A stretch of DNA of 64,000 nt from assembly GCA_001247695.2 (NCBI GenBank), contig LGRX02029311.1, positions 1 to 64,000 of the forward strand. Reading direction: 5' to 3'. The notes below the pieces were generated by a model that was not told the DNA's origin, made no database searches, and saw only the letters and a program-made list of their open reading frames with translations. Source of the DNA: Cymbomonas tetramitiformis. Taxonomy: Eukaryota; Chlorophyta; Pyramimonadophyceae; Pyramimonadales; Pyramimonadaceae. Made by a program: the position numbers and the translations under genes. Shown in pieces: positions 1 to 64,000 of the stretch (position 1 is its first letter; every line of letters begins with the position of its first letter).

Positions 1-38
1 CCCAATAAGACATATACTACATTTCGCTCACGCTGTTT

Positions 39-2039
39 TTAATTAACCTTCATTGCCCACATCACATTTTGTATGGTGATTTGAGATTGATTTTTCCCCA
101 CTTGTACGTTCACGTACCCCCTATAATATTTTGTCATCGGCGGATTAGGCAGCAGCTGTCGTGAGTCCAAGGCCTGTATCCGCGAGAGCGGACCGGACAA
201 GGCCCGTACCGGAAACGTCACGTTCGGGTTCTCCGGCGGGTTCGCTCCCACCAAGTCGATGTAAAAGTGTACGGACCAGCGCGGCCACCCCGTGTGCTTG
301 AACTCCGCCCCGCAATGCACCAACCTCCCATGAAACACCACCACACTCCTCGCATTCAAGAAGAGTGTTGCCCCCGCCAACCCCCTGCCCTCATGGGATT
401 CCCCCACCTTCACCTTGTGCGACCCAGGGTACACCACAAACTGATACTCCTCCGTGTACACCGTGAGCACTCCGTACTCCCCCTCGTCGTAGTGCCTCCC
501 TTGCCGCTCCGCTCCGCGGTGCGTCATAAGGCATGTCCGTGCCATCATTCCAGAGCGCATTTCTAAGTCCCTGCTATCCACCTCCCCCAGCTTTCCCAGC
601 ACATCCCCCCCCAACGCCTCCAACCGATTCATCAACCCTGTCTTCTCCTCCACGTCGACAATGAACCGGTGATCGTCCGGTGTCGAGTGAACCTTCACCC
701 CTTTCTCCTTGCACTCCATGAAGTTCTGCCGCACTTTTTTCGTCTGGTACCCTTTGTGAAACTCCTCGTGCAGGCTGTCCAGGTCCGCTTCATCTTGCAT
801 ATAAGCGACGAAATAGCCGGCTCTTTCCAGCTGCGCTTGCCAATCAGGAGGGTACAGCAGGGAAGGCTGTACCCTCGAAGCAGGATCCTCCTCCCCAGGC
901 TCATCTGCAGGTCCTGCCTTCATCGCCTCCCCTGCTGGCACCTGTGCAGCCTCCCCTCCTGCTGCCGCGATCGCCTCCCCTGCTGCCTGCACAGGTGCTG
1001 GCTCCTGTGCAGCCTCCCCTCCTGCTGCCGCGATCGCCTCCCCTGCTGCCTGCACAGGTGCTGGCTCCTGTGCAGCCTCCCCTCCTGCTGCCGCGATCGC
1101 CTCCCCTGCTGCCTGCACAGGTGCTGGCTCCTGTGCAGCCTCCCCTCCTGCTGCCGCGATCGCCTCCCCTGCTGCCTGCACAGGTGCTGGCTCCTGTGCA
1201 GCCTCCCCTCCTGCTGCCGCGATCGCCTCCCCTGCTGCCTGCTGTGCTGGCACCTGTGCAGCCTCCCCTCCTGCTGCCGCATGCGCCTCCCCTGCTGCCT
1301 GCACAGGTGCTGGCACCTGTGCAGCCTCCCCTCCTGCTGCCGCATGCGCCTCCCCTGCTGCCTGCTGTGCTGCCTCCTGTGCTTCCTCCTCTGACGCCTC
1401 CCCTTCTCCTATCGTCAAAAGGCATGAAAAGGAAATAGGCATGGGGACCGCTCCTGCCTCCGCTGCCTCCCCTCCTGCTGCCACGATCGCCTCCCCTGCC
1501 GCCTGCTGTGCAGCCTCCCCTCCTGCTGCCGCGATCGCCTCCCCTGCTGCCTCCTGTGCTGGCAAGGCCAATGAGCCGGAGGGCTGCTTGTCAAAAAACG
1601 CAGGTTCAGTTTTGTACAGCCCGTGAAACGGGCCTTTACAGTTGGACCGATGGCAAGAAGCCATATCGTCCATCTCCACCCCGAGGCCAACCGCGCAACG
1701 GCCGTGAAACCCGCGTTTACAAATTCTGCATGCGTGGCCCACAGGAGCGCCCTGCGCTGCACCCTTCCCGCAAAACAGGCAGTGCTCGCGGGTAATGTCC
1801 CCGCAGCGCTTGCATTCCCCTTTGTACTGCGGAGATTCCGTGCCGCAACCCCTGTGAAAAAAGCCCTGGCATAGAGTGCACTTCGTCGCCTGCACTTCGA
1901 CCAGTGGTGCCTTTCCAATGTGCGGGCAATCCGGCACCACGCATCCTAGGCGAGGGGGGAACAGAGATTGCCTGCTCCGCCTGGGTTGCGCTTCCGCGCC
2001 GGAGGCTATTGAAAACGCTTGACTTCCACGACTGGCCAT
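39..2039 (-). CDS. Zinc-finger / 2-oxoglutarate-Fe(II) oxygenase-like protein
   Basis: 666 residues. Residues about 33-140 hold Cys/His clusters of PHD/treble-clef type (C..C....FH..C....C..C, twice). Residues about 165-390 are a low-complexity Ala/Gly/Glu/Gln repeat. The C-terminal ~270 residues look like a double-stranded beta-helix dioxygenase: HYD (HxD, about 514-516), a distal His in LVHCGAEF (about 574) and an Arg about 13 residues later in RWSVHF, the usual Fe(II) and 2-oxoglutarate ligands of PhyH/TET-JBP-like folds. The gene starts head-to-head with a small CxxC gene and a transposase-like gene across a hairpin-rich spacer, which suggests one mobile unit. By analogy with TET/JBP genes carried by fungal transposons it could oxidise a modified base; that is inference, and another oxygenase substrate is equally possible. 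The frame is intact; the ATG at 2039 is preferred because the first finger follows it closely. Confidence 0.72.
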   Translation of the reverse strand: MASRGSQAFSIASGAEAQPRRSRQSLFPPRLGCVVPDCPHIGKAPLVEVQATKCTLCQGFFHRGCGTESPQYKGECKRCGDITREHCLFCGKGAAQGAPVGHACRICKRGFHGRCAVGLGVEMDDMASCHRSNCKGPFHGLYKTEPAFFDKQPSGSLALPAQEAAGEAIAAAGGEAAQQAAGEAIVAAGGEAAEAGAVPMPISFSCLLTIGEGEASEEEAQEAAQQAAGEAHAAAGGEAAQVPAPVQAAGEAHAAAGGEAAQVPAQQAAGEAIAAAGGEAAQEPAPVQAAGEAIAAAGGEAAQEPAPVQAAGEAIAAAGGEAAQEPAPVQAAGEAIAAAGGEAAQEPAPVQAAGEAIAAAGGEAAQVPAGEAMKAGPADEPGEEDPASRVQPSLLYPPDWQAQLERAGYFVAYMQDEADLDSLHEEFHKGYQTKKVRQNFMECKEKGVKVHSTPDDHRFIVDVEEKTGLMNRLEALGGDVLGKLGEVDSRDLEMRSGMMARTCLMTHRGAERQGRHYDEGEYGVLTVYTEEYQFVVYPGSHKVKVGESHEGRGLAGATLFLNARSVVVFHGRLVHCGAEFKHTGWPRWSVHFYIDLVGANPPENPNVTFPVRALSGPLSRIQALDSRQLLPNPPMTKYYRGYVNVQVGKNQSQITIQNVMWAMKVN
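930..1560 (-). repeat. 63-bp coding minisatellite (21-residue repeat)
   Basis: Tandem 63-bp units, some shortened, encode QAAGEAIAAAGGEAAQEPAPV-like peptides inside the oxygenase gene. Five near-identical units lie at about 950-1245, with degenerate ones to 1560. The array is a flexible linker between the zinc fingers and the oxygenase domain. Copy number keeps the frame, so it probably varies between alleles. Confidence 0.9.
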
Positions 2040-2182
2040 TTTTTTCTCGATAAGTATTGAGAGTATAAGTATATAGAAGATTTTAGTAACTAGGTGTTAC
2101 TAAACAAACTGAGAAACTTGTGAGCACTTTCGCCAAACCGTACTGTAACTAACTTGCAAAGCTTTGAAAATGCGCATGCGCT

Positions 2183-2551
2183 TCACCGGCCGCGAGATCA
2201 GGCCAGTCACAGGGAGACTTTGATCTCGCGGCCGGTGACATCTTCTTGCGCAATTATACCATAATCTGATGTGTACAAAGAAAAATTTCACCGGCCGCGA
2301 GATCGGTCCAGTCACATCGGAGCTTAGATCTCGCGGCCGGTGACATCTTCTGCGAAATTATACACAATCTGATGTGTAAGAAGAAAAATTTCACCGGCCG
2401 CGAGATCGATCCAGTCACAGGGAGACTTTGATCTCGCGGCCGGTGACATCTTCTTGCGCAATTATACCATAATCTGATGTGTACACCGAAAAGTTTCACC
2501 GGCCGCGAGATCAGTCCAGTCACATCGGAGCTTAGATCTCGCGGCCGGTGA
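2183..2551. repeat. Four hairpins with 17-bp perfect stems between divergent genes
   Basis: Each 56-bp unit is TCACCGGCCGCGAGATC, a 22-nt loop, then the exact reverse complement of that arm. Units lie at 2183-2238, 2288-2343, 2391-2446 and 2496-2551, spaced about 104 bp. The loops alternate between two types (1 and 3 contain cagggagacttt; 2 and 4 contain catcggagctta), so the array grew by duplicating a two-hairpin block. The spacers also repeat (aattata..aatctgatgtgta). The position between divergent genes suggests a shared promoter or transposase-binding region. Confidence 0.92.
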
Positions 2552-2635
2552 TGCGTGTATGCGTGAACTAGACCTGAACGGGCATAACACCGGACGCGAA
2601 AGTGCAAACTCGAAAGACTTAAACTCTCAAGTATC

Positions 2636-2818
2636 ATGAAGTGCGACTATTGCAATAGGAGAGCAAGAGTGCACGTATGGTTTGGACCTGATTGCTATCT
2701 GTGCGATATTACCGACTACCAGTACGCGCTCGCTTGTCTACCTTGCGCTTGGGATGTCTTGATGGAAGCAGAGGGCCTGGACGATTATAGGGGGGTGAAT
2801 TGGGAACTGCTTTTTTAA
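2636..2818 (+). CDS. Small CxxC protein (60 residues), unknown function
   Basis: The sequence starts MKCDYCNRRARVHVWFGP and carries three Cys pairs (CDYC, CYLC, CLPC), enough for one or two zinc sites, with an acidic C-terminus. It lies between the hairpin array and the transposase-like gene, on the same strand as the latter, and stops about 135 bp before the transposase ATG. I do not recognise a family. A role as an accessory zinc-binding protein of the mobile unit is a guess. The ATG directly follows an AT-rich stretch. It could be a chance ORF, but the regular Cys spacing argues for a real product. Confidence 0.45.
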   Translation: MKCDYCNRRARVHVWFGPDCYLCDITDYQYALACLPCAWDVLMEAEGLDDYRGVNWELLF

Positions 2819-2953
2819 AAACAAAGTCAGAGAGAGTACAGCAGCGGACCGCCCTACTACTGCAGTATGGAACTGATTTAGACTTTAAGGGGGGAACTAA
2901 TTGCATAGGTTCCCACCTGTGGCTTTGGCCACACCCAACAGCTAGCGGGGACA

Positions 2954-5900
2954 ATGTCTTCTCTTCGAGTGTTAGTTGACTTACTGCCGTTGTTGCAAAG
3001 CCTTGGCAAAGAGGCGCATGATTTCCCTGAGGTGTACCCGGTGGATGCAGCAGATGTAGAGCGTGGCATGGAACTTGCTTCACGCATCACAGCCTTCGCT
3101 AAGTACTGGTTGGATGTGGCGCCCCCTGTGGCGCCCGCTGTGGCGCCCCCTGTGGCGCCCGCTGTGGCGCACCCTGTGGCGCCCGCTGTGGCGCACGCTG
3201 TGGCGCCCGCTGTGGCATCCCCTAGACCGCCCGCTGTGGAATCGCGTATAGCGTCGCCTGCAGTTGGGACGACGCCAGTATCCACTGTTGCGAAACGGCG
3301 CGCTGCAGCAAGGCGACGTCAGGCGGACTCTCGCGCGAGGAAGCGTTTGCGAGTGGATATCCCTGATCGGGTCCCTGAAGAGGGGGGATCGGGCGCTACC
3401 GCTGCTATCGGTATCCCGCGGGGAAGCAAAAGTCACTGGAACAAGAAGCTGCAGGGGGTATTTCAGAACGCGCGTGACGATTTGATACCAGGAGCGCTCG
3501 CGAACTATGTGCAAACGTTGGACAGCGGCATTCAAACAGCGGTGCGTGGTGGCATGCGTGCACCAGAGGATCGCGTGGGTATGGGCATAGTGAGCAGCTT
3601 ACGTGCGGCCTTCGCCTCCCTCGCAAGCAGCCGCTGCAAACTAGACCGCGACATTCAACTGGCAGGAGCAGCGATGGCGTTTGGGGGAGGGGCGTCAGAA
3701 ACAGTGCAAGAGGTCGCCGGAGTTTTAGGCATAAAAGTCGGTGTGGTAACCACAGGGCAGTTAGGGCACCGGAACTTGCAAGCTGGTATGGGCCTTGAGC
3801 TGGCAGCAAGGCGAGGAAGCGGGCTGCTGAAGGGCTTGGTGACTGAAGTGAAGAAGAAGGCAAAGGACGCCCTGAACGCCGAAGTGTTGCAGAAAATAAG
3901 GGACTTCTGGCTCAGCCCAGGGATAACGCGGGTGTCCACCTGCAAAAGGGATGTCATACAGGTTCGACGTGAAGACGGGAGAGTTGAAAAGGCCTCAAAG
4001 CAGTGGCTGGAGATGACGCAGCTGGAGGTGTTCAGAAGGTTCAAGAAGAAGGAACCTGATGTGAAGGTGGGCTTGAGGACTTTCGAGCAGAAGAAGCCGA
4101 AGGAAGTGCGCAGGCTTACCCGGAGGGACACGATATCCTGCTGCTGCAGATATCACGAGGACTTCCGGTTGGCATTGACAGCATACAACCGTGCGCACGA
4201 GGTATTGCACTCTAAGTGCGAGTGCGAGGATAGGACGTGTTGCCCTCTGCTAGGGGGGCAGAGGGCAGTTCTATCCAATCGAAAGCCGACAGAGGCGTTC
4301 CCGGACAAGGTCTGCGGGCGGTGCGAGGTTGGCTCGTCGACGTCAAAGTTTGTAGCGTCGTTGTTGTGCCCGAAGCCAACGGGGGCAGACGGAGAGCCTG
4401 CGGAGTTTCACGCTATGCCTTGCTTGGATGGGTCGTGCGAGGATTGCGGGGGGTTGCGAAACCTGAAGCTGTGCGAGGCGGAGATAGGAAAGGCCGGTCA
4501 GCAGGTTGAGTGGAGTACCTACGAGAGCGCGGTGGTGGGAACCGACGACGACGGGAAGAACAAACACCGAGTACAGTTTGTGCAGAAGAAGACTCCGGTA
4601 GGGGAGCTCGTGTCCAAGTTACAAGGGTGTATGCTGGGGCATGTACCGGGGGAGTCCAAGAAGTGTTCGTGCGCGGGCAAGTTCGTGCGGAAGGATGCAG
4701 ATGGGGACTGGGCGGTGAAAGAACTAGCCGGGGTGAGTGGGCAAACCTGTCCATTTTTAAAGCCATATCCATACCATTGCTTTATGGCCCAACACACGAT
4801 GAACATGTTCAACAAGTGCAAGGAGAATTTGCCCTTGGGCCATTGCCTCCTTCTTTTCGACTTCAGCGAGAACCATGCATTGAACATTCCACGGGCAATC
4901 CAATCCTTGCATTGGATTGTGAAGCAGGCCTCGCTACTATGCTGCGTGCTATGGCGGCATGCGGTAAAGGAGGTGGACGGGGTGGAGTCCACGGAGGAGA
5001 ATCCCATCATTGTGAAGGATTACCTGTACTTTATGGGCAACGACATGCCCCATAGCCACCGTGCCATCCAGCACATGCGTAAACTCATCGTCAAGGAGTA
5101 CTTTCAGAAAAGAGGTTTGCCCCTCCCAAAATTCATTCACGAGTGGGCGGATGGGAGTGCGGCGCAGAACAAATGCGGCACGGCCTTTGCGGATGTGGTG
5201 GAGAGCGGGCGCCCGATGGATTGGGTACGAGGGCTTGGCATACCGTGCCAACGAAACTTTTTTGAGACATCCCACGCACGAGGCGAGCAAGATGCAATGG
5301 GAGTTGCGGTGAAGCATGAGGCTAGTTTGGCGGTAATGGCAACAACGGATAAGTGGTATGGAAAGATATTGAATGCAAGGGATTTGTATGAATTCTGCCT
5401 GGAGAGATTGCAGTTTGCGAAGGACCAAGGATCCAACCGGCGCTCGGCATTTGGGCAGCGGTTCTTCTTTTTGGTGGAGGATGGCGATGTCGACGAGTCG
5501 GGCCAGGGCTTCAAGACGGTGGATGGCACTTTGGCGTTGCACTCGGTGCGGGCGGGAGTTGGCCTAATGGTTGGGTTGAAGCGTGATCGTCCATGTTATT
5601 GCGATTATTGCTACGCACAATGTGAGCACCCGCAACCGGATAGTGAAGGGTGCCATTATAAGAGTCATGTGGATGAATGGGTGCCTTTCACGATGGTGGC
5701 GGAGGCGGTAGGGGAAGAGCGGCGAACGAGGATGCGTGCAGCGGAGCAGGCGCACGACGTGGCGCAAGTGGAGGTTTCACGAGGAAGCATCTTTGCACGC
5801 TCATCGGGGGGAGATGAGAACCACCAATATTATTTGGTGAAGGCGCTAGGTGGAGTGCATCAAGTGCTAGACGCGGACGGCATCAAAGACGACTACTACA

Positions 5901-6157
5901 CACAGGGTGTGGGGGGGAGTGCAGGGGCAGGAGTGCATGCTACCCCCGGCGAGTTCGTTGTTGAAGGCAGATTTTTGGAATGGAGGGATGAAAGCACATG
6001 CACGGAGTACTTTGTAGACAATAGCAGAAAATGTTTGACGTACTCACATCATATAGTGTGTGTGGAAGTGGCTCTGAGGAAGCGCAAAGTAGGCGGGCAG
6101 GACTACTTGATAGTACCGGAGGCGGAGCATCAACGTATCCTAGCTGCACTTGTGTAA
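2954..6157 (+). CDS. Large transposase-like protein (RNase H-fold candidate)
   Basis: 1067 residues, uninterrupted. Residues about 55-95 are a V-A-P-A/P repeat, followed by a basic nuclear-localisation-like stretch (RRAAARRRQADSRARKRLR). The middle has Cys-rich clusters (CCCRYHEDF, CECEDRTCC, CGRCEV, CEDCGG) of likely zinc-binding type. The C-terminal half holds LFDFSEN (about 635), EWADGSAAQNK (about 730) and FFETSHARGEQDAMG (about 768), an order seen in many uncharacterised, multi-copy eukaryotic mobile-element proteins. The Asp, Asp and Glu of these motifs are a plausible DDE triad of an RNase H-like nuclease. I do not see the motifs of KDZ transposases, so the superfamily stays open. It probably forms a mobile unit with the divergent oxygenase gene. 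Confidence 0.62.
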   Translation: MSSLRVLVDLLPLLQSLGKEAHDFPEVYPVDAADVERGMELASRITAFAKYWLDVAPPVAPAVAPPVAPAVAHPVAPAVAHAVAPAVASPRPPAVESRIASPAVGTTPVSTVAKRRAAARRRQADSRARKRLRVDIPDRVPEEGGSGATAAIGIPRGSKSHWNKKLQGVFQNARDDLIPGALANYVQTLDSGIQTAVRGGMRAPEDRVGMGIVSSLRAAFASLASSRCKLDRDIQLAGAAMAFGGGASETVQEVAGVLGIKVGVVTTGQLGHRNLQAGMGLELAARRGSGLLKGLVTEVKKKAKDALNAEVLQKIRDFWLSPGITRVSTCKRDVIQVRREDGRVEKASKQWLEMTQLEVFRRFKKKEPDVKVGLRTFEQKKPKEVRRLTRRDTISCCCRYHEDFRLALTAYNRAHEVLHSKCECEDRTCCPLLGGQRAVLSNRKPTEAFPDKVCGRCEVGSSTSKFVASLLCPKPTGADGEPAEFHAMPCLDGSCEDCGGLRNLKLCEAEIGKAGQQVEWSTYESAVVGTDDDGKNKHRVQFVQKKTPVGELVSKLQGCMLGHVPGESKKCSCAGKFVRKDADGDWAVKELAGVSGQTCPFLKPYPYHCFMAQHTMNMFNKCKENLPLGHCLLLFDFSENHALNIPRAIQSLHWIVKQASLLCCVLWRHAVKEVDGVESTEENPIIVKDYLYFMGNDMPHSHRAIQHMRKLIVKEYFQKRGLPLPKFIHEWADGSAAQNKCGTAFADVVESGRPMDWVRGLGIPCQRNFFETSHARGEQDAMGVAVKHEASLAVMATTDKWYGKILNARDLYEFCLERLQFAKDQGSNRRSAFGQRFFFLVEDGDVDESGQGFKTVDGTLALHSVRAGVGLMVGLKRDRPCYCDYCYAQCEHPQPDSEGCHYKSHVDEWVPFTMVAEAVGEERRTRMRAAEQAHDVAQVEVSRGSIFARSSGGDENHQYYLVKALGGVHQVLDADGIKDDYYTQGVGGSAGAGVHATPGEFVVEGRFLEWRDESTCTEYFVDNSRKCLTYSHHIVCVEVALRKRKVGGQDYLIVPEAEHQRILAALV
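3117..3235 (+). repeat. Short tandem coding repeat (Val-Ala-Pro)
   Basis: 12-bp and 24-bp units of the type gtggcgcccgct, repeated about nine times, encode alternating VAPP/VAPA/VAHP peptides near the N-terminus of the transposase-like protein. Confidence 0.85.
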
Positions 6158-6295
6158 CTTAATCTTTGATGGGTTATAATGGTCCAATATGCTTGCAATC
6201 ATAATGCGAAACCCCATAGGAATGCAACGGACATGGGTTGCTTGCAAATTCGATGTTATCGTTGACCTACATGTAGCACAAACCCTGAAACCCTG

Positions 6296-7000
6296 AAAAT
6301 GGCCTGCTCAGGCCCCAGAAACGGCCATTTTGGCCCCCGGCGAGCACCCAAATTAAAATTTCTCATCATTTCTTCCACTAAGTAGTTCGTGATGGTCCTT
6401 GAAAGGTCCCACGAACTTCAAACGCGCGATTCGGATACCTAACTGAAATCCTATAGCCCCGCGCACGCAAAATGGCCCGCTCAGGCCCAAGAAACAGCCA
6501 TTTTGGCCCCCGGCGAGCACCCAAATTAAAATTTCTCATCATTTCTTCCACTAAGTAGTTCGTGATGGTCCTTGAAAGGTCCCACGAAGTTCAAACGCGC
6601 GATTCGGATACCTAACTGAAATCCTATAGCCCCGCGCACGCAAAATGGCCCGCTCAGGCCCCAGAAACGGCCATTTTGGCCCCCGGCGAGCACCCAAATT
6701 AAAATTTCTCATCATTTCTTCCACTAAGTAGTTCGTGATGGTCCTTGAAAGGTCCCACGAACTTCAAACGCGCGATTCGGATACCTAACTGAAATCCTAT
6801 AGCCCCGCGCACGCAAAATGGCCTGCTCAGGCCCCAGAAACGGCCATTTTGGCCCCCGGCGAGCACCCCAAACAAAAATTTCTCATCATTTCTTCCACTA
6901 AGTGACCCGTGATGGTCCTTGGAAGGTCCCACGAAGTTCAAACACGCGATTCGGACACCGACGGGAAATCCTCTAGCACCCGCGCACTCAAAATGGCCTT
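6296..7000. repeat. 173-bp tandem repeat, about four copies
   Basis: Units begin with aaaatggcc at 6296, 6469, 6642, 6815 and 6990 (periods 173, 173, 173, 175). The first three are nearly identical; the last has drifted and breaks off. Each unit contains aaaatggccYgctcaggcc and, shortly after, the partly complementary aacggccattttggcccc, so each can fold back. The array lies just 3' of the transposase-like gene and may be its 3' flank or a satellite. Confidence 0.9.
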
Positions 7001-7367
7001 TTCAGGCCAAAAACCATCGATTTTGGCCGCCGGCGAGCCGGAAAATATTTTTTTTGAAATTTTTTTTCTCACTCCGAGTCTTACAATTGACCTTAAAAGG
7101 TCACACAACTCCAAAAAGTTGCAAATGTTGCATTATGCATGTGACCACTTTGTGACACTCGAACTTTTTGCGACGGCTCGCGTATATATCAAATATTCGA
7201 TTTATGCGAGTGCGTCGCCTTATGTGATTAAGCTCCGCAACCTGCGCACACAAAATTCGATATCCTACTACTGCACTCACACTTTATGCGTCCTCAGTTC
7301 TTCGCCTTGACGAGTCGGAGAATACCACTGATACGGCTGGATATACAGGCGCCGTGAATATATTATC
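7001..7367. other. Unassigned AT-richer stretch
   Basis: No convincing gene. Starts with a degenerate trailing copy of the 173-bp repeat and T-rich runs; short ORFs here have no recognisable motif. Confidence 0.5.
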
Positions 7368-7600
7368 AGTATACAAGAAACACTGCAAAGTTGGACAGCA
7401 ATGCAAGTGTACGGATAAGCGGGTTTGTGAGTGCAGTCTCTGTAAGAAGATCTGCTGAAGCACAACGCTTCCTCACTTTTGTACCATACGTCTCCCATCA
7501 TCTTAGATGGTACCGCCATTGGGTTGTGAACCCGAGACGTAGGTTGAACGACCAGCATTGTGGAAACGACTAGTTCGTTCATGCTGCGCATGCGAGTTCG
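7368..7600. repeat. 233-bp dispersed repeat, copy 1
   Basis: Appears identical to 46931-47163, where the same segment sits between two tandem copies of a piece of element D. It runs from agtatacaag to tgcgagttcg. It contains no recognised gene; one frame is open but short. Two apparently perfect copies about 39.5 kb apart point to a recent mobile or gene-conversion event. Confidence 0.9.
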
Positions 7601-7814
7601 TTCCGCGCATGCTAAAAGCCAAGATGGTTCTTGTTTGTTATTCAAGATGTATCTTTGCTTTGCCATCATCGAGTTCGACTTACGAACTCTCGATGAGAGG
7701 GATGCCTGATGATATGACATTATCATCTGGCGACATGTACAGTCATCGTCGACCGTACTGACGAATGTCATATCAATATATGACGCGACTCGACATGTAC
7801 AGTCATGGTCGACC
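7601..7814. other. Spacer with a small direct repeat
   Basis: Contains cgacatgtacagtcat(c/g)gtcgacc twice (about 7731 and 7791) and two nearby palindromic stretches. No gene seen. Confidence 0.4.
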
Positions 7815-8072
7815 AAATAGTGATGGGATTTTTCACTGTTTGAGATGGGTCGAGCGTAATCCATCGCGGTGAAAATGATATCCGCGACGGGACTCGAACC
7901 CATGACCTCCTGATTGAATCACAGTCGCTCTACCAACTGAGCTACGCGGGTTGATGATGACATCGACCCGCATTCAGTGGTACTCATCCAGTTTCTGATA
8001 TAATTACGGATCACGATTCGGCAGCTTCGATGACGCACCAACATCTGATGACTGCTCGCGATCCCTAACATA
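7815..8072 (-). repeat. 258-bp direct repeat carrying a tRNA-like unit, copy 1
   Basis: Nearly identical to 8336-8593; the only difference I see is catccag versus cattcag. Read on the minus strand, a TGTTAGGGATCG..CCCATCA core of 250 bp has TG/CA ends, and just upstream of copy 1 lies the purine-rich AAGTGGGGAGATA. These fit a very short LTR element (TRIM) of about 770 bp, but no clear primer-binding site or target duplication is visible. The alternative is a simple duplication around a tRNA locus. Confidence 0.6.
7879..7951 (-). tRNA. tRNA-like gene or pseudogene, copy 1
   Basis: 73 nt. The acceptor stem ACCCGCG/CGCGGAT pairs at six of seven positions, the D arm is GCTC..GAGC, and the T arm is ATGGG-TTCGAGT-CCCGT. 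Box A (TAGCTCAGTTGG) and box B (GGTTCGAGTCC) match the Pol III consensus, and TTTT follows 3 nt after the end of the unit. The anticodon arm is poor: only three central pairs, and no T at position 33 in the standard register, so the identity is ambiguous (TTC in the strict register). It is either a decayed tRNA or a tRNA-derived Pol III promoter in a repeat. Confidence 0.6.
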
Positions 8073-8335
8073 TCTCCCCACTTGAAATCAGATCGTCACC
8101 TGACGATTCGTGTTCCAGTTCGTATCACAGTTCGGTCGATGTGATGACGTGGCAGCTTACTATGAGCCGAATTGCAGTTCTTGGGATGCAGCCCATCGCA
8201 CCGAAGGTGCATCGCAGTTCTTGGGATGCAGCCCGAATCCACGTCATCAGCGCGGGTCACATCGTGCCAACACGCGGTTACATCAGACACCGAATCTGTG
8301 AGCCGTTTACGAGAATACCAATCTTAGGGTTCTAT
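8073..8335. other. Spacer between the two 258-bp repeats
   Basis: 263 bp with no gene. Contains the 21-bp phrase gcagttcttgggatgcagccc twice (about 8172 and 8213). If the flanking repeats are LTRs, this is the whole internal region, far too short for coding capacity. Confidence 0.5.
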
Positions 8336-8593
8336 AAATAGTGATGGGATTTTTCACTGTTTGAGATGGGTCGAGCGTAATCCATCGCGGTGAAAATGAT
8401 ATCCGCGACGGGACTCGAACCCATGACCTCCTGATTGAATCACAGTCGCTCTACCAACTGAGCTACGCGGGTTGATGATGACATCGACCCGCATTCAGTG
8501 GTACTCATTCAGTTTCTGATATAATTACGGATCACGATTCGGCAGCTTCGATGACGCACCAACATCTGATGACTGCTCGCGATCCCTAACATA
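8336..8593 (-). repeat. 258-bp direct repeat carrying a tRNA-like unit, copy 2
   Basis: Second copy of 7815-8072 at an offset of 521 bp. The near-perfect identity, including flanking non-tRNA sequence, shows a recent event or ongoing homogenisation. Confidence 0.6.
8400..8472 (-). tRNA. tRNA-like gene or pseudogene, copy 2
   Basis: Same sequence as the unit at 7879-7951, with intact box A and box B, the same weak anticodon arm and the same TTTT immediately downstream. Confidence 0.6.
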
Positions 8594-10328
8594 GGTTCAG
8601 GTTTATCCGCAGAATCTTTGAAAAGGCCCTGTTCTGGGAATTTCGAAAGTGCACAGGGTTGTACGTGCATCCCCAAAGGCCCTGACGGGCAACCTGACGA
8701 AAAGGTGCCTGGTCAGTGGGGAATCCTCAAGGGAAAAGCAAGAAGGAACGGCTCAAGCTCGAGAACTTAGCAGCGAAGGCCGAGTGGACTGGTGGGCTCG
8801 ACTTTAAAAGGGGGGCCAAGGTCCAGCGGCCAGCAGAGACCAAATTCACAGCTCGCTCGGGCCGGTTGAAAAGGTTGAATTCAGCACCCGAGCCGGGCCA
8901 ACCAGCCCGAGTGGGAATACCCAAAGCAGGCAACAGCAGTCGGCACTGAAGTCACAGGGGTCGGCTCAGGCCACGTCAGCAAAAGTACCCAGTCGGACGA
9001 TATTTAAGAATTCATGGTGTTCAGGCAGAGGTCGAGCGTGGTGAATCCACTCGGTTGTCATACAGCCAGAAAGCGCGTGAATGCACACTTGAAAACAGCA
9101 AAACGAGGCCCGGAAAGAGGAACGGTCGTCTCTTTGACGTCGGAAAAGTCGTCAAAGGTGTTGAGTTGGGACGTCGTCGAAAGTAGCCGAGCTTAGCCGA
9201 ACGTGCTGACTTTCCATATTTGTGCTGAATTCGGGCTATTTGAAAAGGAAAGCTGCTGGCTGTCTCGGCGTCACCGTGCACCTTCTCAACACTCTCGGGA
9301 TGGGAATTCACGGGAGTGCGAACTATCGTGCCTCACCTGAGAATTCCCTCGGGAACTTGGCAAAGAAAAGTGATCGTAAACGACGAAGACGATGTCTTCG
9401 TGCGAACACGGAGAAGAAAGCAGCAGCGGCGTTAGTGAATGAAGTTTACGCTGAGCTGCGGCACGCACACATACCGCAAACGCACGCACGTACGCATGAA
9501 TTCAAGGTACACTTTTGCGCGCCTGTTTATTGCTGTGAAGTGAATTCAAAGGTGTTCCGGGCTCCTCGTGGGCATAGCGAGTTCCTGCACGACTGCCCGT
9601 TCCTTGCGAGAAAACACGGAAAGCTTTCACATATCACACGGTGCCTCGGGCTTACCTCGACTGCGTGGAGCTGCGGCCTTCAGCCCTGTGGATTCGCCTT
9701 CAGTTACACGAGTGTGAATCTACGCCTAAGCGGTATAGCAGCGCGAGCGAGGTTGCGAATTCGGGTTCGCTGAATTTATGCTATGCGTTACGTACGGAAC
9801 GCGTGTCGGACAAACTGTCTCTGACTGATTCAAACGGGCGCTGGGTGCGTGAGGATTTGCAACGTCGCTGTAAATTCAGCGAGGAAAAATATATTCAATA
9901 CAAATTTACGCACGGCCAAGGTGATTTTGAAAGGTTCAGGTTTATCCGCAGAATGTTTGAAAATCGTCTCTATTCTTCTTAAGAGGCTGGTTTCCTACAG
10001 CTGCAGTGAGGCATTTCGTGGCCTTTCGGTTCGCGATGTTTCGCCTTCTCCAATCAGCGGTCTGTTCCCACATTTGAACTGTCGCCAAATGCTACATCCC
10101 GTTGGTGACTCTTGAGATACCACATTCTGAAGCTAGCTGCTGTTGTGACGCGATGTCATATGGGGTGCGTCAGTGTCGAGTCGTCGTGAACTCTCGCGCT
10201 TGGGGCGCAGTGCAGCGCTTCGCGTCGTTCTTGTCGGCGTTGCTGGTGCCAGCTGTGAACCGGTGCGGCGAGCCGGAGATTTTGTCCACGTGGCGCGGCT
10301 GAGATGCTATGGTGCCTGTGATATTTCT
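8594..10328. other. Unassigned region, possible degenerate element
   Basis: No ORF with a recognisable domain. A roughly 31-bp direct repeat (ggttcaggtttatccgcaga..) occurs at about 8594 and 9935 and may bracket a 1.3-kb inserted or duplicated unit. GAATTC occurs unusually often between 8875 and 9765. The last five bases, tttct (10324-10328), match the five bases after 33676. Confidence 0.45.
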
Positions 10329-11014
10329 TGTGCCCGTGGGCACTACGACAGATTCTCGGAGATATGTTTTTGAGTGAACGTGCAAAGGTACACAATTCGG
10401 ATTTTTATAATATACTGGATCAGGGCCAGATTGAGGTACAAACGATCATTCGGTTCCGAGTTCTGAAGGCTAAACACTTCTCAAGTGCTCCACTTATTCA
10501 CTCGTCACTCAGGTTGCAGGGTCAACCTCTCAACAGCCGATGTCACACTTCGGCTCAACGTTCAATTCCCGATCCGATCTCATTTCTAATTCCGATTCGT
10601 CATTCTTGATTCAGATGTTATGCCGACAGACTGACACGATGACTGTCCCACAGTACTGTCATACTACTGTACTGTCATACTGTCATAGCGTCATACTGTC
10701 ATACTGTCATAACCTTGATATCTGATACTCGATTTCATTGTCTTTTCAACCCCGATGCGAATCCGACCATTCTTCGAGGGTCTGACCGAGTACCACGATG
10801 ACACCCCCCACAGTACTGTCATACTACTATAGTGTCATACTGTCATAGTGTCATAGTGTCATAGTGTCATACTGTCATACCCCGGACATCTGGTATTCAT
10901 TCTCATCGTGATTTCAAGCCCAATTTCACTGTCATCGTGCCAATCCCAGATTACTCCCGATGACACATATACGGACGCATAGGCATATCGGCTCACGCTG
11001 TGCCTCCGGGCACA
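10329..11014 (-). repeat. 3' LTR of element A
   Basis: 686 bp with TGTGCC..GGCACA ends. On its minus-strand upstream side it abuts a polypurine tract followed by the pol 3' end, which fixes it as a 3' LTR. The interior carries two clusters of 8-bp tgtcatac/tgtcatag units (about 10655-10712 and 10815-10880). Confidence 0.85.
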
Positions 11015-11031
11015 ACTCTCCCCCCCTTAGG
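11015..11031 (-). promoter_or_regulatory. Polypurine tract of element A
   Basis: Minus strand reads CCTAAGGGGGGGAGAGT and touches the LTR start TGTGCC. This is the position and composition of the plus-strand primer of LTR retrotransposons. Confidence 0.8.
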
Positions 11032-11159
11032 AGTGGTCTACCTCCTGGGATCACTCCGCTAAGGTACCCATCTAAGTTCCAGTTCTTAGGTTCTCTGGTT
11101 CCTTTCTGTTTCCAGTTCTTAGGTTCTCTGGTCCCTCTTCGAGCACAGCTTGCCTGCCG

Positions 11160-14100
11160 CTACCAGGGCACCACTTTCGCGGAGAAGGGTGCCACTTGGA
11201 ATCTAAAGCGGGTCTTCAGTCTTGCGGAGGCGTAAATGTCGGAAGAGTTGTCGCAGCAGAAGTGCTGGTACGGGATATACGCTCGCGGATCGGCCCGCTC
11301 CTGTCTGCTGCGGGTGGGGTCCAAGCTGAGCGGTTTCTGGTATTCTGGATGAGCACCGGTCGCCCATCTGCACGCACACGGTGTCGAAGCAGTACAGCGT
11401 AGCAGGGGCGTAGGTGGCGCTGAGTTCGTCCATATGCAAGTGGGCTTCATGTACTGCGTACCATACATGCAGTAGGTACACACCAGCGGAGGGGGAAGCT
11501 GGCGCATCACAGGGCGAAGCCGTAGTGCGTTAGGGAAGCGACCTCTGGGGTTCTCTATGAACCAATGTTTCGGCTCCAAGTAGTCAATGATCTGCAATGC
11601 TCGTCGTACGATTTTGTCAGCCTGGGGAAGGTTAGGAGGTCCACCAGTGGTGCGCGCCTGACCGTACTGCCTACAGGGGGGACTTGCCCACACGACATCG
11701 AAGAATCCAGGCGGGTATTGTTTGTAGTCCCATTGTAGGATGTCACACACATGAGTGGGTTGCCAGATATGTCCAGAGTCGAGGGTCACCACTGAAGCGG
11801 AGGGAAAGCAATTTAGGAATTCCCTCTCTACTGAGCCAGTACCGCTGAAAAGCACGAGAATCCTGGGCGTGCGGGCTGCTTTCGTCTGTATCACCAGCAG
11901 CTCTGTCACCAGTGCCAACGACCCATCTTCCACGCGCTCTTGACGTTCCCACGGCAGAGGGGTATCATATTCCATCCGTTCGAGCTGGTCCAGCTCATCG
12001 CAGGGATTGGTGATGAGGTGGGCCAGTGTCATTCCAGCTTGAGCGGAGTGGCGGCCACGTTGCTCGCGTCGCCGAATGGCTTCGTCGCGAACTTGTGCTT
12101 CCATGTGCAGTCTCGCTTGCTCGAACTCACGAAGCTGCTGAAGTGGACTTCCGCGTTCAAGCTTGTCACGCGTCCTCCATTGGTCGTGAGCTTTGGAGTA
12201 GCCAGTCCAGCGATCCTTCCACTCTTCCACCTCCTTTCCTCGAACAGACCGCACCCGACGTGCAAGAATACGCTCAACGTGTGCTTCCTTCTGACCGTCC
12301 ACTACCACCTCTTCAGGTACTGCTAGGTGGTCGCGTGCGGCGAAAGCATCTTGACCGCTGGTGTACGGTTTGAGGCGATGTTGAGCAAACACGTCGTGTA
12401 TTCGCCAGTGAGGAGGGAGGTGCAGGCGGTAGGCTACTGGAGCTCCCCTGTCAGCCTCTGGCAGGGTCATCTGTACATCACTGAAGAAGCGCTCGGTCAC
12501 GGGGACTGGTCCATGCCAGCGCTTGGTCAATTTCCTGCAGATGGAGCGATCCATCACCTTCTCCGTGAGGTGTTTCGCCTCTATCCAGACCAGATCTCCA
12601 ACAGCATACTCCCGCTGTCCGTGCCTACGATCAAACTGCTCGCGTTGTCGCTGTTGAGCCAGCTCCAACCGCTGTCTAGCGTCCCGCAGTTGCGACGAAA
12701 ATTTCACGGCCACTTCGTGTGCGGTGCCTACTCCCCCTGTCCGTCGCCCAGCGGTGGATTGCGCTGCCTCCAGGAAAAGGTCCAACTGCGACAGCGGCGA
12801 GAACCCGAACACCAGCTCAAACGGCGTGAAGCCAGTAGACTCACATCTGGAGTCATTGATCGCGAACTCCACGTTAGTGGTGAACAGGTCCCAGTCCTCC
12901 ACATTGGCGTCCACAAAGGACCTGAGCATGTCCTCAATAACTCTGTTGCTGTGTTCCGCCTGGCCGTCAGATCGAGGGTTGTATGGCGTGGTACGAGCCA
13001 CCTTTACACCCATCAGTCTCATGAGCTCCTGCCAGAAGGCATCTTGAAACCGCGGGTCACGATCAGAGACAATCTTCATAGGCGCGCCATGTAAGCGCCA
13101 CACTGAGTCGAAGTAGATCCTGGCCACCACAGCTGCGGAGCTGTCGCCGAAGTTCATCGGCACAACGTGGACCATCTTCGTCAGCTTGCAGGTGAAGGCC
13201 ACGAAAGCGTCATTACCTCTCTCTGATACTGGCAGGCCGGTAACGAAGTCCACCGCGACATCCTGCCATGGCCTGTTCGGGATGCTGTGAGGGTTTAGCA
13301 ACCCATCCGGGTAAGTTCCCCGCGGCCTCACTGATTGGCACACCGCGCAGGATGCAACCCAGGTACCCACATCCTCTGCGGCACCACGCCAATAGAAGCG
13401 TCGTAGCACCCTCTCCAGAGTTTTGTCTCGCCCAGTGTGACCCGAGGACAATGACTCGTGAGCATGACGAATCACTACTTCTCGAAGTGAAGAGTCCTCC
13501 CCCAGCACGAGCTGGTATTTCCCTGCTGCGGTCCTCCAAACCACTTCACCCACCAGCCTGAAGTCCTGTAGGCATTGGTGCGGTGCCGCCTTCACTTTCT
13601 CCCGCAGCGAACGAAGTGTTCCCTCTCGGGTGTACTCCGCTCTCAGCGCACGCAGGAACTTTGAGTCCGACTGCTGGGAGGTAGTGTCTCTGAAGGCTGC
13701 TGCCTCACCTGTCCTTATCACAGCGGGGGCTGTCCGCGGATGCCTCACGCGTGCTGGCTGTGGTTTGGCGGGAGGTGCGTGTACTATCAGAACAGGCCAA
13801 CGAAGGTCGAAGGCCTTCCCATCTGGGTTCTCAAAGAACTGGTTGGGCTCGCCCTTATCATCGTGGGTAGGAACAACTTCCACGATCTGCATATTGGCCT
13901 TCCTGAAAAGTTTGCGCCACGCGGGGAGCTTGGACTGATGATCCGGCAGGACGAAGACTGCCGAGGTGTTTTCTGGGTCCGCCTTCCATTCAGCGATATA
14001 CTTGTTCAGAATCGCCTCCACAGTGATGTGCTTGGAGTTATATGGAGGGTTACACCAAATCCGGAGGCCCCTCCATTTCTCTGAAAGGCAGTCTGTCCAG

Positions 14101-15749
14101 AATCTACCTGCCTGTCTGTTGCGGCCACCCAGGTCACAACAGGCGTCCACATCGAAGGGTCCAAACTTCTCGGCGTACTTTGAGGAGTACTCTGCTCGGA
14201 CACGCCAATTCTGCGAGTCCTCTGGTGGGGTCTGTCGCTTCTGTGGGCGAAGGACCGGAGATGGAGCTGGCTGCTGGGGTGCCTGCTGTGGGGGTGGTGA
14301 GCTCGCTGGCGCCTTCTCAGTGGGCGCCTCCGATGCGTCAGCTCGTGAAGCAGGCGTTCGCGTCTTCGGTGACGCCAACTGTGGAGGCGCTGGGGTCGCA
14401 GAGGCTTTCCCAGCGCGTGACATGCTCCTCGTTATCCTTATCTGAGGTGGAGCTCGGTCAGGGGGTTCGTGTGGAGCCTCTGTCGGCTTCGCGCTATCAG
14501 CATCAGGCCAGTCAGGCATGTCGAAGTCGAGGTGGTCCTCCTTCATTCCCTTGTAGAGCTTCGGATTAACGAGAGCGATGGTCTCCCCCATGTCCATGGC
14601 CTGTTCTGCCACGGAGAGGGTTTCCACTGCTGAGAGCCAACAGTCAACCGTCTGGGCCCAGTGAGGGTGAGCTGCGGGTGGTGAGCTGGAGAAGCATTCA
14701 GACTCCAGCGTTGCCAGAGGGTCTTTCGGCAGGTCTGAGGTGGGGTCGATCACTCCTGCCTCCTTCAACCCCTCGCGAACGTCCTTGTCTTTGAAGTCAG
14801 GTCTTCTGGACAGGGCGTCTGGTACCAGCAGTAACGCCCCCTTGATGTACTCCATTCTTGGGACTCCCACCTCCACCAGGTCCATGTACCAGCGTGCCTG
14901 TCTGCGGCTGAGCTCTCTGCCAGGTTCCATCAGCCATTCAAGGGGGCGGTGATCACCCTGAATGCGGAAGTTGGTGAAGATGAGGTAATGCCGCCAGGTG
15001 ACGGTGGTACAATGGTGTAGAGCACCTAGCTCACGCTCGCCAGTGTGGTAATTCTGCTCGGCGGCTGAGAACTGGCGGCTTTCGTATGCTATCACGCGCA
15101 GCCCAAGACCATCTCCGTTGTCTTGCATCAGTACTCCCCCAAGGGCGATGCCACTGGCATCTGTCTGTACCACGAAAGGTGCTGTGCCGTCTGCGGCACC
15201 CTTAATGTTAGGCAAGGCGAGCACTGGCGCTGAGGTGAGCGCCTTCTTCAACTCCTCGAAGGCCCACTGCTGCATGGGACCCCACTCCCAGGGTACGTCC
15301 GACTTGGTCAACCGGGTGAGGGGCTGAGCGATCTCGGAGAAGCAGTGAATGAATCTGCGGTAATACCCCGCCAGGCCCAAGAACTGTCTGACGTGGGTAA
15401 CCGTTTCCAGTTCGGGCCAGTCCCTCACCGCAGCCACCTTGTCGTGTTGGGGCCTGCAGCCATCCGCGGAGATACAGTGACTAAGGAACCGCAAGGACTT
15501 CTTCAACAGTTGGCACTTGGATCTCTTGAGGAAGACGCCCTTCTCCCTGCACGTCAGGAGTAGTTGCTTGACGTGCTCGTAGTGCTCTGCAGCGGTGTTG
15601 CTGAAGACGACCACGTCATCGATGAAGATCCGGACAAATGGGAGATGACCCAAGGCCCGCTGCATCCGTCGCTGGTACTGAGATGGGGAATTCTACAGCC
15701 CCTGCGGCATGACCAACCACTCATATGACCCCATCTGGGTGGTGAAGGC
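11160..15749 (-). pseudogene. Element A pol, 3' part: RT(partial)-RNase H-Dam-like-IN-chromo-C5 MTase
   Basis: An open frame of 1501 residues runs from 15665; the RT homology continues upstream to 15749 but is cut off by a TAG codon (CAG in element B) near 15694 and then by the LTR of B. Order: end of RT with FIDD (about residue 16); RNase H (QTDASG, about 15165); Dam-like N6-adenine MTase with FDVDACC and NPPY (NPPY near 14048); HHCC zinc finger and DDE integrase (about 13480-12900); chromodomain (about 12310-12120); and a C5-cytosine MTase-like domain with FSGTGS (about 11850), SPPCRQY (about 11680) and ENPRG (about 11550). No gag or protease remains. From the ATG to the C-terminus the frame has no break, so loss of activity is recent. 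Confidence 0.85.
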
Positions 15750-16426
15750 TGTGCCAGGGGCACGACGACAGATGCTCGGAGATATGTTTTTGATTGAACG
15801 TGCAAAGGTACACAATTCGGATTTTTATAATATACTGGATCAGGGCCAGATTGAGGTACAAACGATAATTCGGTTCCGAGTTCTGAAGGCTAAACACTTC
15901 TCAAGTGCTCTACTTATTCACTCGTCACTCAGGTTGCGGGGTCAACCACTCGAGAGCCGATGTCACACTTCGGCTCAACGTTCAGTTCCCGATCCGATCT
16001 CATTTCTAATTCCGATTCGTCATTCTCGATTCAGATGTTATGCCAACAGGCTGACACGATGACTGCCCCACAGTACTGTCATACTACTGTACTGTCATAC
16101 TGTCATACTGTCATAGCGTCATACTGTCATACTGTCATAACCTTGATATCTGATATTCGATTTCATTGTCTTTTCAACCCCGATGCGAATCTGACCATTC
16201 TTCGAGGGTCTGACTGAGTTCCACGATGACACCCCCCACAGTACTGTCATACTACTATAGTGTCATACTGTCATAGTGTCATACTGTCATACCCCGGACA
16301 TCTGGTATTCATTCTCATCGTGATTTCAAGCCCAATTTCACTGTCATCGTGCCAATCCCAGATTACCCCCGATGACACACATACGGACGCATAGACATAT
16401 CGGCTCACGCTGTGCCTCCGGGCACA
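15750..16426 (-). repeat. 3' LTR of element B
   Basis: 677 bp, TGTGCC..GGCACA ends, very similar to 10329-11014 but with its own substitutions (ctcgattcag, gccaacaggc). The left edge joins element A RT sequence after gtgaaggc. Carries the same tgtcatac-type clusters. Confidence 0.85.
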
Positions 16427-16442
16427 ACTCTCCCCCCTTAGG
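16427..16442 (-). promoter_or_regulatory. Polypurine tract of element B
   Basis: Minus strand CCTAAGGGGGGAGAGT directly before the LTR start, one G shorter than in element A. Confidence 0.8.
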
Positions 16443-16570
16443 AGTGGTCTACCTCCTGGGATCACTCCGCTAAGGTACCCATCTAAGTTCCAGTTCTTAG
16501 GTTCTCTGGTTCCTTGCTGTTTCCAGTTCTTAGGTTCTCTGGTTCCTCTTCGAGCATAGTTCGCCTGCCG

Positions 16571-18997
16571 CTACCAGGGCACCACTATCAAGAAGAAGGG
16601 TGCCACTTGGAATCTAAAGCGGGTCTTCAGTGTCGCGGAGGCGTAAATGTCGGAAAAGTTGTCGTAGCAGAGTGCTGGTACGGGATATACACTCGCAGAT
16701 CGACCTGCTCCAGTCTGCTGCGGGTGAGGTCCAAGCTGAGCAGTCTCTGGGTGAGCACCGGTTGCCCATCTGCACGCACACGGTGTTGAAGTAGTACAGC
16801 GTAGCAGGGGCGAGGGTGGTGCTGAGTTCGTCCATATGCAGGTGGGTTTCATGTACTGCGTACCATACATGCAGTAGGTACACACCAGCGGTGGGGGAAG
16901 CTGGCGCATCATAGGGCGAAGCCGTAGCGCGTTAGGGAAGCGACCTCTGGGGTTTTCCATGAACCAATGTTTTGGCTCTAGGTAGTCAATGATCTGCAAT
17001 GCTCGTCGTACGATTTTGTCAGCCTGGGGAAGGTCAGGGGGTCCACCAGTGGTGCGCGCTTGACTGTACTGCCTGCAGGGGGGACTTGCCCAAATAACAT
17101 CGAAGAATCCAGGCGGGTATTGCCTGTAGTCCCATTGTAGGATGTCACACACATGAGTGGGTTGCCAGATATGCCCGGAGTCGAGGGTCACCACTGAGGC
17201 GGAGGGGAAGCAATTTAGGAATTCCTTCTCTACTGAGCCAGTACCGCTGAAAAGTACGAGAATCCTGGGCGTGCGGGTTGTTTTTGCCTGAATTGCCAGC
17301 AACTCTGTCACCAGTGCCAACGACCCATCTTCCACGCGCTCCTGGCGTTCCCACGGCAGGGGGATATCATCTTCCATCTGTTCGAGCTGGTCCAGTTCAT
17401 CGCAGGGATTGGTGATGAGGTGGGCCAGTGTCATTCCGGCTTGAGCGGAGTGGCGGCCACGCTGCTCGCGTCGCCGAGTGGCTTCGTCGCGGACTTGCGC
17501 TTCCATGTGCGGTCTCGCTTGCTCGAATTCACGAAGTTGTTGAAGTGGACTTCCGCGTTCAAGTTTGTCACGCGTCCTCCATTGGTCGTGAGCTTTGGAG
17601 TAGCCAGTCCAGCGAACCTTCCACTCTTCCACCTCCTTTCCTCGAACAGACCGCACTCGACGTGCAAGGATACGCTCAACGTGTGCCTCCTTCTGACCGT
17701 CCACTACCACCTCTTCAGGTACTGCTAGGTGATCGCGTGCGGCAAAAGCATCTTGACCGCTGGTGTACGGTTTGAGGCGATGTTGAGCGAACACGTCGTG
17801 AATCCGCCAGTGAGGAGGGAGGCGTAGGCGGTAGGCTACTGGAGCTCCTCTGTCGGCCTCGGGCATGGTCATCTGTATATCGCTGAAGAAGCGTTCGGTC
17901 ACAGGAACTGGTCCATGCCAGCGCTTGGTCAGTTTCCTACAGATGGAGCGATCCATCACCTTCTCCGTAAGGTGTTTCGCCTCTATCCAGACCAGATCTC
18001 CAACAGCATACTCCCGCTGCCCGTGTCTGCGATCAAACTGTTCGCGCTGTCGCTGTTGAGCCAGCTCCAACCGCTGCCTGGCGTCCCGCAGCTGCGACGA
18101 AAATTTCACAGCCACTTCGTGTGCGGTGCCTACTCCCCCAGTCCGTCGCCCAGCGGTGGATTGCGCTGCCTCCAGGAAAAGGTCCAACTGCGACAGCGGC
18201 GAGAACCCGAACACCAGCTCAAACGGCGTGAAGCCAGTAGACTCACATCTGGAGTCATTGATCGCGAACTCCACGTTAGTGGTGAACAGATCCCAGTCCT
18301 CCACATTGGCGTCAACAAAGGACCTGAGCATGTCCTCAATAACCCTGTTGCTGTGTTCTGCCTGGCCGTCAGACCGAGGATTGTACGGCGTGGTACGAGC
18401 CACTTTCACACCCATCAGTCTCATGAGTTCCTGCCAGAAAGCATCTTGAAACCGTGGGTCACGATCAGAGACAATCTTCATAGGCGCGCCATGTAAGCGC
18501 CACACCGAGTCAAAGTAGATTCTGGCCACCACAGCTGCGGAGCTGTCGCCGAAGTTCATCGGCACAACGTGGACCATCTTCGTCAGCTTGCAGGTGAAGG
18601 CCACGAAAGCATCATTGCCCCTCTCCGATACCGGCAGGCCGGTGACGAAGTCCACCGCGACATCCTGCCATGGCCTGTTCGGGATGCTGTGAGGGTTTAG
18701 CAACCCATCCGGGTAAGTTCCCCGCGGCCTCACTGATTGGCACACTGCGCAGGATGCAACCCAGGTGCCCACATCTTCCGCGGCACCACGCCAATAGAAG
18801 CGTCGCAGCACCCTCTCCAGAGTCTTGTCTCGCCCAGTATGGCCTGAGGACAATGACTCATGAGCATGACGAATCACCACTTCTCGAAGTGGAGAGTCCT
18901 CCCCCAGCACCAACTGATATCTCCCTGCTGCGGTCCTCCAAACCACTTCACCCACTAGCCTGAAGTCCTGTAGGCATTGGTGTGGTGCCGCCTTCAC
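16571..18997 (-). CDS. Element B pol, second part: integrase-chromodomain-C5 methyltransferase
   Basis: 808 residues in the same frame as 19028-24151, separated only by one TGA where element A has CGA, so this is the C-terminal part of one polyprotein. Zinc finger H44/H53..C83/C86; catalytic D116, D178, E214 in DFVTG, SDRDPRFQ and GQAEHSN (D,D-35-E), typical of Ty3/gypsy integrase. A chromodomain follows at about 440-500 (AHVERILARR..WTGYSKAHDQW), which should steer integration to marked chromatin. The last ~200 residues form a C5-MTase-like domain: FSGTGSVEKEF (motif I), WASPPCRQYSQARTTG (motif IV with candidate catalytic Cys) and MENPRGRF (motif VI). This pattern matches phage and large-DNA-virus cytosine MTases. 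Whether it methylates the element, the host or nothing is unknown. Confidence 0.88.
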   Translation of the reverse strand: MKAAPHQCLQDFRLVGEVVWRTAAGRYQLVLGEDSPLREVVIRHAHESLSSGHTGRDKTLERVLRRFYWRGAAEDVGTWVASCAVCQSVRPRGTYPDGLLNPHSIPNRPWQDVAVDFVTGLPVSERGNDAFVAFTCKLTKMVHVVPMNFGDSSAAVVARIYFDSVWRLHGAPMKIVSDRDPRFQDAFWQELMRLMGVKVARTTPYNPRSDGQAEHSNRVIEDMLRSFVDANVEDWDLFTTNVEFAINDSRCESTGFTPFELVFGFSPLSQLDLFLEAAQSTAGRRTGGVGTAHEVAVKFSSQLRDARQRLELAQQRQREQFDRRHGQREYAVGDLVWIEAKHLTEKVMDRSICRKLTKRWHGPVPVTERFFSDIQMTMPEADRGAPVAYRLRLPPHWRIHDVFAQHRLKPYTSGQDAFAARDHLAVPEEVVVDGQKEAHVERILARRVRSVRGKEVEEWKVRWTGYSKAHDQWRTRDKLERGSPLQQLREFEQARPHMEAQVRDEATRRREQRGRHSAQAGMTLAHLITNPCDELDQLEQMEDDIPLPWERQERVEDGSLALVTELLAIQAKTTRTPRILVLFSGTGSVEKEFLNCFPSASVVTLDSGHIWQPTHVCDILQWDYRQYPPGFFDVIWASPPCRQYSQARTTGGPPDLPQADKIVRRALQIIDYLEPKHWFMENPRGRFPNALRLRPMMRQLPPPLVCTYCMYGTQYMKPTCIWTNSAPPSPLLRCTTSTPCACRWATGAHPETAQLGPHPQQTGAGRSASVYPVPALCYDNFSDIYASATLKTRFRFQVAPFFLIVVPW

Positions 18998-19027
18998 TTT
19001 CTCTCTTAGTGAACGAAGTGTCCCCTC

Positions 19028-22000
19028 TCAGGTGTACTCCGCTTTCAACGCACGCAGGAACTTTGAGTCCGACTGCTGGGAGGCTGCGTCTCTGAAGTCT
19101 GCTGCCTCACCTGTCCTTATCACAGCGGGGGCTGTTCGCGGATGCCTCACGCGTGCTGGCTGTGGTTTGGCGGGAGGGGCGTGTACTATCAGAACAGGCC
19201 AACGAAGGTCGAAGGCCTTCCCATCTGGGTTCTCGAAGAACTGATTGGGCTCGCCCTTTTCATCGTGAGTAGGGATGACCTCCACGATCTGCATATTGGC
19301 CTTTCTGAAAAGTTTGCGCCACGCGGGGAGCTTGGACTGGTGATCTGGTAGGACGAAGACTGCTGAGGTGTTTTCTGGGTCTGCCTTCCATTCTGCGATA
19401 TACTTGTTCAAAATCGCCTCTACCGTAATGTGCTTGGAGTTATATGGAGGGTTACACCAAACCCGAAGGCCCCTCCATTTCTCTGAAAGGCAGTCTGTCC
19501 AGAATCTATCCGCCTGTCTGTTGCGGCCGCCGAAGTCACAACAGGCGTCCACATCGAAGGGTCCAAACTTCTCGGCGTACTTCGAGGAGTACTCTACTCG
19601 GACACGCCAATTCTGTGAGTCTTCGGGGGGAGTCTGCCGTTTTTGTGGGTGAAGGACCGGGGATGGAGCTGACTGCTGGGGCGCCTGCTGCGGGGGTGGT
19701 GAGCTCACTGGCACCTTCTCGGTGGGCGCCTCCGATGCGTCAGCTCGTGATGGCGTTCGCGTCTTCGGTGACGCCAGCTGTGGAGGCGCTGGGGTCGTAG
19801 AGGCTCTTCCAGCGCGTGACATGCTCCTCGTTATCCTTATCTGAGGTGGAGCTCTGTCAGGGGGTTGGTGTGGAGCTTCTGTCGGCTTCGCGCTATCAGC
19901 TTCAGGCCAGTCAGGCATGTCGAAGTCGAGGTGATCCTCCTTCATTCCCTTATAGAGCTTCGGATTAACGAGAGCGATGGTCTCCCCCATGTCCATGGCC
20001 TGTTCCGCCACGGAGAGGGTCTCCACTGCTGAGAGCCAACAGTCAACCGTCTGAGCCCAGTGGGGATGAGCTGCGGGTGGTGAGCTGGAGAAGCATTCAG
20101 ACTCCAGCGTTGCCAGAGGGTCTTTCGGCAGGTCTGAGGTGGGGTCGATCACTCCTGCCTCCTTCAACCCCTCGCGAACGTCCTTGTCTTTGAAGTCGGG
20201 TCTTCTGGACAGGGCGTCTGGTACCAGCAGCAGCGCTCCCTTGATGTACTCCATTCTCGGGACTCCCACCTCCACCAGATCCATGTACCAGCGTGCCTGT
20301 CTGCGGCTAAGCTCTCTGCCAGGTTCCATCAGCCATTCAAGAGGGCGGTGATCACCCTGGATACGGAAGTTGGTGAAGATGAGGTAATGCCGCCAGGTGA
20401 CGGTGGTACAGTGGTGTAGAGCACCTAGCTCACGCTCGCCGGTGTGGTAATTCTGCTCGGCGGCTGAGAACTGGCGGCTCTCGTATGCTATCACGCGCAG
20501 CCCAAGACCATCTCCATTGTCTTGCATAAGTACTCCCCCAAGAGCGATGCCGCTAGCATCCGTCTGCACCACGAAAGGCGCTGTGCCGTCTGCGGCACCC
20601 TTAATGTTGGGCAAGGCGAGCACTGGCGCTGATGTGAGGGCCTTCTTCAGCTCCTCGAAGGCCCACTGCTGCATGGGACCCCACTCCCAGGGTACGTCCG
20701 ACTTGGTCAACCGGGTGAGGGGCTGAGCGATCTCGGAGAAGCAGTGAATGAACCTGCGGTAATACCCCGCTAGGCCCAAGAACTGCCTGACGTGGGTAAC
20801 CGTCTCCAGCTCGGGCCAGTCCCTCACTGCAGCCACCTTGTCGTGTTGGGGTCTGCAGCCATCTGCGGAGATACAGTGGCCAAGGAACCGCAAGGATTTC
20901 TTCAACAGCTGGCACTTGGACCTCTTGAGGAAGACGCCCTTCTCCCTGCATGTCAGGAGCAGTTGTTTGACGTGCTCGTAGTGCTCTGCAGCGGTGTTGC
21001 TGAAGACGACCACGTCATCGATGAAGATCCGGACAAATGGGAGATGGCCCAAGGCCCGCTGCATCCGTCGCTGGTACTGAGATGGTGAATTCTGCAGCCC
21101 CTGCGGCATGACCAACCACTCATATGACCCCATCTGGGTGGTGAAGGCGGTCTTCTCGACATCTCCTGGTGCCATCGGTACTTGCCAGAAGCCATCCACC
21201 GCGTCAAACGAAGAGAAGAACTTCGCACCCTGCATCTCGTCGAACATCATCTGGATGTCTGGGAGAGGATACTTGTCCTTAACTGTCTGGCGGTTGAGGA
21301 GCCGGTAATCGATCACTAGTCGCAGCTCCTTGGGGTTCCCGGGTTTAGGGACCATCAAACAGGGAGCTGCATAAGGGCTGGAAGAGGGTCGGATGTAGCC
21401 CTTGGACATCAGAGTCTCCACGCGTTCTCGAAGTTGGCGAAGTTCCTCTGCGGACTTCTTGTAGATGCGCTGGCAGGGAGGTCCCTTCTTGCTCAGCTCA
21501 GGGTCCAGGTTAATGTTGGCTTCATCTTGGGGGTCATGTCTGAGTCCATCGATGTTCGGTAGGGCAGTCGTCATCTCCTTCTTGTACTCCTCACCCCAGA
21601 AGTCCTGAAACTTGAGGGTCCACTCAGGGCTCACTTCTGCATCTTCAGTATCCGCAGCGGGTTCGGCGTTCTCAGAGTCGATAGCCGTGGCTGCAAAGGC
21701 AGAAGCAGTATCGTCGGGGGACTTCTCGGCCACCATGAGCCAGGCGGGCTGTATCTCCGGGTCGTCATTGCCGCGTAGCTTCTGCGTCTCCGCATACACC
21801 AGGTACTTCTTCAGCTGGGCAGGGGTCAGGAACACCTCATCCACCAATCCCGCGCAGGCTGTGCCCTTCGGAGACCTGTCCCCAGATGCTTTCCCAGGAG
21901 AACAGCCTGTGATGGTGACGCGATCCCCAATCTTGCCACTGCGGGACTTCCTGAGGAAGGAGACGGAGCCATTCCCTTCATAGCCCAGAGTGACAGGAGA

Positions 22001-24151
22001 GTGACTGCGCAGCCACCTTCCGCCGAGGATAACATCCACCTGTATGCCCAGTGGCAGGATCCGGAGGGCAAGAGCGTTCTCCGTATAGGTGCCCGTGGTG
22101 GTGTGCGTGTTAAACTTGGCGTACGCGGTGGCGCCAGTGATCTTCACAGATCCATCCGCCAGGGTGACTCGCATCTCGGAGCCGGCTCGTGTTGTGAGGC
22201 CACATCGCTTAGCGCTCTGCTCCGAGATGAAGTTGTCAGAGGCCCCCGAGTCAATCAGCACCTTGACCGTGTGCCCTCTGAGGGTTGCGTAGAATACCAG
22301 CAGTAGCGGTCCTTCTTCGTCATGTGCCGCTGCAAGGGTACCCTCGATGTCGGTCTTCCACTGAACTCCCCCATCTGTGCGTATGCTTTTGCACTTGAGG
22401 TTGGGGAGGAGGTTGTCCGAGGCCTCGCGGCATTCTTCCAACGTTTGCCTACACGCGGCGTAGAACTCCTCATCCAGCAAATCAACATCTTCAGGCGGAT
22501 GACTGACGAGGTTGTCTGCACTCGCCGTCAGCAGGGTGCCCGCTGAGGTGCATTCGCTCGAGGTGGGGCTGACATGAGTGGTGTCACTGGTAGTAGGGCT
22601 CACATGTGTAGTGCCACTGGTGGTAGGGCTAACATGGGTAGTGCCGCTTACTGTGGGGCTCACGTGGGTAGTGCCGCTTGTTGTGGGGCTCACATGGGTA
22701 GTGACACTATTGGTGAGACTGCCATGGGTGAGAGGATCCTCGTCATGCTGAGGGCTGCCAGCAGGGGAGTTGTGGGCGAGCTGGTGGGAGCTCTGGTGGT
22801 CAGTTCTCGTCTGAGGGGTCTCAGCTGCTGCCATCTGCTGGGTGAAGCAGAGCGAGTTGACCGAGGACTCCTCTTCCATCACCTCAGGGTCTTCAGCGAT
22901 GGGGTGGCTGTCGAGACAGGGTGGCGCTTCATCCGCTTCATGCGTTTTGACGGTGGTTATCTGCTGGGTGAAGCAAAGCGAACTGGGTGCGGAGGTCTCC
23001 TCCGCCTCTGAGCAGTAGGATGAACCTTCGGGGTTTCCTCCCGGAGTGGCCGGCGCGTTATCATGGTGCGAAGATGTAGTCTCTGTCGTGGGCTCGGCCA
23101 GCGAGGATGATGGAGGGGATGCTCCCAAGGGGCTGGGACCCAGCTTCCTCATCTTGTACTGGTGTACTGCGTGCAGACTGCACCAGGCGCCAGGTAAACC
23201 CACATCTCCCGCTGTCCCAGGTATCGTGCCCACTTCAGTGTCCAGGGTGCAGAGGGATGTCGAAGACCTCGCTGCTGCTCTTCGTGCGCCCTCCTTTTCC
23301 CACAGCCTGCTACCTGGGGAAGAGTCTGGACTCGAAGTGGCGATTGCCTTTTGCTGCTCGGCAGGCGACAGCTCTCTCCAAGCCGCGTAGAGGTCGTGGG
23401 AGCTGGTGTTAGAGGATTCGGGGACTTGCTGGCGACCGTCGTGTGAAAGGAGGTGCCACAATGCTATGCGCTGATGGCCTTCCTTGCGATCTTGAGGTTC
23501 GCGGGCAATGCGTATCCTCTCTGCCAGCTGGTTGGCGCGGTTCACGCGCTCCTTTGGCGATCGACTCCCAGAGTGTACGCGGCTGCGGACGCGCTCCGAC
23601 ATCTTATCCACCAGGTCCTTGGCAGCCTCTGGGGACTTGCGCAGAGCTCTGCGGACCTTCTGCATGGCGACTTCGAGGGGGAGGGAGTACAGATCTCTCT
23701 TCCAGTGCCACGCAGTTAGCCTTTTCCGTGGGTCTGCGAGGTTGGACTGATAGATGGGCAGCGGTAGGACAACACGCGGTCGGGAGCGAAGGTCGCGGGG
23801 CTCTCCGCGGTTGTTGCCCATAATGGGGGGTCTGTGCCGGGGAACTCGCCGTCCCCTCCGACCCTCGATCCTCGCTTGTGTATAAGCGGGGCCGTCATCG
23901 AGAGGTAGCGACGGCTCATCGAAGGGGGTGCTTCCTGCGAGAGGGTGGCTGGACAAGTCATCCCTCGGCGGCGATTGGGCACCAGCTGAGCGGTAGGTGC
24001 GTCGCAAGCGGGTCCCAGAGGTGAAGGCCACACTCTTGGGGTGGGGACGTTGGCCCCAAGGGTCTCTGCGTCCTCGGGCGCGTCGGGGTTCCACTGGTTC
24101 TGACCGCTTCTCCAGGGCGGAGAGGGTCTGATCATCAGGGCAAGACCTCAC
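19028..24151 (-). CDS. Element B pol, first part: protease-RT-RNase H-Dam-like MTase
   Basis: 1707 residues ending at a TGA (CGA in element A). The N-terminal ~550 residues are Ser/Thr/Arg-rich without a known fold. They include a THVSPTTSGT repeat near 570 and the phrase TEVGTIPGTAGDVGLP, shared with element C. Aspartic protease LIDSGASDNFIS at about 630; RT from about 900 with FIDDVVVF at about 1045; RNase H with QTDASGIALGG at about 1195; Dam-like N6-adenine MTase at about 1520-1660 with FDVDACC and WCNPPYN (NPPY about 1568). The frame overlaps the end of gag in the -1 frame and the first possible start is GTG, so expression by frameshift or reinitiation is more likely than an independent start. 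Confidence 0.88.
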   Translation of the reverse strand: MRSCPDDQTLSALEKRSEPVEPRRARGRRDPWGQRPHPKSVAFTSGTRLRRTYRSAGAQSPPRDDLSSHPLAGSTPFDEPSLPLDDGPAYTQARIEGRRGRRVPRHRPPIMGNNRGEPRDLRSRPRVVLPLPIYQSNLADPRKRLTAWHWKRDLYSLPLEVAMQKVRRALRKSPEAAKDLVDKMSERVRSRVHSGSRSPKERVNRANQLAERIRIAREPQDRKEGHQRIALWHLLSHDGRQQVPESSNTSSHDLYAAWRELSPAEQQKAIATSSPDSSPGSRLWEKEGARRAAARSSTSLCTLDTEVGTIPGTAGDVGLPGAWCSLHAVHQYKMRKLGPSPLGASPPSSSLAEPTTETTSSHHDNAPATPGGNPEGSSYCSEAEETSAPSSLCFTQQITTVKTHEADEAPPCLDSHPIAEDPEVMEEESSVNSLCFTQQMAAAETPQTRTDHQSSHQLAHNSPAGSPQHDEDPLTHGSLTNSVTTHVSPTTSGTTHVSPTVSGTTHVSPTTSGTTHVSPTTSDTTHVSPTSSECTSAGTLLTASADNLVSHPPEDVDLLDEEFYAACRQTLEECREASDNLLPNLKCKSIRTDGGVQWKTDIEGTLAAAHDEEGPLLLVFYATLRGHTVKVLIDSGASDNFISEQSAKRCGLTTRAGSEMRVTLADGSVKITGATAYAKFNTHTTTGTYTENALALRILPLGIQVDVILGGRWLRSHSPVTLGYEGNGSVSFLRKSRSGKIGDRVTITGCSPGKASGDRSPKGTACAGLVDEVFLTPAQLKKYLVYAETQKLRGNDDPEIQPAWLMVAEKSPDDTASAFAATAIDSENAEPAADTEDAEVSPEWTLKFQDFWGEEYKKEMTTALPNIDGLRHDPQDEANINLDPELSKKGPPCQRIYKKSAEELRQLRERVETLMSKGYIRPSSSPYAAPCLMVPKPGNPKELRLVIDYRLLNRQTVKDKYPLPDIQMMFDEMQGAKFFSSFDAVDGFWQVPMAPGDVEKTAFTTQMGSYEWLVMPQGLQNSPSQYQRRMQRALGHLPFVRIFIDDVVVFSNTAAEHYEHVKQLLLTCREKGVFLKRSKCQLLKKSLRFLGHCISADGCRPQHDKVAAVRDWPELETVTHVRQFLGLAGYYRRFIHCFSEIAQPLTRLTKSDVPWEWGPMQQWAFEELKKALTSAPVLALPNIKGAADGTAPFVVQTDASGIALGGVLMQDNGDGLGLRVIAYESRQFSAAEQNYHTGERELGALHHCTTVTWRHYLIFTNFRIQGDHRPLEWLMEPGRELSRRQARWYMDLVEVGVPRMEYIKGALLLVPDALSRRPDFKDKDVREGLKEAGVIDPTSDLPKDPLATLESECFSSSPPAAHPHWAQTVDCWLSAVETLSVAEQAMDMGETIALVNPKLYKGMKEDHLDFDMPDWPEADSAKPTEAPHQPPDRAPPQIRITRSMSRAGRASTTPAPPQLASPKTRTPSRADASEAPTEKVPVSSPPPQQAPQQSAPSPVLHPQKRQTPPEDSQNWRVRVEYSSKYAEKFGPFDVDACCDFGGRNRQADRFWTDCLSEKWRGLRVWCNPPYNSKHITVEAILNKYIAEWKADPENTSAVFVLPDHQSKLPAWRKLFRKANMQIVEVIPTHDEKGEPNQFFENPDGKAFDLRWPVLIVHAPPAKPQPARVRHPRTAPAVIRTGEAADFRDAASQQSDSKFLRALKAEYT
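22560..22730 (-). repeat. Coding repeat THVSPTTSGT
   Basis: About five 30-36-bp units (gtagtgccactggtggtagggctcacatg type) encode THVSPT(T/V)SG peptides in the linker before the protease. Element E has the related THVSATDSD repeat at the same place. Confidence 0.85.
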
Positions 24152-27131
24152 TTCCCCGAAGGGCAGGGTCTGGGGCTGGCCGCCGGCCAGTCATTCATCG
24201 CTCTCCACCAGGGGAAGGCCGTCACCCTCCACAAGCTCGATGCCCGCACGGGCCGCCAGGGTCTGATAGCTCTGCTCGTCCTCACAGGTAGCGAGAGCCA
24301 GGACCTCCTCGGAGAACTCTTCTGGGACGCCATCCACCAGGAGATGTCCTCCTGCTGCTCGATGGCCCAAACGACGGCGGCTACATACCCAGGGGAGTTC
24401 GCCAGTCGAGCGGGTGCATTGGCCCTCCACTCCTTGAGCTTAGCCTCGTCCGTACAGTTACGGACGATGTGCTCCGCAGAGCCGCAGGCGAAGCACCGGC
24501 GGACTTTCGGAGCATCAGGGCGGGAGAGGCCAGGTGGTGGTGGCAAAGGAGTCACTGCCGCGGCGACGGTGGTGGCAGGCCCGTTCTCCAGCATGGCAAG
24601 AGCTGGGCGGTTCGAAGAGGGGGTACGCCTGTAGAAGGGGGTGCGAGGTGGTGGGTTAGCGAAGGAAACAGCACGGGGAGGACGGTCTTGAGAGCGCCTC
24701 TGAGCCGCCTCCGTGTCAATGTCACTCTCCACCTCCTCAGCAACTTCCCGAATCTTCAACAAGGCGTTGTGGGTGCCTGGGATGTCGTCAGCGACGGCCT
24801 TCCTCTCCCACTCTTCTGGTTTGGAGACATCCAAGTGGATGGCTCTCAGGCGCCGCATCACCTTGGGTGCATATTTCAGCCCCCGGCGGTACGTAGAGAG
24901 CATCGACAAGTTGGTCATCTCCACGCAATTTGGGACTCTGCCGGCCAAGAAGTTGACGGAGGCCATGCGGGTCTCCAGTCGCGAGAAATACTCCGCCGCG
25001 GTCTCGTTCACCGCCTGCTTCAGGGCAATGGCCTCGCCGTGTGCGTTCTCCAGGTAGGCCTGCGTCAGAGAGCACACCGCCAGATCGCTGAAGAACACGT
25101 CCAGCTCCCCGTAGCGTTGGTGCCAAGCTTGCTCGGACCCAAAGGTCCCCGCCGCGCGCTCCAAGAACTTTCTCTGCTGGTCTTGAAGAGTGTACTCCTT
25201 GAAGCTCCAAAGAAGGCTTGACACACTCGCCTGGTACTCTGATACTGATGGCGTACAACTGGGAGTGGTCAGTGCTTCGATCACGATGGCCTCCTGGAAT
25301 ACCTTCCGCACCATGTGGGAGTAGTGCTCCAACTGCGTCAGGAGGCCCTCCTTGTCGGCCGATTTTGTGTCGGACGCGGAGCGGGGGAACCTGGTGACGC
25401 TCTTGACCAGCTTTAGCACCATCTCTTTGGTCTTGTGCTCCAGGCGGACCTCGTCTGGAGATGCTCGCAGGTTAGTGCCCTGCGGCAGACGGACGATGCC
25501 TGGAACAAAGGGGGTGGCACTGGGAGAGAGCACGGGGTTTGCAGCGGCGGCAGAGTGAACGGGGTTCACGGTAGCGGCAGAGTGAACGGGGTTTGCGGCG
25601 GCGGAATGGGGAAAACGGGCAGGAGGTGATGGTCCCGGGGCATGCGCGGGCGGAGGCGCAGGCGCGGGATTTGTGGGGACTGCGGTCGGAGTGGGCGGTA
25701 ATGTAAGGGCTGATGGTGGTGCGGGGAGTGGAAGAGGTGTATGGAAGGGCAGGGGTGTGGATGGTTGTGCGGCCACCACGCTCATGCTCCGGTACCAATC
25801 GGAGTTGCTGACCTCCGACCACGCGGCGAGCCCGTCCTGATCGAAGTTCTGCATCTCCGACTCCCGCGCAGTAGCAGGGATCCACTCCCATACTGGCTGC
25901 CCCATGCTGGTAGACCGCACATTGGCCGCGGCTGGGTCCCCCATTGCCATATCCATGACCTCGCGGTCGACCATAAGGACCCAGGTCTCCACACGAGGGT
26001 TGGTAAGGGGTAGGGGTGCATGGTGTAGCCGGCCCCCCATGCGCGCATATGCAGTCAGCGGCGCTCCCAGCAGGTGCATGATCCTGAACAAGATGGCGTC
26101 GCCCTGCACCCCAGCCCGGCGGCGTTCGTCCCATGGTAGGGAGACGGTTGCCGCGCCTCGCACCCCAGCTGACTGGTGCACCCACAATGACCCACCATCG
26201 TGGGTGACGAAGAGGGCTCTGACCTCTGGGTACTGAGGGTAGGAGGGCTCTGGTGCGGGATCGTCAGGGGGATCCTGAGGTGGATCACTAGGGGGGCCTG
26301 GTGGCGAGTCGCTTGGACTGGAGTCTCTGGGCTCTGAGTCGGGATTGCCACCGCCGTGCACCACCGTCTCCATCGACTGCCGCCGGCGGGCCACCATCAT
26401 GTTATGGGGATTTGGCCGGCCCTGAGTGGGAGGTTCGGCGGGAGCGGTCTCAGCGGCGGTCTGAGGCACTGGAGGGGTTACGCTGGCGGCGGCGTCTGCC
26501 TCGTGTAGATGGTCCGCCGTCAGGCCCTGTGCGCTGCCCTGAGGGTCGCCTGGTGGGGAGGCTCCTGCCGATGTCGTCGCACCAGGCAGCGCGAGTCCTC
26601 TCGAGAGCACCGCGGAGATGTCCAGGGCCTGTACTGCCGCTAGGACTTCTCTGCGAATGTGTTCACTTCGGCTGCTCGCGTCCGAGTCAGAGCCGGACCT
26701 GTGGGCGGCCCTCCGCCTGCGCTCAGCCCGTGCCTGCGTGCTTCGGCTGCCTCTGGTCCCCGTGCTGGTGCGGCTGATGTCCGTGCCGGAGTCGGGGTCA
26801 GAGTGATCAGGTGCGTGGCTTGGACCTGGGAGATGCTTGCCGTGTGTCGCAGGGCCCGAAGATGCCCTTCGGGAACGTCGACGCCGGCGAGTCTCTGAGG
26901 TTGTCGCCACCGCGGGAAGGTGGCGCACCAAGAGCTGGGTACCGCCCAAGACGTTCTGCTGAACCCCGCTGTCAAGGGGTACCTGCAGAGGGTCCGGCAG
27001 GGCCGCGGCGCCGATGCTGATGAAGTGCTGCAGCGATGAGGGATCCGCGCCTGAGTCATGAAGCGCGGAGGTGGCTGGTGCCAGCTGATGGGGCTGCTGT
27101 GGTCGATGTTGCGGCTGTTGTGGCGGCTGCG

Positions 27132-27168
<37 letters not shown>

Positions 27169-27675
27169 TAACTGCTGCTGCTGTAACTGCTGCTGCTGTA
27201 ACTGCTGCTGCATCGGTTCCAGTGGCTGCTGTTGAAGCCACTGCTGTTGCTGCTGCTGGTACGCGAGCCACTGCTGCTGCTGCTGTAGCTGTTGTTGGAA
27301 CGGTGTGGGATATGCGCCCACGGGGTGATGGGTTCCCAGTGTGAACGGCACTGGTGATACTCCCCCAGCGAGGGGCGCTGATTGGGGCAATACCCAATTG
27401 ACGCCGTTCCATACAGCCTGTGCGGGGGTGCCATCCGGCATAGTATAAGGGCGGGGCACCGCTGTGTAGGGCATGGTGGTGCCTGGATGTGGAATGGGGT
27501 GAGCGGAAGCATATGCGGAGGGCGATGGGAAGGTTATGGGAGAGAACAGAGTGTGGTGTAGCTGCTCTGCACTGACACTCATGCTGGGAAATGCCTCTGA
27601 TGTCTGCTGTGACATCCTGATTGCTGAGCTGGTTGAGATCAAGGACTGGGTGTGGCAATAGCCACAGGTGAGCAA
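24148..27675 (-). CDS. Element B Gag polyprotein with zinc knuckle
   Basis: Up to 1175 residues. The first start is TTG at 27675; an ATG a few dozen residues further in (MSQQTSEAFPSM) is the likelier real start. N-terminal ~230 residues are Gln-rich (CAG-type tract at about 27110-27300), then Pro/Ser-rich disordered sequence, then a helical capsid-like region (about 780-1010) and one CCHC zinc knuckle CFACGSAEHIVRNC near the C-terminus (about 24450-24495). The knuckle binds RNA during packaging in this family. The stop overlaps pol. Gag of element E is clearly related in the capsid and knuckle, but its N-terminus is quite different. Confidence 0.82.
27110..27300 (-). repeat. CAG/CTG-type trinucleotide tract (poly-Gln)
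   Basis: Runs of ctg on the plus strand encode long Gln runs broken by Leu and Pro in the Gag N-terminus. This is a typical slippage-prone tract. Confidence 0.9.
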
Positions 27676-29255
27676 AGTGGTGAGTGCTCGCCTTTTTTAT
27701 TTAATTAGTCTCGTCCTCTTCGATGTCGCTCGCTGGAGGCGAAGGGGCGGGACTTCCAGGTGGTGATGGGGGAACCCAATCAGCGCCAAGGAGGACCCAA
27801 GGGGGGGCGTCGATCACTTGTATTGCCTGGAGATGCCACACGTGGTCGTAATGTACTGGTGGGATAGCCAGCGTGACTATATCCAGGCGCTCAGTTCTCC
27901 TCCTCGTCGTCAGAGGAAGAGGGGGAAGGAGGACCGCTCCAAGGACCGCTCTGCCAGAAGGCGCCTGCTGGTGGGTAGGTGGGGTCTGGAGGGAATACCC
28001 ACTTGATGGGTCCTTGTTTCCACCACGCTCTTCTGTATTCTTCTGGCGAAGGGGGTACTGCCATGCACCGGCGAACTCAAAATTTCGCCAGGGCTCCGCG
28101 ACACAGATTTCAAGTGCCTATGTATGCAGGCAGGGGTCGAGGAACTGCAACCAGAAAGCTCAGCAAGGTCCCAGAAGGTAACCGGACTTCGTACACTCCC
28201 AAAATATTCCAGCCAGAGGGTAAACCAGAGGTGTCCAGAAACTGTCCAGAAACTGTCCAGAAGCCACTAAAAGAGCTGTTTTGAGGGGCTTTCCCAGCTG
28301 CTGGTGGCCGTGAGGGCGGTATTGGGGGGTTCTAGGGTGTTCTATGGGGTCTGGGGAAGGAGTTTTTGGTGGTGGGGGCTACTGTGGAAGGTTTCGGGGT
28401 AGGCTGAAAACGGGCTAAAACGGCTATTTTGGGCTGTTTTTGGCTGTTTTTCGCCTTTTTAAGGCTCTAGAAAGTGGGCTATGAGGTTTTCCTGGCTACT
28501 ATAAACCGGGGAAACCCTTTAGGGTGCTCCCTGACGGTTGTTTGTAGCCTGGGGCAGACTTGGAAGTTAAGATCGGAAAACGAATGTTGACTTTTCTGAG
28601 CCTGGTTGGGCCCCCAGTGTTAAGGGGCGAAAATATGAAGTTTTGGAGATGTTTTCCAAAGGATACGGCCGTTGTATACGAAAAAAAATGTACTTACGGA
28701 GGCTAAAATTGCGCCCAGATAGCCGGAAGTGCAGCTCTCCCCCTGTATTACAACGGAAGTTACAAAAGGCCCGTGGGCGAGTTGCGCAGAGGCGAAATCG
28801 CAGCACGCTGATACCAAATGTGCCAGGGGCAGCAACTTAAATTTACCGGGATTAACAGCCCGATTGACCCGAACGGAGAGTGGAAAGTGCACCAGTGGTC
28901 AGATTGAGAAAAGAGGACCTCGGAGACAGTTTTAACGTGGACACAAAAATTCCAGACGTTTCTTGATAGTTTTTTGTCGTTTGGAACCTGGCCCCGACAC
29001 CTGGGTCCTCATAGATCGCTACATTTTAAATTGGGATGGCCGATCGGCACGACAGAGCCAAATTAGACAAATTTGAGCCCATCGGACTACATAGGGGGAA
29101 ACGAGAGCCCAGAAGGAGAATTTTCTATTTTTTTAATATTCTTTGAAAGAAGAAAATAGTCTACAACACTGGGACCTGGTCAATTTGTCTGGATTGCTCC
29201 GGGATGGCCGCCAAGAAATTGGCCAAACTGCCGATTAACACTCAATTTTTGAAAT
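27676..29255. other. Unassigned stretch between elements B and C
   Basis: Nothing coding is convincing. The LTR sequence of A/B is absent, so B has no visible 5' LTR. A TATAAA box (about 28500) in ggctactataaaccgggg, several TTTTTGG/GGCTGTTTT phrases (28385-28465) and a tandem tgtccagaaac (about 28232-28260) could belong to the 5' LTR or leader of element C, but I cannot define LTR ends. Confidence 0.4.
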
Positions 29256-32200
29256 TTGCGCTCCAAGCCTCCCGTTATGTTCAGTGTAGATCGCTCCCTT
29301 GGAACTGATGATCGCTGTCCAGCTCCACGACGCGAGCGTGGCGAAACGCCCCGCGTTGACCCCACAGACCTTGGGCCTAACCCTAACCCTAACCCTAACC
29401 CTAACCCTAACCTTAACCCTGAGACATCAGTACTGGCAGCACTGGAGGAGGATGATGGTCAGGAAGAGGAGACCCAGTGGACCTTCAACCCACTCAACAC
29501 CCCCTGGCGGAAAACTCCTCGACCGCGAGTACCGAGAAAACCTCGCAGCAGAACTCCGAAGACTGTACGAGACCGACTGCAGCATGAGGCAGAGGTTACG
29601 AGGTTGGGAGATGAACCCCCAGGACTTCGAGCGGAGTCACTGGCGGATCGCACGCGCGCTTGGAGAGAGATGACGCACCCGGAGCACATGGCCGCGGCAG
29701 CGCTGGTAAAGGAGAATGAGAAATGGAGAGATGCATGGGTACCCGAAGGGTGGCGCAGATATCGCCGCCGCTGGTACAGATGGCATGGGAAGGTCACCCC
29801 TGACCTGACGATAACCGAAGGAGCAGTTCAGCTATCTCTGGAGACCGAGTGCGGTACTATCCCAGGTTCTGGTGGAGATGTAGGAATTCCAGACGCCTGG
29901 TGCAGTCTATACCGGGTGCACCAATGGAACCAGCGAGAAAGGGAAGCTGCGGAAGAGGCTGCTCACCTGGCCCTACCATCAACAGCAAGTGGTGATTCAT
30001 TCTCCCTGGACTCAGCGGAACCATCAGAGGCGAATCCAGCGACAACTCTGGATTTGACCTTATCTCCATCCAGTTCTCAGCCCGCAACTTCTGGGGACAT
30101 TTCAGACCTCGAGGACTCCCAGCGGTCGCTCAGCTTCACGCAGCAGTTGATGGAGCGACAGCTGGCCACCGCCAGATCGGAGAACAATCCAAGTGTGCTG
30201 ACAACGGTGACAGAAGGAGTGGAGCCGACTCCCCTGAAAACCATCCAGGAGGAAACCCACCTGGAACTGCTACTAACCATTCAGAAACAGCAACGCCATC
30301 GTCTGCGGCCGATCCTGGAAGGTAATGAAGCAGTGGCAGCACCAGCGAACGTCACCGACGCTCAGGCGGCACCGCGGGAAGAAGAAACCCCCTCTTTCAC
30401 TCCAAAGTCCGAACCAGAAGATAGCTCTGGGGAGGAAGAGGAGGAAGAGATTTCCATCCAACCTCTTCGCTCTTACCCTCTGGAAAGCCGCACGCAGAGC
30501 CGCGCCAGACGACGCGCTCAGGGACAAGAGCGACGCGCTAAGGAGCGGCAGCTACAAGCAGATCGCGACCTGGAAGGTGGATGGTACTTTGGTCCGGATC
30601 CTCGTTCTCAGCCTGCACCACCGCGCACAAGACCTATCCGGTCTAAGCAGCGCGTACCTTTGCATCACCCAGTGCGAGCAGCCATCTGTGCACATCTGCG
30701 ACGCGATGGTCAAGTAATGTGGAACCAGGACAGTCAGCTGACTGCGATTCGGGACAAAGAGGGAACGCTGCTATTGGTGTTCTGGGCCTTGCTGAAGGGA
30801 CAGCGAGTGCGCGTGCTGGTGGATTCGGGTGCCTCGGATGAATTCATCTCCAGTGAGTGCGTCAAGAGATTGAACCTCACAGTTCGCGCTAATGGAATGC
30901 CGCTGAACGTTACCCTGGCGGATGGGTCAGTGCAGACCTCTGCGCAAGTCGCTTACGGCAAGCTGACCGCCGAGACTTCAGAGGGGACTTACTCCGAGGT
31001 CATCAAGATGCGAGTACTTCCTCTGGGCATCAAGGTGGACATTGTACTCGGAGGAAGGTGGTTGAGACACCTCTCGCCGGTCACGCTGGACTATGATGGG
31101 TGGGGATCAGTCAAGTTTCGCCATCATGGCAAATCCGTGCGGATACGGGGATGTTCGCCGGGGCGTAGCTCCACACGCAAAGGCGAGAGAACCGCGATGG
31201 CTCTGGAACCGATGGTAATGTTATCTGCGGCCCAAGCGACCAAGGAGATCAAAGCCTACCGGCGCAGATATGCGGGAATGGACAGTGCCGCGACACCCCA
31301 CGACATCTTAGTGGCCTATGCGACACCTTTGGTAGGGACTTCGATGTTATCAGCGATGGCCACCAGCGAGAATTTGGAGGACCCTTCAATCTCCCCCGAG
31401 TGGAGAAAGAAGTTTCAAAAGCTGATCGAGTCCTTTTCACCTCGAGTAATTCGCGAAGCGCTGCCCAACTTTGACGCTCTGCGAAAAGATGAAGTGGCCC
31501 ATGTGAGACTGCAAGAGGGATGGAATGGTATCGCGCCCGCTAAGAGGCCCTATAAGATGTCCATGGTGGAGCTGACTCAACTGCGAGAACGCCTGGATGA
31601 ACTCCTGAGCAAGGGCTACATCAGGCCTTCCTCAAGTCCGTTCGCTGCACCAGTGCTGATGGTTCCCAAGCCTGGGAAACCTGAAGTACTCAGAATGGTC
31701 TGCGACTTCCGAGCCATCAACAGCCTGACCGTCAAGGACAAATATCCACTTCCCGACATTCAGCAGTTGTTCGACTCCATGCATGGGGCCAAGTACTTCT
31801 CCTCCTTCGATGCGGTCGATGGATTCTGGCAGATGGCTATGGCGTCTGAGGATGTGGAAAAGACGGCGTTCACTTCTCCCTATGGCTCGTATGAGTGGTT
31901 GGTGATGCCCATGGGGTTGACCAACAGTCCTTCCTGCTATCAGAGACGCATGCAGCGCGCTCTGGGACATCTTCCTTTTGTAAGAATATTCCTGGACGAT
32001 TGTATCCTCTTCAGCAACACCTTGGAGGAGCATCTTTCCCATCTCCAGCAATTTCTCGAAGTCTGTGAGAACCAGGGTATCTACCTCAAGGAGTCTAAGT
32101 GTCAACTACTGCAGACCCAGATACGCTTTCTGGGGCATGTCATCTCACGGGAAGGAAGTCAACCTCAACATGACAAGTTGGCCGCCATCAGGGACTGGCC

Positions 32201-33192
32201 CGCTCTGGAAAACGCCACGCATGTGCGCCAATTTTTGGGGTTGGCTGGGTACTACCGGCGGTACATGCTGGGCTTCTCCGAAGTAGCACAACCTTTGACT
32301 CAGCTCACCAAAGGGGATGTCGCTTGGCTATGGGGACCCATGCAGCGTTGGGCCTTCGAGGAGATTAAGAAGGCGCTATGTTCTTCACCCACTCTGGCTC
32401 TACCCGATATGAAAGCGGCGGCCGAAGGACGGCATCCTTTCGTGGTACAAACTGACGCCAGTGGAGTGGCGCTGGGGGGAGTACTGATGCAAGACGTAGG
32501 AAATGGATTGCAACCTATCGCCTTTGAGAGCAGACAGTTTAATGGAGCCGAGCAGAACTACCATGCTGGCGAAAGAGAACTCTGCGCTCTCCATCACTGC
32601 ACTACGCAAACTTGGCGACACTACCTCATCTGGACCGAGTTCCAATTGCAGGGTGACCATAAGCCCCTAGTCTGGTTAATGGCACCCGGGCAACCTCTCA
32701 GCCGACGCCAAGCCCGATGGTACATGGATCTAGTGGAGGTAGGGGTACCCGAGATGGAGTACATCCCTGGGGCGCTACTCTGGGTTCCAGACGCTCTGTC
32801 CAGGCGACCCGACTACAAGGAAATTTCCGCGAGAGAAGGACTGGTAGAAGCTGGCTTTGTGCACCCGGTTACTGGGAAACCGCAGCGACCTCCTCGGCCG
32901 CAGACACTGCCAGCAAGTTTCGACCTGCAGCTGGTAAAGAGTCTCGCCAAGGACGCGCGCCCCTGGGAGTGGTAGATCCCAACAAGTTGAAGGAGCGCAA
33001 GTCCAACAGCGCCAAGACCAAAGATCCTGAACCAGTTCTCGCGTACAGTGGGACTCTCACCTGGATGGACTCCCCTCAACTCTGGATGGACGCCTTACAT
33101 ACCCTGCAGCTGGCCGAAACCGGGTACGAGGAAGCAACCCTGGCAGTTCAGACGCGCTCTGGCAAACTGACAGCATCCTCGCCTCCTTCTCC
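29256..33192 (+). pseudogene. Element C pol fragment: protease-RT-RNase H
   Basis: The open frame 29256-32975 (1239 residues) contains TECGTIPGSGGDVGIP (shared with B), aspartic protease VDSGASDEFIS (about 521), RT with FLDDCILF (about 912) and RNase H QTDASGVALGG (about 1064). It ends with WVPDALSRRPDY. A frameshift near 32970 moves the continuing homology (WMDSPQLWMDALHTLQLAE..) to the next frame up to about 33190, where the LTR fragment of A begins. Integrase and any methyltransferases are therefore missing. The residues before about 55 include a telomeric tract and are doubtful. C is on the opposite strand to A and B and clearly more divergent, so it is a separate lineage of the same family. 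Confidence 0.82.
29376..29420 (+). repeat. Interstitial telomere-type tract (CCCTAA)n
   Basis: Five perfect ccctaa units flanked by partial and degenerate ones (cctaa.., ccttaa, ccct). The tract stays in frame as a Asn-Pro repeat at the start of the element C ORF. The strand order is that of a chromosome left end. Confidence 0.9.
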
Positions 33193-33676
33193 CAACCTCT
33201 CAACAGCCGATGTCACACTTCGGCTCAACGTTCAATTCCCGATCCGATCTCATTTCTAATTCCGATTCGTCATTCTTGATTCAGATGTTATGCCGACAGA
33301 CTGACACGATGACTGTCCCACAGTACTGTCATACTACTGTACTGTCATACTGTCATAGCGTCATACTGTCATACTGTCATAACCTTGATATCTGATACTC
33401 GATTTCATTGTCTTTTCAACCCCGATGCGAATCCGACCATTCTTCGAGGGTCTGACCGAGTACCACGATGACACCCCCCACAGTAATATCATACTACTAT
33501 AGTGTCATACTGTCATAGTGTCATAGTGTCATACTGTCATACCCCGGACATCTGGTATTCATTCTCATCGTGATTTCAAGCCCAATTTCACTGTCATCGT
33601 GCCAATCCCAGATTACTCCCGATGACACATATACGGACGCATAGGCATATCGGTTCACGCTGTGCCTCTGGGCACA
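33193..33676 (-). repeat. Truncated outer LTR of element A (candidate 5' LTR)
   Basis: 484 bp matching 10521-11014 almost exactly. The right end is the intact LTR terminus GGCACA with no polypurine tract beside it but tttct instead, as expected for the outer edge of a minus-strand 5' LTR. The missing ~190 bp on the left have been replaced by element C. Confidence 0.75.
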
Positions 33677-34740
33677 TTTCTCGATCTTCACGAGGCCGTG
33701 GATGGGCTCAGCCCGGTCCGGCGGACTTCACGTGACACCCGGTGAAGTGTCATCCAGTTCGCGAGGGCGTGAGCGCTTCTGAGAGAAAGCATTTTGGTAA
33801 ACAAGAGCTGGGTCCGAGCGAACATAACTCGGGTTTGGAGTTGCTGTCGTACGCGATGACGTGGCTGTCGTGCTGCTGAATAACTGACTGTGACGTTTTG
33901 GGTTAATGTAACGGCTGATACGCCATGGGTGGCGTATGTGGCTGCTGTGCAGGGGTGCCGTTGTCGTGACGAGTCGTACTGTAGTGCTTTGGTGTTTTTT
34001 GGGGTATAATTGCATGCGTGACAAGCGCCATCGGGCGGATAACTGATTGTGAGGAAGGGGGCTGTCTGATGGGCGTCACAACGGTCGCGGGTTTCACGGG
34101 GGCTCGACTCGCAAAGGGGATGGACCTGTGAGACTTGCCCCTGTAAGGGTAGCAATCAAAAGGGATCGTACTGCTGCTGAGAGACGCTGTCAAGAAGGCT
34201 TGTACTTGCGAAGGGTGAGACTATCACAAGGGCTCGCCTTCATGCGTGTGCTGTGGCGAACTGGGGTGCAAGCGGGGCGTATGCCGGCATGTGCTTTCCT
34301 GGTGTCGCGCTGAAGCAAGATTTATATCCGAAGGGTGACTGGCTGACGGGGATCGCTGGTGGTACCTGAGTACGAAAGCGGGGCGGTGGCGTGGCTGGTG
34401 TAACTGGTATAACTAGTATAACTAGTATAATTGGCATAGCTGGGGGAAAATGGTGCTGCAGAGTGGGGGAAAACGGTGACAACTGAGCGTGAACGTGAGT
34501 ATGATTGCCTGATGGGTGACAGGGATGTGGCTGAGCTGGGACAGGGGGGGGGAGACCCTGTCGTGGGCTGCAAAAGGGTCCCCCCCTTCGACCCTATGGT
34601 TGGGCGTGTCCATAGTTGTGACAGCTGTCGCGATTATGAACAGCGCTGTGTCGTGGCAGGTGGCGTGGTGGCACGGCTGCTGAGGTGTCAGGTGTGCGGG
34701 GTGGCGCTGTCTGCGCGCGCGCGTTGTTTACGGGGGAATT
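33677..34740. other. Unassigned stretch right of the gypsy block
   Basis: No gene recognised. Holds a 10-bp microrepeat taactagta (about 34400-34430). Possibly the upstream region of the intron-containing gene that follows. Confidence 0.4.
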
Positions 34741-34745
34741 TTTTT

Positions 34746-34753
34746 AAATATAT
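34746..34753 (+). promoter_or_regulatory. TATA-like box
   Basis: aaatatat within tttttttaaatatatcc, about 30 bp before the ATG at 34783, is the only AT-rich promoter-like element near that start. Confidence 0.35.
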
Positions 34754-34782
34754 CCTGTCCAAAGTGCAAACAAACTACATCC

Positions 34783-35884
34783 ATGGAACCTTGTGCCGCT
34801 ACCGCCACGCTTTACCGTGGTGAACTTAAGCCCGGATCAGGCTATTTGTTGATGTTTAAACACATCGGGAAACACTCTTGCACAAACCTTGTCAAAAAAA
34901 CCAAGCCAACAGAGCTTGGGGAAACCGAAACTGAGGCAGTCTTGAAGGCAATCCCCGAGATGGGCGCAGCTCGATTGGAAAACCTGAAGATGGCTGCAAC
35001 CGCCAATGTGATGAACAAACTGCTGAGTGGACACGAGTCAACCACCCTAGAAGACGTACTGAACGTGTCAGAGGCGGTGCAAGATGTTCGGGCTTTGGAG
35101 TACGTTATTCGAGGAAGCAAGAGCTCGACGTATGTCCCCTCAAAGGACCCCGATGTCGAGATACGACAGTTGCGTCAGCGCTTGCAAGAACTTGGACTCC
35201 GCGCGTTGTTGTTCGAAAGGTACGCATTCAAAACATAGCAATATCAATATTGATGTTGTTCCATGTTTGTTATTTGAAACTAACAAATGTAATTATCACA
35301 GGCCGCCTTTGCAGTACTTCATCTGTCCCTTGGACATTCCGTGGTCGCCGGCCAAGGTGATGCTATTAATGGACAGAGTCCTCGGAAAGCCACCTTTCAA
35401 AGGTCAGCTGGCTTATTCTGATGGCATGCACAAAACAATGAGGGACAAGGTGGTGGAGAAGATATGTTGCGTGATTCCAACACTCGGCTTGATAAAACTA
35501 GTAGTCAACCCCTTGCCCGCCGGGGAACGCGGCATGGACGAGAGGGCGATGTGGGCTGCGGTCGATTACGCCGTCGCTATCTACGCTCAGGAACACCCAG
35601 AAGAGTTTGCGGCATACCTGGATGCAAAGAACTGGTCAGAGTCCAAAGGTCAAATACATTTTCGACCAGGGGGTTTTGTTCGTGACGCAGCATGTGTACG
35701 TGTAATGATAGGTATGTGCACAACTGCAGGGGGTGGGGCAGCTGGCCTCGGATGGTTCCTATATCGCGCGAACTTGCGGAGTTCTCGCGTTTTAGGAACT
35801 ATTCAAGGGCAGCCATCACACACCTGCGAGGGCACTGCACGGGCAAAGCATGCACGGCTTTCATTGTGTACGCACGGGGGATGA
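34783..35884 (+). CDS. Two-exon gene, unknown function (transposon-related?)
   Basis: Exon 1 is 34783-35219 and exon 2 starts at 35302. The intron of 82 nt begins gtacgc, has ctaac as a branch-site candidate and ends atcacag. Splicing joins the frame exactly (..LLFER|PPLQYF..). The product starts MEPCAATATLYRG and has KHIGKHSC near the N-terminus, reminiscent of the His/Cys end of FLYWCH- or MULE-type fingers, then a helical region and a C-terminal part (CPLDIPWSPAKVML..) I do not recognise. After about 35705 the frame enters the hairpin satellite, so the native C-terminus is lost or the gene is truncated there. The exact intron/frame match supports a real gene, not chance. Confidence 0.6.
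35220..35301 (+). other. Spliceosomal intron (82 nt)
   Basis: GT..AG boundaries, an AT-rich interior contrasting with GC-rich exons, ctaac about 20 nt before the acceptor, and exact restoration of one reading frame on removal. Confidence 0.7.
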
Positions 35885-37300
35885 TAGGCATGTGCACAAC
35901 TGCAGGGGGTGGGGGCAGCTGGCCTCGGTACTGTATGGTTCCTATATCGCGCGAACTTGCGGAGTTCTCGCGTTTTAGGAACTATTCAAGGGCAGCCATC
36001 ACACACCTGCGAGGGCACTGCACGGGCAAAGCATGCACGGCTTTCATTGTGTACGCACGGGGAATGATAGGCGGCATGTGCACAACTGCAGGGGGTGGGG
36101 GCAGCTGGCCTCGGCACTATATGGTTCCTATATCGCGCGAACTTGCGGAGTTCTCGCGTTTTAGGAACTATTCAAGGGCAGCCATCACCCACCTGCGAGA
36201 GCACTGCACGGGCAAAGCATGCACGGCTTTCATTGTGTACGTGTAATGATAGGAGGCATGTGCACAACTGCAGGGGGTGGGGGCAGCTGGCCTCGGATGG
36301 TTCCTATATCGCGCGAACTTGCGGAGTTCTCGCGTTTTAGGAACTATTCAAGGGCAGCCATCACACACCTGCGAGGGCACTGCACGGGCAAAGCATGCAC
36401 GGTTTTCATTGTGTACGATCGTGTAATGATAGGCATGTGCACAACTGCAGGGGGTGGGGCAGCTGGCCTCGGATGGTTCCTATATCGCGCGAACTTGCGG
36501 AGTTCTCGCGTTTTAGGAACTATTCAACCAGGGCAGCCATCACACACCTGCGAGGGCACTGCACGGGCAAAGCCTGCACGGCTTTCATTGTGTACGCACG
36601 GGGGATGATAGGCATGTGCACAACTGCAGGGGGTGGGGGCAGCTGGATTCGGTACTGTTTGGTTCCTATATCGAGCGAACTTGCGGAGTTCTCGCGTTTT
36701 AGGAACTATTCAAGGGCAGCCATCACACACCTGCGAGGGCACTGCACGGGCAAAGCCTGCACGGCTTTCATTGTGTACGTGTACGATGATAGGCATGTGC
36801 ACAACTGCAGGGGGTGGGGCAGCTGGCCTCGGATGGTTCCTATATCGCGCGAACTTGCGGAGTTCTCGCGTTTTAGGAACTATTCAAGGGCAGCCATCAC
36901 ACACCTGCGAGGGCGCTGCACGGGCAAAGCATGCACGGCTTTCATTGTGTACGCACGGGGGATGATAGGCATGTGCACAACTGCAGGGGGTGGGGGCAGC
37001 TGGCCTCGGTATGGTTCCTATATCGCGCGAACTTGCGGAGTTCTCGCGTTTTAGGAACTATTCAAGGGCAGCCATCACACACCTGCGAGGGCACTGCACG
37101 GGCAAAGCATGCACGGCTTTCATTGTGTACGTGTAATGATAGGTATGTGCACAACTGCAGGGGGTGGGGCAGCTGGCCTCGGATGGTTCCTATATCGCGC
37201 GAACTTGCGGAGTTCTCGCGTTTTAGGAACTATTCAACCGGGGCAGCCATCACACACCTGCGAGGGCGCTGCACGGGCAAAGCCTGCACGGCTTTCACGG
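35705..37300. repeat. Hairpin satellite, nine copies of about 179 bp
   Basis: Anchors gtgcacaactgcaggggg occur about every 175-185 bp from 35715 to 37150. Each unit contains a long imperfect hairpin: ggttccta..cgcg.gaac - ttgcgga - gttc.cgcg..taggaac. Units vary by small indels at fixed places (gggggtgggg(g)cagctgg, the tactgtat insert, caagg versus caa(c/g)cagg). ORFs through the array are products of the repetition and change frame between units. Confidence 0.93.
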
Positions 37301-37994
37301 GTTTGTGTTTTTCCTGTCTAGCGCTGCAATGTGATGGGGAATGGGAACGTGTTTATTTATCAGACACGGTGATATAACGCGATGTACTTGTGGTGTTCTA
37401 AAACCAAACGCCGTGTTCTATACGGAGATGGGGTTGTGTCTTTCCTGTATAGCGCTGCAATGTGATGGGGTAAAGGGGATGTATCTATTCATCAGACACG
37501 GGGTTGTATAATGCGTTGTACATGTGGTGTTGTGGAATCAAACGCGTGTTGTATATTGAGATGGGGTTGTGTTTTTATTATTTAGCGTTGCAATGTGAAG
37601 GGTAATGGGGATGTGTATATTCATTATACGCAATGATGCAAAACATAATATTGATGTGGTGTTGGCCCAATTTTGGGTGCCCCTGTTTCACGTTGCGTGC
37701 CCGTAAGTATCGTGACAGGGTGTATACAAAACTTGATGTGGTGTTCAGGAATCATACGCCATGTTGTACATTAACATGGAGCTGTGTCTTTCCCATGTGG
37801 CGTTGCAATGTAAGGGCAAATGGGGAGTGTCCATTCATTAGACACAGTGATGTATAGCGCATCGGTGTACGGGAATTAGACGCCGTGCTGTATACTTTGA
37901 TTGGGTTGTGTTTTCCCTATGTAGCGTTGCAATGTAATGGGGAATAGGGATGTGTCTATTCATCAAACACAGTCATGTGTAACGTCAGATTGAT
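37301..37994. repeat. Degenerate ~130-bp tandem repeats
   Basis: The phrase gcg(c/t)tgcaatgtga/taa recurs at about 37321, 37451, 37586, 37801 and 37925, each followed by ggg(a)atg.. and ttcatcagacac-like text. Five old, diverged copies; no gene. Confidence 0.75.
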
Positions 37995-40274
37995 TTGTAC
38001 CAGTCACATGATGTACAGGTGATCATTGAATCAGCTTGTGAGAAATTATCCAAGTTCAAGTATGATGGAGGCGATGTTGGTGCTGAAATGGTGAACCGAC
38101 AACGAGATAGTGTCGTTCCATTACGTTCATGTTCCTGGGCGAGTCTTGCTGCGGAGGTGGAGGAGGTGATTCAGGCGAAGCAAAAGATATCAAATCCATC
38201 AACATCTCTCATCACCGTGTCTGAGGCCACTATTCGTCATTATTGTGCAGCTCGGAGAGCACGGTCGCTAGTTGCTCGAAGGCACAATCCTATCGCTGAT
38301 GTCGGGGTGCATAAGTTACAAGGGGAGGCGGACGTGTTCAACATTGATGCGCCGTTTAGCCATGCTATGGTTCGCGACTTTGAGGACATCTTTTTTGAGT
38401 TGTTGGACTTGAACATTCCGGCGGTGCTGCGTAATTGGGATGATCATGCGAAGTGGAAAGCAGACAAGAAGCAGGCATTCACGATATGTAGCACGGTGAC
38501 TTTGAAGCAAGAGGTGAAGAAGGCGCCTTATTCGGACATGCAGGTGGTGTTGGGCGGAGCTGTTGCCGTTACGAACAGCATTCTTTTGTGCTTGCCCGTG
38601 GCGTGTGATGAAGCCTTTGGTGGAAATGGTGTCAGTCAGAAGAGATCAAACCCATGTGTCAAGCAGGCATATGCTGTGACCAGACTGGAGCGGGAGCGCA
38701 GGAGCACGCCAACCCAACAACTTAATGACTGGAACATGGTTGTGCAGACTCACACGCCGCTCAAAGAATACATGGAATCGTGCACGGTGAAGATGTCTAT
38801 TTCGGATGGTGGCTTTGATCATAACGCCAGCAATTCTGAGGTGCAATATGTGCAGACCAAGGACCACTTGCGTAGTGATCGAAATTATGATGCGGACTAC
38901 CAACGTGCAGCGGGTTTGAGTTCATTCAATGAGGCGGAGCGTGTCAATGCGGCGCAGACTAAGGCCGTGTGCAAGGCGGACGTGCCCACTATGTTGGCAC
39001 TTGGGCCTCCTTCGAATAGTGCTGACCTTCAACGAAATCGACGAGGGTTTCAGATGGCGATGACATCTGCATCGCCTGCTGCGAGCGACGCTGGCACATG
39101 GGCGGACTCGCGTGACGCCCGGCCGCGTTCCTCGGGAGGCGCACCTTCTTCACCTCCGAGTCCGCCACGGGCGCGTCAGCTGTCTCGGTCTCCTACGAGG
39201 CCTCCATCTCCGGCGGGGTCGGATTGGGATGCCGTGCGGATGGCCACCTCATCCGTCAGTGCGGTGGGCAGGTTTCTGACCGTGGCAGAGGTGCGCAGCT
39301 TGAGGGAACACCGCAACCTCACCGTCTTCATGGTGAAGTTTGCCGTGGCACATACGAACCGCTGCCGGGACCAGCGGATTGTGTATGAGCTGGGCGTGTG
39401 CAACCAGGAGCGGGGTCTCAGGATGCGGGAACATCCGGGCATCACCAGCGCAGTCGCCAGGAAGCACGACAAGACAATCTCTTGCGGGCAGCTGGGCTGG
39501 CGCCTCCCTCTTGGGGGACAGACGGTGTCTGCCAACCTGTTGGAGGCCATCATGTCCGCTTATGCTGATCTGTCGCATCGTGCCTCAGGACACACGCTCG
39601 ACGGAGGCTATGCAAGGAACATCGAGTTCACGCTGTGCAAGTACGTGGAGCTTGGGTCGGCGCACGTGCTGCGCTGCAAGGCGCACCCGAACGCCACGCC
39701 AGTGCATTATATTTTCATGGATGATCAACGGTGTCTGCCTTGGCGGACGGAGTTCACAAACGAGTATCTTGGGCGGGACGACCGGAAGTTCACTCACGTA
39801 CAGTGGGGTTACTCGGAAACAGCCGTGCCCTGGTTGCAGACGGCCCTGAGCCACTTGGAGGCGCGCCTTCTCTCGCCGCAGCCGCCCGCCCGTGAGGCTC
39901 GTCTGGCCGTGAGGTCAGAGCACGTGGATACACGCTGGTCAAGGAATGTGGACGAGGTTCGCGACCCCCCTGCGCGTCATCAATGGCCGCCTCCTCCCAG
40001 GACGTTCGAGCATCAGCCGACCGTAGGTGGTGCTGCACATGCGCCTGCCCCTTCCGTTGACCGCCATGGGGCTGCTACCCATGTCGTCCACGCGCCGCGG
40101 ACGTCCAGGATCCCAGCCGGCCACGGCCCACGCCGTCCTCCTTCTCCAGCTCTCTCCAATTGGAGTGAGGCTACGCAAGCGTTCCAGCATTATACAGACG
40201 AACGGCGTGAGGCGCAGCGCGGGCAAGCGCATTTTCAAGAGGGCTCCCCGGGTACAGCGGGCGGGCAGCCCTGA
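37995..40274 (+). CDS. Element D ORF1, unknown (candidate Gag)
   Basis: 759 residues. Residues 1-355 are soluble, mixed alpha/beta-looking sequence without known motifs. Residues about 355-415 are a Ser/Pro/Arg-rich linker. Residues about 415-620 form a compact region (GRFLTVAEVRSLREHRN..) and the tail is Pro/His-rich. I see no CCHC knuckle, so Gag is inferred only from position: the TGA overlaps the ATG of the next ORF (TGATG), as in coupled gag-pol starts. The first 355 residues might come from another gene fused by insertion. Confidence 0.45.
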   Translation: MYQSHDVQVIIESACEKLSKFKYDGGDVGAEMVNRQRDSVVPLRSCSWASLAAEVEEVIQAKQKISNPSTSLITVSEATIRHYCAARRARSLVARRHNPIADVGVHKLQGEADVFNIDAPFSHAMVRDFEDIFFELLDLNIPAVLRNWDDHAKWKADKKQAFTICSTVTLKQEVKKAPYSDMQVVLGGAVAVTNSILLCLPVACDEAFGGNGVSQKRSNPCVKQAYAVTRLERERRSTPTQQLNDWNMVVQTHTPLKEYMESCTVKMSISDGGFDHNASNSEVQYVQTKDHLRSDRNYDADYQRAAGLSSFNEAERVNAAQTKAVCKADVPTMLALGPPSNSADLQRNRRGFQMAMTSASPAASDAGTWADSRDARPRSSGGAPSSPPSPPRARQLSRSPTRPPSPAGSDWDAVRMATSSVSAVGRFLTVAEVRSLREHRNLTVFMVKFAVAHTNRCRDQRIVYELGVCNQERGLRMREHPGITSAVARKHDKTISCGQLGWRLPLGGQTVSANLLEAIMSAYADLSHRASGHTLDGGYARNIEFTLCKYVELGSAHVLRCKAHPNATPVHYIFMDDQRCLPWRTEFTNEYLGRDDRKFTHVQWGYSETAVPWLQTALSHLEARLLSPQPPAREARLAVRSEHVDTRWSRNVDEVRDPPARHQWPPPPRTFEHQPTVGGAAHAPAPSVDRHGAATHVVHAPRTSRIPAGHGPRRPPSPALSNWSEATQAFQHYTDERREAQRGQAHFQEGSPGTAGGQP

Positions 40275-43200
40275 TGCACAACCGACGCTGTGGCCGTGGG
40301 CTGCCTGCACGGGCGGTCCACCTACGGCCAGGAGTCCTGCGGGCGTGTGTTTCGCTTGCAGGCAGTGCAGTGATTTGGTGGTGGTTGGTACGAGGTACCG
40401 TGCCCATGGTCGCCGTCTGGGCGATGTGGGAGGCGATATCGTGGCACTTGACATGGTGCCCTTTTCGCATTTGGTGGGGGCGCTTTGTGGCCTCGTTTTT
40501 GAACTGGCTGCCGGTGTGGTGGTCGACTGCTCGACGTCGTCCCCGTCGTGCATGCTATGACGTTTGGGTCTTATGGGCCCTCGCCTGCGTTTGGTACGTT
40601 GGGTTGCTTGTCCTGCGCACCACGGGCATTTATGCTGGAGTGCACCGTGTTCATGCCGAAGGTTGGACGGTCGTGCCCCTACGCGCTGTGGTCATTTTCT
40701 TGACGTGCTGGTCACGGTGTGCGGCCGCCCTCCTGATCGCCGTCCTTGCTTGGCTTTGGGTCTGTGCCAGCGTCTTCGCGGAGGATGTGGCGTGCCACGC
40801 CCTTCATGTCCCGGACGACCCTTTGGACGCACATCACGTTCGACGTGGCCGTGGATGGGGCGTTCCGTCTTTACGTTGGTCTCAAGTTTTCCTGTTGGGC
40901 CGCGTGCGCCTGCCCGCTTTGCCGGCCAGGTTGAACAAACCTCGCTTTGCAGCGCGCTGGGCGCAGCTTCGGCGCAACCTTCGGCTTCATTGCATCGCGC
41001 AGGCCGCTTATGTCGCGCTGGTCCTTGCAATCGTGGTCTTCACCGCCGCTGGTGGGAGTACTCGCTTGGCGCACGGGGGGTGGAGAGTATGGGCGTGCTT
41101 CTTCGCTTCGAACTCGCCAGCAGCCGCAGTGCGCTTCAACAGAATTTTGCGATTTTTTCTGCTTTTGTGCGGGGTTTTGTGGGTCGCTGGCAAGCTGGCT
41201 GAGAGCGTGCCCATGCACAATGCCATGTCGCCCGCGCGCAGTGCTTGGGGTGCATCCCCCTGCACTTCATGGGAGGCCCAGCAGTCCTCGAGGCAATGGG
41301 AGCCGGGCTGGGAAGCCAACATCGCGGAGCAGGATGAGGTCTTGCCGTACACCGTGCTGGACGAGCTCCAACCCCTAGGTGACACGACAGTGACCAAGGA
41401 CGAGGCAGCGTGGCTCGACACTGAGCTCAATGCCACGTTTGGAGGACATCCTGACTTCAAGGAGGAGCACTGGGAGGAGATGCGAAATGTTCTTCGCAGG
41501 TGCAAGGCCACGTTTGCCAACAGTCCTCATGATCTTACAGGCTACAAGGGCAAGGCGGAGCACAACACGTTCTCTATTCCTTTTATAGACGAATCCAAGG
41601 CCGCTTACCAGAGGCCCAGGAAGTACAGCCCGGGCGAGCAGGAAATCATCGATATCCACTGCAAGGAACTCCTGGAGTATGGCTTCATAGAGCCGGCAGC
41701 CAAGCACTGCAGGCATGCGAGCAACGTCGTCGTGGCTGGCAAGAAGGATCATGAGACCGGCCTTTGGACCCAGACGAGGTTCTGCGTGGACCTCAGGGGT
41801 GTCAACCGGCACTCCCTCAAGGACAACACGCTTCCACACCGACCAGAAGAGCTCTACCAGAAGGTCGCGAAGGCCAAGTTCAAGACTACGCTGGACGCCA
41901 CCAAAGCCTTCCACCAGATTCCCATGGCCACGGAAGAGGACAGAAGCAAGACGGCGTTCTGGTGGAAGAATCAGCTCTACCAGTACACCTCGATGCCGTT
42001 TGGGGCAGCTGGGGCAACATCTGCGTTCGTGAGGATCATGGATTACGAGTTGCGCCATTTGCAGCACTGTACTGTGGCGTACGTAGATGACGTGGTGGTC
42101 TACACAGACTGCACGCCCGAGCAGCATCTGAAGGACGTTGAGGACGTGTTACGTACCTTGGGGGACGCAGGCATAAGATTGCACGCAGGCAAGAGCACTT
42201 TCGGTGCAGCCACGGTGGACTTTCTGGGTTACCGCATTGGGCACAATTCCATTGGCGCGCAGGAGGCGAAGTGCAAGGCCATCCAGGAGCTTCCGAGGCC
42301 GCAAGACAAGACGGGGCTTCGCTCCATCCTGGGCATGATGAACTATTACAAGGGCTTAGTGGGTGAGCCAGGAGGGCCAAATTACTCAGAGATGGCCCGC
42401 CCTCTCAACGACTTGCTCAAGAAAGAGATCACTGACATCAAGGGAGCTTGGGGGAAGGATCAAGACCGAGCACTCCAGGAGCTGAAGGACGCGCTCTGCT
42501 CTGGGAGATGTCTGAGGCCCATCGACTACGACAGACCCCTCATATTGTATACTGATTGGAGCACCTACGGCATTGGCGCAGTGCTGGGCCAGAAGGATGA
42601 CGATGGCAAGGAGTACATCTGCATGGCGATCAGCCGATCTTTGAGTAAGACAGAGAGGCAGTACGCCAGCTTCAAGGGTGAGATGCTTGCAGTGGTGTGG
42701 GCAGTGCGCACATTGAGACAGTACCTGCACGGAGTACACTTCACGCTGGTGACTGACCACTCACCGCTCACCACGTTGATGGAGAAGGCTGATCTTCAGG
42801 GTCAGCACTTACGTTGGGCAATCAGCTTGCAGGAGTTCGACTTCACGGTGCAGTATCGCCCAGGAGCCAAGAACAGCAACGCTGACGTGCCCTCTCGCTA
42901 CCCGTTGCCAACCACGACAGACGAGACTAGGGCAAGGCACGAGAGAGAAAAGGTGACTGCGCTTCACGCGGGCGTGGGGGAAGTGCGCGGTAAGGATTTC
43001 CGTGATCACCTGTGCTTCATGTTGGCTGGGGAGGTTTCCCCAGGGGACGAGGTCACGCCAGAGGTCCAAGTTGCCAACTATTGCAAGAGGGCTGCCGTGG
43101 AGCAGTTGGGCACGGGGCCAGCGCATCGCTTGTTCGATTTGCACCACCAGGAAGAGTTGGAGTGCAACCAGGTGGCGATGTTCGACACTGATCTTCCCGA

Positions 43201-43936
43201 ATTGGTGATCGACTCTGGAAGGTTGGCGAGGGCAGCGTGGAAAGCGCTGTGCCTGACACGACCTACGCGAGGCACGCATGGTGAAGGGAGTCCCGCGGTG
43301 TACAGCAACGAGTACTTCGAAGGCGAACGTATCCTGAAGCCCGAGAAGGTGGACACCAGGGTGTTGAGCAAGCAGTTCTTCTCGCAAGCTCGGGAGGAAG
43401 GTGTAGTATGCTACGAGCCATGTGGAGGCCTTTGTGCTGGTCTGGAGATGCTGCTTCGCAGTGGCATGAAGGTGGACCAATACCTATATCAAGACATATC
43501 ACCAAGCAGCCAGGCAGTGGCCAGAGCCAGATGCACTGCGCTGCTACGACGATACCCTGACCTCATCTCGCCCAGCGCGGTAGAATTTGGGGCTCTACCC
43601 CAAGATCTGCGCGACACGACAAGCGCTGACTTCATACGGGCAGGAGCTCTTCGAGGACGTCAGTGGGTCATGGTGTGTGGGTTCCCATGCCAGGACCTTT
43701 CCCCTGCTGGGACGCTTACGGGCCTGGACGGCAGGCATAGCAAATTGTTTTACGAAGTGGTTCGGCTTCTATCCACGCTGCAACAGTTACAGCAGCAGAA
43801 GCCCCCAGGATACATCCTGGAGAACGTGTCCCCATTGTCGCACAGGCCCGGGACCAAGATCAGGGACGAGGTGTTCCCGTACATCCCGTACAGCCAGTTT
43901 GTGCTGGTCTGGAGATGCTGCTTCGCAGTGGCATGA
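40274..43936 (+). CDS. Element D pol, part 1: hydrophobic region-RT-RNase H-C5 methyltransferase
   Basis: 1220 residues. Residues 1-330 contain about six hydrophobic, membrane-like stretches (e.g. VVIFLTCWSRCAAALLIAVL) and no protease motif. The RT follows from about 440 with AYVDDVVVY at about 602; RNase H with LYTDWSTYGIG at about 758. A C5-cytosine MTase domain begins at about 1040: CYEPCGGLCAGLEML (motif I), VCGFPCQDLSPAG (motif IV, catalytic Cys about 1138) and ILENVSPL (motif VI). This is DNMT-like and unlike the MTase of A/B. A 467-bp duplication then shifts the frame and ends the ORF. The MTase sits between RNase H and integrase, as in cytosine-methyltransferase retrotransposons reported from some algae. 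Confidence 0.85.
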   Translation: MHNRRCGRGLPARAVHLRPGVLRACVSLAGSAVIWWWLVRGTVPMVAVWAMWEAISWHLTWCPFRIWWGRFVASFLNWLPVWWSTARRRPRRACYDVWVLWALACVWYVGLLVLRTTGIYAGVHRVHAEGWTVVPLRAVVIFLTCWSRCAAALLIAVLAWLWVCASVFAEDVACHALHVPDDPLDAHHVRRGRGWGVPSLRWSQVFLLGRVRLPALPARLNKPRFAARWAQLRRNLRLHCIAQAAYVALVLAIVVFTAAGGSTRLAHGGWRVWACFFASNSPAAAVRFNRILRFFLLLCGVLWVAGKLAESVPMHNAMSPARSAWGASPCTSWEAQQSSRQWEPGWEANIAEQDEVLPYTVLDELQPLGDTTVTKDEAAWLDTELNATFGGHPDFKEEHWEEMRNVLRRCKATFANSPHDLTGYKGKAEHNTFSIPFIDESKAAYQRPRKYSPGEQEIIDIHCKELLEYGFIEPAAKHCRHASNVVVAGKKDHETGLWTQTRFCVDLRGVNRHSLKDNTLPHRPEELYQKVAKAKFKTTLDATKAFHQIPMATEEDRSKTAFWWKNQLYQYTSMPFGAAGATSAFVRIMDYELRHLQHCTVAYVDDVVVYTDCTPEQHLKDVEDVLRTLGDAGIRLHAGKSTFGAATVDFLGYRIGHNSIGAQEAKCKAIQELPRPQDKTGLRSILGMMNYYKGLVGEPGGPNYSEMARPLNDLLKKEITDIKGAWGKDQDRALQELKDALCSGRCLRPIDYDRPLILYTDWSTYGIGAVLGQKDDDGKEYICMAISRSLSKTERQYASFKGEMLAVVWAVRTLRQYLHGVHFTLVTDHSPLTTLMEKADLQGQHLRWAISLQEFDFTVQYRPGAKNSNADVPSRYPLPTTTDETRARHEREKVTALHAGVGEVRGKDFRDHLCFMLAGEVSPGDEVTPEVQVANYCKRAAVEQLGTGPAHRLFDLHHQEELECNQVAMFDTDLPELVIDSGRLARAAWKALCLTRPTRGTHGEGSPAVYSNEYFEGERILKPEKVDTRVLSKQFFSQAREEGVVCYEPCGGLCAGLEMLLRSGMKVDQYLYQDISPSSQAVARARCTALLRRYPDLISPSAVEFGALPQDLRDTTSADFIRAGALRGRQWVMVCGFPCQDLSPAGTLTGLDGRHSKLFYEVVRLLSTLQQLQQQKPPGYILENVSPLSHRPGTKIRDEVFPYIPYSQFVLVWRCCFAVA

Positions 43937-44364
43937 AGGTGGACCAATACCTATATCAAGACATATCACCAAGCAGCCAGGCAGTGGCCAGAGCCAGATG
44001 CACTGCGCTGCTACGACGATACCCTGACCTCATCTCGCCCAGCGCGGTAGAATTTGGGGCTCTACCCCAAGATCTGCGCGACACGACAAGCGCTGACTTC
44101 ATACGGGCAGGAGCTCTTCGAGGACGTCAGTGGGTCATGGTGTGTGGGTTCCCATGCCAGGACCTTTCCCCTGCTGGGACGCTTACGGGCCTGGACGGCA
44201 GGCATAGCAAATTGTTTTACGAAGTGGTTCGGCTTCTATCCACGCTGCAACAGTTACAGCAGCAGAAGCCCCCAGGACACATCCTGGAGAACGTGTCCCC
44301 ATTGTCGCACAGGCCGGGACCAAGATCAGGGACGAGGTGTTCCCGTACATTGCCAGCGTCATTG
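43431..44364 (+). repeat. Tandem duplication of 467 bp inside the MTase domain of D
   Basis: 43431-43897 and 43898-44364 are almost identical, with a small filler (cccgtacagccag) at the join and one base deleted in copy 2 (ggccggg versus ggcccggg). It duplicates motifs I-VI and breaks the reading frame. Confidence 0.92.
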
Positions 44365-46400
44365 GCCGACCAGTGTCCTTTGATGCAGCACAAGCAGGCG
44401 CTTACGCACATCGATTGCGAGCGTATTGGAGCAACTTGTTCCAGGGCCACCAGTTCCGTTCCGTTATGAGTAAGGTGGCAAGACCAGAAGGACGAGTTGT
44501 GTCGTCGATCCTGTCCAAGGGCTGGCAGCCCAGGCCAGTGATAAGAACGGACCGCGCGCCTCACTACGTGGTGAACGTGGTGGGAGAACCATTGAGGGCT
44601 CTGCCCACCATCATGGCGACGCAAGGGTCAAGAGCATTCAGGAAAGCAAGGATGGGCACTGTGGTGCGCAACCAGAATGATGAAGACATCGAGGAGGAGT
44701 CCAGAGAGGTGAACCTCGACGAGAAGGCGCTAGCCATGGGCTACAGCGCAAGCGAACTACGCATGGCCGATGGCCTGAACGACACAGAACTGGCGAGCAT
44801 TCTGGGCCTGGCCATGGATCGCAGGGCTATGGAACTGTTGATGGCGGTCGCAGAAGCAAGCAGGAAGGGGCTTCCTCACAGCGAGGAGTCCTTGGAGGCG
44901 GAGAATTCCCCAGGACAGCCTATAGCTGTAGACAACAACTGGGCGGACCACGCGAGGTCGGACCCTCAGCAGAGGCAAGCTTTGCTGGCGGAATGGGTTG
45001 AGAATTCAAAGGCATATACTCAGCAGGTGGCGAAGACCATGAGTCACCGTGACTGGGAGGAGAAGCTGCAGATAATGTGCTCGCAAGGGCAAAAGGGTGC
45101 AGAAGGAATTGGGACTCAGCGACAGAAGGCGGGGACCAAGAAGAAGAAGAAGAACGAGTGGCAGCTCCACACCATCGAGCAGTATCGCCGGAGGCACGAG
45201 AGCCACTTCGTGAAGGAGGGCGCAGCTCCAGCAGTGCGTGTCGACGTGCCTGCTTGGAGTCCGCCTGTCAAAGATGCAGAGATGAGACTGCCCAGATTGG
45301 CGTGCACCACCAGGCTCGCGGACTTGATGGCCAGCGTGGCCGAGCAGCAGGCTGATCGCGAGAAGTATCGGGATGTTCATGATGACGCATGGTGCCTCAG
45401 ATGGTTGAGGTCCAATGGTGGCGTGAAGTTACCGGAAGACGAAGTCCATCGCGTGAGGAGGCGCGCAGCACGACATCGATGGGATGAAGCTACGGACGAG
45501 ATCTACATGATCACGTTGTCAGGCAAGGAAGTGAGGATACCCAAGCCTGCTGACCGTCTTGCGTTGGTCAAAGAATATCATTCCAGAACGGGCCATTGGG
45601 GTATAAGGCGCACACAGCATCTTCTGTGGCAGCGTCATTGGTGGGCCGATCTGAGGAAGGACGTTGAGGCCGTGGTGACCCAATGTGAAACCTGCCAGCG
45701 TGTGAAGACTCATTACGCAAGGGAAGAGGCGTGCCTGTCGCCCAGGCTTGAGATCGTGTCATTCATGTACCGGTGGTCGTTGGACCTAGCGTGGCCTTCA
45801 AGGAGAGAGACCAAGGCGGGCAACAACAGGGTGCTCATCATGACCGAGCACTACACCAGGTTCATAGTCTGCGTGCCCATTCCCGACAAGGAGGCGAGGA
45901 CCATTGCAGCGGCATTTCGCAGCCATGTCCTGGCGGTATTCGGGGCGCCAGCAGAGTGCCTGGTGGATGGAGGCAAGGAGTTCGAGGGCGAATTCAAGCA
46001 GTTATGCAGAGACTGCCTGATAGACCGCCGAGTCACATCGCCAGACTCACCGGAAGGCAATGGCCTCACGGAGCGGGTGGTGCGTACGATGAAGTTCTGT
46101 TTCAAGAAGATCGCCTTGGAGAAGGGCCTCGACTATGAGTGGGACGAGCAGCTCTGGGCACTCGTGCTGAGCTATAATGCAGCGCGCCAAGAGTCCACAG
46201 GAGTGGCACCGTTCACTTTGTTATTTGCCCAAGAGGCAGTGGTGCCACCGGACTTGAAGCGAGCGCCCAGCATAGATTTCAGTCCCGAGATCGAGGATGA
46301 CAAGGACGCACGGGTCAAGGAGCTACCTGCTAAGGGCAGAGGTGGTGAAGCGACTGATGGTGCACGCTGGTTGCAGTCTGGAGGTGGCACAACATCGTGA
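44337..46400 (+). CDS. Element D pol, part 2: MTase end and integrase
   Basis: 687 residues. Starts inside the MTase, downstream of the duplication: RLRAYWSNL (about 25) is the R.R.YW.N motif VIII of DNMT-type enzymes, and the target-recognition/C-terminal part follows. A basic helical linker (about 100-340) leads to the integrase: zinc finger HSRTGHWGIRR..CETC (about 415-455) and catalytic Asp in LDLAW (about 482), Asp in LVDGGKEF (about 542) and Glu in GNGLTERV (about 576). After ARQESTGVAPF the sequence enters the first copy of a duplicated block. One extra C near 46325, absent from the second copy, shifts the frame and ends the ORF. Confidence 0.82.
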   Translation: MFPYIASVIGRPVSFDAAQAGAYAHRLRAYWSNLFQGHQFRSVMSKVARPEGRVVSSILSKGWQPRPVIRTDRAPHYVVNVVGEPLRALPTIMATQGSRAFRKARMGTVVRNQNDEDIEEESREVNLDEKALAMGYSASELRMADGLNDTELASILGLAMDRRAMELLMAVAEASRKGLPHSEESLEAENSPGQPIAVDNNWADHARSDPQQRQALLAEWVENSKAYTQQVAKTMSHRDWEEKLQIMCSQGQKGAEGIGTQRQKAGTKKKKKNEWQLHTIEQYRRRHESHFVKEGAAPAVRVDVPAWSPPVKDAEMRLPRLACTTRLADLMASVAEQQADREKYRDVHDDAWCLRWLRSNGGVKLPEDEVHRVRRRAARHRWDEATDEIYMITLSGKEVRIPKPADRLALVKEYHSRTGHWGIRRTQHLLWQRHWWADLRKDVEAVVTQCETCQRVKTHYAREEACLSPRLEIVSFMYRWSLDLAWPSRRETKAGNNRVLIMTEHYTRFIVCVPIPDKEARTIAAAFRSHVLAVFGAPAECLVDGGKEFEGEFKQLCRDCLIDRRVTSPDSPEGNGLTERVVRTMKFCFKKIALEKGLDYEWDEQLWALVLSYNAARQESTGVAPFTLLFAQEAVVPPDLKRAPSIDFSPEIEDDKDARVKELPAKGRGGEATDGARWLQSGGGTTS

Positions 46401-46402
46401 CA

Positions 46403-46930
46403 CTCTACATTATGAAGGAAGAAGGGGTGGTGGGATTGAGCCCAAACCACACCAGTTTAAGGTGGGTGACTTTGTCTACATTAGACAGAAGCCTCGCAGC
46501 GGCATGGAAGTCGCGACCAAGTCCGCCATTCTGAAGTTGGTCAAAATACAGCGGGATGGTGTGGTGGTGCTTGAGGACGCCACCAAGTTAAGAGAGAAAA
46601 GCACTGTGCAGAGCATCGCGCCATGTCACCTACAGGTGAAGGACCAGTATGATTGCAGTGCAGCCGTTCCCAGCAAGCACCTGGCATGCGAAGTGTGCAG
46701 GAGGACTGATGGAGAGGCAGAGATGTTGCTATGTGACGCATGCAACAGGGGTTACCACTTGTGGTGTCTTAACCCAGCATTGGATGGAGTACCAGAAGGT
46801 GAGTGGCTATGTCCCAGGTGCTCAGGCACGGGAATTCAAGCTGCCAACGCCGAGGTGCAGACCCAAGAAGATGAGAGCTCTGGAGTCCTGGAGGACAGAC
46901 TGGGCATAAAGGAGCAGCAGCTTAGTGAGA
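46403..46930 (+). pseudogene. Duplicate PHD-finger segment of D (frame-broken copy)
   Basis: First copy of the integrase tail and PHD finger (CEVCRR..CDACNRGYHLWC..CPRC). It is cut from the upstream frame by the extra C near 46325 and ends in the 233-bp insert. The intact counterpart is in 47121-48914. Confidence 0.75.
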
Positions 46931-47163
46931 AGTATACAAGAAACACTGCAAAGTTGGACAGCAATGCAAGTGTACGGATAAGCGGGTTTGTGAGTGCAGT
47001 CTCTGTAAGAAGATCTGCTGAAGCACAACGCTTCCTCACTTTTGTACCATACGTCTCCCATCATCTTAGATGGTACCGCCATTGGGTTGTGAACCCGAGA
47101 CGTAGGTTGAACGACCAGCATTGTGGAAACGACTAGTTCGTTCATGCTGCGCATGCGAGTTCG
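46931..47163. repeat. 233-bp dispersed repeat, copy 2
   Basis: Appears identical to 7368-7600. Here it separates the two copies of the element D duplication and supplies the start codon region of the following ORF. Confidence 0.9.
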
Positions 47164-48914
47164 ATAATGCAGCGCGCCAAGAGTCCACAGGAGTGGCACC
47201 GTTCACTTTGTTATTTGCCCAAGAGGCAGTGGTGCCACCGGACTTGAAGCGAGCGCCCAGCATAGATTTCAGTCCCGAGATCGAGGATGACAAGGACGCA
47301 CGGGTCAAGGAGCTACTGCTAAGGGCAGAGGTGGTGAAGCGACTGATGGTGCACGCTGGTTGCAGTCTGGAGGTGGCACAACATCGTGACACTCTACATT
47401 ATGAAGGAAGAAGGGGTGGTGGGATTGAGCCCAAACCACACCAGTTTAAGGTGGGTGACTTTGTCTACATTAGACAGAAGCCTCGCAGCGGCATGGAAGT
47501 CGCGACCAAGTCCGCCATTCTGAAGTTGGTCAAAATACAGCGGGATGGTGTGGTGGTGCTTGAGGACGCCACCAAGTTAAGAGAGAAAAGCACTGTGCAG
47601 AGCATCGCGCCATGTCACCTACAGGTGAAGGACCAGTATGATTGCAGTGCAGCCGTTCCCAGCAAGCACCTGGCATGCGAAGTGTGCAGGAGGACTGATG
47701 GAGAGGCAGAGATGTTGCTATGTGACGCATGCAACAGGGGTTACCACTTGTGGTGTCTTAACCCAGCATTGGATGGAGTACCAGAAGGTGAGTGGCTATG
47801 TCCCAGGTGCTCAGGCACGGGAATTCAAGCTGCCAACGCCGAGGTGCAGACCCAAGAAGATGAGAGCTCTGGAGTCCTGGAGGACAGACTGGGCATAAAG
47901 GAGCAGCAGCTTAGTGAGAAGCTGTCCTCGGAGATGCGCCTGCTGCCAGCAGACGTGGGTCCTCGCCGCGTGGTGAAGGGGGACAAATCTCAGCCATGGC
48001 ATGCGATTTCATCAAGGGAGATGCTATTGGAAGGGGAGGACATGTTCTTGGGCATGCCAGATCAGATTGATTGGGGCAGGCAGGATAAGCTGTCCAAGGC
48101 TGTGCAGATCTTCATGCCAGGGCATTGGAATGAAGGGCATCGCACGGTGCTGAGCAAGAAATACCGGGAACAGAAGGCAATGGCAAGGCAGCTGAGGGAT
48201 GCACCTCGTGTGCCTGCTTTAGCTGAAGAAGAAGTCGAAAGACGAGGAGAATTGAGACATATGACCAAGGCTCAAGTGCGAGAAGCTAGCGCGCTGCAGT
48301 GGGGGCTTGAGCTGGTCATCACGGTGCCCTCCGAGGTGAGGCGATTGGCGACAGAGGTGGACTGGAAGTCCATCGATGGCGTCTGGGACCCATGGGCAGG
48401 TACTGGGGTCATCAGCGAGGTGATGATGGAACAGTGGCCGCAGTTGAGGTTCATGAATAATGACTGGAATTCTCAGTTGGGTTGGTCTGAGGCGCGCGAC
48501 GCACTCCAACCAGGTAATTATCGCTTATGGAAGGAGAAATATGGCGTTTGCGACGCGGTGGTGACTTCACCTTGGTTTGCAGCGCTGGACATTGCATTTC
48601 CATTGGCAGTGATGGCCAGTCGTGTGGTGGCATGTGTCCACGTTCCATCTTATTACTTGACAGACATGACCGAGAGCAGGGCTGCGTACTTCAGACGATT
48701 GAGTCAGACGGGACGCTTGCATGTGATTGGGCATCTGGAACATGGACCTATTGGCCGCAGGTGTATGTGGGTCTTGGTATTCAAGAATCCGCTGGTTAGA
48801 GCAAGGATGTTACAGGGTGGAGAAGGTGAAGGCATTGGTATGTTCACTTTCAGCTTGGGCAAGTTCATGGCAGATGGTGATACGACACAGTATGCTGAAC
48901 AAGCCCATATTTGA
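47121..48914 (+). CDS. Element D pol, C-terminal part: PHD finger and second methyltransferase-like domain
   Basis: 597 residues; the first ~14 come from the 233-bp insert and the rest is the true continuation of pol. A C4HC3 PHD finger lies at about 185-232 (CEVCRRTDGE..LLCDACNRGYHLWC..CPRC), expected to read histone H3 tails. After a linker, about 415-560 resembles a SAM-dependent MTase: VWDPWAGTGV (motif I) and AVVTSPWF (about 480; a [DNS]PP[YFW]-like motif IV with Trp in place of the second Pro). The fold points to an amino-MTase (N6-adenine or N4-cytosine) or an inactive relative. No chromodomain is seen; the PHD may play the targeting role. Followed at once by a purine tract and LTR. 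Confidence 0.75.
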   Translation: MWKRLVRSCCACEFDNAARQESTGVAPFTLLFAQEAVVPPDLKRAPSIDFSPEIEDDKDARVKELLLRAEVVKRLMVHAGCSLEVAQHRDTLHYEGRRGGGIEPKPHQFKVGDFVYIRQKPRSGMEVATKSAILKLVKIQRDGVVVLEDATKLREKSTVQSIAPCHLQVKDQYDCSAAVPSKHLACEVCRRTDGEAEMLLCDACNRGYHLWCLNPALDGVPEGEWLCPRCSGTGIQAANAEVQTQEDESSGVLEDRLGIKEQQLSEKLSSEMRLLPADVGPRRVVKGDKSQPWHAISSREMLLEGEDMFLGMPDQIDWGRQDKLSKAVQIFMPGHWNEGHRTVLSKKYREQKAMARQLRDAPRVPALAEEEVERRGELRHMTKAQVREASALQWGLELVITVPSEVRRLATEVDWKSIDGVWDPWAGTGVISEVMMEQWPQLRFMNNDWNSQLGWSEARDALQPGNYRLWKEKYGVCDAVVTSPWFAALDIAFPLAVMASRVVACVHVPSYYLTDMTESRAAYFRRLSQTGRLHVIGHLEHGPIGRRCMWVLVFKNPLVRARMLQGGEGEGIGMFTFSLGKFMADGDTTQYAEQAHI

Positions 48915-48940
48915 GTCTGTGCTACTGCGCGCAGCAGCTA

Positions 48941-48951
48941 CAGATGGGGGA
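48941..48951 (+). promoter_or_regulatory. Polypurine tract of element D
   Basis: cagatggggga directly precedes the LTR start TGTTGG, 27 bp after the pol stop codon. Confidence 0.6.
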
Positions 48952-49682
48952 TGTTGGAAATCTGGGCTTGCATGGAAGAGCTTGGCGTTCGATCTTAGGA
49001 TATCAGAATTTCAAAAATTTTGTAGCCTTATGGTCTCGTTGCTTGTTCAGTTACCGGCACCAGTGAATGTTAATGACAAACTTACGATCATCCGCGAGTG
49101 TTGAGATTGCCCGATTCCGAGGATATTTGTACCACCATATGCACACGCTTGCGACAGCTGTAACAAACGCCGGCTTCTCGTGGTATCGAGCCGGGTTTGT
49201 CCAGCTGGTGACACGCGTGACAGGAGTGACAGTATGACAGGCTTCGCCAAGATGACCTCCTGAGAGAGACAGACCTGCTAGGGAAGATATTCGCAGTATC
49301 AGGTTACCAAGAAATGATACGGTGACGACGGCGATGACTCCTTTGCCACTGACGTGTCAGTCAGAATAAGTTAAGCGGTAACAGTGTTAAAGCTGGCATG
49401 GAATAATGACTTTCCATTGGCCAGATGAAGATTTGAGGGCTAGAACCCGTTACAGTTTTGGGAAATGTGACAGAGCATAGAGAGATAAGTAACCTCTGGC
49501 CGAAGGTCAGATCAGTGGACTCATTATTGTTTTGCCTTCGCAAGTGCTAGGTGGCTGTTCGCGTGCCAGTGCTAGATTGCTAAGACAGTTCTGCTCACAG
49601 CTTTTGTACACAATAATTCGTATTTTGTGGTTATTGCACAATTTTGATGAATATATTTTACTGCTGTTTTCATACTTTTTCA
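48952..49682 (+). repeat. 3' LTR of element D
   Basis: Begins TGTTGGAAATC after a polypurine tract and ends tttttCA where a second TGTTGGAAATC copy starts, giving 731 bp. No 5' LTR partner is visible upstream of 38 kb. Confidence 0.6.
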
Positions 49683-49887
49683 TGTTGGAAATCTGGGCTT
49701 GCATGGAAGAGCTTGGCGTTCGATCTTAGGATATCAGAATTTCGAAAATTTTGTAGCCTTATGGTCTCGTTGCTTGTTCAGTTACCGGCACCAGTGAATG
49801 TTAATGACAAACTTACGATCATCCGCGAGTGTTGAGATTGCCCGATTCCGAGGATATTTGTATCACCATATGCACACGTTTGCGACA
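49683..49887 (+). repeat. Second, partial LTR copy of element D
   Basis: The first ~205 bp of the LTR repeated directly head-to-tail, then unrelated sequence after gcgacag. Suggests a tandem or recombined LTR. Confidence 0.65.
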
Positions 49888-50843
49888 GCACAGTACCTTT
49901 CCTCATTAATGCTAAAACTGCGAGAAATAACAAGATTCAACAAGAAAACATAAACAAAACATCAACTTCATGATTAATGTGCTTTTTGCTTTCAAAAGGC
50001 GAAATGACAGGCAAACGTAAAGAAAACAGTACCTTTCCTCATTAATGCTAAAACTGCGAGAAATAACAAGGTTCAACAAGAAAACATAAACAAAACAGCA
50101 GAGAATTTGTATGGGATTCCTTCAGGATGGCGACTTTTGTGTTTGCGTTTTGAGCTAGCTCTGCTTGCGTTTGACGGCTCAAATTGCGCGCGTTACGTGC
50201 ACTAAAAACACGGAAAAGTTTCGCTACGGGATCTTCTTTGTGTGGGATTTGGTTGGGATCTGCGTTGGATTGCTTTTTCTTGAGACTCTGGGCGAGATTT
50301 GTGACTTGATCTTAAGAATGTTCGCAGCTGGTCCACTCCGACGGCTGTAAAGCTGGCAAGATATGCGCGTGGACGTCTTTAGTGGACCCGCGTTCTCGCT
50401 TTTCGCTGGATGTTGTTCAGATGATGCGGATGCTCAGATTAGTGATCATTGGATGCCGGCAGAGGCTTAAGTATGGGGGGGGAAAGTGAGCTCTTCTCAG
50501 CAACATAAGTAAGCAAGGCCGCCGGAGGCTATTGTCAAAAAGTACGAATAAAAAGTATCTTTTTAGTTTGTTAACAATCTGAGCAAGTTTGGGGCCAGAT
50601 CTTGTATCCTCACCAGCTGCTAAAAATAGTCTATCAGCCTTAAGTATAGTGGAAGTACCTCCCACCTTCTAGGGAAGTTCCTTACACCTTCTGGCTAAGT
50701 TCTCTACAGCTTTTGGCAGTATTTTGGCTCTACTGGACTGGTATTCTTGGAATTAATTTCTGGAAACGCCATACGACCATATTTGACACTGTCATAGTTG
50801 TCATATTGTCATAATTGTCATACGGTTGACCGACAGTTGACTT
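49888..50843. other. Region between elements D and E
   Basis: No gene. A ~70-bp direct repeat (cagtacctttcctcattaat..) lies at about 49892 and 50029. The part before 50844 is probably the leader or LTR of element E; it carries a short tgtcata cluster (50790-50822) resembling those in the A/B LTRs. Confidence 0.45.
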
Positions 50844-53800
50844 TTGATGCTTTCGTCTGGACCTTCGCCCCCTTCCACAACCGCCATGGACCCTTCCACC
50901 ACCGCCTTCCCTCTGACACCCTTAGATCCCTCTCCACCAACCGCTTCCACCGCACCGGGACCTTCGGGCCCTTCCACCACCACCTTCCCCTTGACCCCCT
51001 CCGACCCCTCTCCACCGATCGCTTCCATCGCAAGGGTCAGTACTGGGCAGGCTGTCGACGTTTATCAACCTGTTCCGGACGTGCCCTTCGGCGTGCCCTT
51101 CAGCGCGCCCGTCAGCATGCAACCGGGCATGCAACCCGGCATGCAACCTGGCATGCCTGGCATGCAACATAGGCCAGGTGGCATGCAACCCAGCATGTTT
51201 CAGGGCCAGTTCTTGCACGGCCCATCCCCAGCCCCTCCTTTTGTGTTTCAACAACAAGAGGGTGGTTGGGGCAGCGTGCAGCAGCATGCAGCATGGCAGG
51301 CTGAGCATGCAACCCGCCAGCCCCAGCATGCAACCTGGCAGGCCGAGCATGCAACCCGCCAGCAACCAGGCCTCTGGCCCTACGGCATGCCACACCACCA
51401 TGCCCCAGGCGTGTTGACACACGCCCCGTACACTCCCGCGCCAATGTCGACCACTTACGGGGACCCGTGGACGTTACCCGCATATTTTCCACCGCCTCTA
51501 CCTCCAATATATGGAGTTGACCCTGCGTCAGAGGCACGTGCTAGAGAATGGTGGGCAGCACGAGAGCGCATGGCGGCTGCAGAGCGGGCGGTGGCGACTG
51601 ATATGAGAATGGTCCCCCAACGATTGTATCCGACACCGCTGATGGAACCGACTCCCCACACCGATACTTCTCCTGACGAGGGTGTGGTAAACCACCAGCC
51701 GCATCATCGTCGCCGTGCTTCGGGACCGGAGACTCTTGGGAGAACCTTGCCCATACACACGGAGCCCCAAGACGTGGTGACCGAGGACCTCTCCCAAGCT
51801 CACGCGTCTCAACCTGGGAGCACGACATCCGGCTCCGGCTATGAGTCTGCGGCGGGCACTCAGCATAGCCGCAGACGACGAGAACGGCGTCTCAAGTTGG
51901 AGAAGCATCGGAGGAAGGAGCTGACGGACCAGGAGGTGGTGCAGCGGGTGGTGCGCGCTGAGACCGCTCGGTACCTTGCGGAGACCGAGGCGGGGAGCCT
52001 GCGCGATCGGATGGCTCAGCTGGAGGCTGCTACAGCGGAGGACGAGGTGGCCGAGGAACGTCGTCTGGCAAGAAGACGCCGGGCAAGTCTGGATACCCCT
52101 GTGGTGTCCGGGTCTGGTGGGGGCCAGCCGCAGCATGCAGCGGGAGCGGCTGAGCATGCAACACAGCATGCAACACGGCCGGCCGAGCATACAACAAGTC
52201 CGGCTTCGCATGCAACACGCCCGGCTTCGCATGCAACCAGCTCAGCTTCGCATGCAACACAGCATGCAACCCGCCCGGCTGAGCATGCAACGGGCCTGTC
52301 TCAGCATGCAACACGCCTCGACCCGCATGCAACACGCCTGGCTCCGCATGCAACCAGTGGGTTCCAGCATGCAACCGGCGCCTCCCAGCATGCAACCAGC
52401 GGGGGACAGCTAGCCTTGGGCTGGAAGGATGGGAAGTCGCTCGTCGCCGATGAAGAATCGCAAAGCCGGAGTAGCGACTATAAGGACACGGAGGACGACC
52501 CTGGTGACGACCCTGGAGATGACCCTGATGGTGACCCGGCTGGGGGGGCGGGACCGTCGACGTCAACTACACGGCTGTTAGTGGTCACTCCCCAAGGGGA
52601 TTCCTTGTGGGTGCCCCCGAGTGAATTGGCTACTACAGCGACGTTACCCGAGATCACCTCCTCGCGCTATGGTCTGTCGGCAGCCCTGAAGATCTGTGAC
52701 AACCTTGGGCTGAGTCCTACTCGATACATTCTGAGCGGGGCCGGCGGTACCTCTTTCCCCGAGATACGTCCGCTGCACACCACCGAGACCTCCACCTACG
52801 CTCTCTTGGTGGACCGCTCGGTGGCAGAGGAGTCTATTCGAGGCACGAGGCGTCCCAGAATTCCGTCACAATGGTACCAATGCCCGAGACGACCGGTGGT
52901 GGATGCCTTCACGGAGTCGGAGGCGGAGACCTACGAGCTGGATGGGCTACAAGCCTGGGTGGAGGTATGTGCTGCTCCATGGTACCTGGCTGCATCGTTT
53001 GGGTCATCTTCTGAGACGCCCCAACCCCCTCTACAGCCTGCCCCTTCCACATTCCCGGCTCCTTCCCACCGACTTTCTGCCGACGCCGCGACCTTCTCAC
53101 CGACGGCGTCACAGCATGCGGCAGCAACGGGACCACCTGTCGGGGTGGCACGAGCTCCGGAGGACCCCATGGCGATGTACACCCCCGACGACCGCTCCTA
53201 CCAGACCGCGATCAAGAACGAGAGCTCGCTCTTGAGGGGCATCTACAAGCTGGTGGAGGACCTCCCGGAGTTCCCCGGCGATCACTACACGAAGGGCCGG
53301 GCCATGGACGACCTTGAGGAGTTCTCTGTGGCGGTGAATGCGCTTCTGGAGCACACGTGACGGTGATTGCGGCGCTCACTACTCCCAGCTTTCGGCGTGA
53401 GGCGCAAGGACGCAACCAGCTCAGCGTCTCCACCTTGCTATGGATGGTCAAGACTGCCAAGTTGGCCAAGGCCCAGAAGCTGTACGTCGAGGAGATGGCG
53501 CCAGGAGGCAGCGAAGGAGAGGCGTGGAAGGCGAGGTACGCAACGGTGCCACGGTTCATGGGCGACCTTGCCTTGTCGGTGGACATCACCACGGACGCCC
53601 TGAAGCGGTTGAAGTCGGAGCTACTCTCAACGAGGCAGCGATCGGAGGAGAAGACCGGTGCCTTCTACACCCGCATCACCACCCGAACCGCGACTGTCAA
53701 CTTTGTGGCGGACGTAGTACGGGGTTGCGGCAAGGTTACCAAACTGGAACTTCTCGAGCTCTTTTGGGGTGGACTGCGTCACAGCGTTCAAGTGGGTTCC

Positions 53801-53845
53801 AAGCTGGCGGACCTGGGGCTGGACACCAGTCACCCGGAGCAGTGA
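50844..53845 (+). pseudogene. Element E Gag, N-terminal and capsid parts (frameshifted)
   Basis: ORF 50844-53360 (838 residues) is Pro/Ser/Thr-rich at first, with Met-Gln-Pro-Gly and His-Ala-Thr repeats, a charged helical region (about 330-420), and a conserved block before the capsid. It ends by frameshift at LLEHT; the capsid-like region continues in 53357-53845 (IAALTTPSFRRE.., parallel to IEALTTPSCTPS in B). That piece stops at a TGA where B has the Trp of PEEW. Two breaks therefore divide a Gag homologous to that of B. Confidence 0.78.
51285..52410 (+). repeat. His-Ala-Thr minisatellite, Gag copies
   Basis: Two clusters (51285-51365 and 52120-52405) of 21-bp and shorter units built on gagcatgcaac, encoding AEHATRP-like heptads. 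Each unit has the palindrome gcatgc. Confidence 0.88.
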
Positions 53846-53890
53846 GAAGATGAACAACGTCGACTCGGACGGTCCGACACCTCCGCCATC

Positions 53891-54508
53891 TTGAAGGTTC
53901 GTTCCGTGGCCACGGAAATTGAGACGGCTAAGGTGATGGAGGACGCGGTTCTCCACGACACCATCGCCCGTAAGGTGGCGTTGGAGATGGGACACCGACA
54001 GCGGCAAGTTCCACCACGCAGCACCCCGTCTGGGCGGTCTAGATGGCCCCCGAGGAGGCCTGCGTTGGCGGCACTCACGTGGGAGCCGGGGACTGCCGGG
54101 GGCGACTCGGCAACAGCGGCCCCGGTGACCGTCAGCACGGCGGCGACCCAAGGATCCCGACCGGCACCTGCGGTGAGGGAGCGGCCCTGTTTTGCATGTG
54201 GCAGTCTCGAGCATTTGGTGGCCAATTGCACAGACGAAAAGAAGTTGGCAATCTGGAAGGCCAACGCCCCGGCACGGTTGGCGCGAAGGCCAGGGCAAGT
54301 GGCGGCTTGCGTGGAGGTCATTGAGGAGAGAGTCGAGGAGGATTCCCTCAACCCCGAAGAGCTTGAAATGATGGAGGAGGTCCTCGCTCTGACGGATGTT
54401 GACGTGGACCTCTATGGGGATCTGTGTGCCCTGTGTGACATCACGAGCACCGAGGATCCAGCTTTTCGGAGTGGGGAGCCGACAGGGGCTCCCGGGCAAG
54501 AGGAGTAA
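53891..54508 (+). CDS. Element E Gag C-terminal part with zinc knuckle
   Basis: 205 residues in line with the end of B Gag. CCHC knuckle CFACGSLEHLVANC at about 54190-54232, then an acidic tail (NPEELEMMEEVLALTD). Continues from the capsid part after the TGA at about 53843; the ATG used here is probably an internal Met. Pol follows within about 45 bp in another frame. Confidence 0.75.
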   Translation: MKVRSVATEIETAKVMEDAVLHDTIARKVALEMGHRQRQVPPRSTPSGRSRWPPRRPALAALTWEPGTAGGDSATAAPVTVSTAATQGSRPAPAVRERPCFACGSLEHLVANCTDEKKLAIWKANAPARLARRPGQVAACVEVIEERVEEDSLNPEELEMMEEVLALTDVDVDLYGDLCALCDITSTEDPAFRSGEPTGAPGQEE

Positions 54509-54549
54509 ATCTCCATCGACCCCGTGGACAGAGGCAGCCCTATACCAAT

Positions 54550-57360
54550 GTGGCAGCCCGTCCTTCATGGCCCTCGCGGACGTCACGTGACGAGGCCACC
54601 GCCTGTATCCCGACAAAGCCCGTCTCACTGCGAGCGCTGCATGCCCCAGTGAGCACAGAGGCTTCATCAGACTTGCCCCATGGTGTGGCCGCACGGCCCC
54701 CCTCCACCGTCAGCCCGAGGCCCCGTTCATCACGGATAGCCTTCAGTGGCCGAGAGCGCGCACGGCGCGCAACCATTTTGAGCAGACGACCCCTCTCAGT
54801 GGAGGATTCCCCCCCTGCTCGGGGATCATTGATTCCGCCGATAACCCCACCGACAGCACATCCTTGTTGGGAGACTTACTGTGCCGAACATGGTGTCCCA
54901 ATTGACCGCGGTAATGTTGATGGACCTCCCCCACGTATCCGAGCTCATCACGCGGCACCAACAGTTCAGCCCAGCGACTACAAGGATCTGCACCTAGCTG
55001 CACCGGGGGCCTCCGAGGTGTACCAGAGTTCCCTGGCGGATCAGCGTAGGCGGTTGACATCGTGGAGCTGGAGGAGTCCGGCCGAGGCTACTTCTGAAAG
55101 TGTCCTACTACGACAACTACGCATGACCCTCAAGAAGAAGTCCCCGGCAGAGGCACACAAGATGGCTGAGCGCAGTCGTCGCCATGCTACACGACGTCCC
55201 GCGACTACACCCTTCAGTCGACGCCAACGGAAGCACGAGTTGGATGAGCTTATACTCGCCCGCTTGCGTGGTCGCATGGGCGGCACATTGGGCTTGGCCT
55301 GGGCAGAGTTGAGCCCACGCGAGCAGCGTCGGGCTGTGGAGCAAGAATACGGGCCGAAGACGAATGTACCTCAAGAAGGCCGACCTTGGGAGACGACTGG
55401 GCTCCGTCGCCTTCGACGGCGTCAAGCGTCGGCGGCGATATCAATACAGCAAGCCTATCGCTTGTGGCGACGTCGGCGGGCACAACGAGCGCAGGACACC
55501 CCCTTTGGCTCCCATGCGCTCAAGACGGCCTCCACATGGACCACGGCAGTCCAGCGGGTCAGACAGTGCGGCAAGGCGGTTGTGCATGCTGTGTTCGGAC
55601 GTGTTCGACGAGCACACCCACCTCCCAATCCTACTCCTCTCAAACCAGACGAGACAGTTCTTGCGGCAACTCTGGGATCGAGCCCCTCGGACCTAACCCA
55701 CAGCACGGACGAGTCCGAGATGGAGATTCATTGCAGCCAGTACCGGTTGCAGCAACACCGTGAGCAGTCCTCGGGGGAGGATACGCCTACCCGTCGTTCG
55801 AAGCCTTCGAGGAGTGGGAGGAAGCGTACGACCTTGGACCAGCGGATGAAAGCCTGGAGGAAGAATGAAGCTGCACGTCTTGCGGCTTGGGAGGCTGCGC
55901 GTCTTGCTGCTTGGGAGGGTCTGAGCACGACCCAACAACCGGCGGGCGAACCTGAGCACCTCGAGGAGGAGCTGAGTATGACCCAGCAACTGGCAGGCGG
56001 ATCGGGCAGCATACTGCCAGTATGCAACCAACGTGCTGCATCCTGCCCTAGTCCGCCCGAGGAGGAGCTGAACATGACCCAGCAGCTGGCGGGAGGACCT
56101 AACAGCCCACGCCGGCATGCAACTCGACCGGCGGAGCATGCAACGGGCTTGTCCCCGCATGCAACACGCCCCGACCAGCATGCAACACGCCTGGTTCAGC
56201 ATGCAACCAGTGGATTCCAGCATGCAACCAGCGCCTCACAGCATGCAACCAGTCCGGCTGAACATGCGACCGACTCGCCTGAGAATGCAGCATGCCTTGC
56301 TGAGCATGCAACCAGCCGGCTTGCGCATGCAACCAGCCGGCCTGCGCATGCAACCAGTGGGTCTCAGCATGCAACCTGCCCAGTTGAGCATGCAACACGC
56401 CCAGCTGAGCATGCAACCCGCCTCGCTGAGCATGCTACCAGCTCGCCTGAGCATGCAGCATGCCTTGCTGAGCATGCAACCAGCCGGCCTGCGCATGCAA
56501 CCAGCCGGCCTACGCATGCAACCAGTGGGTCTCAGCATGCAACCTGCCCAGCTGAGCATGCAACACGCCCAGCTGAGCATGCAACCTGCCCAGCTGAGCA
56601 TGCAACCAGCTCGCCTGAGCATGCAGCATGCCGCGCTGAGCATGCAACCAGCTCGCCTGAGCATGCAGCATGCCTTGCTGAGCATGCAACCCGCCCGGCT
56701 GAGCATGCAACACGCCTCGCCTGGCATGCAACACGCCCGGCTCAGCATGCAACCAGTGGGTCTCAGCATGCAACCTGCCTCGTTGAGCATGCAACCAGCC
56801 TGGCTAAGCATGCAACCTGCCCGGCTGAGCATGCGACACGCCCGGCTGAGCATGCAACCAGACAGCCTGGGCATGCAACCGGCTCCGCCAAGCATGCAAC
56901 ATGCCCCGCTGAGCAGGCGATGCGCCTGGCCCAGCATGCAACGCGCTCGGCCCCGCATGCAACCGGTGGGTTCCAGCCGCTGGAAAGCGGATCAGACAGC
57001 GACTCTACACATGTCAGCGCTACCGACAGTGGCATTACTCACGTCAGCGCCACCGACAGCGACACGACGCACATTAGCGCCACCGACAGCGACACAACGC
57101 ATGTCAGTGCCACCGGCAGCGACACCACTCACGTCAGCGACACCAACAGTGACACCACTCACGTCAGCCCCACTGATAGTGATACCACTCACGTCAGTGT
57201 CTCGACCAACGCCACCACGTACGTCAGTGCCACTGAACACGGTAGTGGCGAAGAACACGAGTGCAACGCCTTGGTGGACGAGGCTGCAACCGCTTTGAGT
57301 TCTCACCCAATTGAAGATGCTCTTAAATGTAAGCGTGTTCAACTGGATGGGGGGGGTGCG
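54550..57360 (+). CDS. Element E pol N-terminal region with heptad minisatellite
   Basis: The ORF is open to 57540, but homology leaves this frame at a run of eight G (57349-57356), after which the protease is in the next frame. Residues about 150-270 are basic and helical. The segment AISIQQAYRLWRRRRA (about 300) fits the IQ calmodulin-binding pattern. Then come a long His-Ala-Thr heptad array and a THVSATDSD repeat like the THVSPTTSG repeat in B. Function of this pre-protease region is unknown. Confidence 0.65.
56115..56960 (+). repeat. His-Ala-Thr minisatellite, pol N-terminal array
   Basis: About forty 21-bp units (gctgagcatgcaaccngccc type) and variants, each with gcatgc. Several frames on both strands stay open because the unit is seven codons long. 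Confidence 0.92.
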
Positions 57361-59989
57361 CTGGAAAGCAAACACTCGAACAGGGACACTCTTGGCACAC
57401 ACACTGTCAGCGGTGCGGGACGAGGAAGGACCCTTACTCCTGGTGTTCTATGCCTACCTGCGTGGACATCGAGTAAAGGAGCTGGTGGACTCAGGCGCCT
57501 CGGACAACTTCATCTCGGCGGATTGTGCCCGTACCTGTGACTTGACAGTGCGCTCAGGGACGCCAATGAAGGTCACACTGGCAGATGGATCTGTAAAGAC
57601 CGCTGGAGAGGTGGCGTACACCAAGTTCACCGCGCACACGGCGGCGGGAGTAAACTACTGCGAGAAGCGAATGGCTCTGCGAGTCTTGCCGCTAGGAATC
57701 CAAGTAGACGTGGTGTTGGGGGGTAAGTGGCTTCGCAGTCTTTCCCCGGTCACGTTGGATTATGCCGGTCACGGTTCCGTATCCTTCAACACGCGAGCAA
57801 ATGGTGGAGGACAGCAACGGGTGACACTCGCGGGCTGTAGTCCGGGGGTGGGTCAGGGCAAGGCCCAAGGCGCGGGGCTGATCGATGAGGTATTCTTGAC
57901 GGCAGCGCAGCTGAAGCAGCACCTCACCCACGCCGAGACCAGGCGCCTGGCCGGGGATGAAGAGTCACAACCTCAGTGGCTCATGATGGCCGCGCGCGGG
58001 AACGACCATGAGGCAGCCTTTGCGGCTACCGCTGCTGAAGTACCGCCACCTCACACCCCCGTGGAGAAGGAAGGACCCCGTCAAGATACTCGAGATGCAC
58101 CGGTAAGCAGCACGTGGAAGCAGCGCTTTGACGCCTTCTTTGAGAAGTATCTAGATACCCTGTGTGCAGCTCTACCGGAGGCCTCCAAGTTGCGTCGCAC
58201 TGAGGAGGACAAGGCCCGCATCGATCGCAAGCCGGACGCGGAGGGTGGACCACCATGTAGGCGTCCATACAAGATGACCGCTGAAGAGCTACGCCAGTTA
58301 CGTGAACGCATCGAGCAGCTCATGAAGAAGGGTTACATCCGGCCGTCGTCAAGCCCGTATGCCGCCCCATGTCTGATGGTACCCAAGCCTGGTGATCCGA
58401 AGACATTGCGTCTGGTGGTGGATTACCGACAATTGAATCAGCAGACGGTGCGGGACCGGTATCCACTACCGGACATCCAACTGATGTTTGACGAGATGCA
58501 AGGGGCAGCGTTCTTCTCCTCCTTTGACGCGGTGGACGGATTCTGGCAAGTGCCAATGGCCGAGGAGGACGTGGAGAAGACCGCGTTCACCACCCAGATG
58601 GGGGCCTACGAATGGTTGGTGATGCCCCAGGGCCTGCAGAACTCTCCATCTCAGTATCAGCGGCGAATGCAGCGTGCACTTGGTCATCTCCCCTTTGTAC
58701 GGATTTTCATCGACGATGTGGTGGTCTTCTCACGCACGGTGGAAGAACATTACGACCACGTACGTCAGTTCTTGGACACTTGTCGAGAAAAAGGGGTATA
58801 CCTGAAGGCATCCAAGGCGCAGATGCTGAAGGAGTCTCTACGGTTCTTGGGCCACACTCTATCCGCCGAAGGATGCCAACCTCAGCATGACAAGGTGTCC
58901 TCCATCAAGGACTGGCCGAAGCTGGAGACGGTAACCCACGTCAGACAGTTCCTTGGACTAGCGGGGTACTACCGCCGGTTTGTGCACCGGTTCTCGGAGA
59001 TTGCCCAACCCTTGACCTCGCTCACCAAGACCGACGTACCGTGGCAGTGGGGAGAACTCCAACAATGGGCCTTCGACGAGCTGAAGACCGCTCTCTCCTC
59101 AGCCCCGGTATTGGCATTGCCCGACATGAAGGCAGCCGCGGATGGGTCAGCGCCGTTTTTGGTACAAACGGACGCAAGCGGAGTTGCTTTAGGAGGCGTA
59201 CTCATGCAAGATACGGGGGACGGTATGAGGGTGATCGCCTACGACAGTCGGCAGTTTTCTGCAGCGGAGCAGAATTACCACACCGGCGAAAGGGAGCTCT
59301 GTGCGTTGCACCATTGCACCACCGTCACCTGGAGGCACTACCTGTTCTCCTCCGACTTCCGGCTACAACGTGACCATCGCCCCCTGGAATGGCTAATGTC
59401 CCCGGGACGAGAGCTTAGCCGACGACAGGCACGGTGGTACATGGACCTGGTGGAAGTCGGTGTCCCACGGATGGAGTACGTCAAGGGAGCCCTCCTTCTG
59501 GTTCCCGATGCGCTATCCCGCCGACCTGACTACGTGACCAAGGACCCGCTCTCCGTGCTGGATGTCGAGGAGATCTTTGAAGACCACCCGCCACCCCCTG
59601 TACCAGGATGGGTGGCCACCATGGAGTCATGGATGGATGGCGTGGAGACGCTTCAGGTGGCGGAGCGAGCCCTGGTAAGCCTGCTCCAGGCTGGCAGCGC
59701 GCCCTGGCATGCAGCATGCCTTACTGAGCATGCAACCAGCTCAGCTTCACATGCAACCTGCCCAGCTGAGCATGCAACACGCTTGCCTGAGCATGCAACC
59801 AGCTCGCCTGAGCATGCAGCATGCCTTGCTGAGCATGCAACCAGCTCAGCTTCGCATGCAACCAGCTCAGCTTCGCATGCAACCAGCTCAGCTTCGCATG
59901 CAACCAGCTCAGCTTCGCATGCAACCAGCTCAGCTTCGCATGCAACCAGCTCAGCTTCGCATGCAACCTGCCCAAGCACGCTTGCCTGA
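57311..59989 (+). CDS. Element E pol: protease-RT-RNase H
   Basis: 892 residues; the true sequence begins near residue 15, just past the G8 frameshift. Aspartic protease LVDSGASDNFIS (about 57-68), RT with FIDDVVVF (about 465) and RNase H with QTDASGVALGG (about 617), then LLVPDALSRRPDY and a linker entering the third His-Ala-Thr array. The frame is lost when a 13-bp deletion (cctgcccaagcacg, about 59972) breaks the 21-bp periodicity. Residue-level similarity to B is high throughout RT and RNase H. Confidence 0.85.
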   Translation: MKMLLNVSVFNWMGGVRWKANTRTGTLLAHTLSAVRDEEGPLLLVFYAYLRGHRVKELVDSGASDNFISADCARTCDLTVRSGTPMKVTLADGSVKTAGEVAYTKFTAHTAAGVNYCEKRMALRVLPLGIQVDVVLGGKWLRSLSPVTLDYAGHGSVSFNTRANGGGQQRVTLAGCSPGVGQGKAQGAGLIDEVFLTAAQLKQHLTHAETRRLAGDEESQPQWLMMAARGNDHEAAFAATAAEVPPPHTPVEKEGPRQDTRDAPVSSTWKQRFDAFFEKYLDTLCAALPEASKLRRTEEDKARIDRKPDAEGGPPCRRPYKMTAEELRQLRERIEQLMKKGYIRPSSSPYAAPCLMVPKPGDPKTLRLVVDYRQLNQQTVRDRYPLPDIQLMFDEMQGAAFFSSFDAVDGFWQVPMAEEDVEKTAFTTQMGAYEWLVMPQGLQNSPSQYQRRMQRALGHLPFVRIFIDDVVVFSRTVEEHYDHVRQFLDTCREKGVYLKASKAQMLKESLRFLGHTLSAEGCQPQHDKVSSIKDWPKLETVTHVRQFLGLAGYYRRFVHRFSEIAQPLTSLTKTDVPWQWGELQQWAFDELKTALSSAPVLALPDMKAAADGSAPFLVQTDASGVALGGVLMQDTGDGMRVIAYDSRQFSAAEQNYHTGERELCALHHCTTVTWRHYLFSSDFRLQRDHRPLEWLMSPGRELSRRQARWYMDLVEVGVPRMEYVKGALLLVPDALSRRPDYVTKDPLSVLDVEEIFEDHPPPPVPGWVATMESWMDGVETLQVAERALVSLLQAGSAPWHAACLTEHATSSASHATCPAEHATRLPEHATSSPEHAACLAEHATSSASHATSSASHATSSASHATSSASHATSSASHATSSASHATCPSTLA

Positions 59990-60420
59990 GCATGCAACCA
60001 GCTCGCCTGAGCATGCAGCATGCCTTGCTGAGCATGCAACCAGCTCAGCTTCGCATGCAACCAGCTCAGCTTCGCATGCAACCAGCTCAGCTTCGCATGC
60101 AACCTGCCCAGCTGAGCATGCAACACGCTTGCCTGAGCATGCAACCAGCTCGCCTGAGCATGCAGCATGCCTTCCTGAGCATGCAACCAGCTCAGCTTTG
60201 CATGCAACCTGCCCAGCTGAGCACGCAACACGCTTGCCTGAGCATGCAACCAGCTCGCCTGAGCATGCAGCACGCCTTGCTGAGCATGCAACCAGCTCAG
60301 CTTCGCATGCAACCAGCTCAGCTTCGCATGCAACCAGCTCAGCTTCGCATGCAACCTGCCCAGCTGAGCATGCAACACTCCCAGCTGAGCATGCAACATG
60401 CAACATGCAGCCTGAAGCAC
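59703..60420 (+). repeat. His-Ala-Thr minisatellite, pre-methyltransferase array
   Basis: About 34 units of 18-21 bp (accagctcagcttcgcatgca / gcctgagcatgcaac). Higher-order blocks repeat, including a run of seven accagctcagcttcgcatgca units at 59840-59960. Contains the 13-bp deletion that breaks pol. Confidence 0.92.
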
Positions 60421-61166
60421 AACTAATGCTGCGAGCTCCCACCGACTACTTCGCTGATTTGTCCGAATCTGGAAAGCACCGGCAGGAAACGAGCACCCCG
60501 GGAACCACCCCGGTATTGCGTCGTAGTGCTCGGCTGCGACAACCCATTGCCACGACGACTCCTTCCGTCACGCCGAAAACCTCGACACGGCCTGCTACGG
60601 ATTCCCGAAGGCCTAAGCAGCCAGCTCGGCCGTCTAGTCGAACCGCCAAGCCCCCAGCCGATCGACAAGACTGGAAGGTGCGCAAGGAGGTCTTTGAGCG
60701 CCTCCAACGACAGTTCGGCAGCTTCGACGTCGACGCGTGTTGTGACCTGGGTGGACGGAACCGCCAAGTGGACGCCTACTGGACTGATTGTCTGCAACAA
60801 CAGTGGCGGGGAAAGCACGTCTGGTGCAACCCCCCATACTCCAGCAGTCATATCTCCATCGAGGCGGTGTTGCGTAAGTATGTGGACGAATGGCGGCAAG
60901 ACCCCGCACATACCTCGGCGGTGTTCCTTCTACCGGACATCCAGGCCCGCATGCCTCAATGGAGGCGGCTCTTCAGAACGGCTGGTATGAGGCTGGTGGA
61001 AGTGATACCTACCCATGACGAACGAGGAGTACCCACGCAGCTGTTCGAGACTCCTGACGGTGTACTTCACGACCTTCCATGGCCCGTGCTAGTGGTACAT
61101 GCTCCCCCTACCCGACAGCTGTTGCCGAGAGTACGGCATCCCCGAGTGGCGCCTCCTATACAGTAA
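60420..61166 (+). CDS. Element E Dam-like N6-adenine methyltransferase domain
   Basis: Part of an ORF open from 59709 (485 residues); the non-repeat part starts near residue 240. The MTase domain spans about residues 325-470: DWKVRKEVFERL, FDVDACCDLGG, VWCNPPYSSSH (NPPY about 60830) and LPDIQARMPQWRRLF, matching the Dam-like domain of A and B. Phage enzymes of this family methylate N6 of adenine. It ends at a stop inside a MITE inserted at 61161; without that insertion the frame would run on into the integrase. The domain itself has no visible defect. Confidence 0.82.
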   Translation, partial: QLMLRAPTDYFADLSESGKHRQETSTPGTTPVLRRSARLRQPIATTTPSVTPKTSTRPATDSRRPKQPARPSSRTAKPPADRQDWKVRKEVFERLQRQFGSFDVDACCDLGGRNRQVDAYWTDCLQQQWRGKHVWCNPPYSSSHISIEAVLRKYVDEWRQDPAHTSAVFLLPDIQARMPQWRRLFRTAGMRLVEVIPTHDERGVPTQLFETPDGVLHDLPWPVLVVHAPPTRQLLPRVRHPRVAPPIQ

Positions 61167-61328
61167 ACACTCGATTTTAAGAAAACAGGAATTTTCGGGC
61201 AGCCTAGCAAATTTCTTATTTATATAGAGATCTTAAATATGGAGTGTTATGTGTTAAATATTGTGAAGAAACCAAAAAAGCTGGCTACTTTCTTATTGGC
61301 GGGTTTTCTTATTACCGAGTGATTACTG
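61161..61328. mobile_element. TA-flanked MITE (Tc1/mariner-like), 168 bp
   Basis: Terminal inverted repeats CAGTAAACACTCG and CGAGTGATTACTG (12 of 13 match), each flanked outside by TA, the target duplication of Tc1/mariner elements. AT-rich interior in a GC-rich gene, no coding capacity. Removing it with one TA joins ..APPI to VRQGKAA.. in frame, aligned with APAVIRTGEAA of element B. Confidence 0.88.
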
Positions 61329-61330
61329 TA

Positions 61331-62449
61331 GTGCGACAGGGTAAGGCTGCTGAGACCCGCGATGCTACGAGCCTCCCCACGGACGTTACATTCCTGGAGT
61401 CCCTGCACGATGAGTATGCACGTGCCGGCCCTCTTCGGCAGCTGCGGGATGAGATCCTTGCGGCCCCGCACCATGCCACGAGGGATTTCCGTATCGTTGG
61501 GGACGTGCTATGGCGTGTAGCCGCAGGACGGTATCAGTTGGTTCTCGGCGAGGACTCCCCTTTGCGAGAAGTAGTCTTCAAGGATGCCCACGACTCCACC
61601 GCTGCAGGCCACACTGGCCGGGAGAAGACACTGGAGAGAGTTCTCCGCAGGTTCTGGTGGAAGAATGCCTCCGAGGATGTGGCAGGATGGGTGGCCTCAT
61701 GCCCTACATGTCAGGCGGTTCGTCCCCGGGCATCCTACCCCGATGGATTATTGAATCCGCACGCTATTCCCCAACGCAACTGGCAGGATGTGAGCGTGGA
61801 CTTCGTTACAGGGCTGCCGCTCACCGCCCAAGGAAACGACGCCTTTGTCACCTTCACGTGCAAGCTGAGCAAAATGGTGCACCTTATGCCCATGAACTTT
61901 GGGGACAGCTCTGCGCAAACGGTGGCCCGCATCTACTTCGACGTTGTCTGGAGGCAGCATGGAGCCCCGATGAAGATTGTATGCGACCGTGACCCCAGGT
62001 TCCAGGACTCGTTCTGGCGTGAGCTAATGAGGCTTATGGGGGTACGGGTGGCTTCTACCACTCCGTACAACCCTCGTTCGGACGGACAGGCGGAGCACAC
62101 CAACCGGGTGGTGGAGGACATGCTGCGCTCGTTCGTGGGTGCCAATCCTGATGACTGGGACCTCTACATGACGAACGTGGAGTTCGCTATCAACGACTCG
62201 CGCAGTGATGTCACCGGGTTCACGCCCTTTGAGCTATGCTACGGGGTGTCCCCGATGTCTCAATTAGATCTTTTCCTGGAAGCTGCAACTCTCCCTGGCT
62301 CTGCGCGACGGAAAGGGGGGGTGGGTACCGCCCATGAGATGGCTGCGAAGTTTTCGTCGCAGTTGCGGGACGCGCGTGGCCGCCTTGAGTTGGCTCAGCA
62401 GCGCCAGCGGGAGCAGTTCGACCGGCGCCACAAGCAGCATAATAGATAG
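61331..62449 (+). pseudogene. Element E integrase, truncated
   Basis: Open from 61244, with real homology starting at 61331 after the MITE. Zinc finger DAHDSTAAGHTGREK..CPTC, then DFVTG, CDRDPRFQ and GQAEHTN supply the D,D-35-E triad. Ends shortly after QRQREQFDRRH where A and B continue with the chromodomain and C5 MTase; those are missing here. The cut point (about 62440) marks the junction with the copia-related sequence. Confidence 0.85.
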
Positions 62450-63021
62450 TATGAAACACATATAGGGTAGAATATTCTATATATCCGTGTTTTAATACTA
62501 TCGCTGTACGCAAAAATATGAGGCTGAAACGGTGATAAGTCTGTAAAGATATCACATATGAGAGTCTGAGAGTCTAAGTAGCTTATGCTACGTGCGCTGT
62601 GTAAGTCTGTACGAGTACGGCTATGGTGATGCTCGAGTACTCTAACACGTGGCTCGCAGTCACTGTCGCTGTGACTCGCGGTCTCTGTCGCTATGACTCG
62701 CGGTCTCTGTCGCTATGACTCGCGGTCTCTGTCGCTATGACTCGCGGTCTCGAGCCGAATAATAATGCAGTCATCTGTCACATGCATCGAGGAATGTCAT
62801 ACAGGGGGCAGTACGGTATATCTAGTCCCCCGTGACACCACCTCATTCTGTGGATGTGTGTGGCAGTGGCATGGTAATGTAAGACAAGCAAATATCATAA
62901 TACTCGAAGAACGGAGCAAGCATATATCAGGCATTTGCATTGGCAAGAACTGGTCCTATTGGTGCCTCCGGGTCTTTAGAAATAGACATGCTCGCAGAGG
63001 CCCACCTTCCCTCGCCTCGGG
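62450..63021. other. Junction region, possible copia LTR, and a 22-bp minisatellite
   Basis: Directly after the truncated integrase lies an AT-rich imperfect palindrome (aaacacatatagggtagaatattctatatat..gtgttt). 62653-62740 has four 22-bp units ctcgcggtctctgtcgctatga. On the minus strand 62645-62451 reads TGTTAGAGTAC..GTGTTTCA, which could be a short copia LTR, but no adjacent polypurine tract confirms it. No gene. Confidence 0.45.
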
Positions 63022-64000
63022 TCACCCTATCAAGTTCTGCCGCTGCAGTGATGCTAGGACAATCTCATCCTGTCGTTGCTGTTGTTGTAGTTGTTGCTGC
63101 TGGGCATGTAGCTGCTGTGCTTCAGCTGCTCGTAGCTTCTCAACCAGCTTAACACGCCGGTCCTTAATATCCAATAGGCAGGCAGTGAACTTGTCAATAA
63201 TGGGAACCCCGTGTTTGGTGATAGGAAGGGCTTTTGTGAAAATGTCAGACTGATTGTCATCAGTCGGAATCCAGACCGGTGTAAACTTCCTGAGGGGCCC
63301 CTGACACCAGTTCCTAACCGCGTGGTACCGAACCGCAATGTGTTTGAGCTTAGAAGAGAGTGCCCGCTGAGTGACTAGAGTCTGAACTGCTGAGTTGTCT
63401 ACATTGATGGTGATGAGCTCATCTGAGGGAAAGAACTCTGTCAGTGTGTTATAGATGGCCAGGGCGGAGGTGCATGCCTCTGACATGGCAACATACTCTG
63501 CCTCTGTAGAGTGAAGGGCAGTGCATGACTTCTGCTTCTTTGACCACCAGTCAATGAGCATACCGTGAAAGTAGAGACAGTAGCCGGAAACTGAGTTCCG
63601 TGTGGCAGTGTCTCCTGCATGGTCTGAGTCACAGAATGCGGTGAGCTGGGGTGCTGCAGAGTCAATAGCCATAGCAAGTGTGTAGTCCCTGGTGGAATAG
63701 GCATAGTGTAGAATCCGTTTGGCAGCGGTGAGGGCTTCAACTGTGGGCTGGTGGCAGAACTGAGCCAGATATGTGACGTGGTAATATATGTCGGGTCTGA
63801 CTGTCCTGGCTAACCAGAGCAGAGAGTAGATCAAGGATCTGAGGGGTGTCTCAATGGACCTGTCAATGGTATCAGGTGAGGGAATGGGGAGGGAGAGACC
63901 CTCTGTCATCGGTGATCGAGGTGGCTGCTTATCCGTGTCTATGCTGAACTTAGCACACAGATCTGTGATGCTCCGCTCGTGTGAAAGCTCAATCCTGGTC
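63022..64000 (-). CDS. Ty1/copia pol C-terminal part (RT end and RNase H), partial
   Basis: The frame is open to the window edge, so the gene continues beyond 64000; the first in-window Met (63909) is internal. Copia hallmarks: LIYSLLWLARTVRPDI (end of RT), YLAQFC, AKRILHYAYSTRDYTL, FCDSDHAGDTATRNSVSGY and WWSKKQKSCTALHSTEAEYVAM (RNase H). The C-terminus ends in a Gln-rich coiled-coil-like tail (LRAAEAQQLHAQQQQLQQQQ). RNase H degrades the RNA strand during reverse transcription. No stop or frameshift within the visible part, so this may be the youngest element here. Confidence 0.88.
   Translation of the reverse strand, partial: TRIELSHERSITDLCAKFSIDTDKQPPRSPMTEGLSLPIPSPDTIDRSIETPLRSLIYSLLWLARTVRPDIYYHVTYLAQFCHQPTVEALTAAKRILHYAYSTRDYTLAMAIDSAAPQLTAFCDSDHAGDTATRNSVSGYCLYFHGMLIDWWSKKQKSCTALHSTEAEYVAMSEACTSALAIYNTLTEFFPSDELITINVDNSAVQTLVTQRALSSKLKHIAVRYHAVRNWCQGPLRKFTPVWIPTDDNQSDIFTKALPITKHGVPIIDKFTACLLDIKDRRVKLVEKLRAAEAQQLHAQQQQLQQQQRQDEIVLASLQRQNLIG

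Follow-up and report, generated by a model that had tools for sequence, protein, structure and literature searches.

A 64,000-nucleotide stretch of the Cymbomonas tetramitiformis genome (referred to as the window) raises the question of whether a single retrotransposon polyprotein can carry both an adenine and a cytosine DNA methyltransferase and, if so, where the two domains came from and what they might do for the element. The initial annotation had proposed a Gypsy element with a Dam-like domain between RNase H and integrase and a C5-like domain after the chromodomain. Both placements were confirmed: Pfam matches and the ORF list identify elements A and B as two copies of one Ty3/Gypsy chromovirus, both on the minus strand, with a Pol order of (PR-)RT-RNaseH-Dam-integrase-chromodomain-C5 according to profile matches. 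The Dam-like domain scores over the PF05869 cut-off in both copies, and the C5-like domain matches phrog_757 in both and PF00145 in B. We have very little doubt about this identity and architecture, a Ty3/Gypsy chromovirus Pol with a Dam-type N6-adenine methyltransferase and a compact C5 methyltransferase.

In element B, a gag-like ORF of 1182 aa (24148..27696, minus strand), whose CCHC knuckle match is weak (PF00098, 17.1 bits, cut-off 20.8), overlaps the pol ORF by 43 nt in a different frame. The first part of B pol (19028..24190, minus strand) contains Pfam matches for protease (22019-22288), RT (20876-21352) and RNase H (20273-20683), followed by the Dam-like domain with its FDVDACC and NPPY motifs (19115..19624, coordinates from tblastn; PF05869 2.4e-7, phrog_111 1.3e-11), and stops just past Dam at an in-frame TGA (19028-19030), where A has a sense codon. 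The second part, after the stop (16571..19027, minus strand, Pfam), contains H2C2 (18722-18895; 63.6 bits, over the cut-off of 25.5), the rve integrase core (18377-18676; 24.4 bits, under the cut-off of 32.6), SH3_Tf2-1, a chromodomain C-terminal to the integrase (17522-17683; PF00385, 29.9 bits, cut-off 25.1) and the C5-like domain with its FSGTGS, SPPCRQY and ENPRG motifs (16658..17302, coordinates from tblastn; phrog_757 6.7e-17, PF00145 8.2e-5). The PR-RT-RNaseH-IN order of pol is present in B and in protein cluster P0002 (Pfam). A purine tract precedes the B 3´ LTR (15750..16426, minus strand; TGTGCCC...GGCACA), which was read from the sequence and from LTR pairs elsewhere in the genome.

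Element A is a 5´-truncated pol running from mid-RT to C5 (11160..15749, minus strand; ORF, Pfam and junction), with RNase H (14874-15284), the Dam-like domain (13713..14222, tblastn; PF05869 1.9e-7, phrog_111 3.8e-12), IN (12975-13496), a chromodomain (12120-12281; 20.5 bits, below cut-off), the C5-like domain (11247..11900; phrog_757 2.1e-14) and a 686 bp 3´ LTR of the form TG...CA (10329..11014; sequence, and LTR pairs in genome copies), all on the minus strand. Self-comparison of the window gave 94% identity between A and B along 5.4 kb. A starts inside RT at 15749 and the B 3´ LTR ends at 15750; since this junction is an exact LTR end, the sequence points to B having inserted into A as a nested copy, and a tandem duplication was set aside for the same reason. 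Neither the 5´ half of A nor a B 5´ LTR was found by self-comparison of the window, which contains only the 3´ LTRs.

Neither copy is intact, because of the TGA in B and because the end of the C5 domain is out of frame in both, relative to protein P0002, after HPE near the C-terminal end in A and over the last residues, after YPVPAL, in B. A diverged relative, element C (54439..62449, plus strand; Pfam, tblastn), encodes protease-RT-RNase H (57299-59989), a Dam domain between RNase H and IN (60660-61160; 7.6e-13) and an integrase (61208-62449), all on the plus strand, and ends after IN, with no C5 found downstream by Pfam or tblastn. In element D, a second methyltransferase-like stretch (DPWAGTG, SPWF) is without a match in Pfam or PHROG. 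The nesting and damage of A and B and the lack of C5 in element C are what would be expected if the domains were functionless passengers or if the architecture were an assembly or annotation chimera, a reading against which the wider survey described below argues so consistently that we consider it very improbable.

The profile evidence for the two domains differs in strength. PF05869 gave 31.3 bits for A and 31.0 for B against a cut-off of 28.1, covering profile positions 3-78 of 169, and the phage equivalog TIGR01712 scored 20 on the Dam domain, far below its cut-off of 97. PF00145 gave 22.6 bits for B against a cut-off of 22 and was not reported for A. Both domains thus have profile support, Dam from PF05869 and phrog_111 in A and B, and C5 from PF00145 in B and phrog_757 in both. 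NPPY is intact in the Dam domains of A, B and C. The rows of the C5 alignment retain an FSGTGS-like motif (last G in 41/45), SPPC (45/45) and ENP (45/45), together with K.T.IWT, C/H-rich and YP.P stretches, which may correspond to the target recognition domain and motifs VIII-X.

Structure prediction and comparison model both domains as methyltransferase folds, one adenine-type and one C5. For the C5 model, in which the final 27 residues have pLDDT <50, structure comparison ranked DNMT3 first; a C5 profile search of PDB returned DNMT2-type proteins and DNMT1, with DNMT3 absent among the 30 matches listed, and the C5 trees described below include no Dnmt3 sequence. The Dam model has a pLDDT of 85.9, and its Foldseek ranking is weak, with three matches <1e-3 and other Rossmann methyltransferases mixed in; a profile search of solved structures with the Dam alignment gave no matches. 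By structure, the Dam model matches PCIF1 best, which methylates cap adenosines, and next come RNA methyltransferases such as KsgA, METTL5 and Erm. Given also that the domain adjoins RNase H and that a PCIF1_WW match and a C5 fragment occur together in one protein (P0055), we considered that the Dam-like domain might methylate adenine in RNA, either the element genomic RNA or a cap, and not in DNA, an alternative that we regard as unlikely. The reading that we favor is that the two domains modify DNA, and we think it somewhat probable that both enzymes are active on DNA in most members of the group.

To what extent A and B represent their family was assessed in the 851.7-Mb assembly (25,745 contigs). 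The closest named proteins to the Dam region are CYMTET proteins of C. tetramitiformis, at 92 and 91%. The IN-chromodomain-C5 frame of B was found at 97-100% identity in at least 55 scored places, B included (18,839 first-look candidates), and 18 of these 55 copies occupy open frames of 2,515 aa or more, one of these copies having a stop within the match. Thus, although A and B are damaged, the survey for intact copies that had been suggested uncovered long open frames elsewhere. In a PF05869 search of the genome, all 150 scored places were over the cut-off (7,257 candidates), DIRS-type frames among them. RNase H, Dam, IN and C5 were colinear on a single strand in 18/18 genomic stretches fetched, which represent two main families and one further type. 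These stretches were chosen from matches to the B IN-C5 frame or to protein cluster P0035, so that within this colinearity only the occurrence of Dam and RNase H was not fixed by the selection. The Dam match in one stretch (L168) and the RNase H match in another (L167) are each split in two, which indicates frame damage.

For five of nine copies tried, both LTRs and a 5-bp target duplication could be read from the flanks. The five LTR pairs have 8, 1, 4, 2 and 3 mismatches and 0, 8, 31, 3 and 12 gap positions. A further copy, C20118, has part of the 5´ LTR only, with 2 mismatches in 223, and no 5´ LTR was found in the pieces fetched for C6210, C6282 and C3035. Genome copies have a purine tract upstream of the 3´ LTR, and the sequence after the 5´ LTR resembles what we take to be an initiator-tRNA-Met primer site. 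Since the LTR pairs and target duplications occur on copies with long open frames, the family moved recently with both domains in frame. These LTR pairs with target duplications, and the same architecture in all 18 stretches on other contigs and in many metagenomic clusters, count against the passenger or chimera explanation raised above.

Searches with the Dam and C5 regions of A returned 15 and 51 proteins, respectively, 56 of them distinct and mostly Gypsy polyproteins from Cymbomonas and metagenomes. According to domain profiles, Dam precedes C5 in all 46 protein clusters matching both. Of the 32 clusters that are 1,700 aa or longer, 26 have both domains well aligned; among these 32, P0048 is without a Dam match, P0052 has a weak Dam match (18 bits) and is counted as lacking Dam because the match is below the span threshold, and C5 is absent or cut in four (P0005, P0006, P0011, P0049). 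Motifs were counted only in proteins whose match covered 110 profile positions or more for Dam, or 130 or more for C5. SPPC is intact in 43/43 clusters with C5 aligned, and NPP[YF] is present in 34/46 clusters with Dam aligned and in 17/26 full-length clusters. The conservation of catalytic residues on which the initial annotation depended therefore holds throughout for SPPC but is not universal for NPP[YF]. Across families, C5 is less dispensable than Dam. The two profile libraries, the predicted folds, the open frames and this cross-family conservation together indicate that the domain pair is more than chance.

The nine full-length clusters without NPP[YF] include P0047, with 90 members, so not every lineage requires 6mA. 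Among the 12 exceptions overall, P0046 has SPPY, which may still work, and P0017 begins inside the domain; removing these leaves ten clearly changed Dams, and because the ten clusters sit in several branches, Dam probably lost its catalytic activity repeatedly. The changed Dams are still recognizable, some in multi-member clusters, whereas SPPC is always kept, as might be expected if only C5 works as an enzyme and Dam is mainly a nucleic-acid-binding or structural Pol module for which catalysis is optional. Against this stand the 34 clusters that keep the motif, the intact NPPY of A, B and C, and the predicted methyltransferase fold. Taken with the low Dam dN/dS reported below, these lead us to rate a non-catalytic Dam as a minority possibility.

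Trees of RT, IN, Dam and C5 for 25 elements share six to nine well-supported splits per comparison, with none or one contradicted. The trees are thus in step, which indicates that both domains were inherited together with the element. The distribution extends beyond the family of A and B: P0035 (195 members) has a best identity of 42% over long matches in the Cymbomonas genome, with its C5 part reaching 50%, and given this low best identity, P0035 likely has other hosts. A chromodomain lies between IN and C5 in P0002, P0029, P0035 and P0045. By pattern, a PHD finger follows Dam in 5/56 proteins (P0031, P0032, P0033, P0036 and P0045) and precedes IN where scanned; P0045 has both the PHD finger and the chromodomain.

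We also compared substitution rates between A and B. The dN/dS was 0.006 for RT plus RNase H, 0.016 for IN, 0.041 for SH3 plus chromodomain and 0.059 for Dam, with the linkers, taken as a control, at 0.095, 0.159 and 0.122; the value for C5 was 0.197 with the A frame break included and 0.137 (0.029/0.210) over 179 codons. Pooled pN/pS values from up to 12 copies were 0.087 for C5, 0.068 for Dam and 0.023 for IN and RNase H. In comparisons between families, dS is mostly saturated. The dN/dS of Dam and C5 is far below 1, which is difficult to reconcile with passenger domains. Between A and B, C5 is no more constrained than the linkers, a point in favor of that explanation and one indicating that the whole frame is constrained and that this comparison reveals no special constraint on C5. 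The stronger evidence for C5 constraint is the invariant motif across families, and motif conservation of this kind is not readily explained by one capture event and subsequent decay.

The initial annotation had suggested that both domains were virus-derived. This part of the proposal divided: C5 has viral kin, but Dam groups with DIRS-type retroelements. The Gypsy Dam profile scored 138 and 123 bits against two frames of DIRS type (RT-RNaseH-Dam) in the Cymbomonas genome and at most 63 bits against ORFs of the fetched IMG/VR loci, which had been picked out by peptide patterns (57 loci). The DIRS label of these two frames (L259 and L260) is based on the RT-RNaseH-Dam order, as in PMC3266345, and on an RT that we take to be of DIRS type. 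Pfam reports RT and Dam in L260 and Dam only in L259, and no tyrosine recombinase was found in the neighboring frame or in frames of at least 60 aa in the next stretch. In a Dam tree of 95 sequences, which omits P0015, P0017, P0051, P0053 and viral ORFs with short matches, the Gypsy and DIRS-type sequences form one clade (48/48, UFBoot 90) with none of the 39 viral sequences kept falling inside. Plain identity does not separate the two groups, as A Dam is alike in identity to DIRS-type (36-37% over 101-140 residues) and to the best viral sequence (36% over 110); the grouping with retroelements comes from the tree and from the alignment score (201-211 for DIRS-type vs 142 for the best viral sequence). 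A phage origin of Dam was examined by tblastn against 50,697 phage records, of which four matched, at 35% over 66 aa, and was rejected. Nine matches turned up among bacterial genomes; the strongest, L250, is itself part of a Gypsy pol carried in a MAG, which probably reflects contamination by eukaryotic DNA. In the sequences sampled, the Dam arm is thus common to other retroelements and not to phage, and a virus-derived adenine methyltransferase was not supported.

For C5, the nearest named relative is a gene of a giant algal virus, Tetraselmis virus 1 (A0A2P0VN45; 41% over 192 columns, TM 0.70), which is also the best viral structural match, in agreement with the viral kinship suggested at the outset. 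This putative cytosine DNA methyltransferase (Oceanusvirus, Allomimiviridae) is a free-standing viral gene of 218 aa, whereas the C5 described here is a Pol domain. Relatives of C5 at <1e-3 numbered 4,226 among 7,997 candidates scored, many of them free-standing and of 200-220 aa, and among the 120 listed is P0160, named for Oceanusvirus sp. The 98 sequences of the C5 IQ-TREE comprise 14 viral sequences, 28 of the 29 chosen retroelement C5s and 56 free-standing genes (195-226 aa, starting with M); an earlier C5 tree omits P0015, P0025, P0041, pieces <120 aa and eight identical sequences. The retroelement C5s fall in strong clades (UFBoot 99-100) with free-standing genes among them, while P0046 and P0048 fall elsewhere, so that the retroelement C5s are not monophyletic with respect to free-standing metagenomic genes. 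Sequence comparison thus suggests that C5 was likely exchanged with viruses, in either direction, since the lack of monophyly does not fix the direction of transfer. Direct phage origin was considered and rejected, the candidates being 13 phage records at about 30% and the best 80 IMG/VR loci (31-42%), which lie outside the retroelement and free-standing group in trees. A scan of IMG/VR with P0160 gave no match, whereas A3 as the query matched 80 loci at 27-37%. Among named sequences C5 is closest to a giant-virus gene, and the Dam tree sets Dam apart from the viral Dams sampled.

The sharing of C5 with a giant algal virus, together with the endogenous giant and Polinton-like viruses reported in the Cymbomonas genome (PMC10675990), could suggest a host benefit in which the element methyltransferases act against incoming DNA viruses, and an antiviral role has been proposed for accessory domains in general in a review (PMC6338049). 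The domains sit in Pol and track the element phylogeny, and nothing ties them to viral DNA, so we hold such a role to be improbable.

The best reading overall, which we put at about an even chance, is that the element uses the two enzymes to methylate its own cDNA or the site at which it inserts. As both writers are inside Pol and flank the integrase, they would be on hand during cDNA synthesis and insertion: Dam and C5 would accompany RT and IN in the particle or integration complex and methylate the element cDNA or the DNA around a new insertion, such that a new copy might arrive with marks that the host takes for its own. That such marking is the function under selection is a serious possibility, at slightly less than even probability. 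The methyltransferase of a Symbiodinium DIRS has de novo activity on CG, and those who described it propose that cDNA is methylated after reverse transcription (PMC5890265).

Two observations run counter to own-DNA marking, the natural loss of the Dam motif and the absence of a CpG-linked C>T excess in 12 copies. In these copies, singletons numbered 26 at 380 CpG sites and 78 at 1,249 other C/G sites (0.068 vs 0.062 per site), and the CpG o/e of the elements was 0.81-0.85 vs 0.89 and 0.82 for two further stretches, although prasinophytes reportedly retain their CpG even where 5mCG is high (PMC12695648). With no CpG deamination footprint, heavy self-methylation is neither supported nor refuted by the mutations.

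The neighbors of the two writers suggest a more specific version of own-DNA marking. Since a PHD finger adjoins Dam in some families and a chromodomain adjoins C5, the elements may contain two reader-writer pairs. C5, directly downstream of the chromodomain, could form a reader-writer pair in repressive chromatin, with 5mC serving as self-camouflage or as a brake set by the chromodomain that would lessen host damage, and Dam, followed in some families by the PHD finger, could add a permissive 6mA mark of transcribed chromatin. Where eukaryotes possess AMT1, 6mA is found between nucleosomes marked with H3K4me3, and 5mC takes the repressive side; at the first nucleosomes of active genes in Micromonas and Ostreococcus, 5mC gives way to 6mA (PMC12695648). 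We tentatively suggest, as a conjecture more likely wrong than right, that this algal chromovirus clade possesses a two-armed epigenetic kit, Dam (with PHD) and chromodomain-C5, mirroring the host split between 6mA/H3K4me3 and 5mC.

Single captured methyltransferases are already known from retroelements. KnitGypsy-Dnmt3 of Klebsormidium nitens (de Mendoza et al., 2018; PMC5890265) likewise has a Gypsy Pol with a C5 methyltransferase domain under purifying selection, but is reported there with a Dnmt3-class C5 methyltransferase only; the Cymbomonas element differs in its compact C5, whose nearest named relative is in a giant virus and which comes after the chromodomain, and in the additional Dam. 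DIRS1-like retrotransposons have the same RT-RNaseH-methyltransferase pol order, with a methyltransferase function that, in the words of that report, "still remains unknown" (PMC3266345), but DIRS elements have a tyrosine recombinase, whereas the Cymbomonas Gypsy has an H2C2 and rve DDE integrase, LTRs, target duplications and a second methyltransferase, C5. SymbioDIRS-Dnmt3 and SymbioLINE-Dnmt of Symbiodinium are retroelements with a C5 methyltransferase, with CG activity shown for the DIRS one, but belong to other element classes and, as reported, have a C5 methyltransferase only (PMC5890265). Chlamyvir-type chromoviruses in Cymbomonas likewise have a Ty3/Gypsy pol with a chromodomain, in a paper whose main text does not contain the word methyltransferase (PMC10675990). 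ParB-methyltransferase proteins occur in DNA transposons (PMC12477816), and a review refers broadly to Gypsy and DIRS elements that encode DAM and DCM (PMC6338049). In the open-licence literature searched, C5 methyltransferases are described in Gypsy, DIRS and LINE elements and Dam in DIRS, and no element containing both was found. The suggestion that the pair in one polyprotein is undescribed fits this literature. What appears to be new is both methyltransferase types in one LTR retrotransposon, co-inherited and with readers adjoining.

These findings point to an exchange of DNA-modifying domains among LTR elements, DIRS-type elements and giant viruses. Cymbomonas offers a recently active, many-copy family in an alga already sequenced with nanopore reads (PMC10675990), and the natural changes in the Dam motif provide built-in comparisons. 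With both methyltransferases in one Pol, co-inherited and recently active, the role of retroelement methyltransferases becomes directly testable. If the two-armed kit were true, new copies would be delivered marked on both chromatin sides, with arms common to DIRS-type elements and giant algal viruses.

Domain profiles revealed a Gypsy-like element on the plus strand (element D, 40211-48914) that is distinct from the damaged chromovirus copies A and B, with RT-RNase H followed by a C5 methyltransferase domain and then integrase. The C5 domain matches PF00145 (2.5e-9) and carries the motifs GFPCQDLS and ENV, and the element also encodes a PHD finger (PF00628, 8e-13). The C-terminal part contains the motifs DPWAGTG and SPWF; this stretch, which was without a match in Pfam or PHROG, looks like a second, degenerate methyltransferase. 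Element D represents a second Gypsy lineage with C5 and PHD domains in the window, apparently distinct from A/B.

Self-comparison of the window detected two direct duplications within element D, 43431-43884/43898-44350 (99.6%) and 46174-46932/47164-47921 (99.9%). The 233-bp spacer of the latter pair recurs at 7368-7600 with 100% identity. These near-identical duplications could be an assembly artefact or a real insertion. The same comparison identified long coding tandem repeats (EHATSSASHATC...) in element C, a diverged Gypsy relative, at 56115-56977 and 59695-60401, the second tract lying between RNase H and Dam.

We also noted an LTR fragment of the A/B family (33193-33682, 97% to the LTR of element A), which lacks its terminal part and adjoins the broken end of a different Gypsy pol (29253 to ~33193). 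Two minus-strand tRNA genes were predicted with equal scores (7879-7951 and 8400-8472), each inside one copy of a 258-bp repeat (copies 99.6%).

Related domains were also found outside the window. A contig assigned to the Verrucomicrobiaceae MAG TMED86 (L250, NHEN01000032.1) has a 953-aa Gypsy frame with RNase H, Dam and integrase, probably eukaryotic contamination of the bacterial genome. A single predicted EukProt protein (P0055, 945 aa) combines a PCIF1_WW match, a weak RNase H match and the beginning of an A/B-type C5 domain; PCIF1 also ranked first among the structural matches to the Gypsy Dam model. The compact A/B-type C5 domain is likewise present in proteins P0077 and P0095 of the dinoflagellate Prorocentrum minimum (44% identity), which may derive from a retroelement, a host gene or contamination.
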